Assembly: GCA_025353585.1 (NCBI GenBank)
Contig: JANXOM010000229.1
Coordinates: forward strand, 1-64,000
DNA: 64,000 nucleotides
Direction: 5' to 3'
Source of the DNA: Deltaproteobacteria bacterium
Lineage (GTDB): Bacteria > Myxococcota_A > Polyangia > Haliangiales > Haliangiaceae
In this document: positions 1 to 64,000 of the stretch, in pieces
How positions within the stretch are numbered: position 1 is the first letter of the stretch
Layout of the letters: each line of letters begins with the position of its first letter
Notes under the pieces: model-generated
What the model saw: the letters and a program-made list of their open reading frames with translations, nothing else
Told to the model about the DNA's origin: nothing
Database searches by the model: none
Made by a program: the position numbers and the translations under genes

Positions 1-1083
1 CCGGCGCCGCAACCGCCGCGCCCCGTGCAGTCGGTGCAGCAGCTCCCGAGGCCGCCGCAGGCGCCGCCGCAGGCGCCGCGGCCCAACCAGGTGCAACAGC
101 TCCCGCATCCGTCGCAGCTCGGGCCGCGCGCGCCTGGCCCGCCGATGCCGCAGCAGCCGGTCCGCGCGATCTCCGCGGCCGCCGCGCAGCCGCGCGAGCG
201 TTACTCGAGCGATGGCCTCGACGCGCCGACGATCCGCAAGGCCATGCTCGACGCGCCGATGCAACCGCCGCGCGCCGTCGGCCTCGACGCGCCCACCGTC
301 CGTCACCCGGGCGCGAACGCCGCCGCGCCGCGGCGCCCGCGGAACCGCACGGGACCCAAGTCCGCCGAGCAGATCGTGGCGCTGATCCACGCGCGCCTCG
401 CGATGCTCGACCAGGGCGTCGATCACTACACGCTACTCGGAATCCAGAAGACGGCCGCGCCCAAGGACATCGAGACGGCGTACCTCGCGCTCGCGAAGCA
501 GCTGCACCCCGACAAGCTCAAGGCGCTCGGCGTCGAGGACGCGGCGCGCGACGCGCACCGGCTGTTCGCGCAGGTGAACTCCGCGGTGGCGGTGCTCCGC
601 GATCCGACGCGTCGCGCGGATTACCTGGCCGTGCTCAGCCGCGGCGGCGAGAACGCGGTCCGCGCCGAACAGGCCAAGGCCGACGAGATGGCGATGCGTG
701 TGCTCGACGCCGAGGAGGCGTTCCGGCGCGGCGAGATGGCGATGCGGCGCGACCAGCTCGGCACCGCGATCGAAGAGCTACGCCGCGCCATCGAGCTGAA
801 CCCCGACGAGGCGGACTATCACGCGATGCTCGCGTGGGCGCAGTTCTGCGCGTCCTCGGACAAGATGGTCGCGGCGCCCTCGACGCGGAGCACGCTCGAC
901 CGCGCGATCCGCCAGTCGCCGAACGCCACGACCGCGCGCCTGCTCCTCGGCCGCATGGAGCGCATGCTGGGCCGCGATCAGGACGCGCTGCGCCACTTCC
1001 ACGCGGTCCTCGAGATCGACCCGCACAACTCCGACGCGACCTCCGAGGTCCGCGTGCTGGAGCAGCGCCAGCGGAAACGGTAG
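1..1083 (+). CDS. J-domain (DnaJ-like) protein with C-terminal TPR repeats, 5' end outside window
   Basis: The frame is open to the left edge, so the start lies upstream; the GTG at 25 is only the first possible start inside the window. The first ~110 visible residues are Pro/Gln/Ala-rich and repeat an LDAPT(I/V)R motif. A J domain follows: HYTLLGI opens helix I, and the HPD triad, which stimulates Hsp70 ATPase, sits at about residues 161-163 counted from 25. The C-terminal third has TPR-like helices (AIELNPDEADYHAML, AVLEIDPHNSD). J-domain/TPR proteins with low-complexity N-termini are common in Myxococcota and probably recruit DnaK to particular clients. The client here is unknown. It is not canonical DnaJ: there is no zinc-finger or C-terminal substrate domain. 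Confidence 0.85.
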   Translation, partial: PAPQPPRPVQSVQQLPRPPQAPPQAPRPNQVQQLPHPSQLGPRAPGPPMPQQPVRAISAAAAQPRERYSSDGLDAPTIRKAMLDAPMQPPRAVGLDAPTVRHPGANAAAPRRPRNRTGPKSAEQIVALIHARLAMLDQGVDHYTLLGIQKTAAPKDIETAYLALAKQLHPDKLKALGVEDAARDAHRLFAQVNSAVAVLRDPTRRADYLAVLSRGGENAVRAEQAKADEMAMRVLDAEEAFRRGEMAMRRDQLGTAIEELRRAIELNPDEADYHAMLAWAQFCASSDKMVAAPSTRSTLDRAIRQSPNATTARLLLGRMERMLGRDQDALRHFHAVLEIDPHNSDATSEVRVLEQRQRKR

Positions 1084-1118
1084 ACCCGCGCTTTCGGATG
1101 AACCGGGATGAACCGAGA

Positions 1119-1475
1119 TCAATCTTCGAGATGGGCTTCGGCTTCGGCTTCGTCTTCGGCTTCGTCTTCCGGCTCGTCGGCCAGGTCCGCGAGGATCGGG
1201 CGCCATTCGCCGAGGGTATCGGCGAGCTGGACGGCATCGGGTCCGCCGAGCGTGATGCGCGCATGCACGGCCCACGCGCCGCGCTGCTTCTGTAGGCGCA
1301 CGACCGCCAGCTTGGCCGTCGACCAGTCCGCCGGCGGCCGGCGCTCCTGGAACGCGATGACGATGGTCGCCCAGCCGCGGGTCTCGAACACGCGGCGGCC
1401 GATCGTGCGCCGGACCTCCTCGCCGTCGACCTCGAGGTCGTACGTGACGTCGTCGAGCTCCGCGACGCGCACCAC
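1119..1475 (-). CDS. Small hypothetical protein with acidic repeat tail
   Basis: 118 residues from GTG at 1475; a second GTG lies one codon in. The body looks like a small alpha/beta domain (WATIVIAFQERRP, WSTAKLAVVRLQ). The C-terminus ends in an acidic run of Glu-Asp/Glu-Ala pairs encoded by a hexanucleotide repeat at about 1134-1170. I do not recognise the family. It lies 9 bases downstream of the 1485-1784 gene on the same strand, so the two are probably co-transcribed. No signal peptide or membrane segment is visible. Confidence 0.6.
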   Translation of the reverse strand: MVRVAELDDVTYDLEVDGEEVRRTIGRRVFETRGWATIVIAFQERRPPADWSTAKLAVVRLQKQRGAWAVHARITLGGPDAVQLADTLGEWRPILADLADEPEDEAEDEAEAEAHLED

Positions 1476-1484
1476 GCGTGGTCT

Positions 1485-1784
1485 CTAGTCCGAAACCGCG
1501 CCGCGCGCCGGCGATTGCTCCGACAGGTCGAGCTCCGTGATCTTCGCGTCGTCGGGCCCGAGGTGCGCCCGCACGCGCGCCGTCGCCTCGCTGACCACGC
1601 CGTCGTGCTCGATGCGCAGGCTCAGCTCCTCTCCGACCTCGAAGAGGTACGGCGACCGCGCGCGCACGAGGTCCTCGGTGACCGAGATGACCTCGAACAC
1701 GTCGAGGGACTTGCCGTCGTCCATCAGCAGCACGCGCGGCGCGCTCGTCGCGTCGCTGGCCGCTGATCGCGTGGACATCGTCAT
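1485..1784 (-). CDS. Small hypothetical protein, possibly PilZ-like
   Basis: 99 residues from ATG at 1784; an alternative ATG two codons in (1778) is equally plausible. The sequence predicts a small beta-rich domain (LLMDDGKSLDVFEVISV, SPYLFEVGEELSLRIE). The 'F.VGEELSL.IE' stretch recalls PilZ-type beta barrels, but the RxxxR and D/NxSxxG cyclic-di-GMP motifs are not visible, so this is a weak suggestion. It is divergent from the FadR-type regulator across a 49-base gap, which makes it a possible target of that regulator. Confidence 0.6.
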   Translation of the reverse strand: MTMSTRSAASDATSAPRVLLMDDGKSLDVFEVISVTEDLVRARSPYLFEVGEELSLRIEHDGVVSEATARVRAHLGPDDAKITELDLSEQSPARGAVSD

Positions 1785-1833
1785 CGGTTACCACGACGAC
1801 GACCTCGATCTCCACTGTGTTACGCTGTCAGCG

Positions 1834-2571
1834 GTGCTCAAGCCCGTGGAGAAGCTGCGCGTGGCGGAGGAAGTCGCCGAGCAGCTCCGGGCGCTCATCC
1901 TCGGCGGGCAATATCCGCCGGGCAGCAAGCTGCCGCCGGAGCGCGAGCTGTCGCGCCGCCTCCAGGTGAACCGCGCCTCGTTGCGCGAGGCCTTGAAGAA
2001 GCTCGAGCACCTCGGCCTCGTGCGCATTCGTCAGGGCGACGGCACACGCGTCCTGAACTTCATGGAGACGGGCGGCATCGAGCTCGTCCAGCACCTCCTC
2101 CCGCTCGCGAACGCGAAGCCCGAGCTCATCCGCGACCTCCTCGAGTTCCGGCGTATTCTCGGCCGCGAGCTCGCGCGCCTCGCCGCCGCGCGCGGCAGCG
2201 CGGATGCCGTCGGCCTCGCCCGCCTGCGCGCCCTCGCTGACAAGGCCGACCAGGCCCCCGACGCCGCGCAGCTCTTCGACACCGACTTCGCGTTCTACGT
2301 CGCCGTCGCGCAGATGTCTGGCAACCAGGTCATGCTGCTCCTCCTCAACACGGTGCGCGACAGCGTACGCGGCTTCATCCCGCTCCTCGCGAACCTCACC
2401 GCGCCCCACGACGTCGTGCGCGCCCATCACCGCGAGCTGATCGCGGCCGTGGCCGGCGGTGACGTCGCTACCGCCGGCAAGATCGCCGACGACTACCTGC
2501 GCATGGGCGCCGAAATGGCGGGCCGCCTCGGGGGCCGTCCCGAGCTCCAGCCGCAGCCGCTGCCGGCCTGA
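1834..2571 (+). CDS. GntR/FadR-family transcriptional regulator
   Basis: 245 residues from GTG at 1834; the frame extends further upstream but without homology. Residues ~5-70 form a GntR winged helix ([20 protein letters not shown], then [21 protein letters not shown], the recognition-helix region). An all-helical FCD effector domain follows, with the usual Asp/His-rich metal-ligand layout ([25 protein letters not shown]). FadR-type proteins are dimeric regulators whose DNA binding is switched by small organic acids or acyl-CoA. The ligand cannot be read here. It ends 14 bases before gatC on the same strand, so it may be co-transcribed with gatCAB. The start has no clear Shine-Dalgarno, and a -10-like TACGCT ends 7 bases before it. 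Confidence 0.88.
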
Positions 2572-2585
2572 CGAGCCCGCCGCCG

Positions 2586-2927
2586 ATGCCCACGCTCACG
2601 CGCGCCGAGGTCGACGAGATCGCGCTGCTCGCGCGCCTGCACCTCGAGCCCGCGGAAGCCGAGGCCCTGCAGGGCGAGCTCGGCGCGATCCTCGAGCACT
2701 TCGCCGCGCTCGCCGCCGTGGACACGGAGGGCGTGCTGCCGATGACGCACGTCCTGCCGACCACCGCGCCGCTGCGCGCCGATGTGGTCGAACCCTCGCT
2801 CCCGGTCGAGGATGCCCTCCGAGCGGCCCCGGCTCGCCACGGGGACCTGATCTCCGTGCCCTCCATCATCCCCGGGTCCCCAGCGTCCGCTGGTGCCTCG
2901 CATCACCGGCCTGGGGCCGGCGAGTGA
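2586..2927 (+). CDS. gatC: Aspartyl/glutamyl-tRNA(Asn/Gln) amidotransferase subunit C
   Basis: 113 residues. The N-terminus ([17 protein letters not shown]) is the typical GatC helix, followed by the [16 protein letters not shown] segment that wraps between GatA and GatB. It stabilises the GatCAB complex that converts Glu-tRNA(Gln) and/or Asp-tRNA(Asn) to the amidated forms in the cytoplasm. It is slightly longer than usual (~95 residues) because of a tail after ISVPSIIPG. Its TGA stop overlaps the gatA GTG start by four bases (GTGA, 2924-2927). Confidence 0.92.
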
Positions 2928-4392
2928 GCAGCACGCCGGACCCGTACGCGTCCGTCACCGCGACCGCGCGCGCGATCGCGACGGGCGAGGCCACTGCGAC
3001 CCGCGTCGTCGATGCGTACCTCGGGCGCATCCGCAACCTCGACCGCGAGCTCGGCGCCTTTCTCGCCGTAAACGCCGAGGGCGCGCGCGCCGGCGCCGCC
3101 GCCGTCGACCGCGCGCGCGCCGCGAACGAGCCGCTCGGCCCGCTCGCCGGCGTCCCGATCGCGCTGAAGGACAACCTCGTCACGCGCGGCCTGGCGACGA
3201 CCGCGGGCTCGAAGATCCTCGCCGGATGGATCCCGCCGTACGACGGCGACGCCGTCACGCGCCTCCGCGCGGCCGGCGCGATCGTCCTCGGCAAGACGAA
3301 CATGGACGAGTTCGGCATGGGCTCCTCGACGGAGCGCAGCGCGTACCAGAAGACGCGCAACCCGTGGGACACGTCGCGCGTGCCCGGCGGCAGCTCCGGC
3401 GGCAGCGCGGCCGCTGTCGCCGCGGGCCTGTGCGCGGCGAGCCTCGGCACCGACACGGGCGGCTCGATCCGTCAGCCCGCCGCGATGTGCGGTGTCGTCG
3501 GCATGAAGCCGACGTACGGGCGCGTCTCGCGCTACGGCGTCGTCGCGTACGCGTCCTCGCTCGACCAGGTCGGCCCGCTCGCGCGCAGCGTGGAGGACGC
3601 CGCGCTCCTGCTCTCCGCGATCGCCGGCCACGACCCGCGCGACGCGACCTCGATCGCGGCGCCCGTCGACGCCTACGCGGCCGCGCTCACCGGCGAGGTC
3701 GCCGGCCTGCGCGTCGGCCTGCCGCGCGAGTACTACGGCGAGGGCCTCGATGCCGAGATCCGCGCCGCCCTCGCGCGCACGGCCGAGGCCCTCCGCGAGC
3801 GCGGCGCCGAGATCGTCGACGTCTCCCTGCCGCACACGGCCCACGCGCTCCCGGCCTACTACGTCATCGCGCCCGCCGAGGCCTCGTCGAACCTCGCCCG
3901 CTACGACGGCATCCGCTACGGCACGCGCGCCCCCGACGCGCCCGATCTCCTCGCGCTCTACAGCAAGACGCGCGGCGCGGGCTTCGGCCCCGAGGTCAAG
4001 CGCCGCATCATGCTCGGCACGTACGCGCTCCGCGCCGGCTACTACGACGCTTATTACAAGAAGGCGCAGCAGGTCCGCGCGTGCATCAGCCGCGACTTCG
4101 CCGACGCGTGGGCCACCGTCGACGTCCTCCTCACGCCGACCACGCCGGCGCCCGCGTTTCGTTTCGGCGCAAAGGCCACGCCGGTCGATATGTACCTCGG
4201 CGACATCTACACGCTGGCGTGCAACCTCGCCGGCCTCCCCGGCCTCAGCGTCCCCTGCGGCCTCACCGCGGGCGGGCTGCCGATCGGCGCGCAGCTCCTC
4301 GGGCGCCCACTCGACGAGGCCACGCTCCTCCGCGCCGGCGGCGTCATCGAGGCGGCGGTCGGGCTCGGCGCGCAGCGGCCGCGGGCGGTCTC

Positions 4393-4396
<4 letters not shown>
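2924..4396 (+). CDS. gatA: Aspartyl/glutamyl-tRNA(Asn/Gln) amidotransferase subunit A
   Basis: 490 residues from the GTG at 2924 that overlaps the gatC stop. It is the glutaminase/amidase subunit and supplies ammonia to GatB. The amidase-signature triad is intact: Lys82 (GVPIALKDN), cis-Ser157 (GGSSGGS) and nucleophile Ser181 ([10 protein letters not shown]). The [12 protein letters not shown] region is also typical. Length matches the family (~480-490). The stop overlaps the gatB start by GTGA at 4393-4396, so the three subunits are translationally coupled. Confidence 0.96.
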
Positions 4397-5847
<1,451 letters not shown>

Positions 5848-5890
5848 GCGAGGGCCGAACGAGGGGCGTGAACCGTTTCCGTCCCTCGAT

Positions 5891-5922
5891 CGCAAACGTA
5901 AACGCAAACGTGGACGCAAACG
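5891..5922. repeat. Degenerate hexanucleotide repeat, left arm of an inverted repeat
   Basis: Successive units begin CG and are mostly CGCAAA, CGTAAA or CGTGGA. The segment 5897-5912 (cgtaaacgcaaacgtg) is the exact reverse complement of 6064-6079, giving a 16-bp inverted repeat with arms about 150 bases apart. A related Asn-Ala-encoding hexamer occurs inside obgE. Confidence 0.7.
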
Positions 5923-6054
5923 CCATCGGCGTTGCGGCTCCGCCGCCGGAGGCCATCGATCCGCCGCGCATGTGAGCTCCCTCCCTCCCGCGGAGCGTCT
6001 CCGCGAAGATCGTCAGAGGGGCGCCTGTTGCGCGCCAGCTCGGCGGTCGTCTGG

Positions 6055-6079
6055 GTCCACGTTCACGTTTGCGTTTACG
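6055..6079. repeat. Right arm of the hexamer inverted repeat
   Basis: Contains gtccac followed by cacgtttgcgtttacg at 6064-6079, the perfect complement of 5897-5912. It lies about 130 bases upstream of the predicted rplU -35 box and could act as a cruciform, a long-range hairpin or a protein site. The sequence alone does not decide. Confidence 0.65.
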
Positions 6080-6209
6080 ATCAGGGTACGGAATCGGATC
6101 CGACGCCCACTCCGGAGACGAATGTGGCGGTGAGAAGCGTGCGAGGAGCCTGTGACGTGCTCTTGTGCGGGAGTAACCCGGGCGATCTCGCGGGACTTCA
6201 GTTCAGCAC

Positions 6210-6237
6210 TTGATCTTTGTCGCGGGATCCGTAAAGT
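6210..6237 (+). promoter_or_regulatory. Predicted sigma70-type promoter of rplU-rpmA
   Basis: TTGATC (6210-6215) and TAAAGT (6232-6237) are separated by 16 bases, each close to the -35 and -10 consensus. The start point would be near 6244, leaving a ~40-base leader before the rplU ATG with a GGAG-like ribosome-binding site at about 6273-6277. This is the best vegetative promoter I can see in the window. Confidence 0.5.
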
Positions 6238-6283
6238 CCGCGATTCCGAAAGCCTTTTTGCGGACCTTCTTGCGGAGATTGTC

Positions 6284-6601
6284 ATGTACGCCGTGATCCA
6301 GACGGGTGGAAAGCAGTATCGAGTCGAGCCCGGCAAGACTGTCGTGGTCGAGAAGCTCGTGGGCGATGCAGGTGCCAAGGTCGAGTTCGACCAGGTCCTG
6401 CTCGTGTCCTCGGGTGACGGTGGCAGCGTGACGATCGGGAAGCCGACCGTCACGGGCGCCAAGGTCACCGGCGAGATCGTGGAGCAAGGACGCGGCGACA
6501 AGCTCGTCGTCTTCAAGTTCCGCCTCCGCAAGAACTACGTCCGGCGGAACGGTCACCGCCAGGACTACACGGCGGTGAAGATCGCCGCGATCAACGCTTG
6601 A
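6284..6601 (+). CDS. rplU: 50S ribosomal protein L21
   Basis: 105 residues starting MYAVIQTGGKQYRVEPG, the diagnostic L21 N-terminus, with the conserved KFRLRKNYVRRNGHRQ segment near the C-terminus that contacts 23S rRNA. Length is the family norm. The ATG at 6284 is chosen over upstream in-frame sequence because homology starts there and GCGGAG lies 6 bases before it. rpmA follows 24 bases later, the usual bacterial order. Confidence 0.97.
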   Translation: MYAVIQTGGKQYRVEPGKTVVVEKLVGDAGAKVEFDQVLLVSSGDGGSVTIGKPTVTGAKVTGEIVEQGRGDKLVVFKFRLRKNYVRRNGHRQDYTAVKIAAINA

Positions 6602-6625
6602 GCTAGAAGCGAAAGAGAACGCGTC

Positions 6626-6898
6626 ATGGCACACAAAAAAGGTCAGGGCTCTACCCGCAACGGTCGCGACTCCAACCCGAAGATGCGGGGCGTCAAGCGC
6701 TTCGCCGGGCAGGCCGTGTCGGCCGGGAGCATCCTCGTTCGCCAGGTCGGGACGAAGTTCCACGCGGGTGAGAACGTCGGAATCGGTCGCGACTGGACGC
6801 TCTTCGCGCTGGTCGACGGCGTCGTGAAGTTCGAGCGCTTCGGCAAGACGCGGACGAAGGTGGCGATTGCCCCTGCAGCCGCGGCTGCTGCGGCGTAG
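6626..6898 (+). CDS. rpmA: 50S ribosomal protein L27
   Basis: 90 residues beginning [16 protein letters not shown]. The basic N-terminal tail reaches toward the peptidyl-transferase centre, and there is no Firmicutes-type cleavable extension. The conserved core is [29 protein letters not shown]. The C-terminus ends in a run of alanines. An AAAGAG ribosome-binding site precedes the ATG. It is convergent with the ABC ATPase gene. Confidence 0.97.
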
Positions 6899-6916
6899 TC
6901 GCCACCGTCGGCTGGT

Positions 6917-7564
6917 TTAACCAGCGCGGACCGCGAGGCGCACCACGCGTGCGCCGATCCGGTCCAGCATACCTGCGTCGTGTGACGCAACGATGCAGGC
7001 GTGGCCCGCGGCTGCGTGGTCGCGCAGCACCACCTCGAGCGCGTCGGTGCGGCGTGCGTCGAGCCCGTTGTCCGGTTCGTCGAGAACGAGCAGGGCCGGC
7101 GGTCCGAGGAGCGCAGCCCCGAGGCACGCCCGCCGACGCTGACCAAGAGACATCCGCTCGAGCGCCAGCTCGCGCAGCTCTTCGAGCCCGAGGCGCGCGA
7201 TCAGCTCCTCGCCGGGCATCCCGACGCCGCGGGCAGCGGCGCAGAGCGCCCACAGCTCGCTCGCCCGCAAAAACGGCGGCGGATCGGCCGCCTCGGGCAC
7301 GTAGCCGAGGGCGGTCCGGGCGCGCTGCCGATCGCGCCGCGGCCCCCACACCGACGCGCCGCCGACGCGAACGTGGCCCGCGCGCGGCGCGAGCACGCCC
7401 GCGATGCACGCGAGCATCGTGGACTTGCCGCAGCCGTTCGGGCCGACGAGCCCGACGATCTCCCCCGGCGCGACCGCGAGCGACGTGTCCTCGAAGATCG
7501 TGCGACCGCCGCGGCGCACGGCGAGGTCCTCGACACGCAGGACCGGCTCGCGCGGGGCGCTCAC
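6917..7564 (-). CDS. ABC transporter ATP-binding protein
   Basis: 215 residues from GTG at 7564, which overlaps the stop of the upstream permease gene (GTGA). It is a complete nucleotide-binding domain: Walker A GPNGCGKST (41-49), a signature loop read as MSLGQRRR in place of LSGGQ, Walker B ALLVLDEP, and an H-loop SHD. It should energise the membrane protein encoded just upstream. The short single-domain form and pairing with one permease suggest an ABC-2-like exporter. The substrate is unknown. Confidence 0.9.
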   Translation of the reverse strand: MSAPREPVLRVEDLAVRRGGRTIFEDTSLAVAPGEIVGLVGPNGCGKSTMLACIAGVLAPRAGHVRVGGASVWGPRRDRQRARTALGYVPEAADPPPFLRASELWALCAAARGVGMPGEELIARLGLEELRELALERMSLGQRRRACLGAALLGPPALLVLDEPDNGLDARRTDALEVVLRDHAAAGHACIVASHDAGMLDRIGARVVRLAVRAG

Positions 7565-8649
7565 TTCCGCACCGCCAGGACGGCGCTCGTGGCGAGCGCC
7601 CCCACGATCCCGACGAAGCCGAACACGCCGAGCCACAGGACGGTCAGGCCGGCCGTGACGGCGGCGCCGACGACGACGCGCGTTGCCACGTTCGGGGAGT
7701 CCGCCGCCCGGACGAGCGTGTGCGTGCCGCCGAGCACGCCGCCCGCGACCGAGGCGAGCACCGCGACCGTCAGCCACGCCGTCGTGGCAGGATCGAGCTG
7801 GCCCGAGAACACGACGACGAGCACGGCGATGGTCGCGGCCGCGAGGTCCACGGCCGCGATCGCGAAGGCGAGGGCCGTGACCCGCGCCGATTCGGGGATG
7901 CCGGTGGACGCCGCGAGCCACGCCGAGCTGCGATGGGCCTCGAGCAGGACGAGCCGGACGCCGACCTGCGCGCCGACGAGCACGATCGCGATCGCCGCGG
8001 TGGCGAGCGCCGCCGCGCCGGGTCCGGTGAGGTCGTTGTTGTGCACGAGGAGCCCGGCGAAGAAGCCCGCGAGGATCGCGATGCCGGCGCCGCGGAGCAG
8101 GGCGTCGGCCGCCCGTCGCCGGAGCGCCCGCGCGAACACGCCGCGCAGGGCGGCCGGGCCGCTCGTCCAGCGCGCGCCGATGCGCCGGCCCGGGCGGGGA
8201 CGCCACGCGGCGACGAGCGCGATCGGGACCGTGACGCCGATGACGACGGCGAGACCGCGCCCACCATCGCCGCCGACCCAGAGGGCGAGCCAGGGCAGCT
8301 GGAGCCCGACGAGGGCGGCCCCGGCGAGGAGCCGCGGCCAGACGGCCGGCGAGGGCAGGGACGCGAGGTACCGGGCGCCATCGCCGCGCACGAGCCCGCG
8401 CGCGACGGGCACGAACACGAGGAGCCACGTGAGGGCGAGGACGGCGCCGACGCCGGGGTCGCCGATGGCGAGGCCGGTCAGGTCGGACGGGTGCATCCCG
8501 GTGCCGCCGAAGATCATCGCCCCGACGAGGCCCGCGCCGGCCCACACGCCGTACGCGCGACGGGCCGCGGGGGCGATGACGGCCCGAGTCCAGACGGAGA
8601 GCCACACGCTGCGGAAGATAACCGCGGCTCGACTCGAGCTGATGCCCAC
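7561..8649 (-). CDS. Polytopic membrane protein, putative ABC transporter permease
   Basis: 362 residues from the GTG at 8649; the frame continues upstream but its translation there is not protein-like. The protein is dominated by Ala/Val/Leu/Gly hydrophobic stretches, about 10-12 predicted membrane segments (for example GVGAVLALTWLLVFVPVARG and AAALATAAIAIVLVGAQVGV). I see no recognised family motif. Its role is inferred from the four-base overlap with the downstream ATPase gene. A region with HNNDLTGPG is a conspicuous polar loop. It is divergent from obgE. Confidence 0.75.
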   Translation of the reverse strand: MGISSSRAAVIFRSVWLSVWTRAVIAPAARRAYGVWAGAGLVGAMIFGGTGMHPSDLTGLAIGDPGVGAVLALTWLLVFVPVARGLVRGDGARYLASLPSPAVWPRLLAGAALVGLQLPWLALWVGGDGGRGLAVVIGVTVPIALVAAWRPRPGRRIGARWTSGPAALRGVFARALRRRAADALLRGAGIAILAGFFAGLLVHNNDLTGPGAAALATAAIAIVLVGAQVGVRLVLLEAHRSSAWLAASTGIPESARVTALAFAIAAVDLAAATIAVLVVVFSGQLDPATTAWLTVAVLASVAGGVLGGTHTLVRAADSPNVATRVVVGAAVTAGLTVLWLGVFGFVGIVGALATSAVLAVRK

Positions 8650-8812
8650 GACGACCAATCTCTCGTGCGGCAATCCCCGTGCCCCTGGCCCGTGCCCCCG
8701 ATGTCCGGTTGCGCACGGATCAGAGTCAGCGGGGCATGGGCGGTGCCTGGTCCCTGGGCTTCCAGCTGGACAGCAGTGGCCGCGATCCATACGGGTCGAC
8801 GGGCTTTGGGAG

Positions 8813-8824
8813 TATAGATCCCGC
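8813..8824 (+). promoter_or_regulatory. -10-like element immediately before obgE (possible leaderless start)
   Basis: TATAGA at 8813-8818 lies 6 bases before the obgE GTG (8825), and there is no Shine-Dalgarno between them. If used, transcription would begin at or next to the start codon. No good -35 hexamer is visible. Confidence 0.35.
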
Positions 8825-9991
8825 GTGCAGTTCATCGACGAGGCCGTGATTCACCTGCATGCCGGCGACGGCGGCAACGGCGTCGCTGCCTTCCGCCGCG
8901 AAGACGGCGTGCCCCGCGGTGGCCCCTCCGGCGGTGACGGCGGCAATGGCGGCAGCATCATCGTCATCGCCGACCCGCAGCTCTCGTCGCTCCTCGACTT
9001 CAAGTACAAGCGACACTACAAGGGCGACCGCGGCGAGGACGGTCGTAGCAAGGACCAGTACGGCGCCAAGGGCGCGGACCTCGTCGTCCGCGTCCCCGTC
9101 GGCACGGTGATCTACCGGGTCACCGATCGCGAACCACCGGGCGCCGGCGAGTTAGCCGCCGCCAACGCCAACGCCAACGCCGACGACATCGCCGACGACG
9201 CCGCCGACGGCGACACCCTCATGGACGACGCGGCCGATCCCGACACCGTCGCCGACGACGAGCCCGCCGCGTCCGCGCCCCTCGGCGCCGTGCTCGCCGA
9301 CCTGACCACCGCCGGGGAGCGCTTCGTCATCGCCAAGGGCGGCAAGGGCGGCAAGGGCAACATCCACTTCAAGACCCCGTGGAACCAGGCCCCCACCACC
9401 TGCGAGCCCGGCACGCCTGGCGATCTGCTCACCGTCCGCCTCGAGCTCAAGCTCCTCGCCGACGTTGGCCTCCTCGGCTACCCGAACGTCGGCAAGTCGA
9501 CGTTCATCGCGCACGTCTCGCGCGCGCGGCCCAAGATCGCCGACTACCCGTTCACCACCCTCGTCCCCAACCTCGGCGTCGTCCAGCTCTCCGACGACCG
9601 CCACTTCGTGATCGCCGACATCCCTGGCCTCATCGAGGGCGCCTCCGAGGGCGCCGGCCTCGGCCACCAGTTCCTGCGCCACGTCGAGCGCTGCCACGTG
9701 CTCCTGCACATCGTCGAGTGCACCTACACGACCGGGCCCGACCGGGACCCCCTCGCCGATTACCGGGTCATCAACCGGGAGCTGGCCCAGTACGCCCCGG
9801 ATCTGGCCAAGAAGCGCCAGATCGTCGCGCTGAACAAAGCCGACGCCGTCACTCCCGAGACCGTCGCTGCCCACAAGGCGACGTTCCTCGAAGAAGAGGG
9901 CGTGGAGCTCTTCGTGATGTCCGCCGCGACCGGCGAGGGCCTGGCCCCGGTCCTCGAGAAGCTGTGGGCCGGCATCCGCAGCCCGGCGTGA
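8825..9991 (+). CDS. obgE: Obg-family GTPase (ribosome assembly/stress GTPase)
   Basis: 388 residues from GTG at 8825, where the Obg N-terminus (MQFIDEAVIHLHAGDGGNG) begins. The glycine-rich Obg domain is followed by the G domain: G1 GYPNVGKST (218-226), switch II DIPGLIEGA, G4 NKAD and G5 SAA. Obg associates with the 50S subunit and links ribosome assembly to (p)ppGpp. Oddity: the Obg domain is interrupted at about residues 102-153 by an acidic, Asn-Ala and Asp-Ala-rich insertion absent from typical Obg, whose DNA is a hexamer repeat. The family's variable C-terminal extension is missing. It stands alone, separated from rplU-rpmA by the ABC pair. Confidence 0.95.
   Translation: MQFIDEAVIHLHAGDGGNGVAAFRREDGVPRGGPSGGDGGNGGSIIVIADPQLSSLLDFKYKRHYKGDRGEDGRSKDQYGAKGADLVVRVPVGTVIYRVTDREPPGAGELAAANANANADDIADDAADGDTLMDDAADPDTVADDEPAASAPLGAVLADLTTAGERFVIAKGGKGGKGNIHFKTPWNQAPTTCEPGTPGDLLTVRLELKLLADVGLLGYPNVGKSTFIAHVSRARPKIADYPFTTLVPNLGVVQLSDDRHFVIADIPGLIEGASEGAGLGHQFLRHVERCHVLLHIVECTYTTGPDRDPLADYRVINRELAQYAPDLAKKRQIVALNKADAVTPETVAAHKATFLEEEGVELFVMSAATGEGLAPVLEKLWAGIRSPA
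9157..9186 (+). repeat. Hexamer repeat inside obgE
   Basis: In-frame units of GCCAAC (near-identical copies, ending GCCGAC) encode alternating Asn-Ala in the Obg insertion. It is related in pattern to the CGNAAA-type repeat upstream of rplU. Confidence 0.65.
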
Positions 9992-10040
9992 GATCCGTCA
10001 TCGCGGCCTGCCGGTAGCTTGAGACGCGCCCGAGTTCGGT

Positions 10041-10069
10041 GTTACAACCACTCCAATCCTAAGGATATT
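10041..10069 (+). promoter_or_regulatory. Weak promoter candidate for the Glt/Nfs-like operon
   Basis: GTTACA (10041-10046), a 17-base spacer, then GATATT (10064-10069), each matching 4 of 6 consensus positions. An 11-base palindrome, atcctaaggat (10056-10066), overlaps the -10 side and could be an operator. The leader to the ATG at 10157 would be about 80 bases. Confidence 0.3.
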
Positions 10070-10156
10070 GCGCCTCGTTCCCGGCGATTGTGAACGACTG
10101 CCGAAGGGCGAGGTAGCGACAGGGCACTGATCGGCACAGCCGGCTGGAGAACACGC

Positions 10157-10963
10157 ATGCGAGCACCTACGACTGTCATCCTCGTTTCGTCGCTGGTTTC
10201 GCTTCTCGGCGCGGCGTCCGCGCTCGCGGGCGGGACCACCCCCGCCACGCCGGCGGCCGGCGCAGGAAGCGGCGCGGTGGCACCGGCTCCGGTGCCCGCT
10301 CCGACCGGTGACACGAACGGCTCTGCGAACGTCGACCCGGCGTCGGTGAAGCCCGAGGACATGCCGACGGCGGTGCGCATGCGCCGCCTCGAGCAGAAGA
10401 CGCAGGCGCTCAAGGAGCGCGCGTGGCAGCTCAAGGCGCGCGTCCAGATGCTCAAGGAGCAGATGATCGGCGGCGGCGTCGGAGCGCAGGCCGTGATCAC
10501 CCACGCCAGCGACATGGGCAGCTCGTTCCGCCTCATCAAGCTGATCTACACGCTCGACGGCACGCAGGTCTTCGTTCGCACGGACGACCCCGGCGAGACG
10601 CTCTTCAAGGAGAAGAGCTTCGACATCTTCGCCGGCCCGATCTCCCCCGGTAACCACACCGTCGCCGGCGTCGCGACGTACCGCGGCCACGGCTACGGCG
10701 TGTTCGAGTACCTCTCGAAGTACACGTTCACCGCGACCGGTAACAACGCGTTCTCGACGGGCGAAGGCAAGACCGCGAAGGTCGAGTGCCGCGGCTACGA
10801 GAAGGGCGGCCCCACCGTGCCGCTGGAGAAGCGCGCCGCCCTCGACTGCAAGACCACGCAGGTCTCGCCGGAGAAGCCGGCCCCGGCCGCCCCGCAGGCC
10901 ACGCCGGGATCCACGCCGCTGCCGGGCGCGACGCCGGCACCCGCCGCCACCCCGGGGACCTGA
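10157..10963 (+). CDS. Secreted Ala/Pro-rich protein, first gene of Glt/Nfs-like operon
   Basis: 268 residues with a clean signal peptide (SLVSLLGAASALAGG). A Pro/Ala/Thr-rich linker follows, then a predicted coiled coil (MRRLEQKTQALKERAWQLKA, about 75-105), a globular beta-rich domain (~110-235) with two cysteines, and a Pro/Ala/Thr-rich tail. I do not recognise a family. Automatic annotation could be misled by the Pro/Ala segments toward dihydrolipoamide acetyltransferase, but no lipoyl or catalytic domain is present. It is two bases from the next gene and likely a periplasmic component of the same complex. Confidence 0.8.
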   Translation: MRAPTTVILVSSLVSLLGAASALAGGTTPATPAAGAGSGAVAPAPVPAPTGDTNGSANVDPASVKPEDMPTAVRMRRLEQKTQALKERAWQLKARVQMLKEQMIGGGVGAQAVITHASDMGSSFRLIKLIYTLDGTQVFVRTDDPGETLFKEKSFDIFAGPISPGNHTVAGVATYRGHGYGVFEYLSKYTFTATGNNAFSTGEGKTAKVECRGYEKGGPTVPLEKRAALDCKTTQVSPEKPAPAAPQATPGSTPLPGATPAPAATPGT

Positions 10964-10964
10964 G

Positions 10965-13484
10965 ATGACCCGCCGCGGCCCCTCTCGCGGCGCGCTGGCC
11001 GGAGTGCTGCTCGCAGCCCTCTGCGTGCCCGCCGTCGCGTCCGCCGACGACAACCAGACCGCGACCAAGCTCGCCGGCTTCGAGGCCGAGGCGCGCGATC
11101 TCGGGACGGCGCTGCCGCCGCCGAACCTGACGAACCCGACCACGTCGGGCCGCCGTCTCGTCGACGCCGAGGTCTCGTTCAGCCTCGGTGACTACAGCGC
11201 CGCCGCGCTCGTGCTGTTCGACTTCGTGGGAAAGCCGGGCCCCGACAGCGAGGCCGCCACGTACTACCTCGCCGAGTCGCTCTACCAGAAGGGTGACCGC
11301 GGCGCCGCGCACGGCTACTTCCAGCAGCTCGTCAGCGCGAACAACGTCTCGAGCCGCTACTACCAGCCGGCGCTCGAGCGGCTCGTCGAGCTCGCCATCA
11401 CGCAGCACGATCAGAGCGATGTCTCGACGTGGCTGGGCGATCTCGATCGGATCAGCCCCGGCCTTCGTCGCCCGTCGGTGCCGTACGTGCGCGGCAAGTA
11501 CAGCTACTCGCAGGGCAAGTTCGACGAGGCGCTCGCGTACTTCCAGGACGTCCCGAAGGGCTCCGACTTCGAGCTCCAGGCGCTCTATTACACGGCGACG
11601 ACGCACGTCGCGAAGAAGGATCTGCCGCGCGCCACCGAGGCGTTCACGGATCTGATCGGCCGCAAGCCGCGCAGCGCGAACGACCGCCGCGTCGTCGAGC
11701 TCGGGCAGCTCGCGCTCGGTCGCCTCTACTACGAGCGCGACGAACCGTCGAAGTCCATCGAGGCGTACCTCCTCGTCGACCGCCACTCCGATCTGTTCCC
11801 GGACGCCCTCTACGAGGTCGGCTGGGTCTACGTGAAGAACAAGCAGTACGACAAGGCGTTGCGCACGCTCGAGCTGCTCGCGAAGTCCGAGCCGCAGTCG
11901 TCCAAGACGCCGACCGTCAAGATCCTCGAGGGCAACCTCCGTATCCGCAAGGCGCAGCTGATCCGCGCCGCGCAGGTCGAGGGCAGCGCGAACGCCGCCG
12001 ACGATCCAGCCACCGAGTACGAGAAGGCCACGGCCGTGTTCACCGAGACGCACGACGCGTACGCCCCGTCGTACGCCGCGCTCGCCGGCATGCTCGACGC
12101 CAAGGTCGACCCCGCCGTGTACCTCGGTCAGCTCGCGGGCCGCAGCGAGCACGTGTTCCAGAGCGCTGCGCCGCTCCCGGAGGCCGCCGCGCAGATGCTG
12201 CGGGACGAGCCCGAGGTCCAGCGCGTCGTCGGTGTCGAGGCCGACCTCGATGGCGTGGCGTCGGACGTCGCGCAGATCGAAGCGACCGTCGCGCGCCTCG
12301 AGGGTGTCCTCGCCGCGAACGACAAGTCGAACGTGTACCCCTCGCTCGCGGGTCGCCGCGCGCGCATCGCGAGCATCCAGGACGAGCTGCTCGGCCTCCG
12401 CAACGACCTCGCGGATCGCCAGCTCTCGCTCGTCAACTCCAACGGCGACCTCGCGCAGCTGACGGCGACGCGCAAGCAGCTCTCGCAGCAGTACACGTCG
12501 ACGCCGGACGCGGCGAAGGCGGCGGCCGATGCTCTCGCGGCCGCGCAGGCCGGGTACGACGCGATCGACGCGACCGCATCGGACGTGCAGGCCGGGCTCG
12601 GCGGCGCGCAGGCGATCGCCGTGTCGCTGCGCAAGTACGTCTCCGATCCGCTCAACACCGGCCCGCTCGCCGTGAGCGATGCCGTCAAGGCGAGCACGCT
12701 GACCGAGCTCGACACCGACGCGACGGAAGCGGGCGCCATCGAGGACGAGCTCGCCGACGTGCGCCGCGAGGAGCAGCTCGGTCGCGATCTCGCGGGCGTC
12801 GGGGACACCGGCGTCGCCGCGTCGCGCGCGCTGCGCAAGCAGGTGACGGCCGCCCAGTCCGCCGAGCATCGCGTGCTCGCCGGCTTCGCGAGCGCGAGCA
12901 AGGACGCGAGCCAGTCGTCGGCCCTCGCCGCCCTCGGCGATCGCGCGACCCGCATCGCGGATGCGCTCGATCAGACGGACGGACAGATCGAGGCGCTGGT
13001 CGGCCAGGGCCTCGCGCAGGCGCGCACCCTGCTCGATGGGTACCGGACGGAGCTCACGGCCATCAAGAAGGACCTCGCCGACGACGAGGCCGAGGCGCGC
13101 TCCGCAGGCGGCGCCGTGCTCGGCGCGAGCCTGGTCGCCGTGAAGGCGAAGTTCTACGACATCGTCGTCCGCACGGACGTCGGCACCGTCGACGTGTCGT
13201 GGTCGCGGAAAGAGGATGACGACGACGACTTGAAGCGCCTGAACCTCGCGCGCTCGCGCGAGCTCAAGCAGCTGCGGGACGAGTTCCACGACATCCTCGA
13301 TGAAGGCCTCGCCAAGCCGAGTGACCCGAAGAAGCCGATCGAGATGCCTGCCACCGGCGGAACCGATCAGCGCGTCTCGCCCGGTGGCGAGAAGTCCACG
13401 ACGCCCGCGACCCCGGCGGTCAAGCCCGACCCGGCGCCGTCGGCCACTGCCCCCCCCGCGCCGAAGAAGGGAGGCTCGAAGTGA
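10965..13484 (+). CDS. Periplasmic TPR and coiled-coil protein of Glt/Nfs-like operon
   Basis: 839 residues with a signal peptide cleaved near AVASA-DD. Residues ~55-330 contain TPR-like helical pairs (VSFSLGDYSAAALVLFDF, YYLAESLYQKGDRGAAHGYF, GKYSYSQGKFDEALAYFQDV, ALYEVGWVYVKNKQYDKAL). Residues ~400-780 are long Ala/Asp/Gln-rich helices, probably coiled coils. The tail is Pro/Ala-rich and ends in Lys. TPR proteins in the periplasm act as scaffolds. It may correspond to the GltC/NfsC position, but I cannot prove orthology. Its stop overlaps the next start (GTGA). Confidence 0.85.
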   Translation: MTRRGPSRGALAGVLLAALCVPAVASADDNQTATKLAGFEAEARDLGTALPPPNLTNPTTSGRRLVDAEVSFSLGDYSAAALVLFDFVGKPGPDSEAATYYLAESLYQKGDRGAAHGYFQQLVSANNVSSRYYQPALERLVELAITQHDQSDVSTWLGDLDRISPGLRRPSVPYVRGKYSYSQGKFDEALAYFQDVPKGSDFELQALYYTATTHVAKKDLPRATEAFTDLIGRKPRSANDRRVVELGQLALGRLYYERDEPSKSIEAYLLVDRHSDLFPDALYEVGWVYVKNKQYDKALRTLELLAKSEPQSSKTPTVKILEGNLRIRKAQLIRAAQVEGSANAADDPATEYEKATAVFTETHDAYAPSYAALAGMLDAKVDPAVYLGQLAGRSEHVFQSAAPLPEAAAQMLRDEPEVQRVVGVEADLDGVASDVAQIEATVARLEGVLAANDKSNVYPSLAGRRARIASIQDELLGLRNDLADRQLSLVNSNGDLAQLTATRKQLSQQYTSTPDAAKAAADALAAAQAGYDAIDATASDVQAGLGGAQAIAVSLRKYVSDPLNTGPLAVSDAVKASTLTELDTDATEAGAIEDELADVRREEQLGRDLAGVGDTGVAASRALRKQVTAAQSAEHRVLAGFASASKDASQSSALAALGDRATRIADALDQTDGQIEALVGQGLAQARTLLDGYRTELTAIKKDLADDEAEARSAGGAVLGASLVAVKAKFYDIVVRTDVGTVDVSWSRKEDDDDDLKRLNLARSRELKQLRDEFHDILDEGLAKPSDPKKPIEMPATGGTDQRVSPGGEKSTTPATPAVKPDPAPSATAPPAPKKGGSK

Positions 13485-16400
13485 GCCTGTCCAAGCCACT
13501 CTCGCTGCTCGCGCTCGGCGCCACGCTGTACGGCAGCCTCGCCGCCGCGCAGCCGGGCGCTCCAGCGCCTGCCCCCGGTCCGACCCCTGCCCACAACGAG
13601 CCCGGCGCCACGGGGCCCGGCCTCGGCGCGCCCCGGCCGATCAACACGGCCCCCGTGAAGCTCGATCCGAAAGACATCGAGCAGCTCAAGGACAACGAGG
13701 CCGAGTACGAGCGCCTCCTGCTCGCCGCGACCGAGAACGACAAGCGCATGCGGCAGATCGCGAAGCGCGAGTACGACACGCGCAGCGGCGACCTCGACAA
13801 GCGCTACTCCGATCGGATCGCGAAGACGGAGGCGGATCGCATCCGCCGCCACACCGACACGATCGCGCTGCTCGAGAAGTTCCTCGTCAATCACCCGGCG
13901 CACGAGACCTTCACGCCGGACGCGATGTTCCGGCTCGCCGATCTCTACCTCGACGTCGCCGACGAGGAGGTCGAGCAGAAGCTCGCCGCGCAGGAGAAGT
14001 TCCTCAAGGATCAGGCCGCGAACGGCGTGGTCAACGGCACCGGCTCCGGTGCGGGCAGCGCGGCCACCGGCGGCACCGATGTCGCCGCGATCGTCGCGGA
14101 CTACTCGAAGTCGCTCGAGCTCTGGCAGCAGATCCTCACGAAGTTCCCGAGCTATCGCCAGACCCCGTCGACGCTCTATCTGCTCGCGTACTACGGCAAG
14201 ACCAAGGACGAGCGCCGCTCGCTCCAGGTCTTCCTCTCCCTGTCGTGCTCGAACAAGTACAAGTGGGACGGCAAGCCGGCCCCCGTGCCGACCCGCGCGG
14301 AGGCGATCAAGCGCGTCGAGGCAAAGTCCCTCCGCGATCCATACGCCGATTGTCAGCCGTATCCCGGCGCGGAGACCGAGCTCGTCCGCCACTCGTGGGT
14401 CCGCGGCGTCGCCGACTATCACTTCACCGTCCCGGGCGAGCTCGACGAAGCGATCGCCGCGTACCTGAAGGTCGCGGACACCGGTCAGGACAGCAAGCTG
14501 TTCGCCGAGGCGCTCTACAAGCTCGCGTGGAGCTACTACAAGCGCGACCAGCTGTTCGACTCGATCAAGCGGTTCGACTCGAGCGTGAAGCTCTACGACT
14601 CCGTCGTCGCGAGCGGCGGTCAGCCGGCCCTCGAGCTGCGCGAGGAGTCGATCCAGTACATCGCCGTCGCGTTCACCGATCCGTGGCAGGGCGAGTCGGA
14701 CACCGATCCGAGCAAGGCGTTCAAGCGCGCCACCGACTTCTACAAGGGTCGCGAGAACGAGCCGCACGTCCGCGACGTATGGGTCGCCCTCGGCAAGGCG
14801 TTCGCCGAGCTCCAGGCGTGGGATCAGGCCGTCGACTCCTACCGCATTGCCATCGGACCGCCGTGGGAGCTGAACCCCGGCGATCCCGTGGTCTACCAGG
14901 AGATCGTCAACACCTTCGAGGCGAAGGGCGACAAGTACGCCGCCGATCAAGCCGCGGCCGATCTCGCCACGAAGTACGCGCCGGGCACCGCCTGGTACAC
15001 GGCGAACGAGCACGACCGCGACGCGATGGACAACCAGCGCCGCATCTCCGAGCGCGCCCTCTACGCCGCCGCGATCAACACGAAGACCGCGGCGAAGAAC
15101 CTGCGCACGGACTACGAGAACGCGACCAAGAAGGACCCGCAGGCCAAGGCCGAGTACCTCGCGATGTACGCGAAGTCCGTGGAGCTGTTCCGCCAGTTCC
15201 TGCAGACGTACCCGGACTCGGACTACACGTACGAGTTCAACTACCAGGAGGGCGAGGCGCTCTTCTTCTCCGAGCACTACATGGAGGCCGCGACCCAGTA
15301 CCGCTGGGTGCGCGATCACCAGGACCTCGGCAAGACGCACTACATCGACGCCGCGCGCAGCGTGGTCGCCGCGTACGAGGCAGAGCGCGACGCGGAGATC
15401 GCGGCCGGCAAGCTGCCGTCGACGAAGGTCCTCTCGGCCGCCGAGCTCCGCGCGCTGCCGCAACCGCTCCAGCCGCAGCCGATCCCGGAGCTTTATGTCC
15501 AGCTCCAGGGCGAGTACGACAACTACCAGTCGCACGTGCAGGATCCCGCCGCGGCGCCGCAGCAGGGCATCAACGGCGCGATCATCTCGCTGACGTACCT
15601 GCACATGGACGACGCGGTGAAGCGCTTCCAGTCGGTCGTCACGCAGTTCTGCCATACGCCACCGCCGGATCCGAAGAACCCGAAGTCGCAGCCGCTCGCG
15701 GCGAAGGCGAAGGACGGCCTCCTCGGCATCTACGAGGCGACCGGCAACCTCGACGCGTTCGAGGCGACGAACAAGGCGTTCATCCAGAACGGCTGCGGCG
15801 ACAAGTCGTCCATCGACCTCGCCGTCAGCCAGAACCGCTCGCTGAACTTCCAGCGCGCGACGGCCCTGTTTGCCAAGCAGGACTACATCCCGGCCGGCGA
15901 CGCCTTCTACAAGTTCTACAAGACCGCGCCCCAGACCGACGCCGACCTCCCGACCGCGCTCTACAACGCCGCCGTCAGCTACAAGCTCGGCGATCGCCCC
16001 AAGACCGCGATCTCGCTGTTCAAGGAGTTCACCGCGAACCCCGCGAAGGCCTACCGCGAGAGCCCGTACTACCTCGACGCGATGCGCTTGACGGCCGCGA
16101 GCTACCAGGCCGCGTTCGACTACGACAACGCCGTCGCGACGTACCTCCAGCTTTTCGACACCTCGAAGAAGGCGAAGCGCCTCGGCATCAAGCCGCCACC
16201 GCCGCTGCCGGGCGAGAAGGCGACCACGCTCGACGAGATCGGGCTCAGCGCGATGTTCAACGCCGCGTTCGCCGCCGAGTTGAATCGCGACTTCAAGAAG
16301 TCGATCGACCTGTACACGCAGTACGGCCGCATCGAGCCCGACCACCGCAAGCAGGACCGCGCGCTGTGGGAGATCGCCGCGATCTACCGCCAGTCGGGTG

Positions 16401-17113
16401 ACGTCAACTCGATGACCGAGACTCTCGACCGCTGGCGCGCGCGCTACGGCAAGGACGCCGGCAACGAAGACGACTACGTGCAGTCGTTCTACGACACGGC
16501 CGCGCTCTACCTGCGCAAGGGTCGCGCCGCGCAGGCGCAGCAGTCGGGCCAGGCCACGATCGACGCGTGGCGCGCCCGCGGCAAGGTGCCGAAGAACCGC
16601 GGCGCCAAGCTCGCGGGCGAGTGGGAGCTCAAGTTCGCCGAGGACTACTACGCCAAGAGCTTCGACCCCTACGAGATCAAGAAGGCGGCCCCGAGCGTCG
16701 CCGTCCTGACCGCGCAGCGCGCCGACCTCGACCGCGTTCGCAAGGCCACCGAAGACAAGTACAAGGCGCTCGATGACTACCAGGTCGTCGAGTACTCGAT
16801 GGGCGCGCTGGTCCGCTTCGGCGACATCCAGTACGGGTACGGCCGCAAGCTGTCCGACGCGCCCGTCCCGACGCCGATCCAGAACGCCGCGAACCCGGAC
16901 GTCCTCGCCAAGTACGAGGCCGATCGCGACAAGGCCCTGGCGAAGTACCTCGCCGAGGCCAAGGCGGACTGGCAGCAGGTCGATCAGGCCGGCCGCCAGA
17001 ACGGGCTGTCGAACAAGTGGACTCAGCTCGCCCGCGAGAACCTCGGCCGCGAGTTCCCGGATGAGTTCAAGTCGTTGCACCAAGAGCTGGTGCAGGGGAC
17101 GGACGTGCCATGA
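13481..17113 (+). CDS. Large secreted TPR protein, GltD/AgmU- or NfsD-like
   Basis: 1210 residues from GTG at 13481 (overlapping the previous stop). A signal peptide (LSLLALGATLYGSLAAAQ) is followed by Pro-rich sequence and a coiled-coil start (DIEQLKDNEAEYERLLLAA). Many degenerate TPR repeats then occupy the rest (FTPDAMFRLADLYLDVADEE, LFAEALYKLAWSYYKRDQLF, YEFNYQEGEALFFSEHYMEA, ALYNAAVSYKLGDRPKTAI). Size, export signal and position before a TPR lipoprotein match the ~1200-residue GltD/AgmU and NfsD proteins, which form the periplasmic scaffold of the Myxococcus motility and spore-coat machines. Orthology is inferred from architecture and order. The 3' end overlaps the next gene by ATGA. Confidence 0.85.
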   Translation: MSLSKPLSLLALGATLYGSLAAAQPGAPAPAPGPTPAHNEPGATGPGLGAPRPINTAPVKLDPKDIEQLKDNEAEYERLLLAATENDKRMRQIAKREYDTRSGDLDKRYSDRIAKTEADRIRRHTDTIALLEKFLVNHPAHETFTPDAMFRLADLYLDVADEEVEQKLAAQEKFLKDQAANGVVNGTGSGAGSAATGGTDVAAIVADYSKSLELWQQILTKFPSYRQTPSTLYLLAYYGKTKDERRSLQVFLSLSCSNKYKWDGKPAPVPTRAEAIKRVEAKSLRDPYADCQPYPGAETELVRHSWVRGVADYHFTVPGELDEAIAAYLKVADTGQDSKLFAEALYKLAWSYYKRDQLFDSIKRFDSSVKLYDSVVASGGQPALELREESIQYIAVAFTDPWQGESDTDPSKAFKRATDFYKGRENEPHVRDVWVALGKAFAELQAWDQAVDSYRIAIGPPWELNPGDPVVYQEIVNTFEAKGDKYAADQAAADLATKYAPGTAWYTANEHDRDAMDNQRRISERALYAAAINTKTAAKNLRTDYENATKKDPQAKAEYLAMYAKSVELFRQFLQTYPDSDYTYEFNYQEGEALFFSEHYMEAATQYRWVRDHQDLGKTHYIDAARSVVAAYEAERDAEIAAGKLPSTKVLSAAELRALPQPLQPQPIPELYVQLQGEYDNYQSHVQDPAAAPQQGINGAIISLTYLHMDDAVKRFQSVVTQFCHTPPPDPKNPKSQPLAAKAKDGLLGIYEATGNLDAFEATNKAFIQNGCGDKSSIDLAVSQNRSLNFQRATALFAKQDYIPAGDAFYKFYKTAPQTDADLPTALYNAAVSYKLGDRPKTAISLFKEFTANPAKAYRESPYYLDAMRLTAASYQAAFDYDNAVATYLQLFDTSKKAKRLGIKPPPPLPGEKATTLDEIGLSAMFNAAFAAELNRDFKKSIDLYTQYGRIEPDHRKQDRALWEIAAIYRQSGDVNSMTETLDRWRARYGKDAGNEDDYVQSFYDTAALYLRKGRAAQAQQSGQATIDAWRARGKVPKNRGAKLAGEWELKFAEDYYAKSFDPYEIKKAAPSVAVLTAQRADLDRVRKATEDKYKALDDYQVVEYSMGALVRFGDIQYGYGRKLSDAPVPTPIQNAANPDVLAKYEADRDKALAKYLAEAKADWQQVDQAGRQNGLSNKWTQLARENLGREFPDEFKSLHQELVQGTDVP

Positions 17114-18231
17114 GCGTAGATCTTCTCGCGCGACCGCGCGTTACCAGCTCCATGACCCGCCGCTTCGGGGCCCTGGCCCTGTGCGTCCTCGCCGCGTGCG
17201 GCGGGGCGGACAAGAAGGGCGGCACCACGCCGAAAGCCGGCGCCGGAAGCGGCAGTGACAGCCAGTCGATGGCCAACACGCCGGATCCGAGCGGCGCGGG
17301 CGTCCCGACCACCGGCGGCGGCGCGGCGGGCGTCGGCAACACCGCGGCGGGCGGCGGCAGCGCGGCGACCCCGACGACCGTGCAGCCCGAGATCGCGGGC
17401 CCACCGATCGTGCCCCCGAACCTCGACACCGACCCGGCCCAGGCCAAGTCACAGGTCGACCAGCACCTCGGCGTGGCCAAGCAGGCGCTCGCGATGCAGA
17501 CGCCCGATGCGGACGGCGCGCTGCGCGAGGCCAAGGCCGCGCTCGCCATCGACGCGTCCAACGTGGACGCGGCCGCGATGGTCGCGTTCGCCTACTACCA
17601 CAAGCACCTGTACGACACGTCCGAGCTCGTGCTCGACGACGTCTTCAAGCGCGAGGCGGCGAAGAAGAACGCGAACATCTACTACGTCTATGGCCTGGTC
17701 TACGACCACACGAACCGGCCCGAGCAGGCGGTCAAGGCGTACCAGAAGGCCGTCGAGCTCGACCCGAACCTCGCGAGCGCGCAGGTCGACGTCGGCGTTC
17801 ACCAGCTGCAGAACAAGCAGTACGCCGAGGCCCAGACGACGTTCGAGCTCGTCACCCAGAAGTTCAACCGGACGGACGCGGTCACGCTGACCTCGCTCGG
17901 CTCGGCCTACCGGGGCCACGCGGGCGACTTCGCGGCCGGCGACTCGAACCGCGACCAGCTCATCCAGCGCGCCGAGTCGGCCTACAAGAAGGCGCTCTCG
18001 GCGAACCCGAGCTTCGGCCCCGCCTACTACGACCTCGGCCTCCTGTACCTCGACGCCGATCCGTTCCCGGGCGTCTCGGATCCCCTCGCGCGCCTGAACG
18101 CGGCGAAGGGATTCTTCGACCAATACAAGAACATGCCGAACGCGGACCTGAAGCTGTACGAGCAGCGGACGAAGGACGTCACGAAGCTCATCAAGTCGGC
18201 GACGAAGAAGCAGGCGAAGAAGCCCGCGTAG
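17110..18231 (+). CDS. TPR lipoprotein, GltE/AglT- or NfsE-like
   Basis: 373 residues from ATG at 17110. An internal ATG at 17152 would give a more typical lipoprotein signal (MTRRFGALALCVLAAC). The lipobox cysteine is residue 30 from the first start or 16 from the second, so the protein is probably anchored in the outer membrane facing the periplasm. After a Gly/Ala/Thr-rich linker, residues ~120-350 carry TPRs (YYVYGLVYDHTNRPEQAVKAYQ-type helices, FGPAYYDLGLLYLDADPF). A TPR lipoprotein directly after a giant TPR protein and before a small secreted protein and an FHA/TonB-like protein is the Glt/Nfs core order. Confidence 0.85.
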   Translation: MSVDLLARPRVTSSMTRRFGALALCVLAACGGADKKGGTTPKAGAGSGSDSQSMANTPDPSGAGVPTTGGGAAGVGNTAAGGGSAATPTTVQPEIAGPPIVPPNLDTDPAQAKSQVDQHLGVAKQALAMQTPDADGALREAKAALAIDASNVDAAAMVAFAYYHKHLYDTSELVLDDVFKREAAKKNANIYYVYGLVYDHTNRPEQAVKAYQKAVELDPNLASAQVDVGVHQLQNKQYAEAQTTFELVTQKFNRTDAVTLTSLGSAYRGHAGDFAAGDSNRDQLIQRAESAYKKALSANPSFGPAYYDLGLLYLDADPFPGVSDPLARLNAAKGFFDQYKNMPNADLKLYEQRTKDVTKLIKSATKKQAKKPA

Positions 18232-18253
18232 TTAGCGGACCAAAGGAACTCCC

Positions 18254-18574
18254 ATGAAGCTCATCACCTCGACCACCCTCGTCGCCTGTGCCGTTGCCGC
18301 CATTGCCGCGGTGCGCGCGCCGGTCGCGCACGCCGAAGGCTGCACGGACGACGAGTCGAGCAGCGGCGAGAAGAAGCAGGGCAAGTTCCACATCGAGTAC
18401 GTCAACGGCAAGCCGGTGACCGTCATCGATACGATCGTCTCGGTGTGCGGGAAGGTCCCGCGCCCGAGCGTCGTCTACGTCCTCACGGCGAAGAACATCA
18501 ACTACGAGTGGGAGAACCTCAAGCAGGACTTCATGCCGCTCATCCTCACGTCGGTGAAGAAAGCGCCCTTCTGA
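18254..18574 (+). CDS. Small secreted protein, GltF/NfsF-like by position
   Basis: 106 residues with a signal peptide ending around APVAHA-EG. The mature protein (~80 residues) has two cysteines that could form a disulfide, plus the motif IEYVNGKPVTVIDTIVSVCGKVPRPSVV (split here across beta strands) and NYEWENLKQDF near the C-terminus. I do not know a function. Position between the TPR lipoprotein and the FHA-like/TM protein matches the small F component of Glt/Nfs systems. A GGAACT-type spacer with a weak ribosome-binding site precedes the ATG. The stop overlaps the next ATG by one base. Confidence 0.8.
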   Translation: MKLITSTTLVACAVAAIAAVRAPVAHAEGCTDDESSSGEKKQGKFHIEYVNGKPVTVIDTIVSVCGKVPRPSVVYVLTAKNINYEWENLKQDFMPLILTSVKKAPF

Positions 18575-19980
18575 TGGCGGCGCAACGTCCTCCCGCGACC
18601 TCGGCGGCCAACGGCAATGGCCAGGGCCCGCGTCCCCGCATCCTGCGCATCGGCGTGCTGCTCGGCGGCAAGATCGTCGAGGAGCGGCTGATCCGCGAGC
18701 GCGTACCCGTGTCGATCGGGCAGTCGATGCAGAACACGTTCTCGATCCCGATCGAGGGCCTGCCGCTGCAGTTCACCCTGTTCGCGATCGACCAGGGCAA
18801 GTACTCCCTCCGCTTCCTCACCAAGATGGACGGTCGCCTCTCCGACGGTGGCCAGGTCAACACGCTCGATGCGCTCAAGGCGCGCGGCGCGAGCAACGCC
18901 GGTGACTACTGGCAGGTCCCGATCGGCGACAGCTCGCGCGGCAAGCTGACGCTCGGGGATCTCACGGTGCTGTTCCAGTTCGTCACCGAGCCGCCGCGGC
19001 AGCCGAAGCCGATGCTGCCGGCGTCGGTGCGTGGCACGTTCGCCGACCGCTTCGATCCGCGGCTGCTGGTGATCCTCGCGATCTCGCTGCTCGTGAACTC
19101 GATCCTCGTGTTCTCGGCGTTCTTCATCATCGATCCGGACGTCGATGGCTCGGACGCCGAGCGGGCGTACGAGCAGACCTTCAAGCAGGACACGTTCGCG
19201 GTCACGATGCCGGACCCGGTCAAGGTCGAGCCGACCCCGGGCTCCGCGGCCGGGTCCGCGGCCGCCACGAAGCCCGCGGACAAGCCGCTGCCGACCAAGC
19301 CGTCGACGACCAAGCCGGATACCGGTGGGGGCCGCAACGCCAACACCGCCGTCTCGGTCTCCGATCAACAGGCGGAAGCGCTCCTCAACGCGCTCACCGG
19401 CGACGTCGACCCTAACGGGCACAGCTCGCAGGACATGGCGAACCGGCGGCCGGGCGCAGACCTCGCCCAGCAGACCGCGGATGCGCGCGATGCGGGCCGC
19501 ACGGTGAGCATCGGCGGCGGCGGGCGCAACGGCTCGCGCGACGGTGGTGGCCCGCGCGTCGGCACCGGCAACGGCCCCGCGCTCAACGGCCCGGGCGGCA
19601 CCGAGTCCGCCGGCGGCCCGCCCCGGGAGAGCGGCCCGTCCGGTCGCATCAGCGTCAGCGACAAGAAGGCGTTCGACGACTCGACGCTGACGCCGGACGT
19701 CGTGCTGTCCAAGATCCTCGCCGCCTACCTGCCGGGCATCAAGCGTTGCTACAAGGAGTACCTGAAGAAGGACGCGAACGCGCGCGGCAAGGTCCTCCTC
19801 GAGTTCGGCGTGAGCGAGTCCGGTCGCCTCGTCAGCGGCAAGGCGAGCGGCGTGGCCGACGAGGTCTCGAGCTGCATCCAGAACCTGATGGGGACGTGGC
19901 GCTTCCCCACGCCGAAGGACAAGGACGGCTCGGCCACCACGGCGAGCTTCGCGATCACCCTGCAGCTGGTTCCGGACTGA
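18574..19980 (+). CDS. FHA-like/TM/TonB-like C-terminal protein, GltG- or NfsG-like
   Basis: 468 residues from ATG at 18574 (TGATG overlap). The N-terminal ~150 residues look like a degenerate FHA fold (ILRIGVLLGGKIVEERLI, VSIGQSMQNTFSIP, LTLGDLTVLFQF). One membrane span lies at ~164-187 (LLVILAISLLVNSILVFSAFF). A long Pro/Gly/Ala-rich periplasmic linker follows. The C-terminal ~90 residues form a TonB-like domain (AYLPGIKRCYKEYLKK, GKVLLEFGVSESGRL, CIQNLMGTWRFPTP) of the AgmX/PglI C-terminal type. In Myxococcus, GltG and NfsG share this plan and bridge the cytoplasm to periplasmic TPR partners. Here it closes the operon. Confidence 0.85.
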   Translation: MAAQRPPATSAANGNGQGPRPRILRIGVLLGGKIVEERLIRERVPVSIGQSMQNTFSIPIEGLPLQFTLFAIDQGKYSLRFLTKMDGRLSDGGQVNTLDALKARGASNAGDYWQVPIGDSSRGKLTLGDLTVLFQFVTEPPRQPKPMLPASVRGTFADRFDPRLLVILAISLLVNSILVFSAFFIIDPDVDGSDAERAYEQTFKQDTFAVTMPDPVKVEPTPGSAAGSAAATKPADKPLPTKPSTTKPDTGGGRNANTAVSVSDQQAEALLNALTGDVDPNGHSSQDMANRRPGADLAQQTADARDAGRTVSIGGGGRNGSRDGGGPRVGTGNGPALNGPGGTESAGGPPRESGPSGRISVSDKKAFDDSTLTPDVVLSKILAAYLPGIKRCYKEYLKKDANARGKVLLEFGVSESGRLVSGKASGVADEVSSCIQNLMGTWRFPTPKDKDGSATTASFAITLQLVPD

Positions 19981-20005
19981 TCTGCAGCGCTCGGCGTGGC
20001 CGGTC

Positions 20006-20866
20006 GTGATGCTCGGGCTCCTCGCGAGCCCCGCGCTCGCCACGCCCATGAAGTCCGTGGCCGCCCCGGCCAAGGCGCGCTGGGAGACGCTCCCGGATCC
20101 GCCGGCGATGCCCGAGCCGCTGACGCACGGCGAGGTCGAGGTCGCCGGCGCGCAGCTCTACTACGCGACCTACGGCGTGCCCACGGGCGAGCCGCTGATC
20201 TTGCTGCACGGCGGCCTCGGCAACTCCGAGCAGTGGGGCGGCCAGCTCCCCACGCTCGCGAAGACGTACAACGTCCTCGCGATCGATAGCCGCGGCCAGG
20301 GCCGCAGCACGCGCGCGAACGCCAAGATGACGTACGACCTCATGGCGAGCGACGTCATCGCCGTCATGGACAAGCTCGCGATCAAGCGCGCCGCGATCGT
20401 CGGCTGGAGCGATGGCGGCGAGGTCGCGCTCCTCCTCGGCATCCACCACGCCGACCGCGTCACGCGGCTCTTCGCCCTCGGCATCAACTACGACGAGCAC
20501 GGCAGCAAGTCGCGCGGCAGCCGCACGCCGACCTTTCAGGCGTACGCGCAGCGCTGCCGGGCCGACTTCGTTCGGCTGACCAAGCCCGCGAACCCGGGGC
20601 GCGCGTGGGACCAGCTCGTGGACGGCCTCCTGCCGCTGTGGCGCGAGCCGATGAGCATCACGAAGGCCCAGCTCGCCACCATCAGCGCGCCGACGCTGAT
20701 CGCCGATGGCGACCACGACGAGGTCATCGTCCTCGACCAGGAGCGCGAGATGGCCAAGCTCATCCCGAACGGCAAGCTCGTGGTGCTCGAGAACACGAGC
20801 CACTTCGCGATGTGGCAGGCCCCCGACGACGTGACCGCCGCGCTCGTCGACTTCCTCGCGAAGTAA
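20006..20866 (+). CDS. Secreted or lipid-associated alpha/beta hydrolase
   Basis: 286 residues from GTG 20006 (ATG at 20009 is equally usable). The fold is complete: oxyanion HGGLGNSEQW, nucleophile elbow GWSDGG (Ser135), acid in DGDHDE and His in NTSHFA. The N-terminus MLGLLASPALATP looks like the end of a signal peptide. An in-frame CTG at 19982 would lengthen the hydrophobic stretch, so the true start may be non-canonical. The substrate is unknown; it resembles generic carboxylesterase/haloperoxidase-like hydrolases. It lies 25 bases after the FHA-like gene and could be co-transcribed. Confidence 0.85.
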   Translation: MMLGLLASPALATPMKSVAAPAKARWETLPDPPAMPEPLTHGEVEVAGAQLYYATYGVPTGEPLILLHGGLGNSEQWGGQLPTLAKTYNVLAIDSRGQGRSTRANAKMTYDLMASDVIAVMDKLAIKRAAIVGWSDGGEVALLLGIHHADRVTRLFALGINYDEHGSKSRGSRTPTFQAYAQRCRADFVRLTKPANPGRAWDQLVDGLLPLWREPMSITKAQLATISAPTLIADGDHDEVIVLDQEREMAKLIPNGKLVVLENTSHFAMWQAPDDVTAALVDFLAK

Positions 20867-20880
20867 TACACGGACCGGGC

Positions 20881-21918
20881 GTGCGCCGCGTCACGCACCT
20901 CGACGGGCTTCGCGCGCTCGCCTTCGTCGCGGTGTTCCTCCACCACGCGCTCGACCTCCCGTTCCTGTGGATGGGCGTCGATCTGTTCTTCGTGCTGAGC
21001 GGCTTTCTCATCACGCGAAATCTGCTCCAGCTCCGCACCACGAGCACCACCGGCAGCGCGCTCGGCGCGTTCTTCTTTCGCCGCGTCCTGCGCATCCTGC
21101 CGCCGTACTTCATCGTGCTGACGGTGATCGTCCTCCTCGAGCCGATCCGCGGGGCCGAGCTGCCCTGGTTCTACCTGTTCGCCTCGAACATCCGCGACGC
21201 CAGCCACGGCCCGATCCTCTGGTCGCTCGACACGCTGTGGTCGATCGCCGTCGAGGAGCAGTTCTACCTGGCGTGGCCATGGCTCGTCCTGCTCGCGCCA
21301 CGCCGCTGGCTCGCGCCCGCGTTCGTCGTCTGCATCGTGGGCGCCGTGATCGCGCGCATCGGGTTCTCCCGGCTCGGCTTCGACGCGGTGTACCACCTGA
21401 CCCCGTGCCGGATGGATCTCCTCGCCGCCGGCGCCTTGCTCGCGTGGCTCGAGGCGCGCGACGCGACGTGGCTCACCCGCCACCGCCTGCGCCTCGCCGG
21501 CCTCGCCGTCGCGGGCGTCGCGCTGTTCGCGGCGCTGACCCTCGCCGTCCCCACGTTCCGCACGAGCCTCGACGATCCGCTCTTCGACACGGTCGGCTTC
21601 GGGCTGTCGACCCTCACGTTCACCGGCGTCGTCGGCTTCACCATCGGCGCCGCCGACGCGCGCGCCCTCCGCTGGCTCGCTCACCCCGTGCTCCGCTACG
21701 TCGGCAAGATCAGCTACGTCGCGTACCTCGTCCACGTGCTCGCGTTGACCGAGCTCGGAGCCGCCGGGCTCGAGCGCCTCCCCACCGCGGTGCTCGGCTT
21801 CGCGGCGACGATCCTCCTCGCGAGCGCGAGCTGGTCCGGCCTCGAGGCGCCGCTCCAGCGCTGGCGCGGCCTCGTCCCGCCCCGACCGAGAGCGGCAGAA
21901 CGCACGCATCCGCTATAG
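20881..21918 (+). CDS. Acyltransferase family 3 (OafA-like) membrane protein
   Basis: 345 residues from GTG at 20881. The N-terminal RVTHLDGLRALAFVAVFLHH signature, GVDLFFVLSGFLITRN, WSLDTLWSIAVEEQFYLAWP and about nine or ten hydrophobic segments identify an acyltransferase-3 protein that O-acylates sugars of surface glycans or lipids in the inner membrane. There is no C-terminal SGNH domain, so it is the short form. TAATAC at 20864-20869 overlaps the end of the upstream gene and could be its own -10 box. The target glycan cannot be assigned, though a polysaccharide locus lies 7 kb away. Confidence 0.9.
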   Translation: MRRVTHLDGLRALAFVAVFLHHALDLPFLWMGVDLFFVLSGFLITRNLLQLRTTSTTGSALGAFFFRRVLRILPPYFIVLTVIVLLEPIRGAELPWFYLFASNIRDASHGPILWSLDTLWSIAVEEQFYLAWPWLVLLAPRRWLAPAFVVCIVGAVIARIGFSRLGFDAVYHLTPCRMDLLAAGALLAWLEARDATWLTRHRLRLAGLAVAGVALFAALTLAVPTFRTSLDDPLFDTVGFGLSTLTFTGVVGFTIGAADARALRWLAHPVLRYVGKISYVAYLVHVLALTELGAAGLERLPTAVLGFAATILLASASWSGLEAPLQRWRGLVPPRPRAAERTHPL

Positions 21919-21922
21919 CGGA
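21909..21922. promoter_or_regulatory. 14-bp perfect palindrome upstream of cysD
   Basis: tccgctatagcgga is a perfect inverted repeat. It spans the acyltransferase stop codon and contains a TATAGC -10-like core. It lies 30 bases before the cysD start and is a plausible operator or promoter element for the sulfate-activation genes. This is inference only. Confidence 0.3.
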
Positions 21923-21952
21923 CGCGCCGCCGGCGAGGTACATCTGCATGCC

Positions 21953-22861
21953 ATGCGGTCCTACCGCCGCTCCCATCTCGGCGCCCTCGAAGACGAGGCG
22001 GTCCACGTCCTGCGCGAGCTCGCCGCGGAGCGCGAGCGCCCGTGTCTCCTGTTCTCCGGCGGCAAGGACTCGATCGTCTTGCTCCGCCTCGCCGAGAAGG
22101 CGTTCCGGCCCGCGCGATTCCCCTTTCCGCTCCTGCACGTCGACACGGGCCACAACTTTCCCGAGACGATCGCGTATCGCGACCGGCGCGTCGCCGAGCT
22201 CGGCGAGCGGCTGATCGTCGCCCGCGTGCAGGACTCGATCGACGCCGGCCGCGTCGCCGAGGAGACCGGGCCGCGCGCGTCGCGCAACCGGCTGCAGACC
22301 ACGACCCTGCTCGACGCGCTCGAGGCCCACCAGTTCGATGCCGCCATCGGTGGCGCCCGCCGCGACGAGGAGCGCGCGCGCGCGAAGGAGCGCATCTTCT
22401 CCCACCGTGACGAGCTCGGGCAGTGGGATCCCAAGCAGCAGCGCCCCGAGCTGTGGGCGCTCTACAACGGTCGGCTCAGGCGCGGCGAGCACCTCCGCGT
22501 GTTCCCGCTCTCGAACTGGACCGAGCTCGACGTGTGGCAGTACATCGAGCTCGAGGACATCCCGCTGCCGGAGATCTACTTCGCGCACGAGCGCGCGATC
22601 TTCGAGCGCGATCGCATGCTCTACGCGCACAATCCGTTCATCACGCTGCTGCCCGGCGAGACCGTGCGCACCGCCGAGGTCCGCTTCCGCACGATCGGCG
22701 ACATGACCTGCACCGGCGCCGTCTCGTCGCCCGCGCGCACGCTCGCCGAGGTCATCGCCGAGGTCGCTGCGGCTCGCGTGACCGAGCGCGGCGCCACGCG
22801 CGCCGATGACCGCGCGACCGAGGCCGCGATGGAAGACCGGAAGCGCGAGGGATATTTTTGA
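21953..22861 (+). CDS. cysD: Sulfate adenylyltransferase subunit 2
   Basis: 302 residues. The PP-loop SGGKDSIVLL (about 34-43), the LHVDTGHNFPETI segment, GGARRDEERARAKERIFS and FPLSNWTELDVWQYI are diagnostic of CysD, the small ATP-sulfurylase subunit. With CysN it makes APS from ATP and sulfate in the cytoplasm. The C-terminus ends RKREGYF as usual. The TGA stop overlaps the cysN start by four bases. Confidence 0.96.
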   Translation: MRSYRRSHLGALEDEAVHVLRELAAERERPCLLFSGGKDSIVLLRLAEKAFRPARFPFPLLHVDTGHNFPETIAYRDRRVAELGERLIVARVQDSIDAGRVAEETGPRASRNRLQTTTLLDALEAHQFDAAIGGARRDEERARAKERIFSHRDELGQWDPKQQRPELWALYNGRLRRGEHLRVFPLSNWTELDVWQYIELEDIPLPEIYFAHERAIFERDRMLYAHNPFITLLPGETVRTAEVRFRTIGDMTCTGAVSSPARTLAEVIAEVAAARVTERGATRADDRATEAAMEDRKREGYF

Positions 22862-24153
22862 GGCCCGCGCCGGCGCAGGGCCTCGTCGACGACGCGGAGC
22901 TCCTCCGCTTCTCGACCGCGGGCTCCGTCGACGACGGCAAGTCGACGCTCATCGGCCGCCTCCTCTACGACACCAAGACCGTATTCGAGGATCAGCTCGC
23001 GCACGTCACCGACGTCTCCACGCGTCGCGGCGACGAGCGCGTCAACCTCGCGCTCCTCACCGATGGCCTGCGCGCCGAGCGCGAGCAGGGCATCACGATC
23101 GACGTCGCCTATCGCTACTTCGCCACGCCGCGCCGCAAGTTCATCATCGCCGACACGCCCGGCCACGTGCAGTACACGCGGAACATGGTCACCGGCGCCT
23201 CCACGGCGAGCCTGACGATCATCCTCGTCGATGCGCGGCACGGGCTCGTCGAGCAGAGCCGCCGCCATGCCGTCATCGCGGCGCTCCTGCGCATCCCGCA
23301 CCTCGTGGTCGCCGTCAACAAGATGGACCTCGTCGGCTGGGACGAGGCCGCGTTCCGGCGGATCGAGACAGAGGTTCGCGCCTTCGCGGCGGGCCTCGAT
23401 GGTCCGGAGCTGACGGTCATCCCGATCAGCGCGCTCACGGGCGCGAACGTCGTCGCGGCGAGCGTCGAGATGCCCTGGTACGTGGGCCCGGCGCTCCTCG
23501 CTCACCTCGAGGCGGTCGACATCGCGAGCGACGCCAACCGCGTGGACGCCCGCTTCCCGGTGCAGTGGGTCGTGCGCCCGCAGAGCGCGGCGACCGCGCA
23601 CCACGACTACCGCGGCTACGCGGGGCAGGTGGCCGGCGGCGTCCTGCGCCCGGGCGATCCGATCGTCGTGTTGCCGAGCGGCGTGACCTCCACCATCGCG
23701 AAGATCGAGCAGGGCGGTGAGGCGATCGCGGAGGCGTACGCGCCGATGAGCGTGACGCTCCACCTCGCCGACGCCGTCGACGTCGGGCGCGGCGATATGG
23801 TGTGCCGGCCGGACAACCAGCCGACGGTCGGGCAGGAGCTCGACGCGATGCTGTGCTGGCTGGCGGACAAGCCGCTCGCGGCGAAGGGCCGCTACGCGCT
23901 CAAGCACACGACGCGCTGGACGCGCGCGGTCATCGGCGAGGTGAGCTATCGCCTCGACGTCAACACGGGCGGGCGCGACGCGGCCGCGGGCGCCCTCGGC
24001 AAGAACGACGTCGGGCGCGTGCGCCTCCGCACCTCGACACCGATACTCTACGACGCGTATCGCCAGAACCGCACCACCGGCTCGTTCATCCTCGTCGACG
24101 AGGCGACGAACGCGACCGTCGCGGCCGGCATGTTGCTGCAGGGCCCGGCGTGA
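22858..24153 (+). CDS. cysN: Sulfate adenylyltransferase subunit 1 (GTPase)
   Basis: 431 residues from a TTG start at 22858 that overlaps the cysD stop (TTGA). It is an EF-Tu-like GTPase: G1 [10 protein letters not shown] (21-30), [25 protein letters not shown], then the two beta-barrel domains. It drives APS formation by CysD. It lacks a fused APS-kinase domain, which is encoded separately by cysC just downstream. Confidence 0.95.
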
Positions 24154-24698
24154 GCGGCGGCGGCATCGTCTGGCTCACCGGGCTCTCCGGCGCCGGCAAG
24201 TCGACGCTGGCGACGGCCCTCGCGGCGCGGCTCGGTGCGCACCGGCCCGTCGAGGTGCTCGACGGCGACGAGGTGCGGCGGTACGTGTCGGCCGGCCTCG
24301 GGTTCTCGCGCGAAGACCGCGACACGAACGTCCAGCGGATCGCGTATGTCGCGCGGCTCCTGGCGAAGCACGGCGTGCTGGTCCTGGTCGCCGCGATCTC
24401 GCCGTACGCTGACACCCGGGCCGCCGTGCAGGCGCTCAGCGCCGACGCGGGGCATCCGTTCGTGGAGATCTTCGTCGACGCGCCGCTCGCCACGGTGACC
24501 GCGCGCGACGTGAAGGGCCTCTACGCGCGCGCGCGCGCGCACCCCGAAGACATGCCGCACTTCACGGGCGTCTCCGATCCCTACGAGCCGCCGGCCGCCC
24601 CGGCCGTCACCGTGCACACCGATCGGGAGCCGCTGGCCGCGAGCGCGCAGCGGATCGTCGACGCGCTGGTCGCGCGCGGGCTCGTCGCGCCCGGCTGA
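24150..24698 (+). CDS. cysC: Adenylylsulfate kinase
   Basis: 182 residues from GTG at 24150 overlapping the cysN stop. Walker [10 protein letters not shown] (11-19), [21 protein letters not shown] and ISPYADTR are the APS-kinase signatures. It phosphorylates APS to PAPS, needed for sulfate reduction or for sulfotransferases. No PAPS reductase or sulfite reductase gene follows in the window. Confidence 0.94.
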
Positions 24699-24718
24699 CC
24701 GGTCTACTATCGCGGCGG

Positions 24719-27010
24719 ATGCCCGAGACCGGCGACCTGATCGGCCCGTACCGGGTGATCTCGCCGCTCGGCAAGGGCGCGATGGGCGAGGTCTGGCGCG
24801 CGCGCGACGAGCGGCTCGACCGCTACGTCGCGCTGAAGGTCATCCCGGCGGACCTCGCCGGCGACGTGGAGCGACGCGCGCGCATGCTCCGCGAGGCGCG
24901 GGCCGCGGCCGCGATCCGGCACGCGAACGTCGTCACGTTGTTCGATGTCGTCGCGCACCACGGCGATGACATCCTCGTCATGGAGCTCGTCGACGGCCGC
25001 ACCCTCGCCGACACGCTGCGCGCCGACGGCAAGCCGGCCCTCGCGCTCGCGCTGCGGTGGATCGAAGGCATCGCGGACGCGCTCGTCGCCGCGCACGGCC
25101 GCGGCATCCTCCATCGCGACATCAAGGCCGCGAACATCATGGTGGACGCCGGCGGCGGCGTGAAGGTCCTCGACTTCGGCCTCGCGAAGCTCCGCGACGA
25201 CGTCACCGCGCTGCCCGAGCCCGCCGCGGCGCGCGCACCGCTCGCGGAGCAGGGCGTCGCGGCGACCCTCGTTGGCCACGGCGCGCCGACCGAGGTCACG
25301 GACCTGGCGAGCTATCGCACGCACGCCGGCCAGCTCCTCGGGACGCCGCTCTACATGGCGCCCGAGCAGATCGACGGCTCGCCGCCCGACGAGCGCAGCG
25401 AGGTCTACTCGCTCGGCGTCCTCGCGCACGAGATCCTCGGGGGCAAGCCGCCGTATAGCGCCGCGACGCTCGAGCTTCTGTTCGAGCAGATCACGAAAGC
25501 GGCATCGCCGCCGCTGCCCGGCGCGCCGGCGCCGGTCGAGGCGATCGTCCTGCGCGCGCTGGCGAAGGCCCCGGCCGCGCGCTGGCCGACCATGGCCGCG
25601 TTCCGCGACGCGATCGGCGCCGAGCGCCGCCGCCTGTTCGCGCCCCGTGCGCGCCGCTGGCCGCTCGGGCTCGCCGTCGGAGCGCTGGTGCTCGGCACCG
25701 CGGGGGCTGCCGGGTGGTGGCACGCGCACCGGGTCGTGCCCGAGCAGCCCGGCGACGCCTACGTCGCGCGTGCCCTCGAGGAATACGACGTCTTCTACAG
25801 CGACAAGGCGCTGTCATCGCTGCGCGCCGCGCTCGCCGTCGCGCCCGAGCACCCGCGGGCCAACGCGTATCTGATCTTGCTCGGCGGGCCGGCCGCCGCG
25901 GGGCCGGCGACCGCGGCGGCGCAGCGCGCGCGTCCGGGGACCGGGGAGCACTCGAAGGATCGCGCGCTCCTGGACGCGGCCCTCGCGCTCGCCGAGCACG
26001 GCCCGTCCGCCGCGCGCGCCGCCCTCGCGGCCGTGGGCGCCGACGCCGACCGCGAGCTCGCGTTCTGGGCGGCCGAGCTCGACTACCGCGCGGGCCACTA
26101 CGCCGAGGCGCGCGCGCAGTACGACGCGCTCCTCGCGGAGCCGGCGCCGCAGTTCCGCGGCCGCATCTACGACCACGACTCGTCGGTGCTGCTCTACCTC
26201 GACCAGCCCGCCGAGGCGCTGCGCATCGGCAAGCTCTATCGCGACGCGCTCCCCGGCGAGGCCGACGCCGTCGGCGTGTACGCCACCACGCTCGCCGCCG
26301 CGGGCAAGCTCCCCGAGGCTGTCGCCGCCGCCGAGGACGCGCTCCGCCTCAACGAGGGCGAGGACACGCTGGCCGGCCTCGCGAAGGTCGTCGCGGTCGC
26401 GGGCGATCGCGCGCGCGCGAAGGAGCTCTACCAGCGCTCGCTCGACAAGGCCGGCCCGGCGCGCCGGCCCGTTCGCCGCGCCGCGCTCGGCCTCTTGCAG
26501 TGGATCGACGGCGACGCTTCGGCCGCACGCGCGACTGTCGCGCCGTGCCTCGCGGGCGGCGCGGATGCAGGGGCGCGCGAGCGCGGCGCGTGCCTGTTCG
26601 TCGCCGGCATCGTGGACCCGGAGCGGGCGGACGCGATCGCGGCCGAGCTCGACGCCCTCGCGGCCGACGCCTCGCCACTGCACCCGGCCTATGGGGCGCC
26701 GACCGCGCTCGCCGCCCTCGTCCGCGCGCGCGTGCACTTCTTCGGCGGCGGCTGCGTCGTCGACCCGACCGCGCGCCCGGACGCCGCCGCCCCGGCGCCC
26801 GACCTCGTCGACACGGCCGCCTACACGGCGCCGCTCGACTTCTACGCGGCCTACCACGTGCCGTTCTTCTTCAGCTGGGCCACGTGCGAGCGCGCGGCCT
26901 ACCTGGCGGCGCATGGCGATCGCGCAGGCGCGGCCACCGCGCTGCGGCCGCCGGCCACGCGCGCGCCCGGCCGCACGTGGCTCACGACGACGCTGGCTCG
27001 TTACGAGTGA
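24719..27010 (+). CDS. Transmembrane Ser/Thr protein kinase with C-terminal TPR region
   Basis: 763 residues. The Hanks-type kinase domain occupies ~1-295: glycine loop LGKGAMGEVWRARD, Lys40, HRDIKAANI (132-140), DFG 152-154, APEQ 214-217. The activation segment between DFG and APE is unusually long, with ~40 extra residues rich in Ala/Pro/Thr. One membrane span (~316-336, LGLAVGALVLGTAGAAGWW) separates it from an exterior region with TPR-like repeats (LDYRAGHYAEARAQYDALL, VYATTLAAAGKLPEAVAAAE). Such kinases are abundant in myxobacteria and sense envelope signals. TACTAT (24705-24710) ends 8 bases before the ATG with no Shine-Dalgarno. Confidence 0.93.
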   Translation: MPETGDLIGPYRVISPLGKGAMGEVWRARDERLDRYVALKVIPADLAGDVERRARMLREARAAAAIRHANVVTLFDVVAHHGDDILVMELVDGRTLADTLRADGKPALALALRWIEGIADALVAAHGRGILHRDIKAANIMVDAGGGVKVLDFGLAKLRDDVTALPEPAAARAPLAEQGVAATLVGHGAPTEVTDLASYRTHAGQLLGTPLYMAPEQIDGSPPDERSEVYSLGVLAHEILGGKPPYSAATLELLFEQITKAASPPLPGAPAPVEAIVLRALAKAPAARWPTMAAFRDAIGAERRRLFAPRARRWPLGLAVGALVLGTAGAAGWWHAHRVVPEQPGDAYVARALEEYDVFYSDKALSSLRAALAVAPEHPRANAYLILLGGPAAAGPATAAAQRARPGTGEHSKDRALLDAALALAEHGPSAARAALAAVGADADRELAFWAAELDYRAGHYAEARAQYDALLAEPAPQFRGRIYDHDSSVLLYLDQPAEALRIGKLYRDALPGEADAVGVYATTLAAAGKLPEAVAAAEDALRLNEGEDTLAGLAKVVAVAGDRARAKELYQRSLDKAGPARRPVRRAALGLLQWIDGDASAARATVAPCLAGGADAGARERGACLFVAGIVDPERADAIAAELDALAADASPLHPAYGAPTALAALVRARVHFFGGGCVVDPTARPDAAAPAPDLVDTAAYTAPLDFYAAYHVPFFFSWATCERAAYLAAHGDRAGAATALRPPATRAPGRTWLTTTLARYE

Positions 27011-27017
27011 TCGCCTC

Positions 27018-27683
27018 TCAGCTGTTATCGCCGACGAGCACGACGCCGGCGCCCGACGATTCGATCGGAACGAGGTGGTGCTTCTTCAGCCCGGCCGCGC
27101 GCGCGAGCTGCGAGACCTTGTCGCTGGAGTAGTAGAACACGTCGCCGCGGCCCGTGAGGCGGTAGCGGAGGCGGCGGGCCGTGCCGCGCAAGAGCGAGTA
27201 GCGCGGGAACGACGCGAGGACCTTGCCGCGCGTGAGGCTCGCCATCTTCGTCAGGAACGGCTGCGGATCCTCGAGGTAATCGAACACGCCCATCGCGATG
27301 GAGATGTCGAAGCGCTCCTCGCCGAAGTCATGCTTGAGGAACTCGTCGCTGACGAAGTTCGTCTTGGCGGCCACGCCGAGCTTCGCCGCGCTCGCACGGG
27401 CGATCTCGAGCATCGGCTCCGAGAAGTCGATCCCCAGCACGCGCTGCGCGCCGCGACGCGCGAGCTCGTTCGAGTACACGCCGGAGCCGCACCCGATGTC
27501 GAGGAACGACTTGCCGTCGGGCGGCGTGCTCTCGCGCATCGCGACGTCGTAGCGAACGAAGATCGCCTTGCGGAAGACGCGGTTGAAGGTGCGCCAGACG
27601 ATCGACGACTCGTCGTCGTAGATGCCGGCGAAGTTCGCCGCGTCCCATTCGAATCGGTGCTGGACCTCGCCGAGATTGCTCAT
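27018..27683 (-). CDS. SAM-dependent methyltransferase (class I)
   Basis: 221 residues from ATG at 27683 (MSNLGEVQHRFEW). An earlier in-frame start at 27722 would overlap the upstream gene by 29 bases and adds no homology. Motif I FLDIGCGSGVYSNEL, acidic loop IDFSEPM and the AMGVFDYLED region define a Rossmann methyltransferase. It lies downstream of a polysaccharide deacetylase and a glycosyltransferase, so it probably modifies a sugar or lipid-linked intermediate. The exact substrate is unknown. It is convergent with the kinase gene (7-base gap). Confidence 0.85.
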   Translation of the reverse strand: MSNLGEVQHRFEWDAANFAGIYDDESSIVWRTFNRVFRKAIFVRYDVAMRESTPPDGKSFLDIGCGSGVYSNELARRGAQRVLGIDFSEPMLEIARASAAKLGVAAKTNFVSDEFLKHDFGEERFDISIAMGVFDYLEDPQPFLTKMASLTRGKVLASFPRYSLLRGTARRLRYRLTGRGDVFYYSSDKVSQLARAAGLKKHHLVPIESSGAGVVLVGDNS

Positions 27684-27693
27684 GCGCAGAGTA

Positions 27694-28542
27694 TTAGCGC
27701 GAGACCGTGCCAGCGAGATCACGAAGCGTCACGAGACGAAGGTCTTCGCACAGCGCCCGCAGCGAGCCCTCGACCCGGCCCTTCGCGAAGTTATGAAGCG
27801 CGATCATCTTCCCGACCTGCCGGTTTCGGGCCCAGCCCCCCGGGAGGTAGAGCCAGCGGCGCGTGAACTCGTACGGATGGAAGTAGAAGACCAGGCTCTC
27901 GGCGTGACGATCCGCACGTCCCGCGGCCCAGCGCACGAACGGCGTTGGCAAGAGCCGGAAATGAGACCCGCCGGCGATCGGCATGCGCCACGCGCCGACG
28001 CCCAGGGTGGCGAGCGGGAGCTCGACGAGCGTCCCGGCCGGCGTCCTCATGGCGAACGGGGCGTGCGGGGCGTCCGCGATCCCGTAGCGCATGCTCGGGA
28101 CCGGAAAGACGCTGGAATCGTACAGAAATCCGGCTTCGCACAGCGCCGCGAAGCAGGGGCTGTCGAGCCGCTGCACCGAGAACTCCGGGGCGCGAAAGCC
28201 GACGACTTCCTGCCCCGCGAGGTCCTCGAGCATGTGCTTGCTGTCGCGCAGCTCGGCCGCGAGGTCGGCCGGCGACAATCCGTGCACGAGACGGTGCGAG
28301 ACGGAGTGGCTCGCCACCTCGTGGCCCCGGTCCGCGATCTGGCGCACGAGGTGCGGGCGGGCGCGTGCCAGCAGGCCGAGCACGAAGAAGGTCGCTTTGA
28401 CCGCGTACTCGTCGCACAGGTCCAGGATGCGCGCCATGCACGCATCGACATCCGTCGATGGCTCCGAGACGGTGCCATCGACCCGCATCCCGACGAGCTG
28501 CTGCCAGTCCTCGACGTCGAAGCTGATCCCGTGGACCGTCAC
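27694..28542 (-). CDS. Polysaccharide deacetylase (NodB fold, DUF3473-like)
   Basis: 282 residues from GTG at 28542 overlapping the upstream glycosyltransferase stop. The N-terminus HGISFDVEDWQQL holds the catalytic/metal Asp, SHSVSH is the metal-binding HxxxH-type motif, and GFRAPEFS is motif 3. The C-terminal part with GGSHFRLLPTPFVRWA and FYFHPYEF resembles the DUF3473 extension of deacetylases found in exosortase-associated polysaccharide clusters. It likely removes N-acetyl groups from a glycan intermediate. No exosortase gene is seen here. Confidence 0.88.
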   Translation of the reverse strand: MTVHGISFDVEDWQQLVGMRVDGTVSEPSTDVDACMARILDLCDEYAVKATFFVLGLLARARPHLVRQIADRGHEVASHSVSHRLVHGLSPADLAAELRDSKHMLEDLAGQEVVGFRAPEFSVQRLDSPCFAALCEAGFLYDSSVFPVPSMRYGIADAPHAPFAMRTPAGTLVELPLATLGVGAWRMPIAGGSHFRLLPTPFVRWAAGRADRHAESLVFYFHPYEFTRRWLYLPGGWARNRQVGKMIALHNFAKGRVEGSLRALCEDLRLVTLRDLAGTVSR

Positions 28543-29708
28543 CGGCCGAGCTCCTTGGCCTTCGCCAGCCGGCGGTAGGCGCTGATGAACAGGTCGATGA
28601 TGCGGTCCTCGTCGAACTCCGCCACTGCCTTCGCGCGGCTCGCCGCTCCCATCCGCGCCCGCTCGGCGGGCGAGCGCAGCAGACGCTCCAGCGCCGCCGC
28701 GAGCGCCTCGGGATCGTGGGCCGGGACGAGGAGCCCCGTCTGCTCGTGGTCGACCGTCTGGCGGCAGCCGCGGACATCGGTCGCGATGCACGGCTTGCCC
28801 ATCGCCGCTGCCTCCATGACCGCGCGGGGGAAGCCCTCGCGGTGCGACGGCAGCATGAACACGTCCATCGCGGCGTAGAGGCGATCCACGTCGCTGCGGT
28901 GGCCGAGGATCTGCGCGACGTTTGCGAGGCCGTACTCGCGCAGCGTGTCCGCCGAGATCGCGTCCGCCTTGTTCTCGAAGCCGCCGATGAAGACGAACCG
29001 CGCGGCAGGCACGCGCTGGCTGACGATCCGCGCCGCGGCGAACGCGTCGAGGTACCCCTTCTCGGCGACGAGCCGACCGACCATACCCACGAGGAGCTGG
29101 TCCTCCCCGACGCCGAGCTCCGCGCGCACCCGCTGCCGCTCGGCCGCCGTGATCCGGGCGGGGGTGAAGCGCGTCATGTCGATGCCGTTACCCACCTGCT
29201 CGAGGCGGTCCGCGCGCGCGATCCGCTCGGCGATCGCCACCGGGATGTCCTCGGGATTTTGCGAGAAGTTGTGGTGCGAGAACGCGAGCGTGATCCGCTC
29301 GAGCCAGACGTACATCCAGCGCTGCTCCGGCCGCATGAAGCCCGGGAAATAGAGGCCGTGGATCGTGTGGACGCGGACCGGGACGCGGGCGAGGAGCGCC
29401 GCGTATTGCCCGAGGAGGCCGCCCTTGGGCGTGTGCGTGTGGATGATGTCGAAGCGCTCGCGTCGCAGGAGCCGGTAGAGCGCGACGAGCGCGCGCAGAT
29501 CGGCCAGCGGCCCGAAGCGCCGCGTCACCGGGATCTCGAAGAACTCGATCTGCGCGTTGTCGAGATCGGCGACATGCGGTCCGCGCGCCGAGATCCCTGC
29601 GATGTCGAACCCGGCGGCGCGCATGTGCACGAGCTGGTTCATCAGGAGCTGGGACAGCGTCTGATCCGAAGCGGCGATGTGCGCGATCCGTAGCGTCAAC
29701 GCGGGCAT
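28539..29708 (-). CDS. Glycosyltransferase family 4
   Basis: 389 residues from ATG at 29708 (MPALTLRIAHIAAS); an upstream in-frame start gives non-homologous sequence. It is a GT-B fold with the HTHTPKGGLLGQYAAL segment, VGNGIDMTRF, GRLVAEKGYLDAF, and the C-terminal donor motif HREGFPRAVMEAAAMGKP, typical of GT4 retaining transferases. It acts on the cytoplasmic face of the inner membrane on lipid-linked glycans. It is the first gene of a coupled trio with the deacetylase and methyltransferase, and is divergent from the beta-helix gene. Confidence 0.92.
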   Translation of the reverse strand: MPALTLRIAHIAASDQTLSQLLMNQLVHMRAAGFDIAGISARGPHVADLDNAQIEFFEIPVTRRFGPLADLRALVALYRLLRRERFDIIHTHTPKGGLLGQYAALLARVPVRVHTIHGLYFPGFMRPEQRWMYVWLERITLAFSHHNFSQNPEDIPVAIAERIARADRLEQVGNGIDMTRFTPARITAAERQRVRAELGVGEDQLLVGMVGRLVAEKGYLDAFAAARIVSQRVPAARFVFIGGFENKADAISADTLREYGLANVAQILGHRSDVDRLYAAMDVFMLPSHREGFPRAVMEAAAMGKPCIATDVRGCRQTVDHEQTGLLVPAHDPEALAAALERLLRSPAERARMGAASRAKAVAEFDEDRIIDLFISAYRRLAKAKELGR

Positions 29709-29776
29709 CCTACCCCACCCGCACCCCGGAGCGTCTTTCGCTCGATGTTCCGGCACTCGTGGCCTACTGTTCGGGG

Positions 29777-31732
29777 ATGCGATCGTCCTCTCTCCTGATC
29801 GCGGGCGCGGGCCTCCTCGCGCTGACGGCGGTCGGCCGCGCGGATCCGGGGTACGCCTCGCATCCGCCGCCCCGCCCGCTGCCGCAGGCCTCGACCCGGG
29901 CCCTCGGCACGGGCCCCGCTCGCTACGTCGATCCCGGCGCGGGTGACGACGCGGCCGCGGGCACGCTCGCGGCGCCGTGGAAGACGGTCCAGCACGGCGT
30001 CGAGCACCTCGCCCCGGGCGATACGCTCTACCTGCACGGCGGCACCTACTTCGAGACCGTCAAGCTGACCGCCTCGGGGACCGCGAGGGCGCCGATCACC
30101 ATCCGCGCCGTGCCGAACGAGCTGGCGATCCTCGACGGCGGGTTCGCCGAGTTCGAGGCGTCGCCGGCCACCGCGTGGGTCCCGGCACCCGGCGGCGCGC
30201 CCGACGAGTACCAGGCCGCGGCGCCGCACGAGGTCGCGCCGGAGAGCGCCGACGGGCGCCACGTCTGGGTGATCGGCAACTTCGCGGACTCGATGATCCC
30301 GCTCCACGGCTACCAGTACGACGCGGACTTCCGCAGCGACAATCCGTACTGGACGGTCGAGAACAGCAAGGCCGGCACGGGGATCTACGTAGGGCCCGGC
30401 GTCTGGTACGACTGGAAGACGCACCTCATCCACGTCCGGCTCGCGCACACCCACGTGAAGAGCCAGGGCGTCGACAACTACACCGGCGAGCGCGACCCGC
30501 GGAAGCTCGCCCTCGTCATCGGCACCGATCACACGGCGCTCTCGATCGCGAACGTCAAGCACGTCCGCATCCAGGATCTGGTCGTGCGCGGCTCGGCCAA
30601 GCACACGGTGGAGATCGACGCCGCCAGCGACATCGAGCTCGACGGGATGACGATCTACGGCGGGTCGCCGGCATTGTTCATCCGTTCGGCCGATCACCTG
30701 CGCGTGGTGCGCTCGACGCTGCGCGGCCTCGCGGCCCCCTGGTCGTCGCGCGCGAGCATGAAGTATCGCGGCAACTCGCCGTACCTCCTCTGGGTGGACC
30801 ATCAGCAGCCCCAGACGCACGATGTCGAGCTCGCCAATGACGAGTTCACCGACGGCCACGACGGGCTGGTCCTCGACACCGTCAAGACGCTGCGCTTCCA
30901 CCACAACCGGCTCGACAACTTCAACGACGACGGGCTCTACCTGACGCTCGCGCCGCGGCCCGTCGTCCCCGACGACATCCAGATCTACGAGAACTACTTC
31001 ACGCGGATGTACACGACGCTCGCGTTCGCCGAGGACAAGAAGGATCTCCACAACCCGGTCGGAGCCGGGGTGTTCATCTACCGGAATATCTTCGACCTCC
31101 GCGGGGGCACGTACGGGTGGATCCCGAAGGACGCCGCGACCGATGACAAACCGCTCGCGCTCCTGCCCAGCCGCCTGTGCGGAGACCACGGGAGCCCGGT
31201 CTGGGAACCGCTATTCTTCTATCACAACACCGTCCTGACCGCGGACACGTCCTGGCGCAGCTACTACGGCGATCTCCTCGGGGTGATGGGCACCGACAAG
31301 GGCACCAAGCGCCGCGTGTTCGACAACTTGTTCGTCCAGCTCGCGGGCGTGCCCGGCCTCAGCTTCGCGCAGACTCGTCCGGACGACGACATCCAGGTCG
31401 ACGGCAATCTGTTCTGGAGTGTGAGCAACGGCACGGCGCACGCCGACACGTTCTTCGACAAGCTGCGCGCGTCACCGGCCTTCGAGGCGAGCAAGAAGGT
31501 CTACACGCCCGGCTGGGCGACGCATGACGTGTACGGCGATCCGCTCCTCGCCGACCTCGCTCACAATGACGTGAGGTTGAACGCACACAGCGCCGCCATC
31601 GACGCGGGCATCGCGATCCCGGCGGCGTGGCCAGACTCGCTGCGCGCGAGCGACGCGGGGAGACCGGATATCGGCGCGCTGCCGGTCGGCGCGGCGCTGC
31701 TGCGGGTCGGACCCGCGAGCACATCGCCGTAG
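29777..31732 (+). CDS. Secreted right-handed beta-helix protein
   Basis: 651 residues from ATG at 29777, chosen because the signal peptide (SLLIAGAGLLALTAVGRA) starts there. The mature N-terminus YVDPGAGDDAAAGTLAAPWK and GDTLYLHGGTYFETV is the DUF1565-type cap that precedes parallel beta-helix domains. PbH1-like rungs follow (IQDLVVRGSAKHTVEIDAAS, IELDGMTIYGGSPALFI, LRFHHNRLDNFNDDGLYL, YENYFTRMYTTL). The family includes polysaccharide lyases and C5-epimerases, and the position in a polysaccharide locus fits a glycan-modifying enzyme. Catalytic residues cannot be assigned. TACTGT ends 6 bases before the ATG, with no Shine-Dalgarno. Confidence 0.87.
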   Translation: MRSSSLLIAGAGLLALTAVGRADPGYASHPPPRPLPQASTRALGTGPARYVDPGAGDDAAAGTLAAPWKTVQHGVEHLAPGDTLYLHGGTYFETVKLTASGTARAPITIRAVPNELAILDGGFAEFEASPATAWVPAPGGAPDEYQAAAPHEVAPESADGRHVWVIGNFADSMIPLHGYQYDADFRSDNPYWTVENSKAGTGIYVGPGVWYDWKTHLIHVRLAHTHVKSQGVDNYTGERDPRKLALVIGTDHTALSIANVKHVRIQDLVVRGSAKHTVEIDAASDIELDGMTIYGGSPALFIRSADHLRVVRSTLRGLAAPWSSRASMKYRGNSPYLLWVDHQQPQTHDVELANDEFTDGHDGLVLDTVKTLRFHHNRLDNFNDDGLYLTLAPRPVVPDDIQIYENYFTRMYTTLAFAEDKKDLHNPVGAGVFIYRNIFDLRGGTYGWIPKDAATDDKPLALLPSRLCGDHGSPVWEPLFFYHNTVLTADTSWRSYYGDLLGVMGTDKGTKRRVFDNLFVQLAGVPGLSFAQTRPDDDIQVDGNLFWSVSNGTAHADTFFDKLRASPAFEASKKVYTPGWATHDVYGDPLLADLAHNDVRLNAHSAAIDAGIAIPAAWPDSLRASDAGRPDIGALPVGAALLRVGPASTSP

Positions 31733-31787
31733 CTCTGTACCTCTGAACGTTTTCGGCGGCCGGGCGACTAATTGGATGGGCGAAATC

Positions 31788-31803
31788 CATCGCACGTGCG
31801 ATG
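31788..31803. promoter_or_regulatory. 16-bp perfect palindrome upstream of the repeat lipoprotein gene
   Basis: catcgcacgtgcgatg is a perfect inverted repeat. It ends 5 bases before a -10-like TATGCT (31808-31813), so it would sit in the promoter spacer, a classic repressor position. The gene start is at 31844. It is not followed by a T-run, which argues against a terminator for the upstream gene. Confidence 0.4.
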
Positions 31804-31843
31804 ACGGTATGCTCGCTCAACGATGTCCGAACGAAGAGGGTCT

Positions 31844-34800
31844 ATGAACAGGATTGCACGCTGGTTGCCGCTCGCCGGGCTCGTCACGATCGCCGGTTGT
31901 CAGGATGCCGCGCCCTCCGACCCGAGCAGTCCGGACTCGACGGTCGCCCCCGTTGAAGAAACGGCGGCACCGACCTCGGTGCACGTGGGCGCGGCCCACC
32001 GGGCGGACCTCGTCCAGCACGCACTCCTCGCGTTTCGCCAGGAGAATCAGGCGCTCGCCGGCGGCTACCGCACGTATCAGGCGGCGATCCGCGAGGGCAT
32101 CGTCGATGTCACGCCCTACACCTTTGCAGATGGCGAACGCGTCGCTCACGCCCCGATGGGGCTCGAGACGACGGCGATCACCGCCGACGAAGCGATGTAC
32201 GCCGGCGCGTTGACCGCGACCGACCTCGTCGACGGGGCTGTCGTCCTCCAGCGCGGCGACGTGACGGAGCGCATCAGCAACCAGCCCGAGGGCGTCGAGC
32301 AGGAGTGGCTCTTCGCCGCCGCGCCGCCGCTGGAAGGCGACCTCGTCGTCGAGATCGCGGTGTCCGGCTACAACTTCACGGAGACGACCGCGAACGGCCT
32401 CCACTTCCTGGCGCAGGACGGCGGCCGGCTCCGGTACGGCAACGCGACGTGGGAAGGCGCGGACGGCCAGGAGTGGCCGATCACGGCCGAATACGACAGC
32501 GGCTTCATCCGGCTGATGGTGCCGGAGAGCGTCGTGGCCGAGACCGTCTTCCCGGCCACGCTCGACCCGACGATCACGGCCGAGGTCGCGGCGGACGCGC
32601 CCGTGATCGGCGCCACCGGCGCGAACCAGCAGCACGCTGCGATCGCGTTCGGGAGCAACGAGTACCTCGTCGTGTGGGATGACACCCGCGACAGCGCAAG
32701 CAGCGATATCTGGGCGACCCGGCTCAGCACCTCCGGCACGATCCTCGACGCGCTCGGCCTCAAGATCGCCGCGGCCACCGGGGTCCAGTCCAACCCGACC
32801 GTGGCGTTCAACGGCACGAAGTTCATCGTCGCCTGGGAAGACTTCAAGACGGCGGGCAGCACCTCGGCCGACATCGCCGCCGCGACCGTCACGACGGCGG
32901 GCGTCGTCGCCGCGCTCGCGCCCGTCGCGATCACCGCGACCAGCGAGACGGCTCCCCGGCTCGCGGCGCGGGCAGACGGCAACGCGCTGCTCACATGGAA
33001 CGCGGCGGGCGCGCTCACCGGCGCCATCTTCGGCGGCTCGACGTTCGGCGCTTCGTTTGCGATCGCCAGCGGCACGCTCGTCGAGCCCGCGGGCGTCGCG
33101 GCGAACCCGGCGGGGAACTACCTCGTGTCTTACTCGAAGACGACGGACCTGAACGGTCAGCTCGTCAGCTCGACCGGCACGCTCAGCGGCGCCGCGTTTC
33201 CGATCTCGGCCGCCACGGGCACCCAGTCGCGCTCGGCCGCCGCCTTCGATGGCACGAACTTCGACGTCGTGTGGACGAACAACCAGGCGGGTATCGACAT
33301 CTTCGGGTCGCGCGTGAGCCCCACGGGCACCGTCCTCGACACCCGCACGCAAGGCGCGACCACCGTTGGCGGCGTGGGCGTCAGCACGGCCGCCAACAAC
33401 CAGGAGTTCCCGGCCATCGCGTGCCAGTCGACCGGCTGCCTCGTCCTGTGGCAGGACCGCCGCAACCTGGCGACCACGAGCTTCGACGTCTTCGGCCAGC
33501 TGATGACGACGGCCTTCGCCAAGAGCGGCGGTCAGATCACGATCACCACCTCGACGGGCTCGCAGCTCGCGCCCGCGGTCGTCTCGAACACGGCCGGCTA
33601 CTTCACCGGCTGGACCGACCTCCGCGACAACTTCGCGAACCAGGTCTTCGGCGCGACCGTCTCGAGCACGGGCACGGTCGGCACGGCAGCCGGCGTCGCC
33701 TCGGGTGACAACCGCGAGTCTGGTCCGGCGCTCGGCCGCGCTGGCGGCACCTTCGGCCTCTTCTACAGCGACAGCCGGACCTTCAGCAACGATCTCCGGT
33801 ACGTCCGCTTCAACGCCAACGGCACCAAGCTCGACACGACGTCCAAGGTCGCGTCGGCCGCCACGTTCGCGCAGGAGACGCCCGCCGCCTCGGCCGATCT
33901 CGGCTCGAACTCTCTCGTCGTCTGGGCCGACACGCGCAACGGCTCGAACAGCGACATCTACGCGACCCGCGTCAACCTCACGGCCGGCACGGCCGGTGAC
34001 CCGGCTGGCATCGCGGTGAGCACGGCCGCGGGCGACCAACTCCAGCCCGACGTCGCGACGAACGGCACCGTGGCCCTCGTTGTCTGGCAGGATCGCCGCG
34101 GCTCGACCTTCGACATCCACGGCGCGCTGCTCAGCGCGGCCGGCGCGCTCACCGTGCCCGACATCTCGATCTCGACCGCGGCCTTCGACCAGGTCACGCC
34201 GGCGGTGACCTACGATCCTGCCTCCAGCCAGTTCATCGTCATCTGGGCCGACACCCGCGGCGGCGCTGTCTCGCACATCTTTGGCACCCGCGTGTCGACG
34301 GCCGGCGCGGTGCTCGACACCACCGGCGTCGCCATCTCGAACGGCGCCGTCGGTCAGTTCACGCCGGCGCTCGCCAGCACGACCTCGGGGACATTCGCCG
34401 CGTGGCAGGATCGTCGGAGCGGCCGTCACATCTTCGGGACGCGCCTGTCCGGTGGGTCCGCGCTGACCGTGCGGGACGTCAACGGGGTCCAGATCAGCTC
34501 GCACGCGAGCGTCCAGACCGCGCCCAAGGTCGGGACGATCACCACGTCGTTCGTCGTGCTCTACGTCGATGACCGCAACGTACAGACCGACATCCTCGGC
34601 CAGCAGATCGGCGCGGCGGGGACGCTCTCGGGCACCGAGTTCGGCGTCGCCACCTCGACGAACAGCGAGTCCTCGATCTCGCTGCTGAGCGGCGCGCTGT
34701 CGTCCACCAAGCTGCGCGTCGCCTACGAGAGCGCGCAGCTCGACACGAGCCGCGTCGAGTCGCGGGTGATCACCTCGGTCTTCGATCAGGGCTCGACCTG

Positions 34801-35164
34801 CTCCGGCGCGGCGCAGTGCTCGAGCGGCTTCTGCGTCGACGGGTACTGCTGCGACCAGGCCTGCGGTGGCAACCACGTGCCGGTGAGCTCGACGCGGGCC
34901 GGCGACTGCCACGGTTGCAAGCTCTCGCTGACGAACCGGCCGAACGGGACCTGCGCGCCGATCGGCGCCACGACCGTCTGTCGCAACTACGAGAACAAGA
35001 TCTGCGACCTGCGCGAGTACTGCAACGGCACGAGCACGACCTGCGGTCCGGATCTCGGCCGCGCGTCGGGCGCCGTCTGCCAGAAGTCGGCGAACGTGCC
35101 GGCGGGTGTGGGCGCGGGTCACTGTCCGGCGGCCGGGGCTCCCGGTCCGCACCTGTGCCAGTAG
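31844..35164 (+). CDS. Large repeat lipoprotein with Cys-rich C-terminus
   Basis: 1106 residues from ATG at 31844, preceded by AAGAGGG; an ATG 21 bases upstream is less well placed. The signal peptide ends in lipobox TIAGC (Cys19). From about residue 260 to 930 there are around eleven ~50-60-residue repeats with the consensus (V/I)W.D.R....DI.G.R(V/L)...G..LD, such as VVWQDRRGSTFDIHG and VIWADTRGGAVSHIFGTRV, consistent with a beta-propeller or beta-sandwich array. The last ~120 residues hold a myxobacterial CSSGFCVDGYCCDQAC motif, then CDLREYCNGTSTTC, which looks like a disintegrin-type loop. Probably surface exposed; function unknown. Confidence 0.88.
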   Translation: MNRIARWLPLAGLVTIAGCQDAAPSDPSSPDSTVAPVEETAAPTSVHVGAAHRADLVQHALLAFRQENQALAGGYRTYQAAIREGIVDVTPYTFADGERVAHAPMGLETTAITADEAMYAGALTATDLVDGAVVLQRGDVTERISNQPEGVEQEWLFAAAPPLEGDLVVEIAVSGYNFTETTANGLHFLAQDGGRLRYGNATWEGADGQEWPITAEYDSGFIRLMVPESVVAETVFPATLDPTITAEVAADAPVIGATGANQQHAAIAFGSNEYLVVWDDTRDSASSDIWATRLSTSGTILDALGLKIAAATGVQSNPTVAFNGTKFIVAWEDFKTAGSTSADIAAATVTTAGVVAALAPVAITATSETAPRLAARADGNALLTWNAAGALTGAIFGGSTFGASFAIASGTLVEPAGVAANPAGNYLVSYSKTTDLNGQLVSSTGTLSGAAFPISAATGTQSRSAAAFDGTNFDVVWTNNQAGIDIFGSRVSPTGTVLDTRTQGATTVGGVGVSTAANNQEFPAIACQSTGCLVLWQDRRNLATTSFDVFGQLMTTAFAKSGGQITITTSTGSQLAPAVVSNTAGYFTGWTDLRDNFANQVFGATVSSTGTVGTAAGVASGDNRESGPALGRAGGTFGLFYSDSRTFSNDLRYVRFNANGTKLDTTSKVASAATFAQETPAASADLGSNSLVVWADTRNGSNSDIYATRVNLTAGTAGDPAGIAVSTAAGDQLQPDVATNGTVALVVWQDRRGSTFDIHGALLSAAGALTVPDISISTAAFDQVTPAVTYDPASSQFIVIWADTRGGAVSHIFGTRVSTAGAVLDTTGVAISNGAVGQFTPALASTTSGTFAAWQDRRSGRHIFGTRLSGGSALTVRDVNGVQISSHASVQTAPKVGTITTSFVVLYVDDRNVQTDILGQQIGAAGTLSGTEFGVATSTNSESSISLLSGALSSTKLRVAYESAQLDTSRVESRVITSVFDQGSTCSGAAQCSSGFCVDGYCCDQACGGNHVPVSSTRAGDCHGCKLSLTNRPNGTCAPIGATTVCRNYENKICDLREYCNGTSTTCGPDLGRASGAVCQKSANVPAGVGAGHCPAAGAPGPHLCQ

Positions 35165-35197
35165 CACCGCGGGTGCTGCGGTCCGCCGCTTGAGCTG

Positions 35198-36490
35198 ATG
35201 AAGTCAGCGGAGGCCATCGGGGCCCGACCGCGCCGCGGTGGCAACACCCGCGCGATGGTCGGGCTCGTCGCGTCCCGCGGCTTCGTCGTGGGGGCCGGCT
35301 TCCTCACGAGCGTGCTGTGGACCTACGGCTTCGACAAGGAGACGTACGGCCGGTACCAGATCGTGATGGCCGCCATCGGCGTGGTGGGGAGCTTCTGCCT
35401 CCCGGGCCTCAACGACGCCGCGCTCATCTCGTCCGCGAAGGGCCGCGACGGCAACCTGGGCGGCATCCTTCGCGACCGGGCCCTCGTCGCGGTCCTCGGG
35501 GCGCTCGCGCTCGCGGGATGGGGCCTCGTGCGCTTCCACGGCGGGGACACGACGCTCGAGCTCGCGTTCCTGTTCGCGGCGCTGACGTTCGTCCCGATCC
35601 AGCTGCAGCCGATCTGGGAAGCGTTCACCAACGGCAAGCGCAAGTTCCGCCTCCTGACCATCGGGCTCATGCTGCAAGCCGCGACCAGCCTCGCGACGAT
35701 CGGGACGTTCACGCTGTTCCACTGGACCAGCGAGGCGATGTTGCCGTGGATGCTGCTCGCCTCACTCGGCATCACGGCGCTCGTGGCGTTGCTCCTGGTG
35801 GCGACGCTGCGCGGGCTGCGCACGAACCGCGACACCGAGCCCTCGATCGTCCGGTACGGCCACCACGTCACCGTCACGAGCCTGTTCGGCTGGGTGTTCA
35901 GCAGCGACCGCCTGATCGTCGGCGAGATGCTGTCGACGCCCGAGGTCGCGCTCCTGTCCGTCGCGTTGATCTTGCCGGCGCAGGCCAAGGTGTTCTTCTC
36001 GGCGTTCGAGCAGGTGTTCCTGCCGCGCGTGACGGCGGCGGCCTCGCTCACCGAGGCGTGGGCGTACATCCGCCCGCGCATGAGCCGCCTCGCCATCGGC
36101 TACGTGTCGCTCGGGCTCCTCGGCTTCGTGCTGCTGCCGGTCGTGATCCCGCTGTTCTTCTCGCACCGGTACGTGGACGCCGCGCCGTACGCGAAGTGGC
36201 TATGGCTCTCGACGTGCGTCACGTCGCCGCTGGTGTTTCTCCAGTCGATCCTGAACTCGCAGCAGGACAAGAAGTTCCTCTACATCCGCAACCTCGCGAG
36301 CTCGATCGGGACGCTGGTGCTGTTCGTGGTCCTGATCCCGCGGATCGGCCTCGCCGGCGCGATCGCCGCGCGCATCGCGAACCACGTGGGCCTCGTGATC
36401 TTCTACGTCATCTACTTCCGCCGCGCGCTCCGGCTCGACGCGCAGCGCCTCGCGGCCGCCGCCGGGCCGGCCCCCGCCGCCCCGACCTGA
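35198..36490 (+). CDS. Wzx-like polysaccharide flippase
   Basis: 430 residues with about twelve predicted membrane segments and no large soluble domain. The N-terminal half (LVASRGFVVGAGFLTSVLWT, RYQIVMAAIGVVGSF) and the GWVFSSDRLIVGEMLSTPEV stretch are typical of the MATE/PST superfamily that flips undecaprenyl-linked repeat units across the inner membrane. It is the only flippase candidate in the window. It follows the repeat lipoprotein by 33 bases on the same strand and is convergent with gmd (3-base gap). Confidence 0.87.
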   Translation: MKSAEAIGARPRRGGNTRAMVGLVASRGFVVGAGFLTSVLWTYGFDKETYGRYQIVMAAIGVVGSFCLPGLNDAALISSAKGRDGNLGGILRDRALVAVLGALALAGWGLVRFHGGDTTLELAFLFAALTFVPIQLQPIWEAFTNGKRKFRLLTIGLMLQAATSLATIGTFTLFHWTSEAMLPWMLLASLGITALVALLLVATLRGLRTNRDTEPSIVRYGHHVTVTSLFGWVFSSDRLIVGEMLSTPEVALLSVALILPAQAKVFFSAFEQVFLPRVTAAASLTEAWAYIRPRMSRLAIGYVSLGLLGFVLLPVVIPLFFSHRYVDAAPYAKWLWLSTCVTSPLVFLQSILNSQQDKKFLYIRNLASSIGTLVLFVVLIPRIGLAGAIAARIANHVGLVIFYVIYFRRALRLDAQRLAAAAGPAPAAPT

Positions 36491-36493
36491 GGA

Positions 36494-37528
36494 TCAGTCC
36501 CCGGTCGGCGTCCGCGTGGCCCGCGCGCGGTCCGCGTCGATCATCATCTCGACGAGGCCCTGGAACGTGGTGGTCGGCGTCCAGCCGAGGAGCTCCTGCG
36601 CCTTCCGCGCGTCACCCGTCAGCGTGTCGACCTCGCTCGGCCGGAAGAACGCGGGATCGACGCGCACCACGACGCGGCCGGTCTGCGCGTTCACGCCGAC
36701 CTGGTCGACGCCCTCGCCCTGCCACGCGATGGGGAAGCCGAGGCGGGCGGCCGCCGCCTCGAGGAACTGCTCGACCGTGTGCGTGTGCCCCGTGGCGACG
36801 ACGAAGTCATCCCCCGCCGGGCGCTGCAGCATCCGCCACATCGCGTCGACGTAATCGCCGGCGAAGCCCCAGTCGCGCGCGGCCTTGAGGTTGCCGAGCG
36901 CCAGCACCTCGCGCCGACCGAGGTGCACGTCGACGAGCCCGCGCGTGATCTTGCGCGTCACGAACTCGCGGCCCCGGAGCGGCGACTCGTGGTTGAACAG
37001 GATGCCGCACGACGCGTGCAGCCCGTACGCCTCGCGGTAGTTGATCGTGGCCCAGTGCGCGAAGAGCTTCGCCACGCCGTACGGGCTGCGCGGGTGGAAC
37101 GGCGTCGTCTCCGCCTGCGCGGCGGCCTGGATCAGGCCGAACATCTCTGACGTCGAGGCCTGGTAGAAGCGGATCGATCGGTCGACGCTGCGGATCGCCT
37201 CGAGGATGCGGAGCGTCCCGAGCGCGTTGACGTCCGCGGTATAGATCGGCTGCTCGAACGACGCGCCCACGAAGCTCTGGGCGGCGAGGTGATAGACCTC
37301 GGTCGGTCGCACCTTCTGGAGGACCCGCGTGATGTTGGTCGGCTCGAGGAGCTCGAACGGCACCATCTCGATGCGGTCGAAGATGCCGAGCTCGGTGAGG
37401 CGCCAGAACTCACCCGACGCGCTCTGGCGATGGCCTCCGTAGACCGTATAGCCCTTGTCCAGGAGGAGCTTGGATAGGTACGCACCGTCTTGCCCGGAGA
37501 TCCCGGTGATCAGCGCCCGCTTCGTCAT
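36494..37528 (-). CDS. gmd: GDP-mannose 4,6-dehydratase
   Basis: 344 residues. It is an extended SDR with ITGISGQDGAYL NADP-binding loop, STSEMFG (catalytic Thr126 and Glu128), YxxxK at Tyr150/Lys154 (SPYGVAKLF), and NHESPLRG, all Gmd hallmarks. It converts GDP-mannose to GDP-4-keto-6-deoxymannose, the precursor of GDP-fucose, rhamnose or perosamine. No second-step reductase/epimerase (Fcl or Rmd) is in the window, so the final sugar is not fixed. It is the last gene of a methyltransferase-glycosyltransferase-gmd unit. Confidence 0.94.
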   Translation of the reverse strand: MTKRALITGISGQDGAYLSKLLLDKGYTVYGGHRQSASGEFWRLTELGIFDRIEMVPFELLEPTNITRVLQKVRPTEVYHLAAQSFVGASFEQPIYTADVNALGTLRILEAIRSVDRSIRFYQASTSEMFGLIQAAAQAETTPFHPRSPYGVAKLFAHWATINYREAYGLHASCGILFNHESPLRGREFVTRKITRGLVDVHLGRREVLALGNLKAARDWGFAGDYVDAMWRMLQRPAGDDFVVATGHTHTVEQFLEAAAARLGFPIAWQGEGVDQVGVNAQTGRVVVRVDPAFFRPSEVDTLTGDARKAQELLGWTPTTTFQGLVEMMIDADRARATRTPTGD

Positions 37529-37568
37529 GGTCGGTTCCGTTCGAACGTGGTGGGTGGGTGACAGGCCA

Positions 37569-38675
37569 TCAAGCGTGGGGCTTCCGGTAGAGCGCCGCGT
37601 ATGCGTCGGCGGTCCGCTCCCAGCTCATCTCGCGCGCGAACGCGAGCGAGCTCGCCGAGAGGCGGTCCCATTCGGCGTCATCGACGAGGAGCTTGGCCAT
37701 CGCGGCGCCGAGGGCGTCGAGGTTGTTCTGCGGGATGAGGAAGCCGCTCTCGTTGTCGCGGATCGCGTCCTCGTTCCCGCAGTCGAGCGAGCCGATCGCG
37801 GGGACGCCCACCGCGTTCGCTTCCAGGTGCACGAGGCCGAAGCCCTCGAAGTTCTTGCCGTGGTTGAGCGAGGGCATCACGAGCCCGCGCACGCGCGTGT
37901 AGATGGCCGCGAGCTCCGCCGCGGAGGCCTGGCCGACAAACACCACGCTGCGCTCGAGCCCGTGCGTGGCGATCGTGCGCTTCACCTCCGCGACGTAGGC
38001 GGCGTCGCCGAGATCGCCGACGATGTAGAGCGTGGCGGCGGGAAACTGTGCGTGCACGCGCGCGAGGCCCTCGACGATCAGCGCGGTTCCCTTCCGGCGC
38101 TTGACGGCGCCGACAGCGAGGAACGCCGGTTCGCGCGCCGCGGCCGGGGGGATCGGCGCGCCGGTCGGCGCGTCGACGCCGAGCGGAATCGTGCGAATGC
38201 GATCCGCGATCGCGGGCAGGCGCGCGGCGAGCCGGCGCCCGGTGTACGCGCTGATCGCGGGGACCACGCGCGCGGCGAGGTACGCACGGCGATAGAGCAG
38301 GCGCCAGCGGCCGTTCAGGATCGAGATGGCGTACGTCCCGACGGCGGTGGTGAGGAGCGGGCGCGCGCGGCGCACCAGCAAGCTCGCCGTCACGAGGTGC
38401 GGCTCGGCGAGGCAGTGGACGTACGCGCATCCCGTCGCCAGCCGCCGGATCGCGAGCATGTCCTGCACCGAGACGAGCGGATTGCGCATCGCCGCGGTGT
38501 GGTCGTGCAGGAGCGGATGGACCTCGACGCCGGGCACGGGATCGGGCGCGTGCCCGCGCTCGGTGAACACGACCGGCTCGATCCCGAGCCGGGGCAGCCG
38601 GCGGACGATCTCGAGCGAGTAGCGGCCCCAGCCGGCGTACGGGTCGAGGTTCGTCGTGAGAAAGGCGACCCTCAT
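37569..38675 (-). CDS. Glycosyltransferase family 4
   Basis: 368 residues from ATG at 38675, which overlaps the methyltransferase stop (ATGA). Start MRVAFLTTNLDPYAGWGRYS contains the GT-B glycine loop. VHCLAEPHL, RTIPLGVDAP, VGAVKRRKGTAL and the donor-site motif NFEGFGLVHLEANAVGVP are GT4 features. Lying before gmd, it may add mannose or a GDP-mannose-derived 6-deoxysugar, but that is inference. Confidence 0.92.
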   Translation of the reverse strand: MRVAFLTTNLDPYAGWGRYSLEIVRRLPRLGIEPVVFTERGHAPDPVPGVEVHPLLHDHTAAMRNPLVSVQDMLAIRRLATGCAYVHCLAEPHLVTASLLVRRARPLLTTAVGTYAISILNGRWRLLYRRAYLAARVVPAISAYTGRRLAARLPAIADRIRTIPLGVDAPTGAPIPPAAAREPAFLAVGAVKRRKGTALIVEGLARVHAQFPAATLYIVGDLGDAAYVAEVKRTIATHGLERSVVFVGQASAAELAAIYTRVRGLVMPSLNHGKNFEGFGLVHLEANAVGVPAIGSLDCGNEDAIRDNESGFLIPQNNLDALGAAMAKLLVDDAEWDRLSASSLAFAREMSWERTADAYAALYRKPHA

Positions 38676-39493
38676 ACAGGGATGGTCGTCTTGCGAAGAT
38701 AGGCGATCGAGCCGTAGCCGAGGTTGCGGAGGATCGGCTGCGACTTGTAACGATCCAGAAACTTCACCACCGGCAAGAGGCCGGCAAAATACGGCACGAC
38801 GAGCGTCGACGCCTCGAACCGCACGATCTCGAAGCCGCCGCGCTCGAGCCGCCGCTGCATCACCCAGGGATAGCGCCAGATGTGCGGCAGCTCGTCCTGC
38901 CCGGCGTAGCCCTCCTGGACGCCCTCGTCGCCCAGGTTGCCGACGATCCGCGCGAGCCCGCGCACGAACGCCGCCGGCGCCTTGCGCGAGAGCTTCCAGA
39001 AGCTCGCGCCGCCTAGCTGGGAGGCCGCGGCGAGGTTCAAGCATGTCGGCAGGGCCACGATCGCGTGGGCGCGGGTCACGCGGTGGAGCTCGGTGACGCC
39101 GCGGTGAAAGTCGGGGAGGTGCTCGAGGACGTGCGACGACACCACGATGTCGAAGCTCGCATCGGGAAAGGGCAGGTTCTCGGCGTCGCCCTGGACCAGG
39201 GTGACGCGGTCGGCGACCCCGCGGCTCGCCAGGAAGGCGCCCGCCGCACGGAGGTTCGGCGCGGAGATGTCCATCGCCGTGACCTCGGCGCCGGCCTCGG
39301 CGAGGTACCAGGCGAGCGCGCCCTGGCCGCACCCGGTGTCGAGGACCTTGGCCCCGCGCGGGACGAGGGCCTGGATGCTCTCGTAGCCCGTGCGGTGAGC
39401 GTATTGGCGCAGGGGGTGCGGCGACTCGAGGCGCTTGGCGACGATCTCGTCGCTGTAGCTCTCGTAGAATTCTTTGATTTCGGAAGCTTTCAT
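38672..39493 (-). CDS. SAM-dependent methyltransferase (class I)
   Basis: 273 residues from ATG at 39493. Motif I VLDTGCGQGALAWYL, MDISAPNL, GDAENLPFPDASFDIVVSSHVLEHL give a clear Methyltransf_11/UbiE-type domain (~45-150). The C-terminal half is specific and ends in SIAYLRKTTIPV. It is first in a three-gene unit with a glycosyltransferase and gmd, so it probably methylates a sugar of the repeat unit. It is divergent from the beta-barrel gene. Confidence 0.88.
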   Translation of the reverse strand: MKASEIKEFYESYSDEIVAKRLESPHPLRQYAHRTGYESIQALVPRGAKVLDTGCGQGALAWYLAEAGAEVTAMDISAPNLRAAGAFLASRGVADRVTLVQGDAENLPFPDASFDIVVSSHVLEHLPDFHRGVTELHRVTRAHAIVALPTCLNLAAASQLGGASFWKLSRKAPAAFVRGLARIVGNLGDEGVQEGYAGQDELPHIWRYPWVMQRRLERGGFEIVRFEASTLVVPYFAGLLPVVKFLDRYKSQPILRNLGYGSIAYLRKTTIPV

Positions 39494-39533
39494 CGCCTTG
39501 CGTTCGTCCGTGCGTTCAGATGCAGCGCGCGCA

Positions 39534-39549
39534 CGGCACGTTCATCGCT
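39534..39549 (+). promoter_or_regulatory. Possible sigma54-type element upstream of the export genes
   Basis: cGGCACG, four bases, then TCGCT gives GG and GC with the 12-base offset required for -24/-12 promoters; one -12 position deviates (TCGC for TTGC). A TTGACA at 39629-39634 lies closer to the gene but lacks a good -10. The next gene starts at 39688. Confidence 0.22.
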
Positions 39550-39687
39550 CCGGACCGGCGCGCCGTACATAGCCGAACCGTGAACACATCGGGCCCCATA
39601 GGTGACTTAGGGGAATCGCCCATCCAGGTTGACATCCCCAGCTGTGACCTGTGAGGATGCAGCCGTACCTTCGCATCGAGTAAAGCC

Positions 39688-40992
39688 GTGGCCAATCGTC
39701 TACTTACCTCTCTCGGACTTCTGCTGATCGCGGAGGGGCTCGCCTCGGCGGAGCCCACGATCGATCCAGAAGACGCGATCGCTCCCATCGCGATCGTCGA
39801 AGGTGCAGGCGTCAAGGTCGCGGAAGGCACGGTCCTTCACCCGCAGCTCGGCGTCGAGGCTGGCTACAACTCGAACGTGTTCTACACGGACCAGAACACC
39901 ATCGGCGCCGGCCTGATCCGCGTCATGGGCGAGGTCGGCACCGCATCGCTCTCGCCGCAGCGCCTCGGGACGACAGACTCCGACGTGGACTCGTCGGCCG
40001 CGGCGAAGGCGGACGTCGGGGACTTCCAGTATCGCGCCGATCTGCGCATGTCGTACGACCAGTACCTGTCGTCGAACTCCCAGGTCACGTCTCAGGGCGG
40101 GCTCGGCATCGGCGCTTACTTTCGCGGCATCGTGCATCCGAACCAGCCGGTGCAGTTCGCGGTCGTGGACAGCTTCCAGCGTCTCATCCGGCCGACGAAC
40201 TTCGAGTCGAACACGAACACCGACCGCGACGTGAATCAGCTCAAGCTGCAGCTGCAGTACGCCCCGACGGGCCGCAGCCTCAGCGCGATCCTGCACTATC
40301 AAAACGTCATCGACGCCTTCGAGTCGAGCAACCAGCAGTTCGCGAATCGCTTCCAGAACACGCTCGGGCTTCGCGTCAACTGGAAGATCCTGCCGCAGAC
40401 GCTGCTCTACGTCGACTTCAGCGAAGGTATCTACACGGGCCTCGGCTCGAGCAGCCAGAAGGTGACGTCGTATCCCCTCCTCGCCGTCGCGGGGATCGAG
40501 ACGTTGCTGACGCCCAAGATCACGTTCTGGTCGCGCGTCGGCTACACCAACGGCTTCTACTCGACGGGCCCGAGCTACTCGGCCGCGGTGTTCAACGCGT
40601 GGCTCAGCTACCACTTCACCGAGCGTGACCGGATCGCGCTCCTCTACAGCTACAACCACAACGACTCGATCAACGCGAACTTCTATCGCGACCACGATAT
40701 CCGCTTCAACTACGAGCACCCGCTCGCGCCGTTCGACTTCCTCGCGCAGGCCGGCCTCATCTTCCGCGAGTACTCCGGCGTCATCGCCGCGGGCCCCCAG
40801 ACGCGCGACGACACGCTCGGCCTCGTCTACGGCGAGATCATGTACAACTTCCGAGATTGGCTCGCGGCGTCGGTCAGCTACCAGTTGCTGGTCGACTCGA
40901 CGAACTACCGCTACGCGCCCGTCGCGGGGCAGTCGGTCAATCCCGGTTACCTGCAGCACGAGATCCTCCTCGGTATCCGCGCCGCGTACTAG
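39688..40992 (+). CDS. Outer-membrane beta-barrel protein, putative polysaccharide porin (Wzp-like)
   Basis: 434 residues from GTG at 39688. The signal peptide ends near GLASA-EP. The body alternates polar and hydrophobic residues with many aromatic girdles (HPQLGVEAGYNSNVFYTD, FNAWLSYHFTERDRIALLYS, FRDWLAASVSYQLLVDS). It ends in an aromatic residue (RAAY), as outer-membrane barrels do. Size and position, in one plus-strand run with wzc- and wza-like genes, match the Wzp barrels that pair with short OPX proteins in Myxococcus EPS, spore-coat and BPS export. It could also be a generic BBP2-type barrel. Confidence 0.8.
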   Translation: MANRLLTSLGLLLIAEGLASAEPTIDPEDAIAPIAIVEGAGVKVAEGTVLHPQLGVEAGYNSNVFYTDQNTIGAGLIRVMGEVGTASLSPQRLGTTDSDVDSSAAAKADVGDFQYRADLRMSYDQYLSSNSQVTSQGGLGIGAYFRGIVHPNQPVQFAVVDSFQRLIRPTNFESNTNTDRDVNQLKLQLQYAPTGRSLSAILHYQNVIDAFESSNQQFANRFQNTLGLRVNWKILPQTLLYVDFSEGIYTGLGSSSQKVTSYPLLAVAGIETLLTPKITFWSRVGYTNGFYSTGPSYSAAVFNAWLSYHFTERDRIALLYSYNHNDSINANFYRDHDIRFNYEHPLAPFDFLAQAGLIFREYSGVIAAGPQTRDDTLGLVYGEIMYNFRDWLAASVSYQLLVDSTNYRYAPVAGQSVNPGYLQHEILLGIRAAY

Positions 40993-42006
40993 GTGGCCCG
41001 TCGGCCTCGCCTCGCGGTCATCGGTGCTGGCGCGTGGGGCATCAATCACATCCGCGTCCTCGCGGCCAGCGTGCGCTGCGAGCTCGTCGCGGTCGTCGAC
41101 CCTGACCCGCGGACACCAGGGCGCGTCGCGGCGCTCGCGCCAGAGCGCTGGACCCCCGAGCTCGCCCCCGTGCTGGCCGACCGGTCCATCGACGCGGTGG
41201 TGATCGCGAGCCCGGCGGCGACGCACGCGGCGATCGCGGAGGCCGCGCTCCTCGCTGACAAGCACGTCCTGATCGAGAAGCCACTCGCGCTCCGGCTCTC
41301 CGAGGCCAGGCAGGTGGCGGCGGTGGCGGAGCGCTCGAACCGCGTGGCCCTCGTCGGTCACCTCATGCTCTACCACCCCGCCGTCGTCCGCCTGCGCGAG
41401 CTCGTGCGCGAGGGGAGCCTCGGGCGCGTGCACTATCTCCACGCGACGCGCGCGAACCTCGGCCAGCTCCGGCGCGACGAGAACGCGCTCTGGAGCTTCG
41501 GCCCGCACGACCTGTCGATGCTCGACTATCTGCTCGATCGGCAGCCCGTCAACGTGACGGCGCGTGGCCAGTGCGTGCTCCAGGCCGGCATCGAGGACGT
41601 CGTGTTCCTCACGCTCCGCTACGGCGACGGGGCGATGGCCTACGTTCATCTCTCCTGGCTGCACCCGCGCAAGGAGCGCCGCCTGACGATCGTCTGCGAG
41701 CACAAGATGATCGAGTTCGACGACGTCTCGTCCGAGAAGCTGCGGATCTACGACAAGGGCTTCGACCGGCCGCCCCCGTTCACGCAGTTCGCGGAGTACC
41801 TGACGCTGCGAAACGGCGACGTCCACATCCCGTCCGTCGCGATGGATGAACCCCTCCGGCTGGAGCTGGAGCACTTCCTGGACTGCATCGCTGGCACTGC
41901 GCGCCCGCGCACGCCGGTCTCGAATGGGGTTCGGGTCGTCCAAGTGCTCGATGCGGCCCAGCGGTCCCTGTCTGCGGACGGCGTTCCGATGGTCTGCGCA
42001 ACCTAA
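40993..42006 (+). CDS. Gfo/Idh/MocA oxidoreductase, WlbA-like sugar 3-dehydrogenase
   Basis: 337 residues; the GTG directly follows the stop of the barrel gene. Rossmann motif VIGAGAWGINHIRVL, EKPLAL with the catalytic Lys, and SFGPHDLSMLDYLL with the catalytic His. The segment GHLMLYHPAVVRLREL, RANLGQLRRDENALWSFGPHD closely follows the WlbA/WbpB pattern (UDP-GlcNAc-uronate 3-dehydrogenase) rather than myo-inositol dehydrogenase. It would produce a 3-keto sugar for an aminotransferase such as the one at the right edge. Substrate is inferred. Confidence 0.85.
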   Translation: MARRPRLAVIGAGAWGINHIRVLAASVRCELVAVVDPDPRTPGRVAALAPERWTPELAPVLADRSIDAVVIASPAATHAAIAEAALLADKHVLIEKPLALRLSEARQVAAVAERSNRVALVGHLMLYHPAVVRLRELVREGSLGRVHYLHATRANLGQLRRDENALWSFGPHDLSMLDYLLDRQPVNVTARGQCVLQAGIEDVVFLTLRYGDGAMAYVHLSWLHPRKERRLTIVCEHKMIEFDDVSSEKLRIYDKGFDRPPPFTQFAEYLTLRNGDVHIPSVAMDEPLRLELEHFLDCIAGTARPRTPVSNGVRVVQVLDAAQRSLSADGVPMVCAT

Positions 42007-42010
42007 GTCC

Positions 42011-42040
42011 TTGATCCCAGGTGAGACGGTCGCTTACAAA
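42011..42040 (+). promoter_or_regulatory. Predicted promoter of the wzc-like gene
   Basis: TTGATC (42011-42016), 18-base spacer, TACAAA (42035-42040). The -35 is identical to that predicted for rplU. A short hairpin, gctggc-tcg-gccagc (42061-42075), lies in the leader just before the GGAGG ribosome-binding site of the GTG at 42099 and might affect translation. Confidence 0.35.
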
Positions 42041-42098
42041 CTGAGCGCGGCGATGAACCCGCTGGCTCGGCCAGCGACTAACTCGCCTTGGAGGCACC

Positions 42099-44267
42099 GT
42101 GGATTCGGATCTAGTCGACTCTCAGTCACCTGAAGACCAGGTCTTCAGCTTCGACCTGAAGCGTTACTTCGACGCGGTGCGGAAGTACGCGTGGGCGGTG
42201 GTCGCGTTCACCGCGGTCGTGGTCACCGGCGCGATCATCTACACGAATCGTTTGCCGCGCGTGTACGAGGCGACGGCTTCGGTCCAGATCGAGCCGCGCA
42301 TGCCCGATCTTCTCGGCCAGGGCGCGGACATCTTCGTCGCCAACGCGGGTGGCGGCGCGGGCGCGGATTACTACAAGCAACAGCGCCAGGTCCTCTCGAG
42401 CTACACCGTCGTCCAGCAGACGATCGACCAGTCGCAGCTCCAGATCAAGCTGCTCTCGGATTCGCAGCGCGCGAACAAGTCGGCCGAGGAGATCCTCGAC
42501 ATCGCCACGCGCAAGCTCCAGGCCGCGCTCGCCGTGAAGTATCCGGACAACGATCGCATCATGTACGTGATCGTTCGCGACGAGGATCCGAAGCTCGCCG
42601 CCGAGATCGCGAACGATCACGTCACGACGTACATCGACTACACGAAGAACCTGCTCTCGCTGAGCTCCAAGTCCGCCTCGTCGGCGCTCTCGCAGGAGTT
42701 CGAGACCGAGGAGGCCAACCTCCAGAAGGCCGAGTCGAAGATCTACGCGTTCCAGAAGGACAACGATCTGCTCGCGGTCTCGCTCGAGGACCGCCAAAAC
42801 CTCGTGTCGGCGAACATCACGATGTTCACGCAGAAGCAGAACGAGGCGCGGGCGCACCGGATCGAGATCGACGCGAAGCTCGCGCTCATGAGGCGCGCGG
42901 CGGCGAACCCGGCGGACCTCGTCAACTCGCCGATCCTCACGATGGGGGAGAGCACGTCGTTCGACGCGCTGCGGGCGTCCTACTACACCGAGACCGACAC
43001 GTTCACGCAGCTCAAGCAGGAGTTCGGGCCGAAGAGCATCGAGTACCAGAAGGAGAAGCTCAAGGTCGACGACCTGTTCCAGATCCTTCAGGGCGAGGCG
43101 CTGCGCATCATCGGCGGCGTGAGCGAGCAGGACAAGGCCGCCGCCGAAACCGAGCGCGCCCTCGGGCTGGAGGTCGAGCGCTACAAGAAGGACGCGTTCG
43201 AGCTGGGACCGAAGATCGTCCAGTACAACGAGCTCCAGCGGGACAAGAAGAGCATCGAGGACCGCTACACCATCCTGCGCAATCGCCTCTCCGCCAGCGA
43301 GATGACGGGGCGGATGAACACGAACACCGACAGCTCGTACGCGAAGAAGCTCGACCCGGCGCTCGTGCCGACGATCCCGGTTTCTCCGGACGTGCGCATC
43401 AACGCGATGATCGCCGGCGCGCTGGCGCTCGTCGTCGCGCTCGGCCTGCTCATCCTCATCGTCTTCATGGATCGCTCGATCAAGTCGACCGCGGACGCGC
43501 AGCAGGCGGCGGGCGTCCCGGTCCTCGGCGTCATCCCCATGGTGGCGACCTCGGACTTGCCGTCGAACGACGACCGGGCCCGCGACTTGTACGTGCACGA
43601 GCACCCCACGTCGTCGATCGCGGAGTGCTGCCGCTCGCTGCGCACCAACGTGTTGTTCTCCGGTGCGGATCGCAAGCTGAAGACGCTGGTCGTCTCGAGC
43701 GCGAGCCCACGCGAGGGCAAGACCACGAGCGTCATCTACCTCGGGACCACGATGGCCCAGAGCGGCCAGCGTGTGCTGCTGATCGACTCCGACATGCGGC
43801 GCCCGCGCCTCCATCAGTCGACCGGCGTCACGCGGACGACGGGCCTGTCGAACCTCATCATGGGGGACGACAACTACGAGGAGCACATCAAGACCACGGC
43901 GATCCCGAACCTCTGGGTGCTGCCGTGTGGCCCGACGCCGCCGAACCCCGCCGAGCTGCTGATGACGAAGCGTTTTCAGCACGTCCTCGCGGAGCTCGAG
44001 TCGCGGTTCGATCTCGTGATCCTGGATTCGCCTCCGCTCCAGCCCGTCACCGATGCGGTGGTGCTCGCGAAGGAGTGCGATGGCGCGATCCTCGTCGTGC
44101 GAGCCGGCAAGACCCTGCGGGACGAGATCAAGCGGTCGGCGCGTCAGATGCGCGCGGTCGGTGGCTCGATCATCGGCGTCATCGTCAACGAGTTCGACGC
44201 GAAGAGCCGCGACGCGTACTACTACAACTACTACGGCTACAAGGCCGACGAGAAAGACAAGTCCTGA
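42099..44267 (+). CDS. Wzc-like polysaccharide co-polymerase with tyrosine autokinase
   Basis: 722 residues from GTG at 42099 with GGAGG upstream. A Wzz-type N-terminus has TM1 at about 31-50, a long periplasmic region with coiled coils (~50-430), TM2 at ~433-456 (MIAGALALVVALGLLILIV), and a cytoplasmic BY-kinase domain from ~500. Walker A is SASPREGKTTS, A' VLLIDSDMRRP, B LVILDSPPL. The C-terminus has a six-Tyr cluster (DAYYYNYYGYK), the autophosphorylation tail. This fused kinase/co-polymerase controls chain length and export with the OPX protein. Confidence 0.95.
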   Translation: MDSDLVDSQSPEDQVFSFDLKRYFDAVRKYAWAVVAFTAVVVTGAIIYTNRLPRVYEATASVQIEPRMPDLLGQGADIFVANAGGGAGADYYKQQRQVLSSYTVVQQTIDQSQLQIKLLSDSQRANKSAEEILDIATRKLQAALAVKYPDNDRIMYVIVRDEDPKLAAEIANDHVTTYIDYTKNLLSLSSKSASSALSQEFETEEANLQKAESKIYAFQKDNDLLAVSLEDRQNLVSANITMFTQKQNEARAHRIEIDAKLALMRRAAANPADLVNSPILTMGESTSFDALRASYYTETDTFTQLKQEFGPKSIEYQKEKLKVDDLFQILQGEALRIIGGVSEQDKAAAETERALGLEVERYKKDAFELGPKIVQYNELQRDKKSIEDRYTILRNRLSASEMTGRMNTNTDSSYAKKLDPALVPTIPVSPDVRINAMIAGALALVVALGLLILIVFMDRSIKSTADAQQAAGVPVLGVIPMVATSDLPSNDDRARDLYVHEHPTSSIAECCRSLRTNVLFSGADRKLKTLVVSSASPREGKTTSVIYLGTTMAQSGQRVLLIDSDMRRPRLHQSTGVTRTTGLSNLIMGDDNYEEHIKTTAIPNLWVLPCGPTPPNPAELLMTKRFQHVLAELESRFDLVILDSPPLQPVTDAVVLAKECDGAILVVRAGKTLRDEIKRSARQMRAVGGSIIGVIVNEFDAKSRDAYYYNYYGYKADEKDKS

Positions 44268-44358
44268 TCGCGTCGGCGGCGCTCACCTCGCGCCGAGCCC
44301 AAATGCGGGCAGCGCGGCGGTCGGCGTGATGATGGTCGCCGCGCTCGAGGCGCTGCGC

Positions 44359-44913
44359 TCAATTGTACGGCGACGCGTAGGCCGGCGGCTCGACGCCGTT
44401 GCCATACGGATCACCGAGGGTCGGGTCGTCCGGGAAGGCCGGGTGCGCGAAGCTGTTCGATGCTTCGTTGGTCAGCGTGTTCTCGCCCACGCAGCCCTCG
44501 GCCGCGACGCGAGACTGGTGCACCGAGACCGCCGAGGTCGTGACCTGCTCGTAGGCGGCCGCGCGCGCCGCCGCCTCGGGGACCATCGCGCGCAGGGTGC
44601 GCAGCGAGTCGTCAAAGATGTTCGCTTCCGCCTTGATGGCGACGGCCTTGTCGTTGACGCACGTCAGCTTGATGACGTCCTTGAGCTTGCGCGCCTGGCC
44701 CTGCAGGTGCTTGATTTGCCGCAGGTCATCCTGGACGTGCGTCGACAGCTCGTCCGCATGGCCGAGCATCTCCACCATCGACGCCTGGGCGTTGAGGGTG
44801 TGCAGCGGCATCGGCGTCACGGGCGGATCGGCCTGGGAGTAGGCAATGAGGCTCCCGCCGCCCACGATGGCCGCGAACAACCCGACTTGCCACATCTTGA
44901 TGAGTGATTTCAC
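44359..44913 (-). CDS. Exported helical protein of unknown function
   Basis: 184 residues from GTG at 44913 with a good GGGAG ribosome-binding site. An N-terminal hydrophobic segment (VGLFAAIVGGGSLIAYSQA) acts as signal peptide or anchor. The mature part is a long helical, charged region (residues ~40-130) resembling a coiled coil, with two cysteines, then a Pro/Asn-rich tail ending AYASPYN. I do not recognise it. It sits antisense between the wzc- and wza-like genes with its own promoter, so it may be an accessory periplasmic factor of export. Confidence 0.78.
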   Translation of the reverse strand: MKSLIKMWQVGLFAAIVGGGSLIAYSQADPPVTPMPLHTLNAQASMVEMLGHADELSTHVQDDLRQIKHLQGQARKLKDVIKLTCVNDKAVAIKAEANIFDDSLRTLRAMVPEAAARAAAYEQVTTSAVSVHQSRVAAEGCVGENTLTNEASNSFAHPAFPDDPTLGDPYGNGVEPPAYASPYN

Positions 44914-44936
44914 GTCGTCTCCCGTGCCTGGGCTGT

Positions 44937-44966
44937 ACGTTACCTGCCGAAGGCGAATTCTGTCAA
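44937..44966 (-). promoter_or_regulatory. Promoter of the antisense exported-protein gene
   Basis: On the minus strand, TTGACA (44966-44961) is a perfect -35, followed after 18 bases by TAACGT (44942-44937). The start codon is ~24 bases further on with a GGGAG ribosome-binding site. Confidence 0.45.
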
Positions 44967-45055
44967 TCTAGCCCTTGGATGCTCGCGGCGGGTCGCATGT
45001 TCATGAACTTTCCGAGCCCTACCAGCAACCTACCCAGTCTGGCGCTCAAGTGACC

Positions 45056-45643
45056 ATGCACAAGCTCATCGCTCTTTTCATCGTCGCAGCCGTGGGCTGT
45101 GCGGACCAGCCGTCAGCGGTGTACCCCACCAACCCACCTGTGGACGAGGCCCAGATCGCCCTGGGCCCGGGCGATAAGATCGAGGTCGTCGTCTACAACG
45201 GCTCCCACGAATCCCGCGCGGCCTACGCCATCGACGCGGCCGGCGACCTGGAGATCCAGTTCATCGGCAAGGTCGGAGCGACCGGCAAGACCACGCGCGC
45301 CATCCAGAAAGACATCCACGACCGGCTCGCCGATGGCTATCTGACCTCTCCGATCGTCTCGATCTCGGTCCTCGAGATCAACTCGCAAAAGCTGTCGGTG
45401 TTCGGTCAGGTGTCGCGGAGCGGGAGCGTCAAGTTCACGCCCGGCATGACGATCATCGATGCGATCGCGAACAGCGGCGGCTTCACCCCGCTCGCGCGCA
45501 AGAACATGGTGCGCGTGACGCGGATGATCAACGGCAAGCCGGAGATCTACAAGATCCCCGTCGAGATGATCGCGGAGGGCACGCGTCCCAACTTTCCCGT
45601 GGGGCCCGGCGATCAGGTGTTCGTCCCCGAACGTCCCTGGTGA
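45056..45643 (+). CDS. Short Wza-like OPX polysaccharide-export lipoprotein
   Basis: 195 residues from ATG at 45056; an upstream TTG in frame adds residues before the signal peptide and is rejected. Lipobox AAVGC gives Cys15. Residues ~35-110 are the Poly_export domain (LGPGDKIEVVVYNGSHES, YAIDAAGDLEIQFIGKV). One SLBB domain follows (KLSVFGQVSRSGSVKF, IIDAIANSGGFTPLARK), ending GDQVFVPERPW. It has no extra SLBB repeats and no C-terminal amphipathic helix, so it cannot form its own outer-membrane pore like E. coli Wza and should need a separate barrel. Confidence 0.93.
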   Translation: MHKLIALFIVAAVGCADQPSAVYPTNPPVDEAQIALGPGDKIEVVVYNGSHESRAAYAIDAAGDLEIQFIGKVGATGKTTRAIQKDIHDRLADGYLTSPIVSISVLEINSQKLSVFGQVSRSGSVKFTPGMTIIDAIANSGGFTPLARKNMVRVTRMINGKPEIYKIPVEMIAEGTRPNFPVGPGDQVFVPERPW

Positions 45644-47983
45644 GTGGTGAGACCCAACGACGCGAGGGGATTCGTGGTGGCGTGGGTCGCGGGGGCCGCG
45701 GCGGTGTTCGTCGTCGGCGGTGCGTTGCGCTGGAGCGCGGCCATCGTCGCGATCCTCGTCGCGCTATCGCTCATCCCGTTCGTGCTCTCGCGCCGCGTGG
45801 CGCGATCGATCTCGCCGCTGGTCGCGGTCTACGCGGTCTGCATCACGCTCACGGCGCTCCAGCTCGCGCCGTTGCCGACCGGGTTGCTCCAGGCGGCGGA
45901 TGCGACCGGCGAGGCGCTGCGCGCGGACGGCGCCGCGGTCTCCGGGGTCTCGTCGTGGCACGCGATCACGCTCGACGCGGCGGGCTCGCTGCGCGCGCTC
46001 ACCTTCTTTGTCACGCTCCTCGCGTTCGCGGTGGTGGCGCTCCGGATCGCCGTGACCGAGCGTGGGCGCCTGATCTGCCTCGGCGGCGTCGCGGCCGTCT
46101 GCGGCATCACGGCCGGCATCGTCGGCGTGCATCAGATCTTCGGCGCGACCAGCCTCTACGGCATCTACGACCCGATCCAGGCGACGCCGCCCGTCCTCGG
46201 CCCGCTCCTCAACGCGAACCACCTCGGCGGCCTGATGGCGCTCGGCAGCGTCCTCTCGCTCGGCCTGGTCATGTACGGCAAGCAGTCGATGGTCGCGCGG
46301 TGGGCGTGGGGGACGACCGCCATCGGGTGCGCGATCGTCGTGCTCGCTAGCCTCTCGCGCGGCGCGCTGCTGGCGATGACGATCGGCGCCGGCGTCACGC
46401 TCGGCGTCCTCGCCGCGCAGCGCCTCGCGCGGCCGGCGGACCGGATGTCCCGCTCGGCGCGGCGGCGGTTCGTGATGACGACGCTGCCGATCGGCATCGT
46501 CGCGGTCTGCGTGACGTTCATCGTGGTGTTCACGAGCGCGGGGACGGCGGCCGAGCAGCTGCAGAACGTCTCGGCGCACGAGATCCACGAGCCCAAGAGC
46601 AAGTACGCGGCGTGGCAGTCATCGATGCAGCTCCTCGACGAGGCGCCCTGGACCGGCATCGGTCGTGGCGCCCTCGAGCCCGTCCTCACGCGCGTCCACC
46701 CGGCGAGCTCGTTCGTGACGTTCTCGCACCTCGAGAACGAGTACCTCCAGGCGTTCATCGAGTGGGGGATCGCCGGCGGGATCGTCATCATGGGCATCCT
46801 CGGCTGGATCGTCGTCGTGGCGCTCCGGAAGTGGCGCGACGGCCCGCTGACGGCAGGCGCGCTCGGGGCGCTGGCCGCCGTGGCGGTCCAGAGCAACGTC
46901 GACTTTGGCGTCGAGCTCCTGGGGCTCGCGGTCCCCGCGACGATCGTCGCGGCCACGCTCGCGTACGTGCCGCTCCAGCCGCTCAAGCCGGGGCTTCTTC
47001 TCCTGCGCGCGCGAGGCATCCTGATCCTGCACATCCTCGCGCTCGCCGGCGCGGCCGCCCTGCTGTTCCTGCCGGCGACGCGCTCGGTCGCGGAGGACCA
47101 CATCGTCCTCGACGAGCGCCCATCGCTCGAGGTCATCCGCGACTGCATCGCTCGCCACCCGTTCGACTACTACGGCTACGCCATCGGCGCCGAGACCCTC
47201 GCGCGCGACCATGACACCGAGGCGGTCGCCATGTTGAACCACGCGCTCATGCTTCACCCGACGCACTCGGGCCTCCACCGGTTCTCCGGCGAGCTCCTCC
47301 TGGCGTCGGGCTACATCGACCAGGCCGCGGGCGAGTTCGCCGCCGCGATGCACGGCGCGTCCGATCCGCGCGGCGTGCTCTACGAGATCGACCATCGGTT
47401 CACGCCCGCCAAGGCCGCGGATGCGATCCCGGTCGACTACGACAACGTCGAGCTCGTCATCCGCACGCTCGCGCTCGACAAGCACTCCGACATCGCGCTC
47501 GCGTGGGTGGAGCGGGTCGTGGGCGAGCATCCGCGCTCGCTCGCCACGCTCGACATGATGTACTCGCTCGCCATCGATCAGAACGATCAGGTCACCGCCG
47601 AGCGCGCGCTGCGTCAGCGCCTCGCGATCGCCACGGATCCGCACACCACGCTCCTCCTCGCGCGCATGATCGCGAAGCGCGGCGATCACGACGAGGTGCT
47701 CAAGCGGCTCGGGGACGTGACCACGTGGCACGGGATGATCGACGATCAGCTGCAGGCCTGGCTCCTCCTGTGCGATACGCGGCTCGCGCAGAAGGATCTC
47801 GACGAGACCGAGCGCTGCTTGCACCACCTGGACGCCGCCGGGATCCTGGTCCCCGCACAGCGCGGCGAGCTCGTCCGGCGCCTCGAGGCGGTCTCGATGG
47901 CGCGCAAGGAACAGGCGCTCATCGAGCACCCGTCGACGATGATGCCGCCCGTTCACGGCGTGCGCGTCGCCCCGCACCACTGA
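45644..47983 (+). CDS. Wzy/O-antigen-ligase-family membrane protein with TPR tail
   Basis: 779 residues; GTG at 45644 (or 45647) directly follows the OPX stop. About a dozen membrane segments occupy ~10-480. The Wzy_C-type loop carries LNANHLGGLMALG, LSRGALLAM and ENEYLQAFIEWGIAGG, the layout of O-antigen ligases and polymerases. From ~490 to the end the protein is soluble and TPR-like (IARHPFDYYGYAIGAETLAR, AVAMLNHALMLHPTHSGLHR). The TPR fusion is typical of PglL/ligase-like proteins in GC-rich bacteria. It could polymerise the repeat unit or ligate it to an acceptor. Confidence 0.88.
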   Translation: MVRPNDARGFVVAWVAGAAAVFVVGGALRWSAAIVAILVALSLIPFVLSRRVARSISPLVAVYAVCITLTALQLAPLPTGLLQAADATGEALRADGAAVSGVSSWHAITLDAAGSLRALTFFVTLLAFAVVALRIAVTERGRLICLGGVAAVCGITAGIVGVHQIFGATSLYGIYDPIQATPPVLGPLLNANHLGGLMALGSVLSLGLVMYGKQSMVARWAWGTTAIGCAIVVLASLSRGALLAMTIGAGVTLGVLAAQRLARPADRMSRSARRRFVMTTLPIGIVAVCVTFIVVFTSAGTAAEQLQNVSAHEIHEPKSKYAAWQSSMQLLDEAPWTGIGRGALEPVLTRVHPASSFVTFSHLENEYLQAFIEWGIAGGIVIMGILGWIVVVALRKWRDGPLTAGALGALAAVAVQSNVDFGVELLGLAVPATIVAATLAYVPLQPLKPGLLLLRARGILILHILALAGAAALLFLPATRSVAEDHIVLDERPSLEVIRDCIARHPFDYYGYAIGAETLARDHDTEAVAMLNHALMLHPTHSGLHRFSGELLLASGYIDQAAGEFAAAMHGASDPRGVLYEIDHRFTPAKAADAIPVDYDNVELVIRTLALDKHSDIALAWVERVVGEHPRSLATLDMMYSLAIDQNDQVTAERALRQRLAIATDPHTTLLLARMIAKRGDHDEVLKRLGDVTTWHGMIDDQLQAWLLLCDTRLAQKDLDETERCLHHLDAAGILVPAQRGELVRRLEAVSMARKEQALIEHPSTMMPPVHGVRVAPHH

Positions 47984-47984
47984 C

Positions 47985-49115
47985 GTGCGGATCCTGTACC
48001 TCTCGTTGTCGTACCTCCCGTCGCGACGGGCCTCGAGCGTGCAGGTCATGCGGATGTGCGAGGCGCTCGCCGGGCAGGGCCACACGGTCCGGCTCGTGGG
48101 CAAGCGCCAGCGCGGCGAGGCCGGCGAGGCCGGCGATCTGCACGCGTGCTACGGCGTGGCGCCCACGTTCGAGGTCGAGACCTTCGCGCGGCCGGGGTGG
48201 CGGGGCGGCGGGGTGGTCTTCACGCTCGCCATGGTGCGCGCGCTGCTGCGCTCCGCGCGCGCCGTGGATCTCGTGTACTCGCGTGACCTCCTCGGTGGGG
48301 CCGCCGCTGCCGAGCTCGGTCTGCCGGTGGTCTACGAGGCGCACGGCATCTTCGAAGCGAGCTGGCAGCGCACGCTGTGGCGCCGGATGCTGCGCGCGCG
48401 CTCCTTCCGCGGGCTCGTGGCGATCTCGGAGGCGATGGTGCGCGAGCTGGCCGTCGTGGATCTGTTGCCGCCGAGTCGCCCGGTCGTCGTCGCGCACAGC
48501 CCGGCCGAGCTGCGCCTCGGCACCGCGGCGCGGACCGAGCGCGGGACCCCGCCGCGAATCGGCTACGTCGGGAGCCTCTACCCGGGCCGCGGCATCGAGC
48601 TGGTGCTCGAGCTGGCCGCGCGCCTCCCGGCCTACGCGTTCGAGGTCGTCGGCGGGACCGAGGCTGATCTCGCGCGGTGGCGAGCGAGCCGGGTCGCGCC
48701 GAACGTGACGTTCCGCGGCTTCGTCGCCCCTGGCAAGGTCGCGGCGATGTACGGGACGTTCGACGTGCTCCTGATGCCGTACCCGCACCACGGCATCCAC
48801 GGGCCGACCCAGCAGCTCGATACGGCCGCCTACTGCTCCCCGATGAAGATGTTCGAGTACATGGCGTCCGGGGTTCCGATCATCGCGTCCGACTTGCCGG
48901 TGCTACAGGAGGTCCTCGTGCACGGCGAGAACGCGCTCGTGGCCCCGAGCGGTGATGCCGCAGCCTGGCAGACGGCGCTCGAGTCCCTGATCGCCGACCG
49001 CGCGCTCGGCCCGCGCCTGGCGACCCGGGCGCTCGCGGATGTGGCGGCCTTCACGCCCGAGGCGCGCGTGAGGCGCATCTTTACAGGCCTCGGACTGCGG
49101 TCTGATATCGTCTGA
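47985..49115 (+). CDS. Glycosyltransferase family 4
   Basis: 376 residues from GTG at 47985, one base after the preceding stop. GT-B N-terminus MRILYLSLSYLPSRRASSVQ, VYEAHGIFE, IGYVGSLYPGRGIELVLELA, and the C-terminal KMFEYMASGVPIIASDLPV donor motif are GT4 features. It is co-directional with the export genes. Donor and acceptor are not predictable. Confidence 0.92.
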   Translation: MRILYLSLSYLPSRRASSVQVMRMCEALAGQGHTVRLVGKRQRGEAGEAGDLHACYGVAPTFEVETFARPGWRGGGVVFTLAMVRALLRSARAVDLVYSRDLLGGAAAAELGLPVVYEAHGIFEASWQRTLWRRMLRARSFRGLVAISEAMVRELAVVDLLPPSRPVVVAHSPAELRLGTAARTERGTPPRIGYVGSLYPGRGIELVLELAARLPAYAFEVVGGTEADLARWRASRVAPNVTFRGFVAPGKVAAMYGTFDVLLMPYPHHGIHGPTQQLDTAAYCSPMKMFEYMASGVPIIASDLPVLQEVLVHGENALVAPSGDAAAWQTALESLIADRALGPRLATRALADVAAFTPEARVRRIFTGLGLRSDIV

Positions 49116-49117
49116 GC

Positions 49118-49945
49118 ATGCGGACGCCGGTTGCCCTCCTGGTCGCGCTGAGCGGGTGCAGCTTTGCTCCCGCGGCCGGCCCGACCGACGCGCAGCATGA
49201 CGCCCCGCTGATCCCGGTGGACGGCGAGGGTGTGCCCGATACGTCCGCGCCGGGCCGGGTCCGTGACGGCTTGATCAGCGTCTTCGCCTTCGACGAGGGC
49301 AGCGGATCCACGGTGACCGATATCCCGCCGGCCGCGGGCAGCGCCGTCACGCTCACGATCGGCAACCCGACCACGGTCGCGTGGGGGAGTGGCGCGCTGG
49401 CGCTCGTGGCGCCCGCGATCGTGGCGTCCCCCGCCAGCGTGCAGAGCCCGATCTTCGCCGCGTGCAAGAAAGCGAACGCGCTGACAGTCGAGGCCTGGGT
49501 GCGCCCCGCGTCGATGGATCAGGACGGGAAGAGCGGCCAGTTCGCGCGCGTGGTCACGGGCTCGACGAACGCGGGCAGCCGCAATTTTTCGCTCGGTCAG
49601 CACGGAACGGCGTGGGCTCTCGAGGCGCGGACGACCGCCGCGGGGGTCGATGGCCAGGGCGCCCCCATCCTCGCGGGCGGCACCGTCGGCACGGGGCTGA
49701 CGTACGTCGCGATGACGGTCGGGCCGACGACGCGCAGGCTGTACGTCGATGGCCAGCTCGTGGCAAGCGACAACCTCGGCGGCGCCCTGACGAGCTGGAT
49801 GGCGGGCTATCGGCTCGGGCTCGGCGCCGAGCCGAGCGGCAGCAACCCGTGGCTCGGGACGTTCGAGCTGGTCGCGTTCTACGACCGCGAGCTCGCCGAC
49901 ACCGAGATCGCGACGAACTATCAGGCGGGCGCGGACGCGCGCTGA
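49118..49945 (+). CDS. LamG/concanavalin-like lipoprotein
   Basis: 275 residues, two bases after the glycosyltransferase. Lipobox ALSGC gives Cys14. After a Pro/Asp-rich linker, residues ~50-270 form a LamG-like jelly roll (LISVFAFDEGSGSTVTDI, LTVEAWVRPASMDQDGK, YVAMTVGPTTRRLYVDGQLV, LGTFELVAFYDRELADTEI), a fold that binds carbohydrate. A lipoprotein lectin at the end of the export unit may hold the polymer at the cell surface; that is inference. It is convergent with the Wzy-like gene at 49985. Confidence 0.87.
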   Translation: MRTPVALLVALSGCSFAPAAGPTDAQHDAPLIPVDGEGVPDTSAPGRVRDGLISVFAFDEGSGSTVTDIPPAAGSAVTLTIGNPTTVAWGSGALALVAPAIVASPASVQSPIFAACKKANALTVEAWVRPASMDQDGKSGQFARVVTGSTNAGSRNFSLGQHGTAWALEARTTAAGVDGQGAPILAGGTVGTGLTYVAMTVGPTTRRLYVDGQLVASDNLGGALTSWMAGYRLGLGAEPSGSNPWLGTFELVAFYDRELADTEIATNYQAGADAR

Positions 49946-49984
49946 CACGGCGCCTTCGCGGGCGATCCCCGACGAGACGAACGG

Positions 49985-51244
49985 TCAGGCTCGCTGAGCC
50001 GCGCGTTCGGCGGCCCGCGCGGCGGCGGCCGCGGCGCGTGCCTCGCGTTCGGCCAGGCGTGTGGCCGCGAGCTCGGCCATGCGTTTTCGCTTGTCCTGGT
50101 CGTCGAGGTGGCGCAGCACCATCGCCATCCCGAGCATGACCCACATGTAGGTAAATCTCAGGCCTTGATGAACCATGCCGAAGGCGAATCCGGGCCCCAC
50201 GACGATCAGGATCCGGAAGCTGATGCCGCGGAGCGCCTGCCACAGGAACGCGGCGAACAGCGACACGCCGATGATCCCGTACGAGAAGAAGAGCGTGGCA
50301 CCTGACGAGTGCAGCTCGTGGGAGTGGATCATCGTCGTCTCGCTGAAGCGGTAGTAGTCGCCCTCGCCGGCGCCGAACAGCCAGTACTGGGGGTTGTTGT
50401 AGACGCGGTCATACCCGCGCTCCTCGAGGAGGCCGAACGACTGGTCGTTCTCGATGCGTTGCTGCGCTTTCTCGATCGCGCGCGAGAACGGGTTCGACGT
50501 GAGGCTCAAGACGGCGAGGACAACGACGGCGAGGATCATCGTGCGCAGCCGGCCGAACACGAGCGCGACGCCGAGCATCGCGATGCTGCCGAGCGCCGCC
50601 TTCGAGGCGGACATCAGCGCGAGGTAACAGCACGCCGTCAGACCGACGGTGACCTGCAGCGTGCTGAGCTGGAGGCGCTTGAGGCCGAGCAGCAACATGC
50701 AGGCGCTGAGCAGCGCGAAGTAACCTAGCTGGTTCGGGTTGTTGAACAGGAGCGACGACCGCAGCGCGTACCCGCGCATGAAGAACGAGATCAGGACCTG
50801 CAGGCAGACGGACAGCAAGATCACGCGCACGGTGATCCACAGGAAGCGAACGCGGTACCGCTCGAACATGAGCAGGAACACGAACAGCATCACGGCGTTG
50901 TAGATGTAGAACGTGGGGCTCAGCAGGAACCCGTGCTTGAGGTCGATGGAGAACGCGACGAGCGCGAACGACCACATCGTGTTGATGAGCAGCGCGTACG
51001 CGGTGAACAAGAGCAGCATGCGGAATGGCTTGCCGATGCCGAGCAAGCTGCCCTTCCAGCGGGTCAGCAGCGTCGGCAACAACATGATCGTCAGCCAGTC
51101 GGCGGGCTGCGGCAGACCGCTCGGCACCAGGTAGACCGGGAAGAAGATCAGGAACAGCGACCACATGAGCAGCGGCGGCTCGCTGATCACCTTCTTGGCC
51201 TCGGTGAGCGTGCTGCGGACGACGGTGGGCGCGGTGAGCTTCAC
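49985..51244 (-). CDS. Wzy-like O-antigen polymerase
   Basis: 419 residues from GTG at 51244 overlapping the upstream dehydrogenase stop. About ten to twelve membrane segments; the large periplasmic loop contains the ligase/polymerase-type motif FNNPNQLGYFALLSAC and HSHELHSSGATLFFSYGIIG. The C-terminus is a highly charged Ala/Arg/Glu helix (LAEREARAAAAAARAAER). It is the last gene of the long minus-strand operon and the second polymerase/ligase candidate in the window. Confidence 0.87.
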   Translation of the reverse strand: MKLTAPTVVRSTLTEAKKVISEPPLLMWSLFLIFFPVYLVPSGLPQPADWLTIMLLPTLLTRWKGSLLGIGKPFRMLLLFTAYALLINTMWSFALVAFSIDLKHGFLLSPTFYIYNAVMLFVFLLMFERYRVRFLWITVRVILLSVCLQVLISFFMRGYALRSSLLFNNPNQLGYFALLSACMLLLGLKRLQLSTLQVTVGLTACCYLALMSASKAALGSIAMLGVALVFGRLRTMILAVVVLAVLSLTSNPFSRAIEKAQQRIENDQSFGLLEERGYDRVYNNPQYWLFGAGEGDYYRFSETTMIHSHELHSSGATLFFSYGIIGVSLFAAFLWQALRGISFRILIVVGPGFAFGMVHQGLRFTYMWVMLGMAMVLRHLDDQDKRKRMAELAATRLAEREARAAAAAARAAERAAQRA

Positions 51245-52242
51245 GGTGCCTCGAGCGGCAGGACGCTGTTCCAGGCGGGCTCGCCGGACAGCACGCGGAG
51301 CGCTTCTTCGGCGGCCTTGCGCCGCATCTCCTCGACCGCCTCGGCCGAGTAAAACGCGCAGTGGGGCGTGATCAGCAAGCGGTCGCGGACGTCGGGCGCG
51401 CCGGCCATCCAGTCCCGGATCAGCGGATCTGTCGGGTCGGCCGGCTCTGCTGGCAGCACGTCGAAGCCCGCGCAGCGGACGTGCCCGCTGCGAAACGCGG
51501 CCGTGAAGGCGGCCCAGTCGAGGACCGGGCCACGCGCGGTGTTGATGACGACGAGCCCCCGGCGCGCCGCGGCGAAGAACTCGGCTCCGACGAGGCCGCG
51601 GGTCGACTGCGTCAGCGGCACGTGCAGGCTGACGACGTCGCTGGCGGCGGCGAGCTCGGCGAGCGAGCGATAGCAGGTGAGCCCGAGCGCCTTGTCCCAC
51701 CCCTGCGGCTTGTACGGATCGTAGTAGGCGACCTGCATCCCGAACGCCTTGGCCCGGAGCGCCGTGGCCGTGCCGATCCGTCCGAGCCCGACGATCCCGA
51801 GCGTCTTCCCCGTGAGCCGGAACGAGGGGGCCAGGCCCCAGCTCCACACGCCGCCCCGCGCCACGCGGTCGTTGCTGGCGAGCCCCCGCGCCAGGCCGAG
51901 CAGCAGCGCGAGCGCGTGGTCGGCGACATCGTGCGTGCCGTAGTCGGGGACGTTGCAGACCTCGATCCCGCGAGCGCGCGCGGCCGCCAGGTCGACGTTG
52001 TCGAAGCCGACCCCGACGCGGACGATGACCTTGCACTGCCAGAGCGACGCGAGCACGTCCGCGGTCCAGCCGATGTCATGCCACGCGAGGATCGCGTCGG
52101 CGTCCTCGATGCGGCCGCGGAGCTCGGCGGCGCTCGTCGCGTGGAGGGCCCGCACGGTCGCGCGCGTGCCGAACACCGCCTCCTCGACCGTCGCCGGCGC
52201 CGTGACCCGGTCCGGGATCACGACCGTCCACGGCGCGCTCAC
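51241..52242 (-). CDS. D-isomer-specific 2-hydroxyacid dehydrogenase (CtBP/PGDH-like)
   Basis: 333 residues from GTG at 52242. NAD loop GLGRIG (152-157), VRVGVGFDNVDL, catalytic Arg237 (INTARGPV), Glu266 and His294 (ITPHCAF) are all in place, so it should reduce a 2-keto acid or oxidise a D-2-hydroxyacid with NAD(H). It is close in form to CtBP-like and phosphoglycerate dehydrogenases but lacks the ACT domain of SerA. Four-base overlaps on both sides couple it to the FAH-like gene and the Wzy gene, so it probably serves the glycan, not central metabolism. Confidence 0.92.
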   Translation of the reverse strand: MSAPWTVVIPDRVTAPATVEEAVFGTRATVRALHATSAAELRGRIEDADAILAWHDIGWTADVLASLWQCKVIVRVGVGFDNVDLAAARARGIEVCNVPDYGTHDVADHALALLLGLARGLASNDRVARGGVWSWGLAPSFRLTGKTLGIVGLGRIGTATALRAKAFGMQVAYYDPYKPQGWDKALGLTCYRSLAELAAASDVVSLHVPLTQSTRGLVGAEFFAAARRGLVVINTARGPVLDWAAFTAAFRSGHVRCAGFDVLPAEPADPTDPLIRDWMAGAPDVRDRLLITPHCAFYSAEAVEEMRRKAAEEALRVLSGEPAWNSVLPLEAP

Positions 52243-53060
52243 GAAGCGCCCTCCGCGACGAACTCGGTGACCAGCGTCCCGAGCCCCGCGATCTCGAGCG
52301 TGGCGCGGCTCCCGACGTGCACGAGCGCCTGGCGCGCGCCGCGCGGCGTCCCTGTCATCACCACGTCCCCCGGCTCGAGGGTCATGAGCCGCGACAAGAA
52401 CAGGACCGACGCGTACGTGTCGAGGACGCGATTGGCGGTGGTCGAGTCCTGCATCACGCGGCCGTCGACGGTCGTCCGCATGTGGCGATCGGCGTCGTCG
52501 AAGCCGCGCACGAGCTCGGGCCCGAGCGGACAGAACCCGTCGAGGCTCTTCGAGCGCGCGAGGTGCCAGTCGCGGCCGAGCACGTTGAGGGCCGTGATGT
52601 CGTTGCCGACCGTCACGCCGAAGACGGCGGCCCGGGCGGCGGCGGTGTCGGCGAGGTTGCGCGCGCGCTGGCCGATCACGGCCGCGACCTCGACCTCGAC
52701 CCACACCTCCGTCGCATCCGCGCGCAACGCGACGCGCGCGGTCGGGCCGGCGAGGCAGTTCGGACCCTTCACGAAGAGGACGGGCTCGAAGCCCGGGTCG
52801 GTGAAGTGCGCCTCGCGCGCGCTCGTTCGCGCGGCCGGATCTTCGAAGAGGTCGCGATAGTTGTAGCCGAGGGCCACGATCTTCGTCGGCTCGGCCGGCG
52901 CGAGCAGCGTCGCGTCGGCGGCCGCCACGACCACGCCCGTCTCGCTCGCATCTGTCCACGGCGCCTGCGCGAGCACGTGCACGCGCGCCGCCCGGCGCGT
53001 GCCCCAGCGCGGGGTCGGCACGTCGGCCGTCGTGAACCGGATGTAGCGGAGCTCGGTCAT
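52239..53060 (-). CDS. Fumarylacetoacetate hydrolase (FAH)-fold enzyme
   Basis: 273 residues from ATG at 53060 overlapping the cytidylyltransferase stop (ATGA). The C-terminal FAH domain shows IVALGYNYRDLFED, VWVEVEVAAVIGQ (metal Glu pair), GVTVGNDITALNVLGRDWHL, SKSLDGFCPLGP, and PGDVVMTGTPRGARQ. FAH-fold enzymes hydrolyse, decarboxylate or hydrate/tautomerise 2-keto acids at a metal site. In this context it probably acts on a keto-acid intermediate shared with the downstream 2-hydroxyacid dehydrogenase. The precise reaction is unknown. Confidence 0.9.
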   Translation of the reverse strand: MTELRYIRFTTADVPTPRWGTRRAARVHVLAQAPWTDASETGVVVAAADATLLAPAEPTKIVALGYNYRDLFEDPAARTSAREAHFTDPGFEPVLFVKGPNCLAGPTARVALRADATEVWVEVEVAAVIGQRARNLADTAAARAAVFGVTVGNDITALNVLGRDWHLARSKSLDGFCPLGPELVRGFDDADRHMRTTVDGRVMQDSTTANRVLDTYASVLFLSRLMTLEPGDVVMTGTPRGARQALVHVGSRATLEIAGLGTLVTEFVAEGAS

Positions 53061-53788
53061 GCGTAGGGCGTGCGCGTCTCGGTGAAGCCGGCGGTGCGCA
53101 AGAAGTGCTCCACCATCGGGAACTGCCACTCGAAGTCGATGTCGCAGCCGCCCTCCTGATGCATCGGGTGCACGGTGCGCCCGATCCAGCGAAACGGGAT
53201 CTCGCCGCGGCTGTAGTCGAAGCACCGCGGCCGCAGCACGAACACCGAGCAGTCGACGAAGTAGGTGTCGCCCTGGCTATCGCGGTCGCAGGTGGCCTCG
53301 CCGAACAGCGCCGGATCGACGAACGGCTTGACGAGCCCGTCCTCGATGCGCCGCGCTCGCAGCGCGCTGAACATGTTGTACTTGCTGACCGTCACGGCGG
53401 AGTCGTGGTCCGGGTGCTCGCGCAGGAAGCGGATGCCCTGGTCGATGATGCCCGGGGTGATGGTCGCGCCGTTGGCGAACAGGAGCACGACAAATTCGAT
53501 CTCCCCGGTCGCGCGCGCGCGGATGGCCTCGTAGCCGTGCTTGAACGCGTCCTCGGCGAGCGCCTCGTTCGTCGCGAGGAACGCCGGGCGCTCGATGTAC
53601 TGGCAGCCCTGCGCGTCGGCGATCGCGTGGATCTGCTCGCAGTCCGTGGACACGAACACGTCCGTGACCTCCCGCGCGTTCTTCGCGGCGAGGATCGGGT
53701 AGAGCGCGAGCGGCCGGCCGAGCAGCGGGCGGACGTTCTTGTCCTTCACGCGGCTTCCTTTGCGACCGATGATGAGCGTCGGGATCAT
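53057..53788 (-). CDS. CMP-sugar-type cytidylyltransferase (acylneuraminate family), divergent
   Basis: 243 residues from ATG at 53788. The nucleotide loop reads IIGRKGSRVKDKNVRPLLGRPL, related to but different from the IPARGGSKGIPRKN motif of CMP-Neu5Ac synthetases. DVFVSTDCEQIHAIA, ERPAFLATNEALAEDAFKH and FVVLLFANGATITPGIIDQG follow the family order. It should transfer CMP from CTP to an acidic sugar, Kdo-like acid or phosphonate/phosphate-type acceptor. No nonulosonate or Kdo synthase lies nearby. It is coupled to the HAD and FAH genes. Confidence 0.87.
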   Translation of the reverse strand: MIPTLIIGRKGSRVKDKNVRPLLGRPLALYPILAAKNAREVTDVFVSTDCEQIHAIADAQGCQYIERPAFLATNEALAEDAFKHGYEAIRARATGEIEFVVLLFANGATITPGIIDQGIRFLREHPDHDSAVTVSKYNMFSALRARRIEDGLVKPFVDPALFGEATCDRDSQGDTYFVDCSVFVLRPRCFDYSRGEIPFRWIGRTVHPMHQEGGCDIDFEWQFPMVEHFLRTAGFTETRTPYA

Positions 53789-54546
53789 GTGCGGGGCTCC
53801 TCGTGCGCGTGGAGCGCACGTTCGAGATCGGAGAGCTGAAGACAGGGGAGGCCGGCTGTCAAGGAGCGGGCTTCGTCGTCGGGCGCGAGGTAACCCCACA
53901 GGGCGAGGTGCGCGGCGATCCCGTGCTGGCGCGCCGGGAGCGCGTGCTGCACGTAGTCGTCCACGAAGAAGAGGTCCGCCGGCGCGAGCGCGCGGTCGCG
54001 TGCCGTCTCGAGCAAGATCTCCCACTTCTCCTGCTGCGCGGAGCGGGGGAGGTGGCTGGCCGGAGAGAGCGCGGCGCCGTGGTGCGCGCAGATCGCGGCG
54101 ATCGAGCGGTCGTCGCGCGTGGACAGGATCGCGGCGCACCCGCGCGCGAGCCGCGCCCGGAACAGGTCCAGCGCCACGACGTGGGGCGTGATCAAGTCGA
54201 GCCAGCGCGGCTCCTGCGCGAGCACGGTGCGCTCCGCGAAGTAGGCCTCCGTGAAGCTCTCGACCGCTGGCCGGCGCGCCTGCGCCAGCGCGCGAAACGC
54301 CTCCGGCGCGGCCGGGACCTCGCCGCGCGCGAGGCACTCGAGCAGCACCGCGAACTGCCATGGCGGCCCGACGTGATAGCGATACCGCGCGAACTCGCTC
54401 GCGAGCGCGGCGGTCGGCCGCTCGGGCCAAGCGGCCGCGAACGTCCACCGCGCCACGTCCGCGCGCACCGTCCGGTACGCGACCTCGAGGCACTCGCGCG
54501 CCGAGTCGAACAGGACGCCGTCGAAGTCGAAGACGAAGAGCGTCAC
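53785..54546 (-). CDS. HAD-superfamily phosphatase
   Basis: 253 residues from GTG at 54546 overlapping the GAPDH-like stop. Motif I FVFDFDGVLFDS (nucleophile Asp7, acid Asp9), motif II ILSTRDD, and motif III/IV DLFFVDDYVQHAL are present, with a large helical cap at ~20-130. It is likely a small-molecule phosphatase acting just before or after the cytidylyltransferase. Substrate unknown. Confidence 0.88.
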   Translation of the reverse strand: MTLFVFDFDGVLFDSARECLEVAYRTVRADVARWTFAAAWPERPTAALASEFARYRYHVGPPWQFAVLLECLARGEVPAAPEAFRALAQARRPAVESFTEAYFAERTVLAQEPRWLDLITPHVVALDLFRARLARGCAAILSTRDDRSIAAICAHHGAALSPASHLPRSAQQEKWEILLETARDRALAPADLFFVDDYVQHALPARQHGIAAHLALWGYLAPDDEARSLTAGLPCLQLSDLERALHAHEEPRT

Positions 54547-55583
54547 CCGGCCGCCACCAGATCAAGCGCGTCGACGACGCGGCTGGAGTAGCCCCACTCG
54601 TTGTCGTACCAGAGCACCAGCTTGAGCTGCCGGCCCCGGTTCAGCATCAGCCAGCGCGTGTCGATGATGCAGGAGTGGGAGTCGCCGAGGTAGTCGGTCG
54701 AGACGAGCGGCTCGTCGGTGATGCGGATGACCTCGCGCGTGCCCTGCGAGGCGCGCAGCGCGTGGAGGACCTCGAGCACGCTCTCCTCGGTGGCCTCGCG
54801 CTCGAGGTGCAGGCTCAGGTCCGCGCTCGAGACGCACGCCGTGGGCACGCGGTACGACATCGACTTCAGGAGGCCCGTGATCTCCGGCACGATGCGCTCG
54901 CACGCGCCGACGACGGTGGTCGGCTTGGGGATCAGCGAGCCGACGGACGCGCGCCCGAGCGCGTAGTGCGAGTGCGTGCTGCCCGGGTAGGCCTGCGACC
55001 GCGACGGGCCGTCCATCAGGTTCTGATACGAGAGCCAGGGGTGGAGCGTGGTGATGAAGCCGTAGTCCACGCCGAACCGCGCGTGGAGCGCGCGCATGAC
55101 CGGCGCGACCGCGCAGGCGTCGCAGATGCTCGTGGAGACGATCCGGTGCTGGGCCGGATCGAACGCCTTCTCCGTGGCGCCGAAGACGAGCGTGAAGTCG
55201 GCGGTGGGCGCGGCGTGGGTGACGAGCACCGAGCGCATGCGCGGGATCAGCGCGCGCGCGTGCTGCTCGTTGCGGGTGACGCCGGTTGCCTCGATGACGA
55301 CGTCCACGCCCGCTCCGCTCCAGTCGACCTCGGCGATGTCCGGCTGGTGCGTGACGGGGACCCGCCGGCCGGCGATGGCCAGGGCCGCCCCGTCGGCGCG
55401 GACCTCCCCGCCGAGCTTGCCGTAGGTCGTGTCGTATTTGAGCAGGTACGCGAGGTTCGCGACGTCCGCGTTCAGATCGTTGATGTGCACCAGCTCGTGG
55501 TGCCCGCGCGCGAGCAAGATGCGCGCGATGGCGCGGCCGATGCGACCGAACCCGTTGAGACCGATGCGAAGTGGTGGCGTCAT
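54543..55583 (-). CDS. Glyceraldehyde-3-phosphate dehydrogenase-like protein with altered active-site motif
   Basis: 346 residues from ATG at 55583 overlapping the upstream stop. The NAD fold is canonical (IGLNGFGRIGRAIARIL, HINDLNADVANLAYLLKYD), as is the C-terminal WYDNEWGYSSRVVDAL. The active-site segment reads STSICDACAVAP where glycolytic enzymes have SNASCTTNCLAP. Cys154 and His181 are kept, but the Thr and Asn next to the cysteine are changed. It is embedded in a polysaccharide operon, so it is more likely a specialised aldehyde-phosphate dehydrogenase than the housekeeping gapA. Confidence 0.9.
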   Translation of the reverse strand: MTPPLRIGLNGFGRIGRAIARILLARGHHELVHINDLNADVANLAYLLKYDTTYGKLGGEVRADGAALAIAGRRVPVTHQPDIAEVDWSGAGVDVVIEATGVTRNEQHARALIPRMRSVLVTHAAPTADFTLVFGATEKAFDPAQHRIVSTSICDACAVAPVMRALHARFGVDYGFITTLHPWLSYQNLMDGPSRSQAYPGSTHSHYALGRASVGSLIPKPTTVVGACERIVPEITGLLKSMSYRVPTACVSSADLSLHLEREATEESVLEVLHALRASQGTREVIRITDEPLVSTDYLGDSHSCIIDTRWLMLNRGRQLKLVLWYDNEWGYSSRVVDALDLVAAG

Positions 55584-56752
55584 GAAGTCCTCAGCTCGTC
55601 CAGGCAAGTTGCGATGCGCGCGGCTGCTTCGCCGCGATGAGCCATGTGGTGCTCGAGGTACGCGCCGGCCGCGCGCGTGTCCGCCGCGCCGGCCGCGAGC
55701 AGCTGCCCGACGTCCGCCGCGAGCGTGGACAGGCGGAGCGGCCGCGCGGCCCCCGACGAGACGTAGTCGAACACGTGCCCGTGCCCCGGGATCTCGAGCA
55801 CGCCGAGCGGCAAGCCGAACGCGAGCGCCTCGAGGCCGACCGTCGAGGCGAGGACCACGGCGGCGTGACCCATCGCCAGCACGGCGAACAGCGGCTCGGC
55901 GCCGAGGACATGGACGCCGGGGAGATCGCGGGCGGCGGCGCGGAAGGCGTCGACGCTCTCGCGCGCGTGCAGCTTGACGACGATCGCGCGGTCCGCCGCG
56001 GCGGCCACCGGCCGTGCCTTGCGCAGGAACCGGGTGAACAGCGCGAGCTTCTCCGCGGTCGTGCAGAAGCCCTGATCGTCGATGGTGTTCGAGAGATACA
56101 CGAGCGGCGCGCGGGTCAGCCCGAGGCGGGCCGCGAGCGCGCGACCGTCCGCCGCCCACGCGCGGGGCTCGACCTCGTCGAAGCGCGGGTTGCCCGTGAC
56201 ATGGATGCTGCGGGCCGGCGCGCCGACGGCGCGGAAGTGAGCCGCCGATGCCTCGCCCCACACGCAGATCGCGCTCGCGCCGCTGCTCCCGTACGCGTGG
56301 CCGGCCGTCGTCTCCGTCGGCAGCGGGAACCGGATGCCCTCCTGCAAGAGCGCGAACGGCGTCGTGTGCGTGCGCAGGCTCGCGGCGAGCTCGCCGTACG
56401 GGAACGCTGCGTCGTTCGGGACGGCAACGACCGCGCTGCCGCGGAGCCACCACCGCAAGCTCGGCTGCAAGGCGAGGCGCCAGAGCATCCGGGTCGCGAG
56501 CTGGCGCGCGCGCGCGCCGCGGCCGCCGTTCGTCCCGAGTCCCGCGCCGGCCGACGGACTCCGGCGGATCCGCGGGAGCGCGCTGTGCAGCGCGACGCCG
56601 GGGAGGCGCGCCGCGAGATCGGGCGTCGGGAAGCCCCGGAGGCCCGTCAGCGACACGAACTGGCACGCGGTGCCGCGCGCGCGGAGCTCGCGGGCGACGG
56701 GGACCATCATGTCGAGGTGGTGCCTGGGGTTCGAGAAGACGAAGGAGATCAT
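55580..56752 (-). CDS. Glycosyl/glycerophosphotransferase-like GT-B protein
   Basis: 390 residues from ATG at 56752 (MISFVFSNPRHHLDMMVPVA). The upstream alternative start overlaps the previous gene and adds no homology. Features include ALLQEGIRFPL, VTGNPRFDEV, LVYLSNTIDDQG, IVVKLHARESVDAF and VVLASTVGLEALAFGLPLG, the pattern of CDP-glycerol glycerophosphotransferase and capsule-type GT-B proteins. If that relation is right, it could use the product of the cytidylyltransferase three genes downstream. Exact family is uncertain. Confidence 0.75.
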   Translation of the reverse strand: MISFVFSNPRHHLDMMVPVARELRARGTACQFVSLTGLRGFPTPDLAARLPGVALHSALPRIRRSPSAGAGLGTNGGRGARARQLATRMLWRLALQPSLRWWLRGSAVVAVPNDAAFPYGELAASLRTHTTPFALLQEGIRFPLPTETTAGHAYGSSGASAICVWGEASAAHFRAVGAPARSIHVTGNPRFDEVEPRAWAADGRALAARLGLTRAPLVYLSNTIDDQGFCTTAEKLALFTRFLRKARPVAAAADRAIVVKLHARESVDAFRAAARDLPGVHVLGAEPLFAVLAMGHAAVVLASTVGLEALAFGLPLGVLEIPGHGHVFDYVSSGAARPLRLSTLAADVGQLLAAGAADTRAAGAYLEHHMAHRGEAAARIATCLDELRTS

Positions 56753-57879
56753 GCGTGCGTCCCGGCGATCGCCGCTTCGTAGCACGCCAGCGAGGCTGCG
56801 GTCGTGAACCGTCGCGCGCTGTCTCGGGCGCGCTGGCCGAGCCCGGTCGCGAGCGCGGGGTCGTCGAGCACCTGCAGCGTCCGGGCCGCGAGCTGGGCGC
56901 TGTCACCGACGGGGACGAGGTAGCCGTCCTCGCCGGTCGTGATGATCTCCCGCGGCCCGAAATCGCAGTCGGTCGAGACGACCGGGGTGCCGCATGCCAT
57001 CGCCTGCACGAGCGCGCCGGGGAGGCCCTCCGCCCGGCTCGCGTGCAAGACGAGCGTCGCGCGCGCCATGTACTTGAAGGGGTTCTTGTCGAAGCCGAGG
57101 AAGGCCACGTCGCGCGCGAGGCCGAGGGCGGCGACGCGGTCGACGAGCTCGTCGAGGAGCGGGCCTTCGCCGAGGATCACGAGGCGCGCCGAGCGGCTCG
57201 CGCGGATCGTGGCGAACGCCGCGAGCAGCGTCGGGTAATCCTTGATCGCGACGAGCCGGCCGACCGCGAGGATGACCGGCGTGCGATCGCCGGCGGCGAA
57301 GAACGGATGATCGACGGGCGCGGCGGCGAGCGGGCCGAGCTCGTCATCGACGATTGGGTTGTAGATCGTCACGACCTTGGCCGCGGGGAGCCCGAGGCGA
57401 GCCACGAGATCCGCGGCGAGGCCGCGCGAGACGGCGGTCACGAGATCCGCGCGCCGATAGCTCAGCCGCTTCACCCGGTTCTCGAGGAGCCGACGCAGAT
57501 AGCCGCGGTCGGTGCGGATCAGCGCGCTGCGCTCCGACAGCACGAGCCGGGCGCGCGACCGGGCGAGCGCGTGCGCGAGCGCGACGATCACGTTCGACCC
57601 GCCGTGCATCGAGAAGACGATGTCGGGCTGCGTGGCGCGGATGACCCGAGCGAGAGCGGGCGCGGACACGGCGAGGCGCGCCGTGCCCAGCACGTGGACG
57701 GGGACATCCGCCGGCACCTCGTCCGCGAGCTGGCCGGTGCGGCGCACGAGCACGAGCTGCGGGGCGAAGCGCGCGCGGTCGAGGAGGCGCAGCAACGTGA
57801 TCACGACCCGATCCGCGCCGCCGGTGGCCAGCGCCGGACAGAACACGAGGACGCGCCGCGCCGGGGGAGCACCCACCAT
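56749..57879 (-). CDS. Glycosyltransferase family 4
   Basis: 376 residues. The N-terminus VLVFCPALATGGADRVVITL has the glycine loop typical of GT4 enzymes using UDP-HexNAc donors. IYNPIVDDEL, AVGRLVAIKDYPTLLAAF, LGEGPLLDEL, FLGFDKNPFKYM, SRAEGLPGALVQAMACGTPVV complete the GT-B signature. It lies three bases after the PglD-like gene and may be the enzyme that uses its product. It overlaps the next gene by ATGA. Confidence 0.93.
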   Translation of the reverse strand: MVGAPPARRVLVFCPALATGGADRVVITLLRLLDRARFAPQLVLVRRTGQLADEVPADVPVHVLGTARLAVSAPALARVIRATQPDIVFSMHGGSNVIVALAHALARSRARLVLSERSALIRTDRGYLRRLLENRVKRLSYRRADLVTAVSRGLAADLVARLGLPAAKVVTIYNPIVDDELGPLAAAPVDHPFFAAGDRTPVILAVGRLVAIKDYPTLLAAFATIRASRSARLVILGEGPLLDELVDRVAALGLARDVAFLGFDKNPFKYMARATLVLHASRAEGLPGALVQAMACGTPVVSTDCDFGPREIITTGEDGYLVPVGDSAQLAARTLQVLDDPALATGLGQRARDSARRFTTAASLACYEAAIAGTHA

Positions 57880-57882
57880 GAC

Positions 57883-58506
57883 TTAGATGCCAGCGCGGCG
57901 GATTTGTTCGCGCGCCGGCACGCCCACGGCCACGATATCGGCCGGGAGCGCCGAGACGACGACCGCGCCGGCGCCGACGATGGTCCGGGCGCCGATGGAC
58001 CGGTTGGGCGTGACCGACGCGCCGATGCCGATGAAGACCTCGTCGCCGACCCGGACCCCACCGGCCAGGCGCGCCCCCGGCGCGATGTGGACCGCCTCGC
58101 CAAGGGTGCAGTCGTGGTCGACCGAGGCGCCGGTGTTCACGATGCCGTGCGCGCCGATGCGGGTATCGGGCTGCACGATGGCGCCGGCAAACACGACGGT
58201 CCCCGGCCCGAGCGTGACCGACTCGTGCACGACGGCGGCGGGATGGACCACCGTCGCGAAGCGGCAGCTCGCGGCGGTCCCCAGGCGGCGGCGGGTCGCG
58301 TTGTGGCCGATCGCGAGCACGCACGTCTGCGCGGGGTCGCCCAGCGCGTCCGCACATGGCCCGGTCACGGGAATGCCGAGGAGGGCGGTGCCCCAGCGCG
58401 CCGGGTCGTCGTCGTGCACGGCGGCGACGTCCCAGCCCGCCGCGCGCGCGGTCGCGATCACGACCTTCGCGTGTCCACCGGCGCCGACCACGACCAGCAC
58501 CGGCAT
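57883..58506 (-). CDS. NeuD/PglD-type sugar O/N-acetyltransferase
   Basis: 207 residues. The N-terminal small Rossmann part VLVVVGAGGHAKVVIATA is followed by a left-handed beta-helix of hexapeptide repeats (VVHPAAVVHESVTLGPG, IVQPDTRIGAHGIVNTG, SVDHDCTLGEAVHIAPG) with the catalytic-type His in VDHDC. The family contains PglD (UDP-4-amino-sugar N-acetyltransferase) and NeuD. Directly downstream of an aminotransferase and a PglF-like dehydratase, PglD function is favoured. Confidence 0.9.
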   Translation of the reverse strand: MPVLVVVGAGGHAKVVIATARAAGWDVAAVHDDDPARWGTALLGIPVTGPCADALGDPAQTCVLAIGHNATRRRLGTAASCRFATVVHPAAVVHESVTLGPGTVVFAGAIVQPDTRIGAHGIVNTGASVDHDCTLGEAVHIAPGARLAGGVRVGDEVFIGIGASVTPNRSIGARTIVGAGAVVVSALPADIVAVGVPAREQIRRAGI

Positions 58507-59622
58507 CTAGGCCGGCGTGGCCTGGACCGCCGCCACGACGCGCTCGAGGTCCGCGCCGGTGAGCCCCGAGCCGCTCGGCAAGCACAGCCCCGTGTGGAAC
58601 AGGTCGGCGGCCACGGCGCCCCCGAACACGCGCGCGCCCGCGAACACCGGCTGGAGGTGCATGGGCTTCCAGACCGGTCGCGCCTCGATGTCGACGGCGG
58701 CGAGGCTCGCGATCAGCGCGTCACGCCGCGCGGGCGAGCCGACGGTCACGCACGTTAGCCAGAACGTGGAGCTCCCGAAGCTCGCCTCGGGCATGAACGT
58801 CCACCCGGGCCGCTCGCCGAGCGTCGTGCGGTAGTGCTCGCGAATCGCGCGCCGGCGCGCGACGCGGCGCTCGAGATCGGCGAGCTGGACGCGGCCGACC
58901 GCGGCGAGGAGGTTGCTGAGCCGGTAGTTGTAGCCGACCTCCCGGTGCTCGTAATGCGCGACCGGCTCGCGCGCCTGCGTCGCGAGGAAGCGCGCGCGGT
59001 CGATCCACTCCTTGCGGGCACCGAGGAGCATGCCGCCGCCCGACGTCGTGATGATCTTGTTCCCGTTGAACGAGAGCACCGCGAGGTCGCCGAACGAGCC
59101 CGCCGGCTTGCCGCGATACGTGGCGCCGAGGGCCTCGGCCGCGTCCTCGACGAGCCAGACGCCGTGGCGCTTGCAGGCGGCCGCGATCGGCTCGAGGTCC
59201 GCGCACTGGCCGTACAGATCCACGACGATCACGGCCTTGGGCAGCTCGTTCGCGCGCGCGGCCCGCTCGAGCTCGTCGACGAGGATGCCGGGATCCATGT
59301 TCCAGCTGGCGCGCTCGCTGTCGAGGAACACGGGGGTGGCCCCGACGTAGGCGATCGCGTTCGCGGTCGCGGCGAACGTGAGGGTAGAGGTCCAGACGCG
59401 GTCGCCGGCGCCGACGCCGAGCACGAGCAGCGCGAGGTGGAGCGCGGCCGTACCGCTCGAGAGCGCGAGCGCGTACGGGACGCCGAGCCGTGCGCTCATC
59501 TCGGCCTCGAAGCCATCGACGTGGGGGCCGAGCGGCGCGATCCAGTTCGACGCCACCGCCTCGCCGAGCATCGCGAGCTCGCCGCCGGCGAGGTCCGGCG
59601 CCGACAGGTAGATCCGCGGCAT
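58507..59622 (-). CDS. DegT/DnrJ/EryC1 sugar aminotransferase, PglE-like
   Basis: 371 residues from ATG at 59622, overlapping the PglF-like stop by one base. LSSGTAALHLAL, WTSTLTFAATANAIAYVG, EDAAEALGATYRGKPAGSFGD and SFNGNKIITTSGGG (PLP Lys189) are the class signatures, and the sequence closely follows the PglE/LegC pattern. It would transaminate the C4 keto group of a UDP-4-keto-6-deoxy-HexNAc using glutamate and PLP. Context, between dehydratase and acetyltransferase, supports that. Confidence 0.93.
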   Translation of the reverse strand: MPRIYLSAPDLAGGELAMLGEAVASNWIAPLGPHVDGFEAEMSARLGVPYALALSSGTAALHLALLVLGVGAGDRVWTSTLTFAATANAIAYVGATPVFLDSERASWNMDPGILVDELERAARANELPKAVIVVDLYGQCADLEPIAAACKRHGVWLVEDAAEALGATYRGKPAGSFGDLAVLSFNGNKIITTSGGGMLLGARKEWIDRARFLATQAREPVAHYEHREVGYNYRLSNLLAAVGRVQLADLERRVARRRAIREHYRTTLGERPGWTFMPEASFGSSTFWLTCVTVGSPARRDALIASLAAVDIEARPVWKPMHLQPVFAGARVFGGAVAADLFHTGLCLPSGSGLTGADLERVVAAVQATPA

Positions 59623-61556
59623 CAGGTCACCGCGACCGCATCGCGCACCACGGCCGCGCCGTCCGACCGCCGCCCGACCTTGCCGTTACTGTTGCCGGGC
59701 GGCGGGGCCGGTGCGCGGCTCGCGCCCGTGTACTCGGGTACTAGCGTGTGCAGCGCGGCGCGGATCAGGTCCGGCGAATCGACGAGCGCGAGGAGATCGT
59801 CGAGGGCCGCGGCCGCATCGACCCACGCGCTCGCCGGGATCCGCCCGACGAAGATCTTCGGGTGCTTCGTCGCGTCCGTGTGCTCGCCATCGGTGGCCAG
59901 CTCCTCGAAGAGCTTCTCCCCGGGGCGGACGCCACTGAACTCGATCGCGATGTCCTCGTCCGGCTTGAGGCCCGAGAGCTTGATGAGGTCGCGCGCGAGA
60001 TCGACGATCTTCACCGGGTTCCCCATGTCGAGGATGAAGATCTCGCCGCCCTGGCCCATCGCGCCGGCCTGGAGCACGAGCTGGCTCGCCTCGGGGATCG
60101 TCATGAAGTAGCGCTCCATGTCGGGGTGCGTGATGGTGATCGGGCCGCCCTTCGCGATCTGCTGGCGGAAGATCGGGATCACGCTGCCGTTCGACCCGAG
60201 CACGTTGCCGAACCGCACCGTCACGAAGCGGGTCTTGCTGCTCTTGCCGCGCAGCTGCGAGTAGATCTCCGCGACGCGCTTGGTCGCGCCCATCACCGAC
60301 GACGGATTGACGGCCTTGTCGGTCGAGACCAGCACCACGCGCCCCACGCCGTGGCGGTCGGCGAGGTCCACGATCACGCGCGTCCCGCCCACGTTGTTCT
60401 TCACGGCCTCGCCGGGGTTGGCTTCCATCATCGGCACGTGCTTGTGCGCGGCGGCGTGGAAGACGATCGCGGGCAGGGCGCTGATGAAGACCTGCTCCAT
60501 GCGCACGCGGTCCGTCACGTCACCGATGCGGGGCTCGATGCAGAGCTCCGGGAACGCGCCGATCAACTCGCGATGAATCTCGAACAGCGCGTTCTCGAAG
60601 CGCTCCACGAGCACGAGCCGCCGCGGCGAGAAGCGGCAGATCTGGCGGCAGAGCTCGCTGCCGATGCTGCCGCCCGCGCCGGTCACCATCACGACCTGAT
60701 CGCAGATCGACAGCGACACCTCGGCCTGGTCGAGCTGCACCGGCTCGCGTCCGAGGAGATCGTCGATCGCGACCTCGCGGATGCGCGAGAGATTCACGCG
60801 ATCGCCGACGATCTCGTAGATGCCGGGGATGATCTTGGTCTCGAGCCCCGCCTCCTGGCAGGCGAGCGTGATCCGGCGGATGTCGCTTCCGGCGGCGCTG
60901 GCGATCGTGATCAAGGCCCGCTCCACGTGCTGGCGCCGCGCGATCTCCGCGAGCTCGGCGATCGTCCCGAGGACCGGCAGCCCGCAGATCTGCGAGCCGA
61001 CCTTGCGGCGATCGTCGTCGAGAAAGCCGACCGGGTGGAGGCCGAGGTCGGGGCGGGCGGCGAGCTCGCGGGCCACGAGGTAGCCGGCCTGACCGGCGCC
61101 GATCAGGAGAACGCGGGCCCGGGCGCGCGCGGCGGCCGGGGCCTTGCGCTCGCGCGTCTCGCCGTAGACCCGGCGCAGCGCTCGGACGCCGACGAGCAGG
61201 ACAAAGCTGAGGACGAGGTTCGAGAGGATGACGCCCAACGGCAACACGCCGATGGCCACCATCGCGCCGAGGCCGAACCGGATGACGACGAGCACCGCCG
61301 CGGAGACGAGCACCGCGAGTCCGATCCGCGCGGCCTCGGGCAGGCCGACGTAGCGCCACGAGAAGCGCGGGACGTTGAACGCCCAGAGCACGCCGTACGC
61401 GAGGAACACCGAGATCGGCCACTGCAGGACGGCGACGCGGAGCCAGGCATCCGGGATCTGGAGCTCGAAGCGGCAGATAAACGCGAGCCAGAACGCGAGG
61501 GACAGGACCGACACGTCCAGTGCGACTTGCACGCCTCTGTAGAGGTAGCGGGGCAT
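59622..61556 (-). CDS. Membrane UDP-GlcNAc 4,6-dehydratase, PglF/CapD-like
   Basis: 644 residues from ATG at 61556. Four or five N-terminal membrane segments (~10-125), then a CoA-binding-like Rossmann domain (VLLIGAGQAGYLVARELAAR), then the catalytic SDR domain starting VMVTGAGGSIGSELCRQI. The active site about residues 405-425 reads STDKAVNPSSVMGATKR, with Met in place of the usual Tyr of YxxxK, as in PglF, FlaA1 and CapD. It converts UDP-GlcNAc to the 4-keto-6-deoxy sugar at the inner membrane. The C-terminal ~30 residues are a Pro/Gly/Ala-rich extension. Confidence 0.94.
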   Translation of the reverse strand: MPRYLYRGVQVALDVSVLSLAFWLAFICRFELQIPDAWLRVAVLQWPISVFLAYGVLWAFNVPRFSWRYVGLPEAARIGLAVLVSAAVLVVIRFGLGAMVAIGVLPLGVILSNLVLSFVLLVGVRALRRVYGETRERKAPAAARARARVLLIGAGQAGYLVARELAARPDLGLHPVGFLDDDRRKVGSQICGLPVLGTIAELAEIARRQHVERALITIASAAGSDIRRITLACQEAGLETKIIPGIYEIVGDRVNLSRIREVAIDDLLGREPVQLDQAEVSLSICDQVVMVTGAGGSIGSELCRQICRFSPRRLVLVERFENALFEIHRELIGAFPELCIEPRIGDVTDRVRMEQVFISALPAIVFHAAAHKHVPMMEANPGEAVKNNVGGTRVIVDLADRHGVGRVVLVSTDKAVNPSSVMGATKRVAEIYSQLRGKSSKTRFVTVRFGNVLGSNGSVIPIFRQQIAKGGPITITHPDMERYFMTIPEASQLVLQAGAMGQGGEIFILDMGNPVKIVDLARDLIKLSGLKPDEDIAIEFSGVRPGEKLFEELATDGEHTDATKHPKIFVGRIPASAWVDAAAALDDLLALVDSPDLIRAALHTLVPEYTGASRAPAPPPGNSNGKVGRRSDGAAVVRDAVAVT

Positions 61557-61714
61557 GGATGACAGAGGGTTAGTGATGCAGCGCAGCGCTACGTTCAAGC
61601 CGCCGCGACGCGCCGACCCTATCACCGCTGTCTGCGAGATTTCTCTATCTATTTGACTGGCTTGGCGCGCTCGGGCTCGCTGTCCGAGCCAGTCCCGGGA
61701 GCGTGCGCGTGCGC

Positions 61715-63037
61715 TCACCCGGTGTGCGCAGCCTGGCCGCCCCGGCCGACCCCCGCGTAGGAGCAGCCAGCGGCGCGCGCGTCGTCGGGTGACCAGACAT
61801 TGCGGCCGTCGAACAGCGCCGGCGTGCGCATCGTGGCGCGGAGTCGGGCGTAGTCCGGCCGCCGGAGCTCGCGCCACTCGGTGACGAGCACGAGGGCGTC
61901 GGCGCCTTCCGCGGCGGCGTAGGCGTCCGGCGCGAGCGCCACGGCGTCGCCGAGGAGGGCGCGGGCGCTCGGCATCGCCGCGGGGTCGTAAGCCGTGATC
62001 ACCGCGCCGGCGGCGCGCAGCTGCGCGATCAGCGCGAGGGCCGGGGCGTCGCGGATGTCGTCGGTCTCGGGCTTGAACGCGAGCCCCCAGAGGCCGATGC
62101 GCTTGCCCGCCAGGGCGCCGCCAAAGTGCGCGGCGATGCGCTCGCCGAGGAGCCGCTTCTGCGCCTCGTTCGCGCGCAGGGTCGCGGCCACGACGCCGAG
62201 CTCGACGCCCGTTGACTCGCCGAGCGCGTGGAGCGCGCGCAGGTCTTTCGGCAGGCACGAGCCGCCGAAGCCAGGCCCCGCGAAGAGGCCCTGGCTGCCG
62301 ATCCGGGGATCGGCGCCCAGGCCCGCGCGCACGGCGTCGATGTCTGCGCCGACGGCGTCGCACAGGCGCGCCATCTCGTTCATGAAGGAGATCCGCGTCG
62401 CGAGCATGGCGTTCGCGGCGTACTTCGCGAGCTCGGCCGAGCGCAGCGACATCACCTGCATGCGGTCGCCGGTCAGCATGACGCCGCGGTAGAGCTCGCG
62501 CAGCGCCGCGATCGCGCGCGGATCGTCCGCACCGACGAGGACGCGGGCGGGTTCGAGGAAGTCGTGCACCGCGTCGCCCTCCTTGAGGAACTCGGGGTTC
62601 GAGGCGAGCGCGAACGGGTGCGTCGTGTGCGCGGCGACAAGCGGGGCGAGGGCCTCCGCGGTCCCGACGGGGACGGTGCTCTTCGTGACGACGACCGTGA
62701 AGCCGGTCAGGGCGCGGCCGATCGCGCGGGCCGTGGCGTGGACGGCCGTGAGGTCCGCCGTGCCATCGGTGCGCGCGGGCGTCCCGACGGCGATGCATGC
62801 GATCTGTGCACCGCCGACGGCGTCCGCGGCGGAGGTCGTGAACTGCAGGCGGCCGGCGCGGAGGTTCTTCTGCACGAGCGCGGCGAGCTGCGGCTCGTAG
62901 AACGGGACCTCGCCGCGGCACAACCCCTGGATGCGCGCGGCGTCGAGGTCGACGCACGTCACGTCGTGGCCGAGCTCGGCGAAGCCCGCGCCGCTCACGA
63001 GGCCCACGTAACCGGTGCCGACAATGGCGATCTGCAT
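61715..63037 (-). CDS. ugd: UDP-glucose 6-dehydrogenase
   Basis: 440 residues from ATG at 63037. NAD loop IVGTGYVGLVSG, P-loop-like VPFYEPQL, STVPVGTA, NPEFLKEGDAVHDF, and catalytic Cys261 in GFGGSCLPKD. The N-terminal form is the UDP-glucose (TuaD/Ugd) subgroup, giving UDP-glucuronate, rather than the WbpA-type UDP-GlcNAc dehydrogenases. It is followed after ~160 bases without a gene by the PglF-like gene on the same strand. Confidence 0.93.
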   Translation of the reverse strand: MQIAIVGTGYVGLVSGAGFAELGHDVTCVDLDAARIQGLCRGEVPFYEPQLAALVQKNLRAGRLQFTTSAADAVGGAQIACIAVGTPARTDGTADLTAVHATARAIGRALTGFTVVVTKSTVPVGTAEALAPLVAAHTTHPFALASNPEFLKEGDAVHDFLEPARVLVGADDPRAIAALRELYRGVMLTGDRMQVMSLRSAELAKYAANAMLATRISFMNEMARLCDAVGADIDAVRAGLGADPRIGSQGLFAGPGFGGSCLPKDLRALHALGESTGVELGVVAATLRANEAQKRLLGERIAAHFGGALAGKRIGLWGLAFKPETDDIRDAPALALIAQLRAAGAVITAYDPAAMPSARALLGDAVALAPDAYAAAEGADALVLVTEWRELRRPDYARLRATMRTPALFDGRNVWSPDDARAAGCSYAGVGRGGQAAHTG

Positions 63038-63105
63038 GTCGCCGAGACCGCCGAGACCGCCGCGCTGTTCGCTCCGGCGCGGACGTTGCCGCGCTTGTGC
63101 GCGCG

Positions 63106-64000
63106 CTACCGCGAAGAGCTGTAGAAGGCCGCGATCTGCGCGACCACGTGCGCCTGCGCGTCGGCCGCGAGCGCGGGCTGGATCGGCAGCGCGAGGACCT
63201 CGGCGCACGCGCGCTCCGCGAGCGGGAACGCGCCGGCGCGGTAGCCGAGGTGTGCGAAGCACGGTTGCAAGTGCAACGGCGACGGGTAGTAGACCTCGGT
63301 GCCGATGCCGGCGGCGGCGAGGTGCTCGCGCAAGGCGTCGCGCCGCGGCGCGCGGATCACGAACTGGTGATAGACGTGCGCCGGGTCCGCCGCGGGGAGG
63401 CGGAGCTCGGCGGGGATGCGCGCGGCGGCGAACAGCGCGCGATAGCGAGCGGCGTGCGCGCGGCGCGCGGCCGTCCACGCGGCGAGGTGCGGCAGCTTCG
63501 CGCGCAGCACGGCGGCCTGCAGCGCGTCCAGGCGGAAGTTGCCGCCCAGCGCCACGTGGTGATACTTCGGCCGCGCGCCGTGGGAGCGCAGGAGCGCGAG
63601 GCGATCCGCGAGCGCCGCATCGTCCGTGACGACCGCGCCGGCGTCGCCCAGGGCCCCGAGGTTCTTCGTCGGGAAGAACGAGATCGCGGCGGCCAGCCCG
63701 CGGGGGGGGGCCGCGCCGAGGCTCTGCGCGGCGTCCTCGATGATCGCGCACGGCGCGTGGACCGGCAGCGCGGCGAGCGCGCCGAACAGGTTCACCGGGA
63801 GCACCACGCGGGTGCGCGCGGAGCACGCGGCGAGCGCGGCCGCGGGGTCGAGGGTCAGCGTGGCGTCGTCGATATCGGCGAACACGACGCGCGCGCCGAG
63901 GCGAGCGGGGGCCCCGGCGGTGGCAAAGAACGTCAGCGGCGTCGTGACGACCTCGGCGCCAGGCCCGACGCCTTGCGCCATCAGGACCGCGAGGAGCGCA
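63106..64000 (-). CDS. DegT/DnrJ/EryC1 sugar aminotransferase, N-terminus outside window
   Basis: The frame is open to the right edge; the visible C-terminal ~298 residues start LAVLMAQGVGPGAEVVTTPL. LTFFATAGAPARLGARVVFADI, CAIIEDAAQSLGAAP, SFFPTKNLGALGDAGAV (PLP Lys), GGNFRLDALQAAVLRAKLP and VYHQFVIRAP mark it as a sugar aminotransferase of the WlbE/WbpE or FdtB type. A nine-G run (63702-63710) lies in its coding sequence, in a loop that looks shortened. It is the first visible gene of the minus-strand operon and could act on the 3-keto product of the WlbA-like enzyme. Confidence 0.9.
   Translation of the reverse strand, partial: ALLAVLMAQGVGPGAEVVTTPLTFFATAGAPARLGARVVFADIDDATLTLDPAAALAACSARTRVVLPVNLFGALAALPVHAPCAIIEDAAQSLGAAPPRGLAAAISFFPTKNLGALGDAGAVVTDDAALADRLALLRSHGARPKYHHVALGGNFRLDALQAAVLRAKLPHLAAWTAARRAHAARYRALFAAARIPAELRLPAADPAHVYHQFVIRAPRRDALREHLAAAGIGTEVYYPSPLHLQPCFAHLGYRAGAFPLAERACAEVLALPIQPALAADAQAHVVAQIAAFYSSSR
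63702..63710. repeat. G9 homopolymer inside an aminotransferase gene
   Basis: Nine consecutive G on the plus strand (C9 in the coding strand) encode part of an Ala-Pro-Pro-Arg loop. Tracts this long are prone to slippage, so it is a candidate on/off switch or a sequencing-error hotspot. The frame is intact in this sequence. Confidence 0.6.

Follow-up and report, generated by a model that had tools for sequence, protein, structure and literature searches.

By which route is an acid made for activation with CTP when no synthase gene lies near the cytidylyltransferase? To our knowledge, the CMP-activated acids of bacterial glycans have been taken to require NeuB or KdsA. The question is raised by a five-gene cassette, gap-had-cmt-fah-hdh (51241-55583, minus strand), found in a surface-polysaccharide operon of the window, i.e. 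the 64,000-nucleotide stretch of DNA analyzed here, which belongs to contig C32 of genome G000 (90% complete). A sequence-only reading of this DNA had proposed that the genes convert a central-metabolism aldehyde phosphate into a novel CMP-activated acidic unit, possibly glycerate-like. Taken as a whole, that interpretation is partly supported. A novel CMP-activated acidic unit is still the best reading, and we propose that these five genes supply the surface polysaccharide with a CMP-activated acid of the 2-keto (ulosonic) type by a dedicated route in which no PEP-dependent NeuB or KdsA synthase takes part. We consider this proposal to have a little less than an even chance of being correct.

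All genes of the window described here are on the minus strand. The context of the cassette includes a PglF/CapD-type nucleotide-sugar dehydratase (59622-61556; a gene call named by eye), a LegC/PglE-type aminotransferase (58507-59622; TIGR04181, 358.8 bits, below the cut-off of 420) and a NeuD/PglD-type acetyltransferase (57883-58506; TIGR03570, 211.9 bits, above the cut-off of 160.8), which is probably for a separate diNAcBac-type sugar. They are followed by gt4, a family-4 glycosyltransferase (56749-57879; PF00534/PF13439) with a 55% identical counterpart in genome G320, and by gtb, a GT-B-like protein (55580-56752) which is a candidate transferase for the CMP-activated product. The cassette itself consists of gap, an aldehyde dehydrogenase that forms its own subfamily within the GAPDH superfamily and carries a SICDA / HPWLSYQ signature (54543-55583; PF00044/PF02800), had, a HAD-superfamily hydrolase and presumed phosphatase (53785-54546, GTG start), cmt, a cytidylyltransferase of a divergent subfamily (53057-53788; PF02348, 39 bits, cut-off 22.6), fah, a FAH-fold metal-dependent 2-keto-acid enzyme without the NYxxH histidine (52239-53060; PF01557, 156.4 bits), and hdh, a D-2-hydroxyacid dehydrogenase (51241-52242, GTG start; PF00389/PF02826). 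The last gene encodes a Wzy-like protein (49985-51244, GTG start), a candidate membrane polymerase/ligase that matched no Pfam family at E<=0.001; a 29% identical counterpart is carried by the same contig as the cassette in G320. Four-nucleotide overlaps (ATGA or GTGA) were found at all seven junctions from gt4/gtb through hdh/wzy-like, confirming the coupling noted in the sequence-only reading. On the rest of contig C32, up to 88,205, the profiles of the five cassette families gave no further match.

The cassette families recur in Myxococcota, an Oligoflexia MAG, the KSB1 phylum, Prochlorococcus and viral contigs. All five were present in identical order in G320, with 47-79% identity to the window, and in the order of the window in the Oligoflexia MAG; two KSB1 genomes also had all five, slightly rearranged. 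In G305 and Prochlorococcus four of the five were detected, had not being found near the other genes. Among the 14 loci of the gap subfamily, which include three near-copies, hdh and a cytidylyltransferase lay within 5 kb of gap in 13, and the fourteenth is at a contig end. The place of fah is taken by an HpaI aldolase in two viral loci (L038 and L039) and by a ketol-acid reductoisomerase (KARI) in one locus (L049). Scanning with cmt returned five loci, two of which (G320 and G305) were already in the query, and the three new ones all contained gap, fah and hdh. Moreover, the pairwise identities of the five families correlated with r values of 0.76-0.93 (seven loci; five for had), i.e. the genes diverged in parallel. 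Scattered homologues were not found in close relatives, since a search at E<=1e-80 found no member of the gap subfamily in the three other genomes drawn from the same genus. Altogether, these results support gap, cmt, fah, hdh and had as a coupled unit.

The entry enzyme, Gap, scored 256.1 bits with TIGR01534, below the cut-off of 367.2, and 208.6 bits with the Epd model TIGR01532 (cut-off 530.55). It is 40% identical to the housekeeping GAPDH of its own genome, a copy with canonical motifs on contig C33, 36% identical to GapA and 32% to E. coli Epd. In a tree, a branch with 100/100 support set the 14 homologues apart from GapA, Epd and four other GAPDHs. Catalytic Cys149 and His176 were kept in all 14, as were Arg231, Asn313 and Thr208. 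By contrast, Ser148, Thr150, Thr179 and Gly209 of phosphorylating GAPDHs, which we take to be phosphate-site residues, were replaced throughout (14/14) by Ile, Asp, Leu and Thr/Ser, and the subfamily also invariably has Tyr181 and Lys206. Epd deviates at positions 179 and 209 too, yet retains Ser148 and Thr150. The Gap proteins thus form a clade apart from both GAPDH and Epd, with both phosphate sites altered. The change of Ser148/Thr150 makes a free acyl phosphate unlikely, and glyceraldehyde-3-phosphate or another simple aldehyde phosphate, the type of substrate first suggested, is less supported because phosphate-site residues are changed in every homologue.

In Fah, the ExE and Asp metal ligands and the active-site Lys were kept in 8/8 homologues, and the His of the His-Glu dyad was replaced in all of them, by Leu (six), Gln (one) or Val (one). 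The HpaI proteins found in the place of fah retained the DAEH motif plus the E and D motifs. FAH, HpaI and KARI enzymes need not share one common step. For Hdh, the Arg237/Glu266/His294 triad was conserved in the nine homologues compared, and also in SerA and PdxB, to which the protein is 33% and 25% identical, respectively. Oxidation of a 2-hydroxy acid by this type of enzyme is uphill, and Hdh may run as a reductase instead. Finally, Had scored slightly below the PF00702 cut-off (25.3 vs 26.4 bits); Asp7/Asp9, Lys174 and Asp196-197 were invariant in the four sequences aligned, and the window protein was just 21-23% identical to those of the KSB1 loci. According to PMC8398924, FAHD1 acts on 2-keto acids via a bound metal, and His30 of its dyad has been proposed to help in making the hydroxide for hydrolysis. 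PMC7610986 indicates that HpaI-family enzymes also act on 2-keto acids via a bound metal and can use hydroxypyruvate to form 3,4-dihydroxy-2-oxo acids.

Membership of PF02348 leaves the acceptor of Cmt unfixed. The protein fell below every listed NCBIfam cut-off for curated models with known sugars: its best match was PseF (TIGR03584, 60.8 bits, cut-off 205.7), and the KdsB subfamily models gave at most 25.4 bits. Where NeuA has a PTSP-type motif, Cmt has LLFANGxT. In viral L038, and likewise in L043 with its near-copies, the cytidylyltransferase belongs to another subfamily; that of L043 has a PTSP-type segment. The absence of a NeuB- or KdsA-like synthase noted earlier holds for the window and for the whole of contig C32 (no PF03102, no TIGR01362). 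Across G000, neither KdsA nor KdsB scored above cut-off, and a strong NeuB is located on contig C432, about 1 kb from another cytidylyltransferase-like gene. No NeuB was detected in G320 (82% complete), and neither NeuB nor KdsA in the single-cell genome of Prochlorococcus AG-347-G20 (G379). The Oligoflexia locus and one KSB1 locus have NeuB on the same stretch as the cassette, and therefore do not show independence from the synthase. PF02348 enzymes activate, as we assume, the anomeric hydroxyl of 2-keto acids. Such chemistry, together with Hdh accompanying Gap and Cmt, points to a 2-ulosonic-type acid, so that the glycerate-like product initially envisaged is less supported.

The product of gtb is GT-B-like; its resemblance to glycerophosphotransferases is weak, as the match to TIGR04396 ('surf_polysacc') reached 47.5 bits, far below the cut-off of 125, and no Pfam family, Glyphos_transf included, was matched at E<=0.001. 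It is 59% identical to the gene in the equal position in G320, and gtb-like genes were present in 2 of 282 Myxococcota genomes at E<=1e-15, its own included.

In the route that we propose, Gap would oxidize a sugar or sugar-phosphate aldehyde to the carboxylate, probably by thioester hydrolysis and not by phosphorolysis. Hdh would then turn the 2-hydroxyl of this acid into a 2-keto group, and Fah, as a metal-enolate enzyme, would act at C3 by epimerization/tautomerization or by aldol extension with an aldehyde; the latter option is suggested by the two loci that have an HpaI aldolase instead of fah. Had would take off the phosphate and Cmt would attach CMP at the anomeric 2-OH. The residue would be inserted into the repeat unit by Gtb and Gt4 and polymerized by the Wzy-like protein. 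The substrates, the carbon number, the direction and order of all steps and the transferase role of Gtb are those we infer from the gene set.

Other explanations were weighed against this route. Polysaccharide loci are mosaic, and the genes might be chance neighbors in a variable locus. The same families, however, overlap or are closely spaced in multiple phyla as well as on viral contigs, so the cassette is more than chance; recurrence of the families together refutes this explanation, whose probability we regard as negligible. Cmt might also be a conventional synthetase of CMP-nonulosonate or CMP-Kdo that has unrelated metabolic genes as neighbors and depends on a synthase encoded elsewhere, as its family, its PseF top match and the NeuB elsewhere in G000 would allow. 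This is very improbable given the sub-cut-off scores, the altered substrate-side motif, the parallel divergence of the five genes and the distribution of synthases: the strong G000 NeuB has another cytidylyltransferase-like gene nearby, and neither synthase was detected in G379. An ordinary Neu, Pse, Leg or Kdo enzyme is thus disfavored.

Alternatively, Fah (or HpaI) could itself be the missing synthase. It would bind pyruvate or hydroxypyruvate as a metal enolate and couple this to a carbonyl that Gap delivers, either an activated acyl (enzyme-bound or free) or an aldehyde; Hdh would provide hydroxypyruvate or later reduce the keto group, and Had and Cmt would finish as for Kdo. The class II pyruvate-type aldolase of L038 and L039 and the metal-dependent action of both FAHD1 and HpaI-family enzymes on 2-keto acids (PMC8398924 and PMC7610986) favor such a route, and loss of the FAHD1-type His would suit synthesis over cleavage. 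Yet KARI, which forms no aldol bond, stands in for fah in L049, joining pyruvate to a simple aldehyde requires no dehydrogenase, and the altered Ser148/Thr150 argue against a free acyl phosphate, which makes this explanation rather unlikely. A non-sugar substituent, i.e. a glycerate-, erythronate- or lactate-like acid made by Gap, Had and Hdh, CMP/CDP-linked and moved by Gtb as by CDP-glycerol transferases, would fit the gene set and the weak TIGR04396 match. It is improbable, since Gtb has no Pfam match and 3-phosphoglycerate is a common metabolite, so that glycerate requires no dedicated GAPDH homologue. Moreover, PF02348 enzymes presumably target an anomeric hydroxyl, and the CMP ester of a plain alcohol is unable to donate the acid by C-O cleavage.

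The proposed route to a 2-ulosonic acid resembles several known systems in part. The Kdo and nonulosonate (Neu, Pse, Leg) pathways, as we understand them, also finish with dephosphorylation by a HAD enzyme and CMP transfer by a PF02348 enzyme, leading an acid into a surface glycan. They use KdsA or NeuB, in whose place the cassette has Gap, Hdh and Fah (or HpaI/KARI), and Cmt lacks the NeuA PTSP-type motif. In the Epd/PdxB pair of E. coli pyridoxal-phosphate synthesis, an aldehyde is oxidized to the acid and then to the 2-keto acid. The logic of a GAPDH-fold dehydrogenase followed by a D-2-hydroxyacid dehydrogenase, giving a 2-keto acid phosphate, would be shared, but Gap falls outside the GapA/Epd group and the cassette goes on to a nucleotide-activated product. 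Fah has the fold, metal ligands and active-site Lys of FAHD1/YcgM (oxaloacetate decarboxylase/tautomerase, acylpyruvase), but lacks the dyad His and is located in a glycan operon. The HpcH/HpaI class II aldolases (HpaI, GarL, YfaU), which act on 2-keto acids, belong to another Pfam family (PF03328), with no member in the window.

No description of this gene set was found in open-licence PMC full text (preprints excluded), and among the papers listed in a literature search no gene cluster for pentulosonic or hexulosonic acids in polysaccharides emerged. The E. coli K3 antigen is, according to a title cited by PMC10433991, a capsule with 4-deoxy-2-hexulosonic acid, a hexulosonic acid other than Kdo; PMC10433991 itself describes the genetics of K3 as yet to be determined. 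PMC13171606 and PMC13171598 contained nothing on K3 under the terms tried, and E. coli genomes gave no blastn match to cmt, in a DNA search that a distant protein would escape. The K3 link was considered and is without evidence, as is plant Dha (3-deoxy-lyxo-heptulosaric acid; PMC12168206) as the product.

If correct, the proposed route would be a new entry from aldoses to acidic glycan residues without NeuB or KdsA, and an additional job for the GAPDH fold. The broader view, more doubtful than likely, is that several bacterial phyla and viruses make CMP-activated 2-ulosonic acids oxidatively and without PEP, with the new GAPDH subfamily as entry and exchangeable FAH, HpaI and KARI enzymes leading to different undescribed glycan acids. 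The HPWLSYQ gap subfamily and FxNG-type cmt could serve as marker genes predicting a sugar that might be mislabelled sialic-acid-like by family name. The cassette encodes five small soluble proteins and is directly testable.

Relatives of cmt also occur without gap. In ten bacterial loci (L044-L048, L050, L052, L074-L076) neither gap nor fah was present in the stretch read, and hdh was also absent from it in five. Near gap-less relatives, hdh-profile matches were found in five of seven bacterial loci, at 0.1 to 7.4 kb, and in four of four viral loci, two being near-copies; these are raw counts without a baseline for polysaccharide loci. On plasmids, tblastn with gap at E<=1e-60 returned only GAPDHs (14, at most 41% identical), gtb had no match, and cmt had three distant ones (30.7-37.3% identical), around which, to a distance of 9 kb, the features shown in an incomplete gene table included neither gap nor fah nor hdh. 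The phage collection gave no tblastn match to cmt and the viral scan none to gtb. By eye, two G305 proteins (L007:7439-9112 and 13063-14856) appeared GT29-like and L043:6624-7352 GT42-like, assignments that are not confirmed.

The window (64 kb, 70.6% GC) belongs to a genome of 8.0 Mb in 437 contigs that is 89.9% complete. On its minus strand, overlapping genes are ordered as follows: a family-4 glycosyltransferase (gt4), a GT-B-like protein (gtb), a GAPDH homologue (gap), a HAD phosphatase (had), a PF02348 cytidylyltransferase (cmt), a FAH-fold enzyme (fah), a D-2-hydroxyacid dehydrogenase (hdh) and a wzy-like gene, gap to hdh lying at 51241-55583. The overlap is 4 nt at every neighbouring pair, from gt4/gtb through to wzy-like. 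NeuD-type and LegC-type genes are located upstream of the run, together with PglF-type and nucleotide-sugar dehydrogenase genes recognized by eye, a combination typical of a diNAcBac-type sugar. A profile search of the remainder of the contig returned no further match to the cassette families, and none of the papers listed in searches of open-licence PMC text describes a matching cassette.

The recurrence of the cassette among bacteria was assayed by several searches. Using the GAPDH as bait, 3 of 377 genomes of the phylum matched at E≤1e-80, including the source genome itself; three other genomes drawn from the same genus gave no match at this threshold. Within the phylum, G320 carries gt4-gtb-gap-had-cmt-fah-hdh-neuD in the window's order, at 47-79% identity, and in G305 cmt-fah adjoins gap-hdh in opposite orientation, without had. 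Genome contigs were also scanned with an alignment of cmt from the window, G320 and G305. The 158 pattern matches led to five confirmed relatives, two being the G320 and G305 contigs already in the query. The three new loci all carry gap, fah and hdh, arranged as gap-had-cmt-fah-hdh in an Oligoflexia MAG, gap-had-fah-cmt-hdh in a KSB1 MAG and gap-hdh-SDR-fah-cmt in Prochlorococcus AG-347-G20. Profile searches, each counting its bait genome, matched 8/290 genomes from the Oligoflexia MAG's phylum and 3/82 from the KSB1 MAG's (both at E≤1e-35), 1/386 in the Prochlorococcus phylum (E≤1e-40) and 4/266 in the Prochlorococcus genus (E≤1e-35). Twelve new bacterial loci came from the two E≤1e-35 phylum searches and the genus search, with gap in L051 (gap-had-fah-cmt-hdh) and L049 only. 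At the other ten (L044-L048, L050, L052, L074-L076), gap and fah were not found within the stretch read, and hdh was present in five. Few genomes matched, and 10 of the 12 new loci showed no gap within the stretch read; the cassette thus has a rare and patchy distribution.

In all four families common to them, the Oligoflexia copy is nearer to the window's than the G305 copy is, as expected of a putative transfer as a unit. Pairwise identities of the cassette families correlate (r = 0.76 to 0.93; seven loci, five for had), and some correlation would also be expected from the organisms' shared ancestry. In the KSB1-phylum copy L051, a small antitoxin/PIN-like gene pair was seen by eye on the opposite strand between gap and had (6258-6897).

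Scanning IMG/VR with a gap alignment gave 26 pattern matches, resulting in six viral contigs. Three near-copies (L040, L041, L043; Pfam run on L043 only) display a HAD-type gene followed by gap, a PF02348 cytidylyltransferase, fah and hdh. L038 contains gap, a cytidylyltransferase, an HpcH/HpaI aldolase and hdh (8004-11333); L039 contains the same series with a 130-aa gene after gap (8007-11856), and the L042 contig ends about 500 nt past gap. A viral cmt scan added four contigs (two near-copies) on which hdh lies farther from cmt and gap was not found.

Altogether, the gap subfamily counts 14 loci, three of them near-copies. At 13 of the 14, gap has both hdh and a cytidylyltransferase no more than 5 kb away, and the contig of the last one ends. 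The further enzyme is fah at ten loci, HpaI at two and ketol-acid reductoisomerase (KARI) at one (L049). The cassette is a real, conserved pathway unit. In L049, the variant cassette reads gap-had-B12 radical SAM-hdh-KARI-cmt (3777-10115, Pfam), with TPP-dependent E1-type genes downstream (14717-16873, Pfam); these enzymes suggest a branched-chain version of the product.

In the tree, a branch with 100/100 support parts the 14 gap homologues from GapA, Epd, the source genome's second GAPDH and three plasmid GAPDHs. The window's gap is 40% identical to that second GAPDH, 36% to GapA and 32% to Epd. All 14 retain Cys149, His176, Thr208, Arg231 and Asn313 in the alignment. They also share Ile148, Asp150, Pro177-Trp178, Leu179, Tyr181, Lys206 and Thr/Ser209, the corresponding E. 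coli GapA residues being Ser148, Thr150, Ala-Thr, Thr179, Thr181, Ser206 and Gly209. The GAPDH phosphate sites are among the positions compared and are therefore changed in gap. Epd likewise differs from GapA at 179 (Met) and 209 (Lys), yet, unlike gap, it retains Ser148 and Thr150. The changed sites argue against a simple glyceraldehyde-3-phosphate substrate and against phosphorolysis. At least one further GAPDH-family gene accompanies the cassette copy in five of the six genomes searched; in the sixth, Prochlorococcus AG-347-G20, the cassette copy was the only one found.

The other enzymes were compared with characterized families. The Arg/Glu/His triad is retained in hdh (33% identity to SerA, 25% to PdxB), as are the HAD catalytic residues in had (4/4). 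The nucleotide motif of the NeuA family and the DxD are kept in cmt, and the segment that is PTSP-type in NeuA-like enzymes reads FxNGxT in 7/7 bacterial gap/fah-linked copies, being mostly FxNA-type in the other aligned relatives. In 8/8 sequences, fah has the family's ExE, Asp and Lys and lacks the NYxxH-motif His. For FAHD1, a His30-Glu33 dyad is proposed to make the hydroxide for acylpyruvate hydrolysis (PMC8398924). Hydrolysis by fah thus appears less likely, and metal-enolate chemistry possible.

The most economical reading is that gap would convert an aldehyde to an acid, hdh a 2-hydroxy acid to a 2-keto acid, fah or HpaI would carry out enolate chemistry at C3, had would dephosphorylate and cmt would activate the product with CMP. 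The Epd/PdxB pair is a precedent for the gap and hdh steps. A second precedent for the proposed chemistry is that HpaI-family enzymes can convert hydroxypyruvate and glyceraldehyde or erythrose to 3,4-dihydroxy-2-oxo acids (PMC7610986). In the main rival explanation, fah would itself be the C-C bond-forming synthase, a reading that we consider somewhat less likely and that sequence does not separate from the first. Returning to the favoured scheme, hdh and a cmt-type gene occur together at 13/13 untruncated gap loci, and about half of the bacterial loci without gap have hdh. This agrees with a 2-keto acid as the cmt substrate, short of proof.

The cassette would then work like a CMP-ulosonate pathway, with a CMP-activated acid as predicted product. 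Unlike in that family, the defining synthase was not found in the window, and no NeuB (PF03102) was detected on its contig. The source genome has a strong NeuB in a separate cluster on contig C432 and a weaker match on C290. About 1 kb from the former lies another cytidylyltransferase-like gene (cmt profile E=4e-5; KdsB model 45.2 bits; SpsF-type by eye), and PseB/PseC/PseG-like genes were seen by eye in this cluster (C432, 13000-32000). Genome searches found no NeuB in G320 (82% complete) or the single-cell Prochlorococcus, and no KdsA in the latter or in the source genome (about 90% complete). As KdsB above cut-off was also absent from the source genome at this completeness, the bacterium may make no Kdo. 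KdsA was above cut-off in G320, G305, G377 and G378. NeuB shares the fetched stretch with the cassette in the Oligoflexia MAG and one KSB1 MAG, which counts against independence from a synthase. In the Oligoflexia copy (L008), the NeuB gene (Pfam) and a cytidylyltransferase-like gene are divergent and just upstream of gap (6410-8151).

Among the gap-less loci, the cmt relative is accompanied by a 6-phosphogluconolactonase/glucosamine isomerase-family gene (PF01182) in L048 and L052, and by a SIS-domain-like gene matching just below cut-off in L074 and L075. These neighbours hint at a conversion of sugar phosphate to aldonate. The relatives without gap and fah in L045-L048, L052, L074 and L075 perhaps serve a second, different CMP-activated product. 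By eye, several of them lie beside a HAD, a HisC-type aminotransferase or a radical SAM/SPASM protein.
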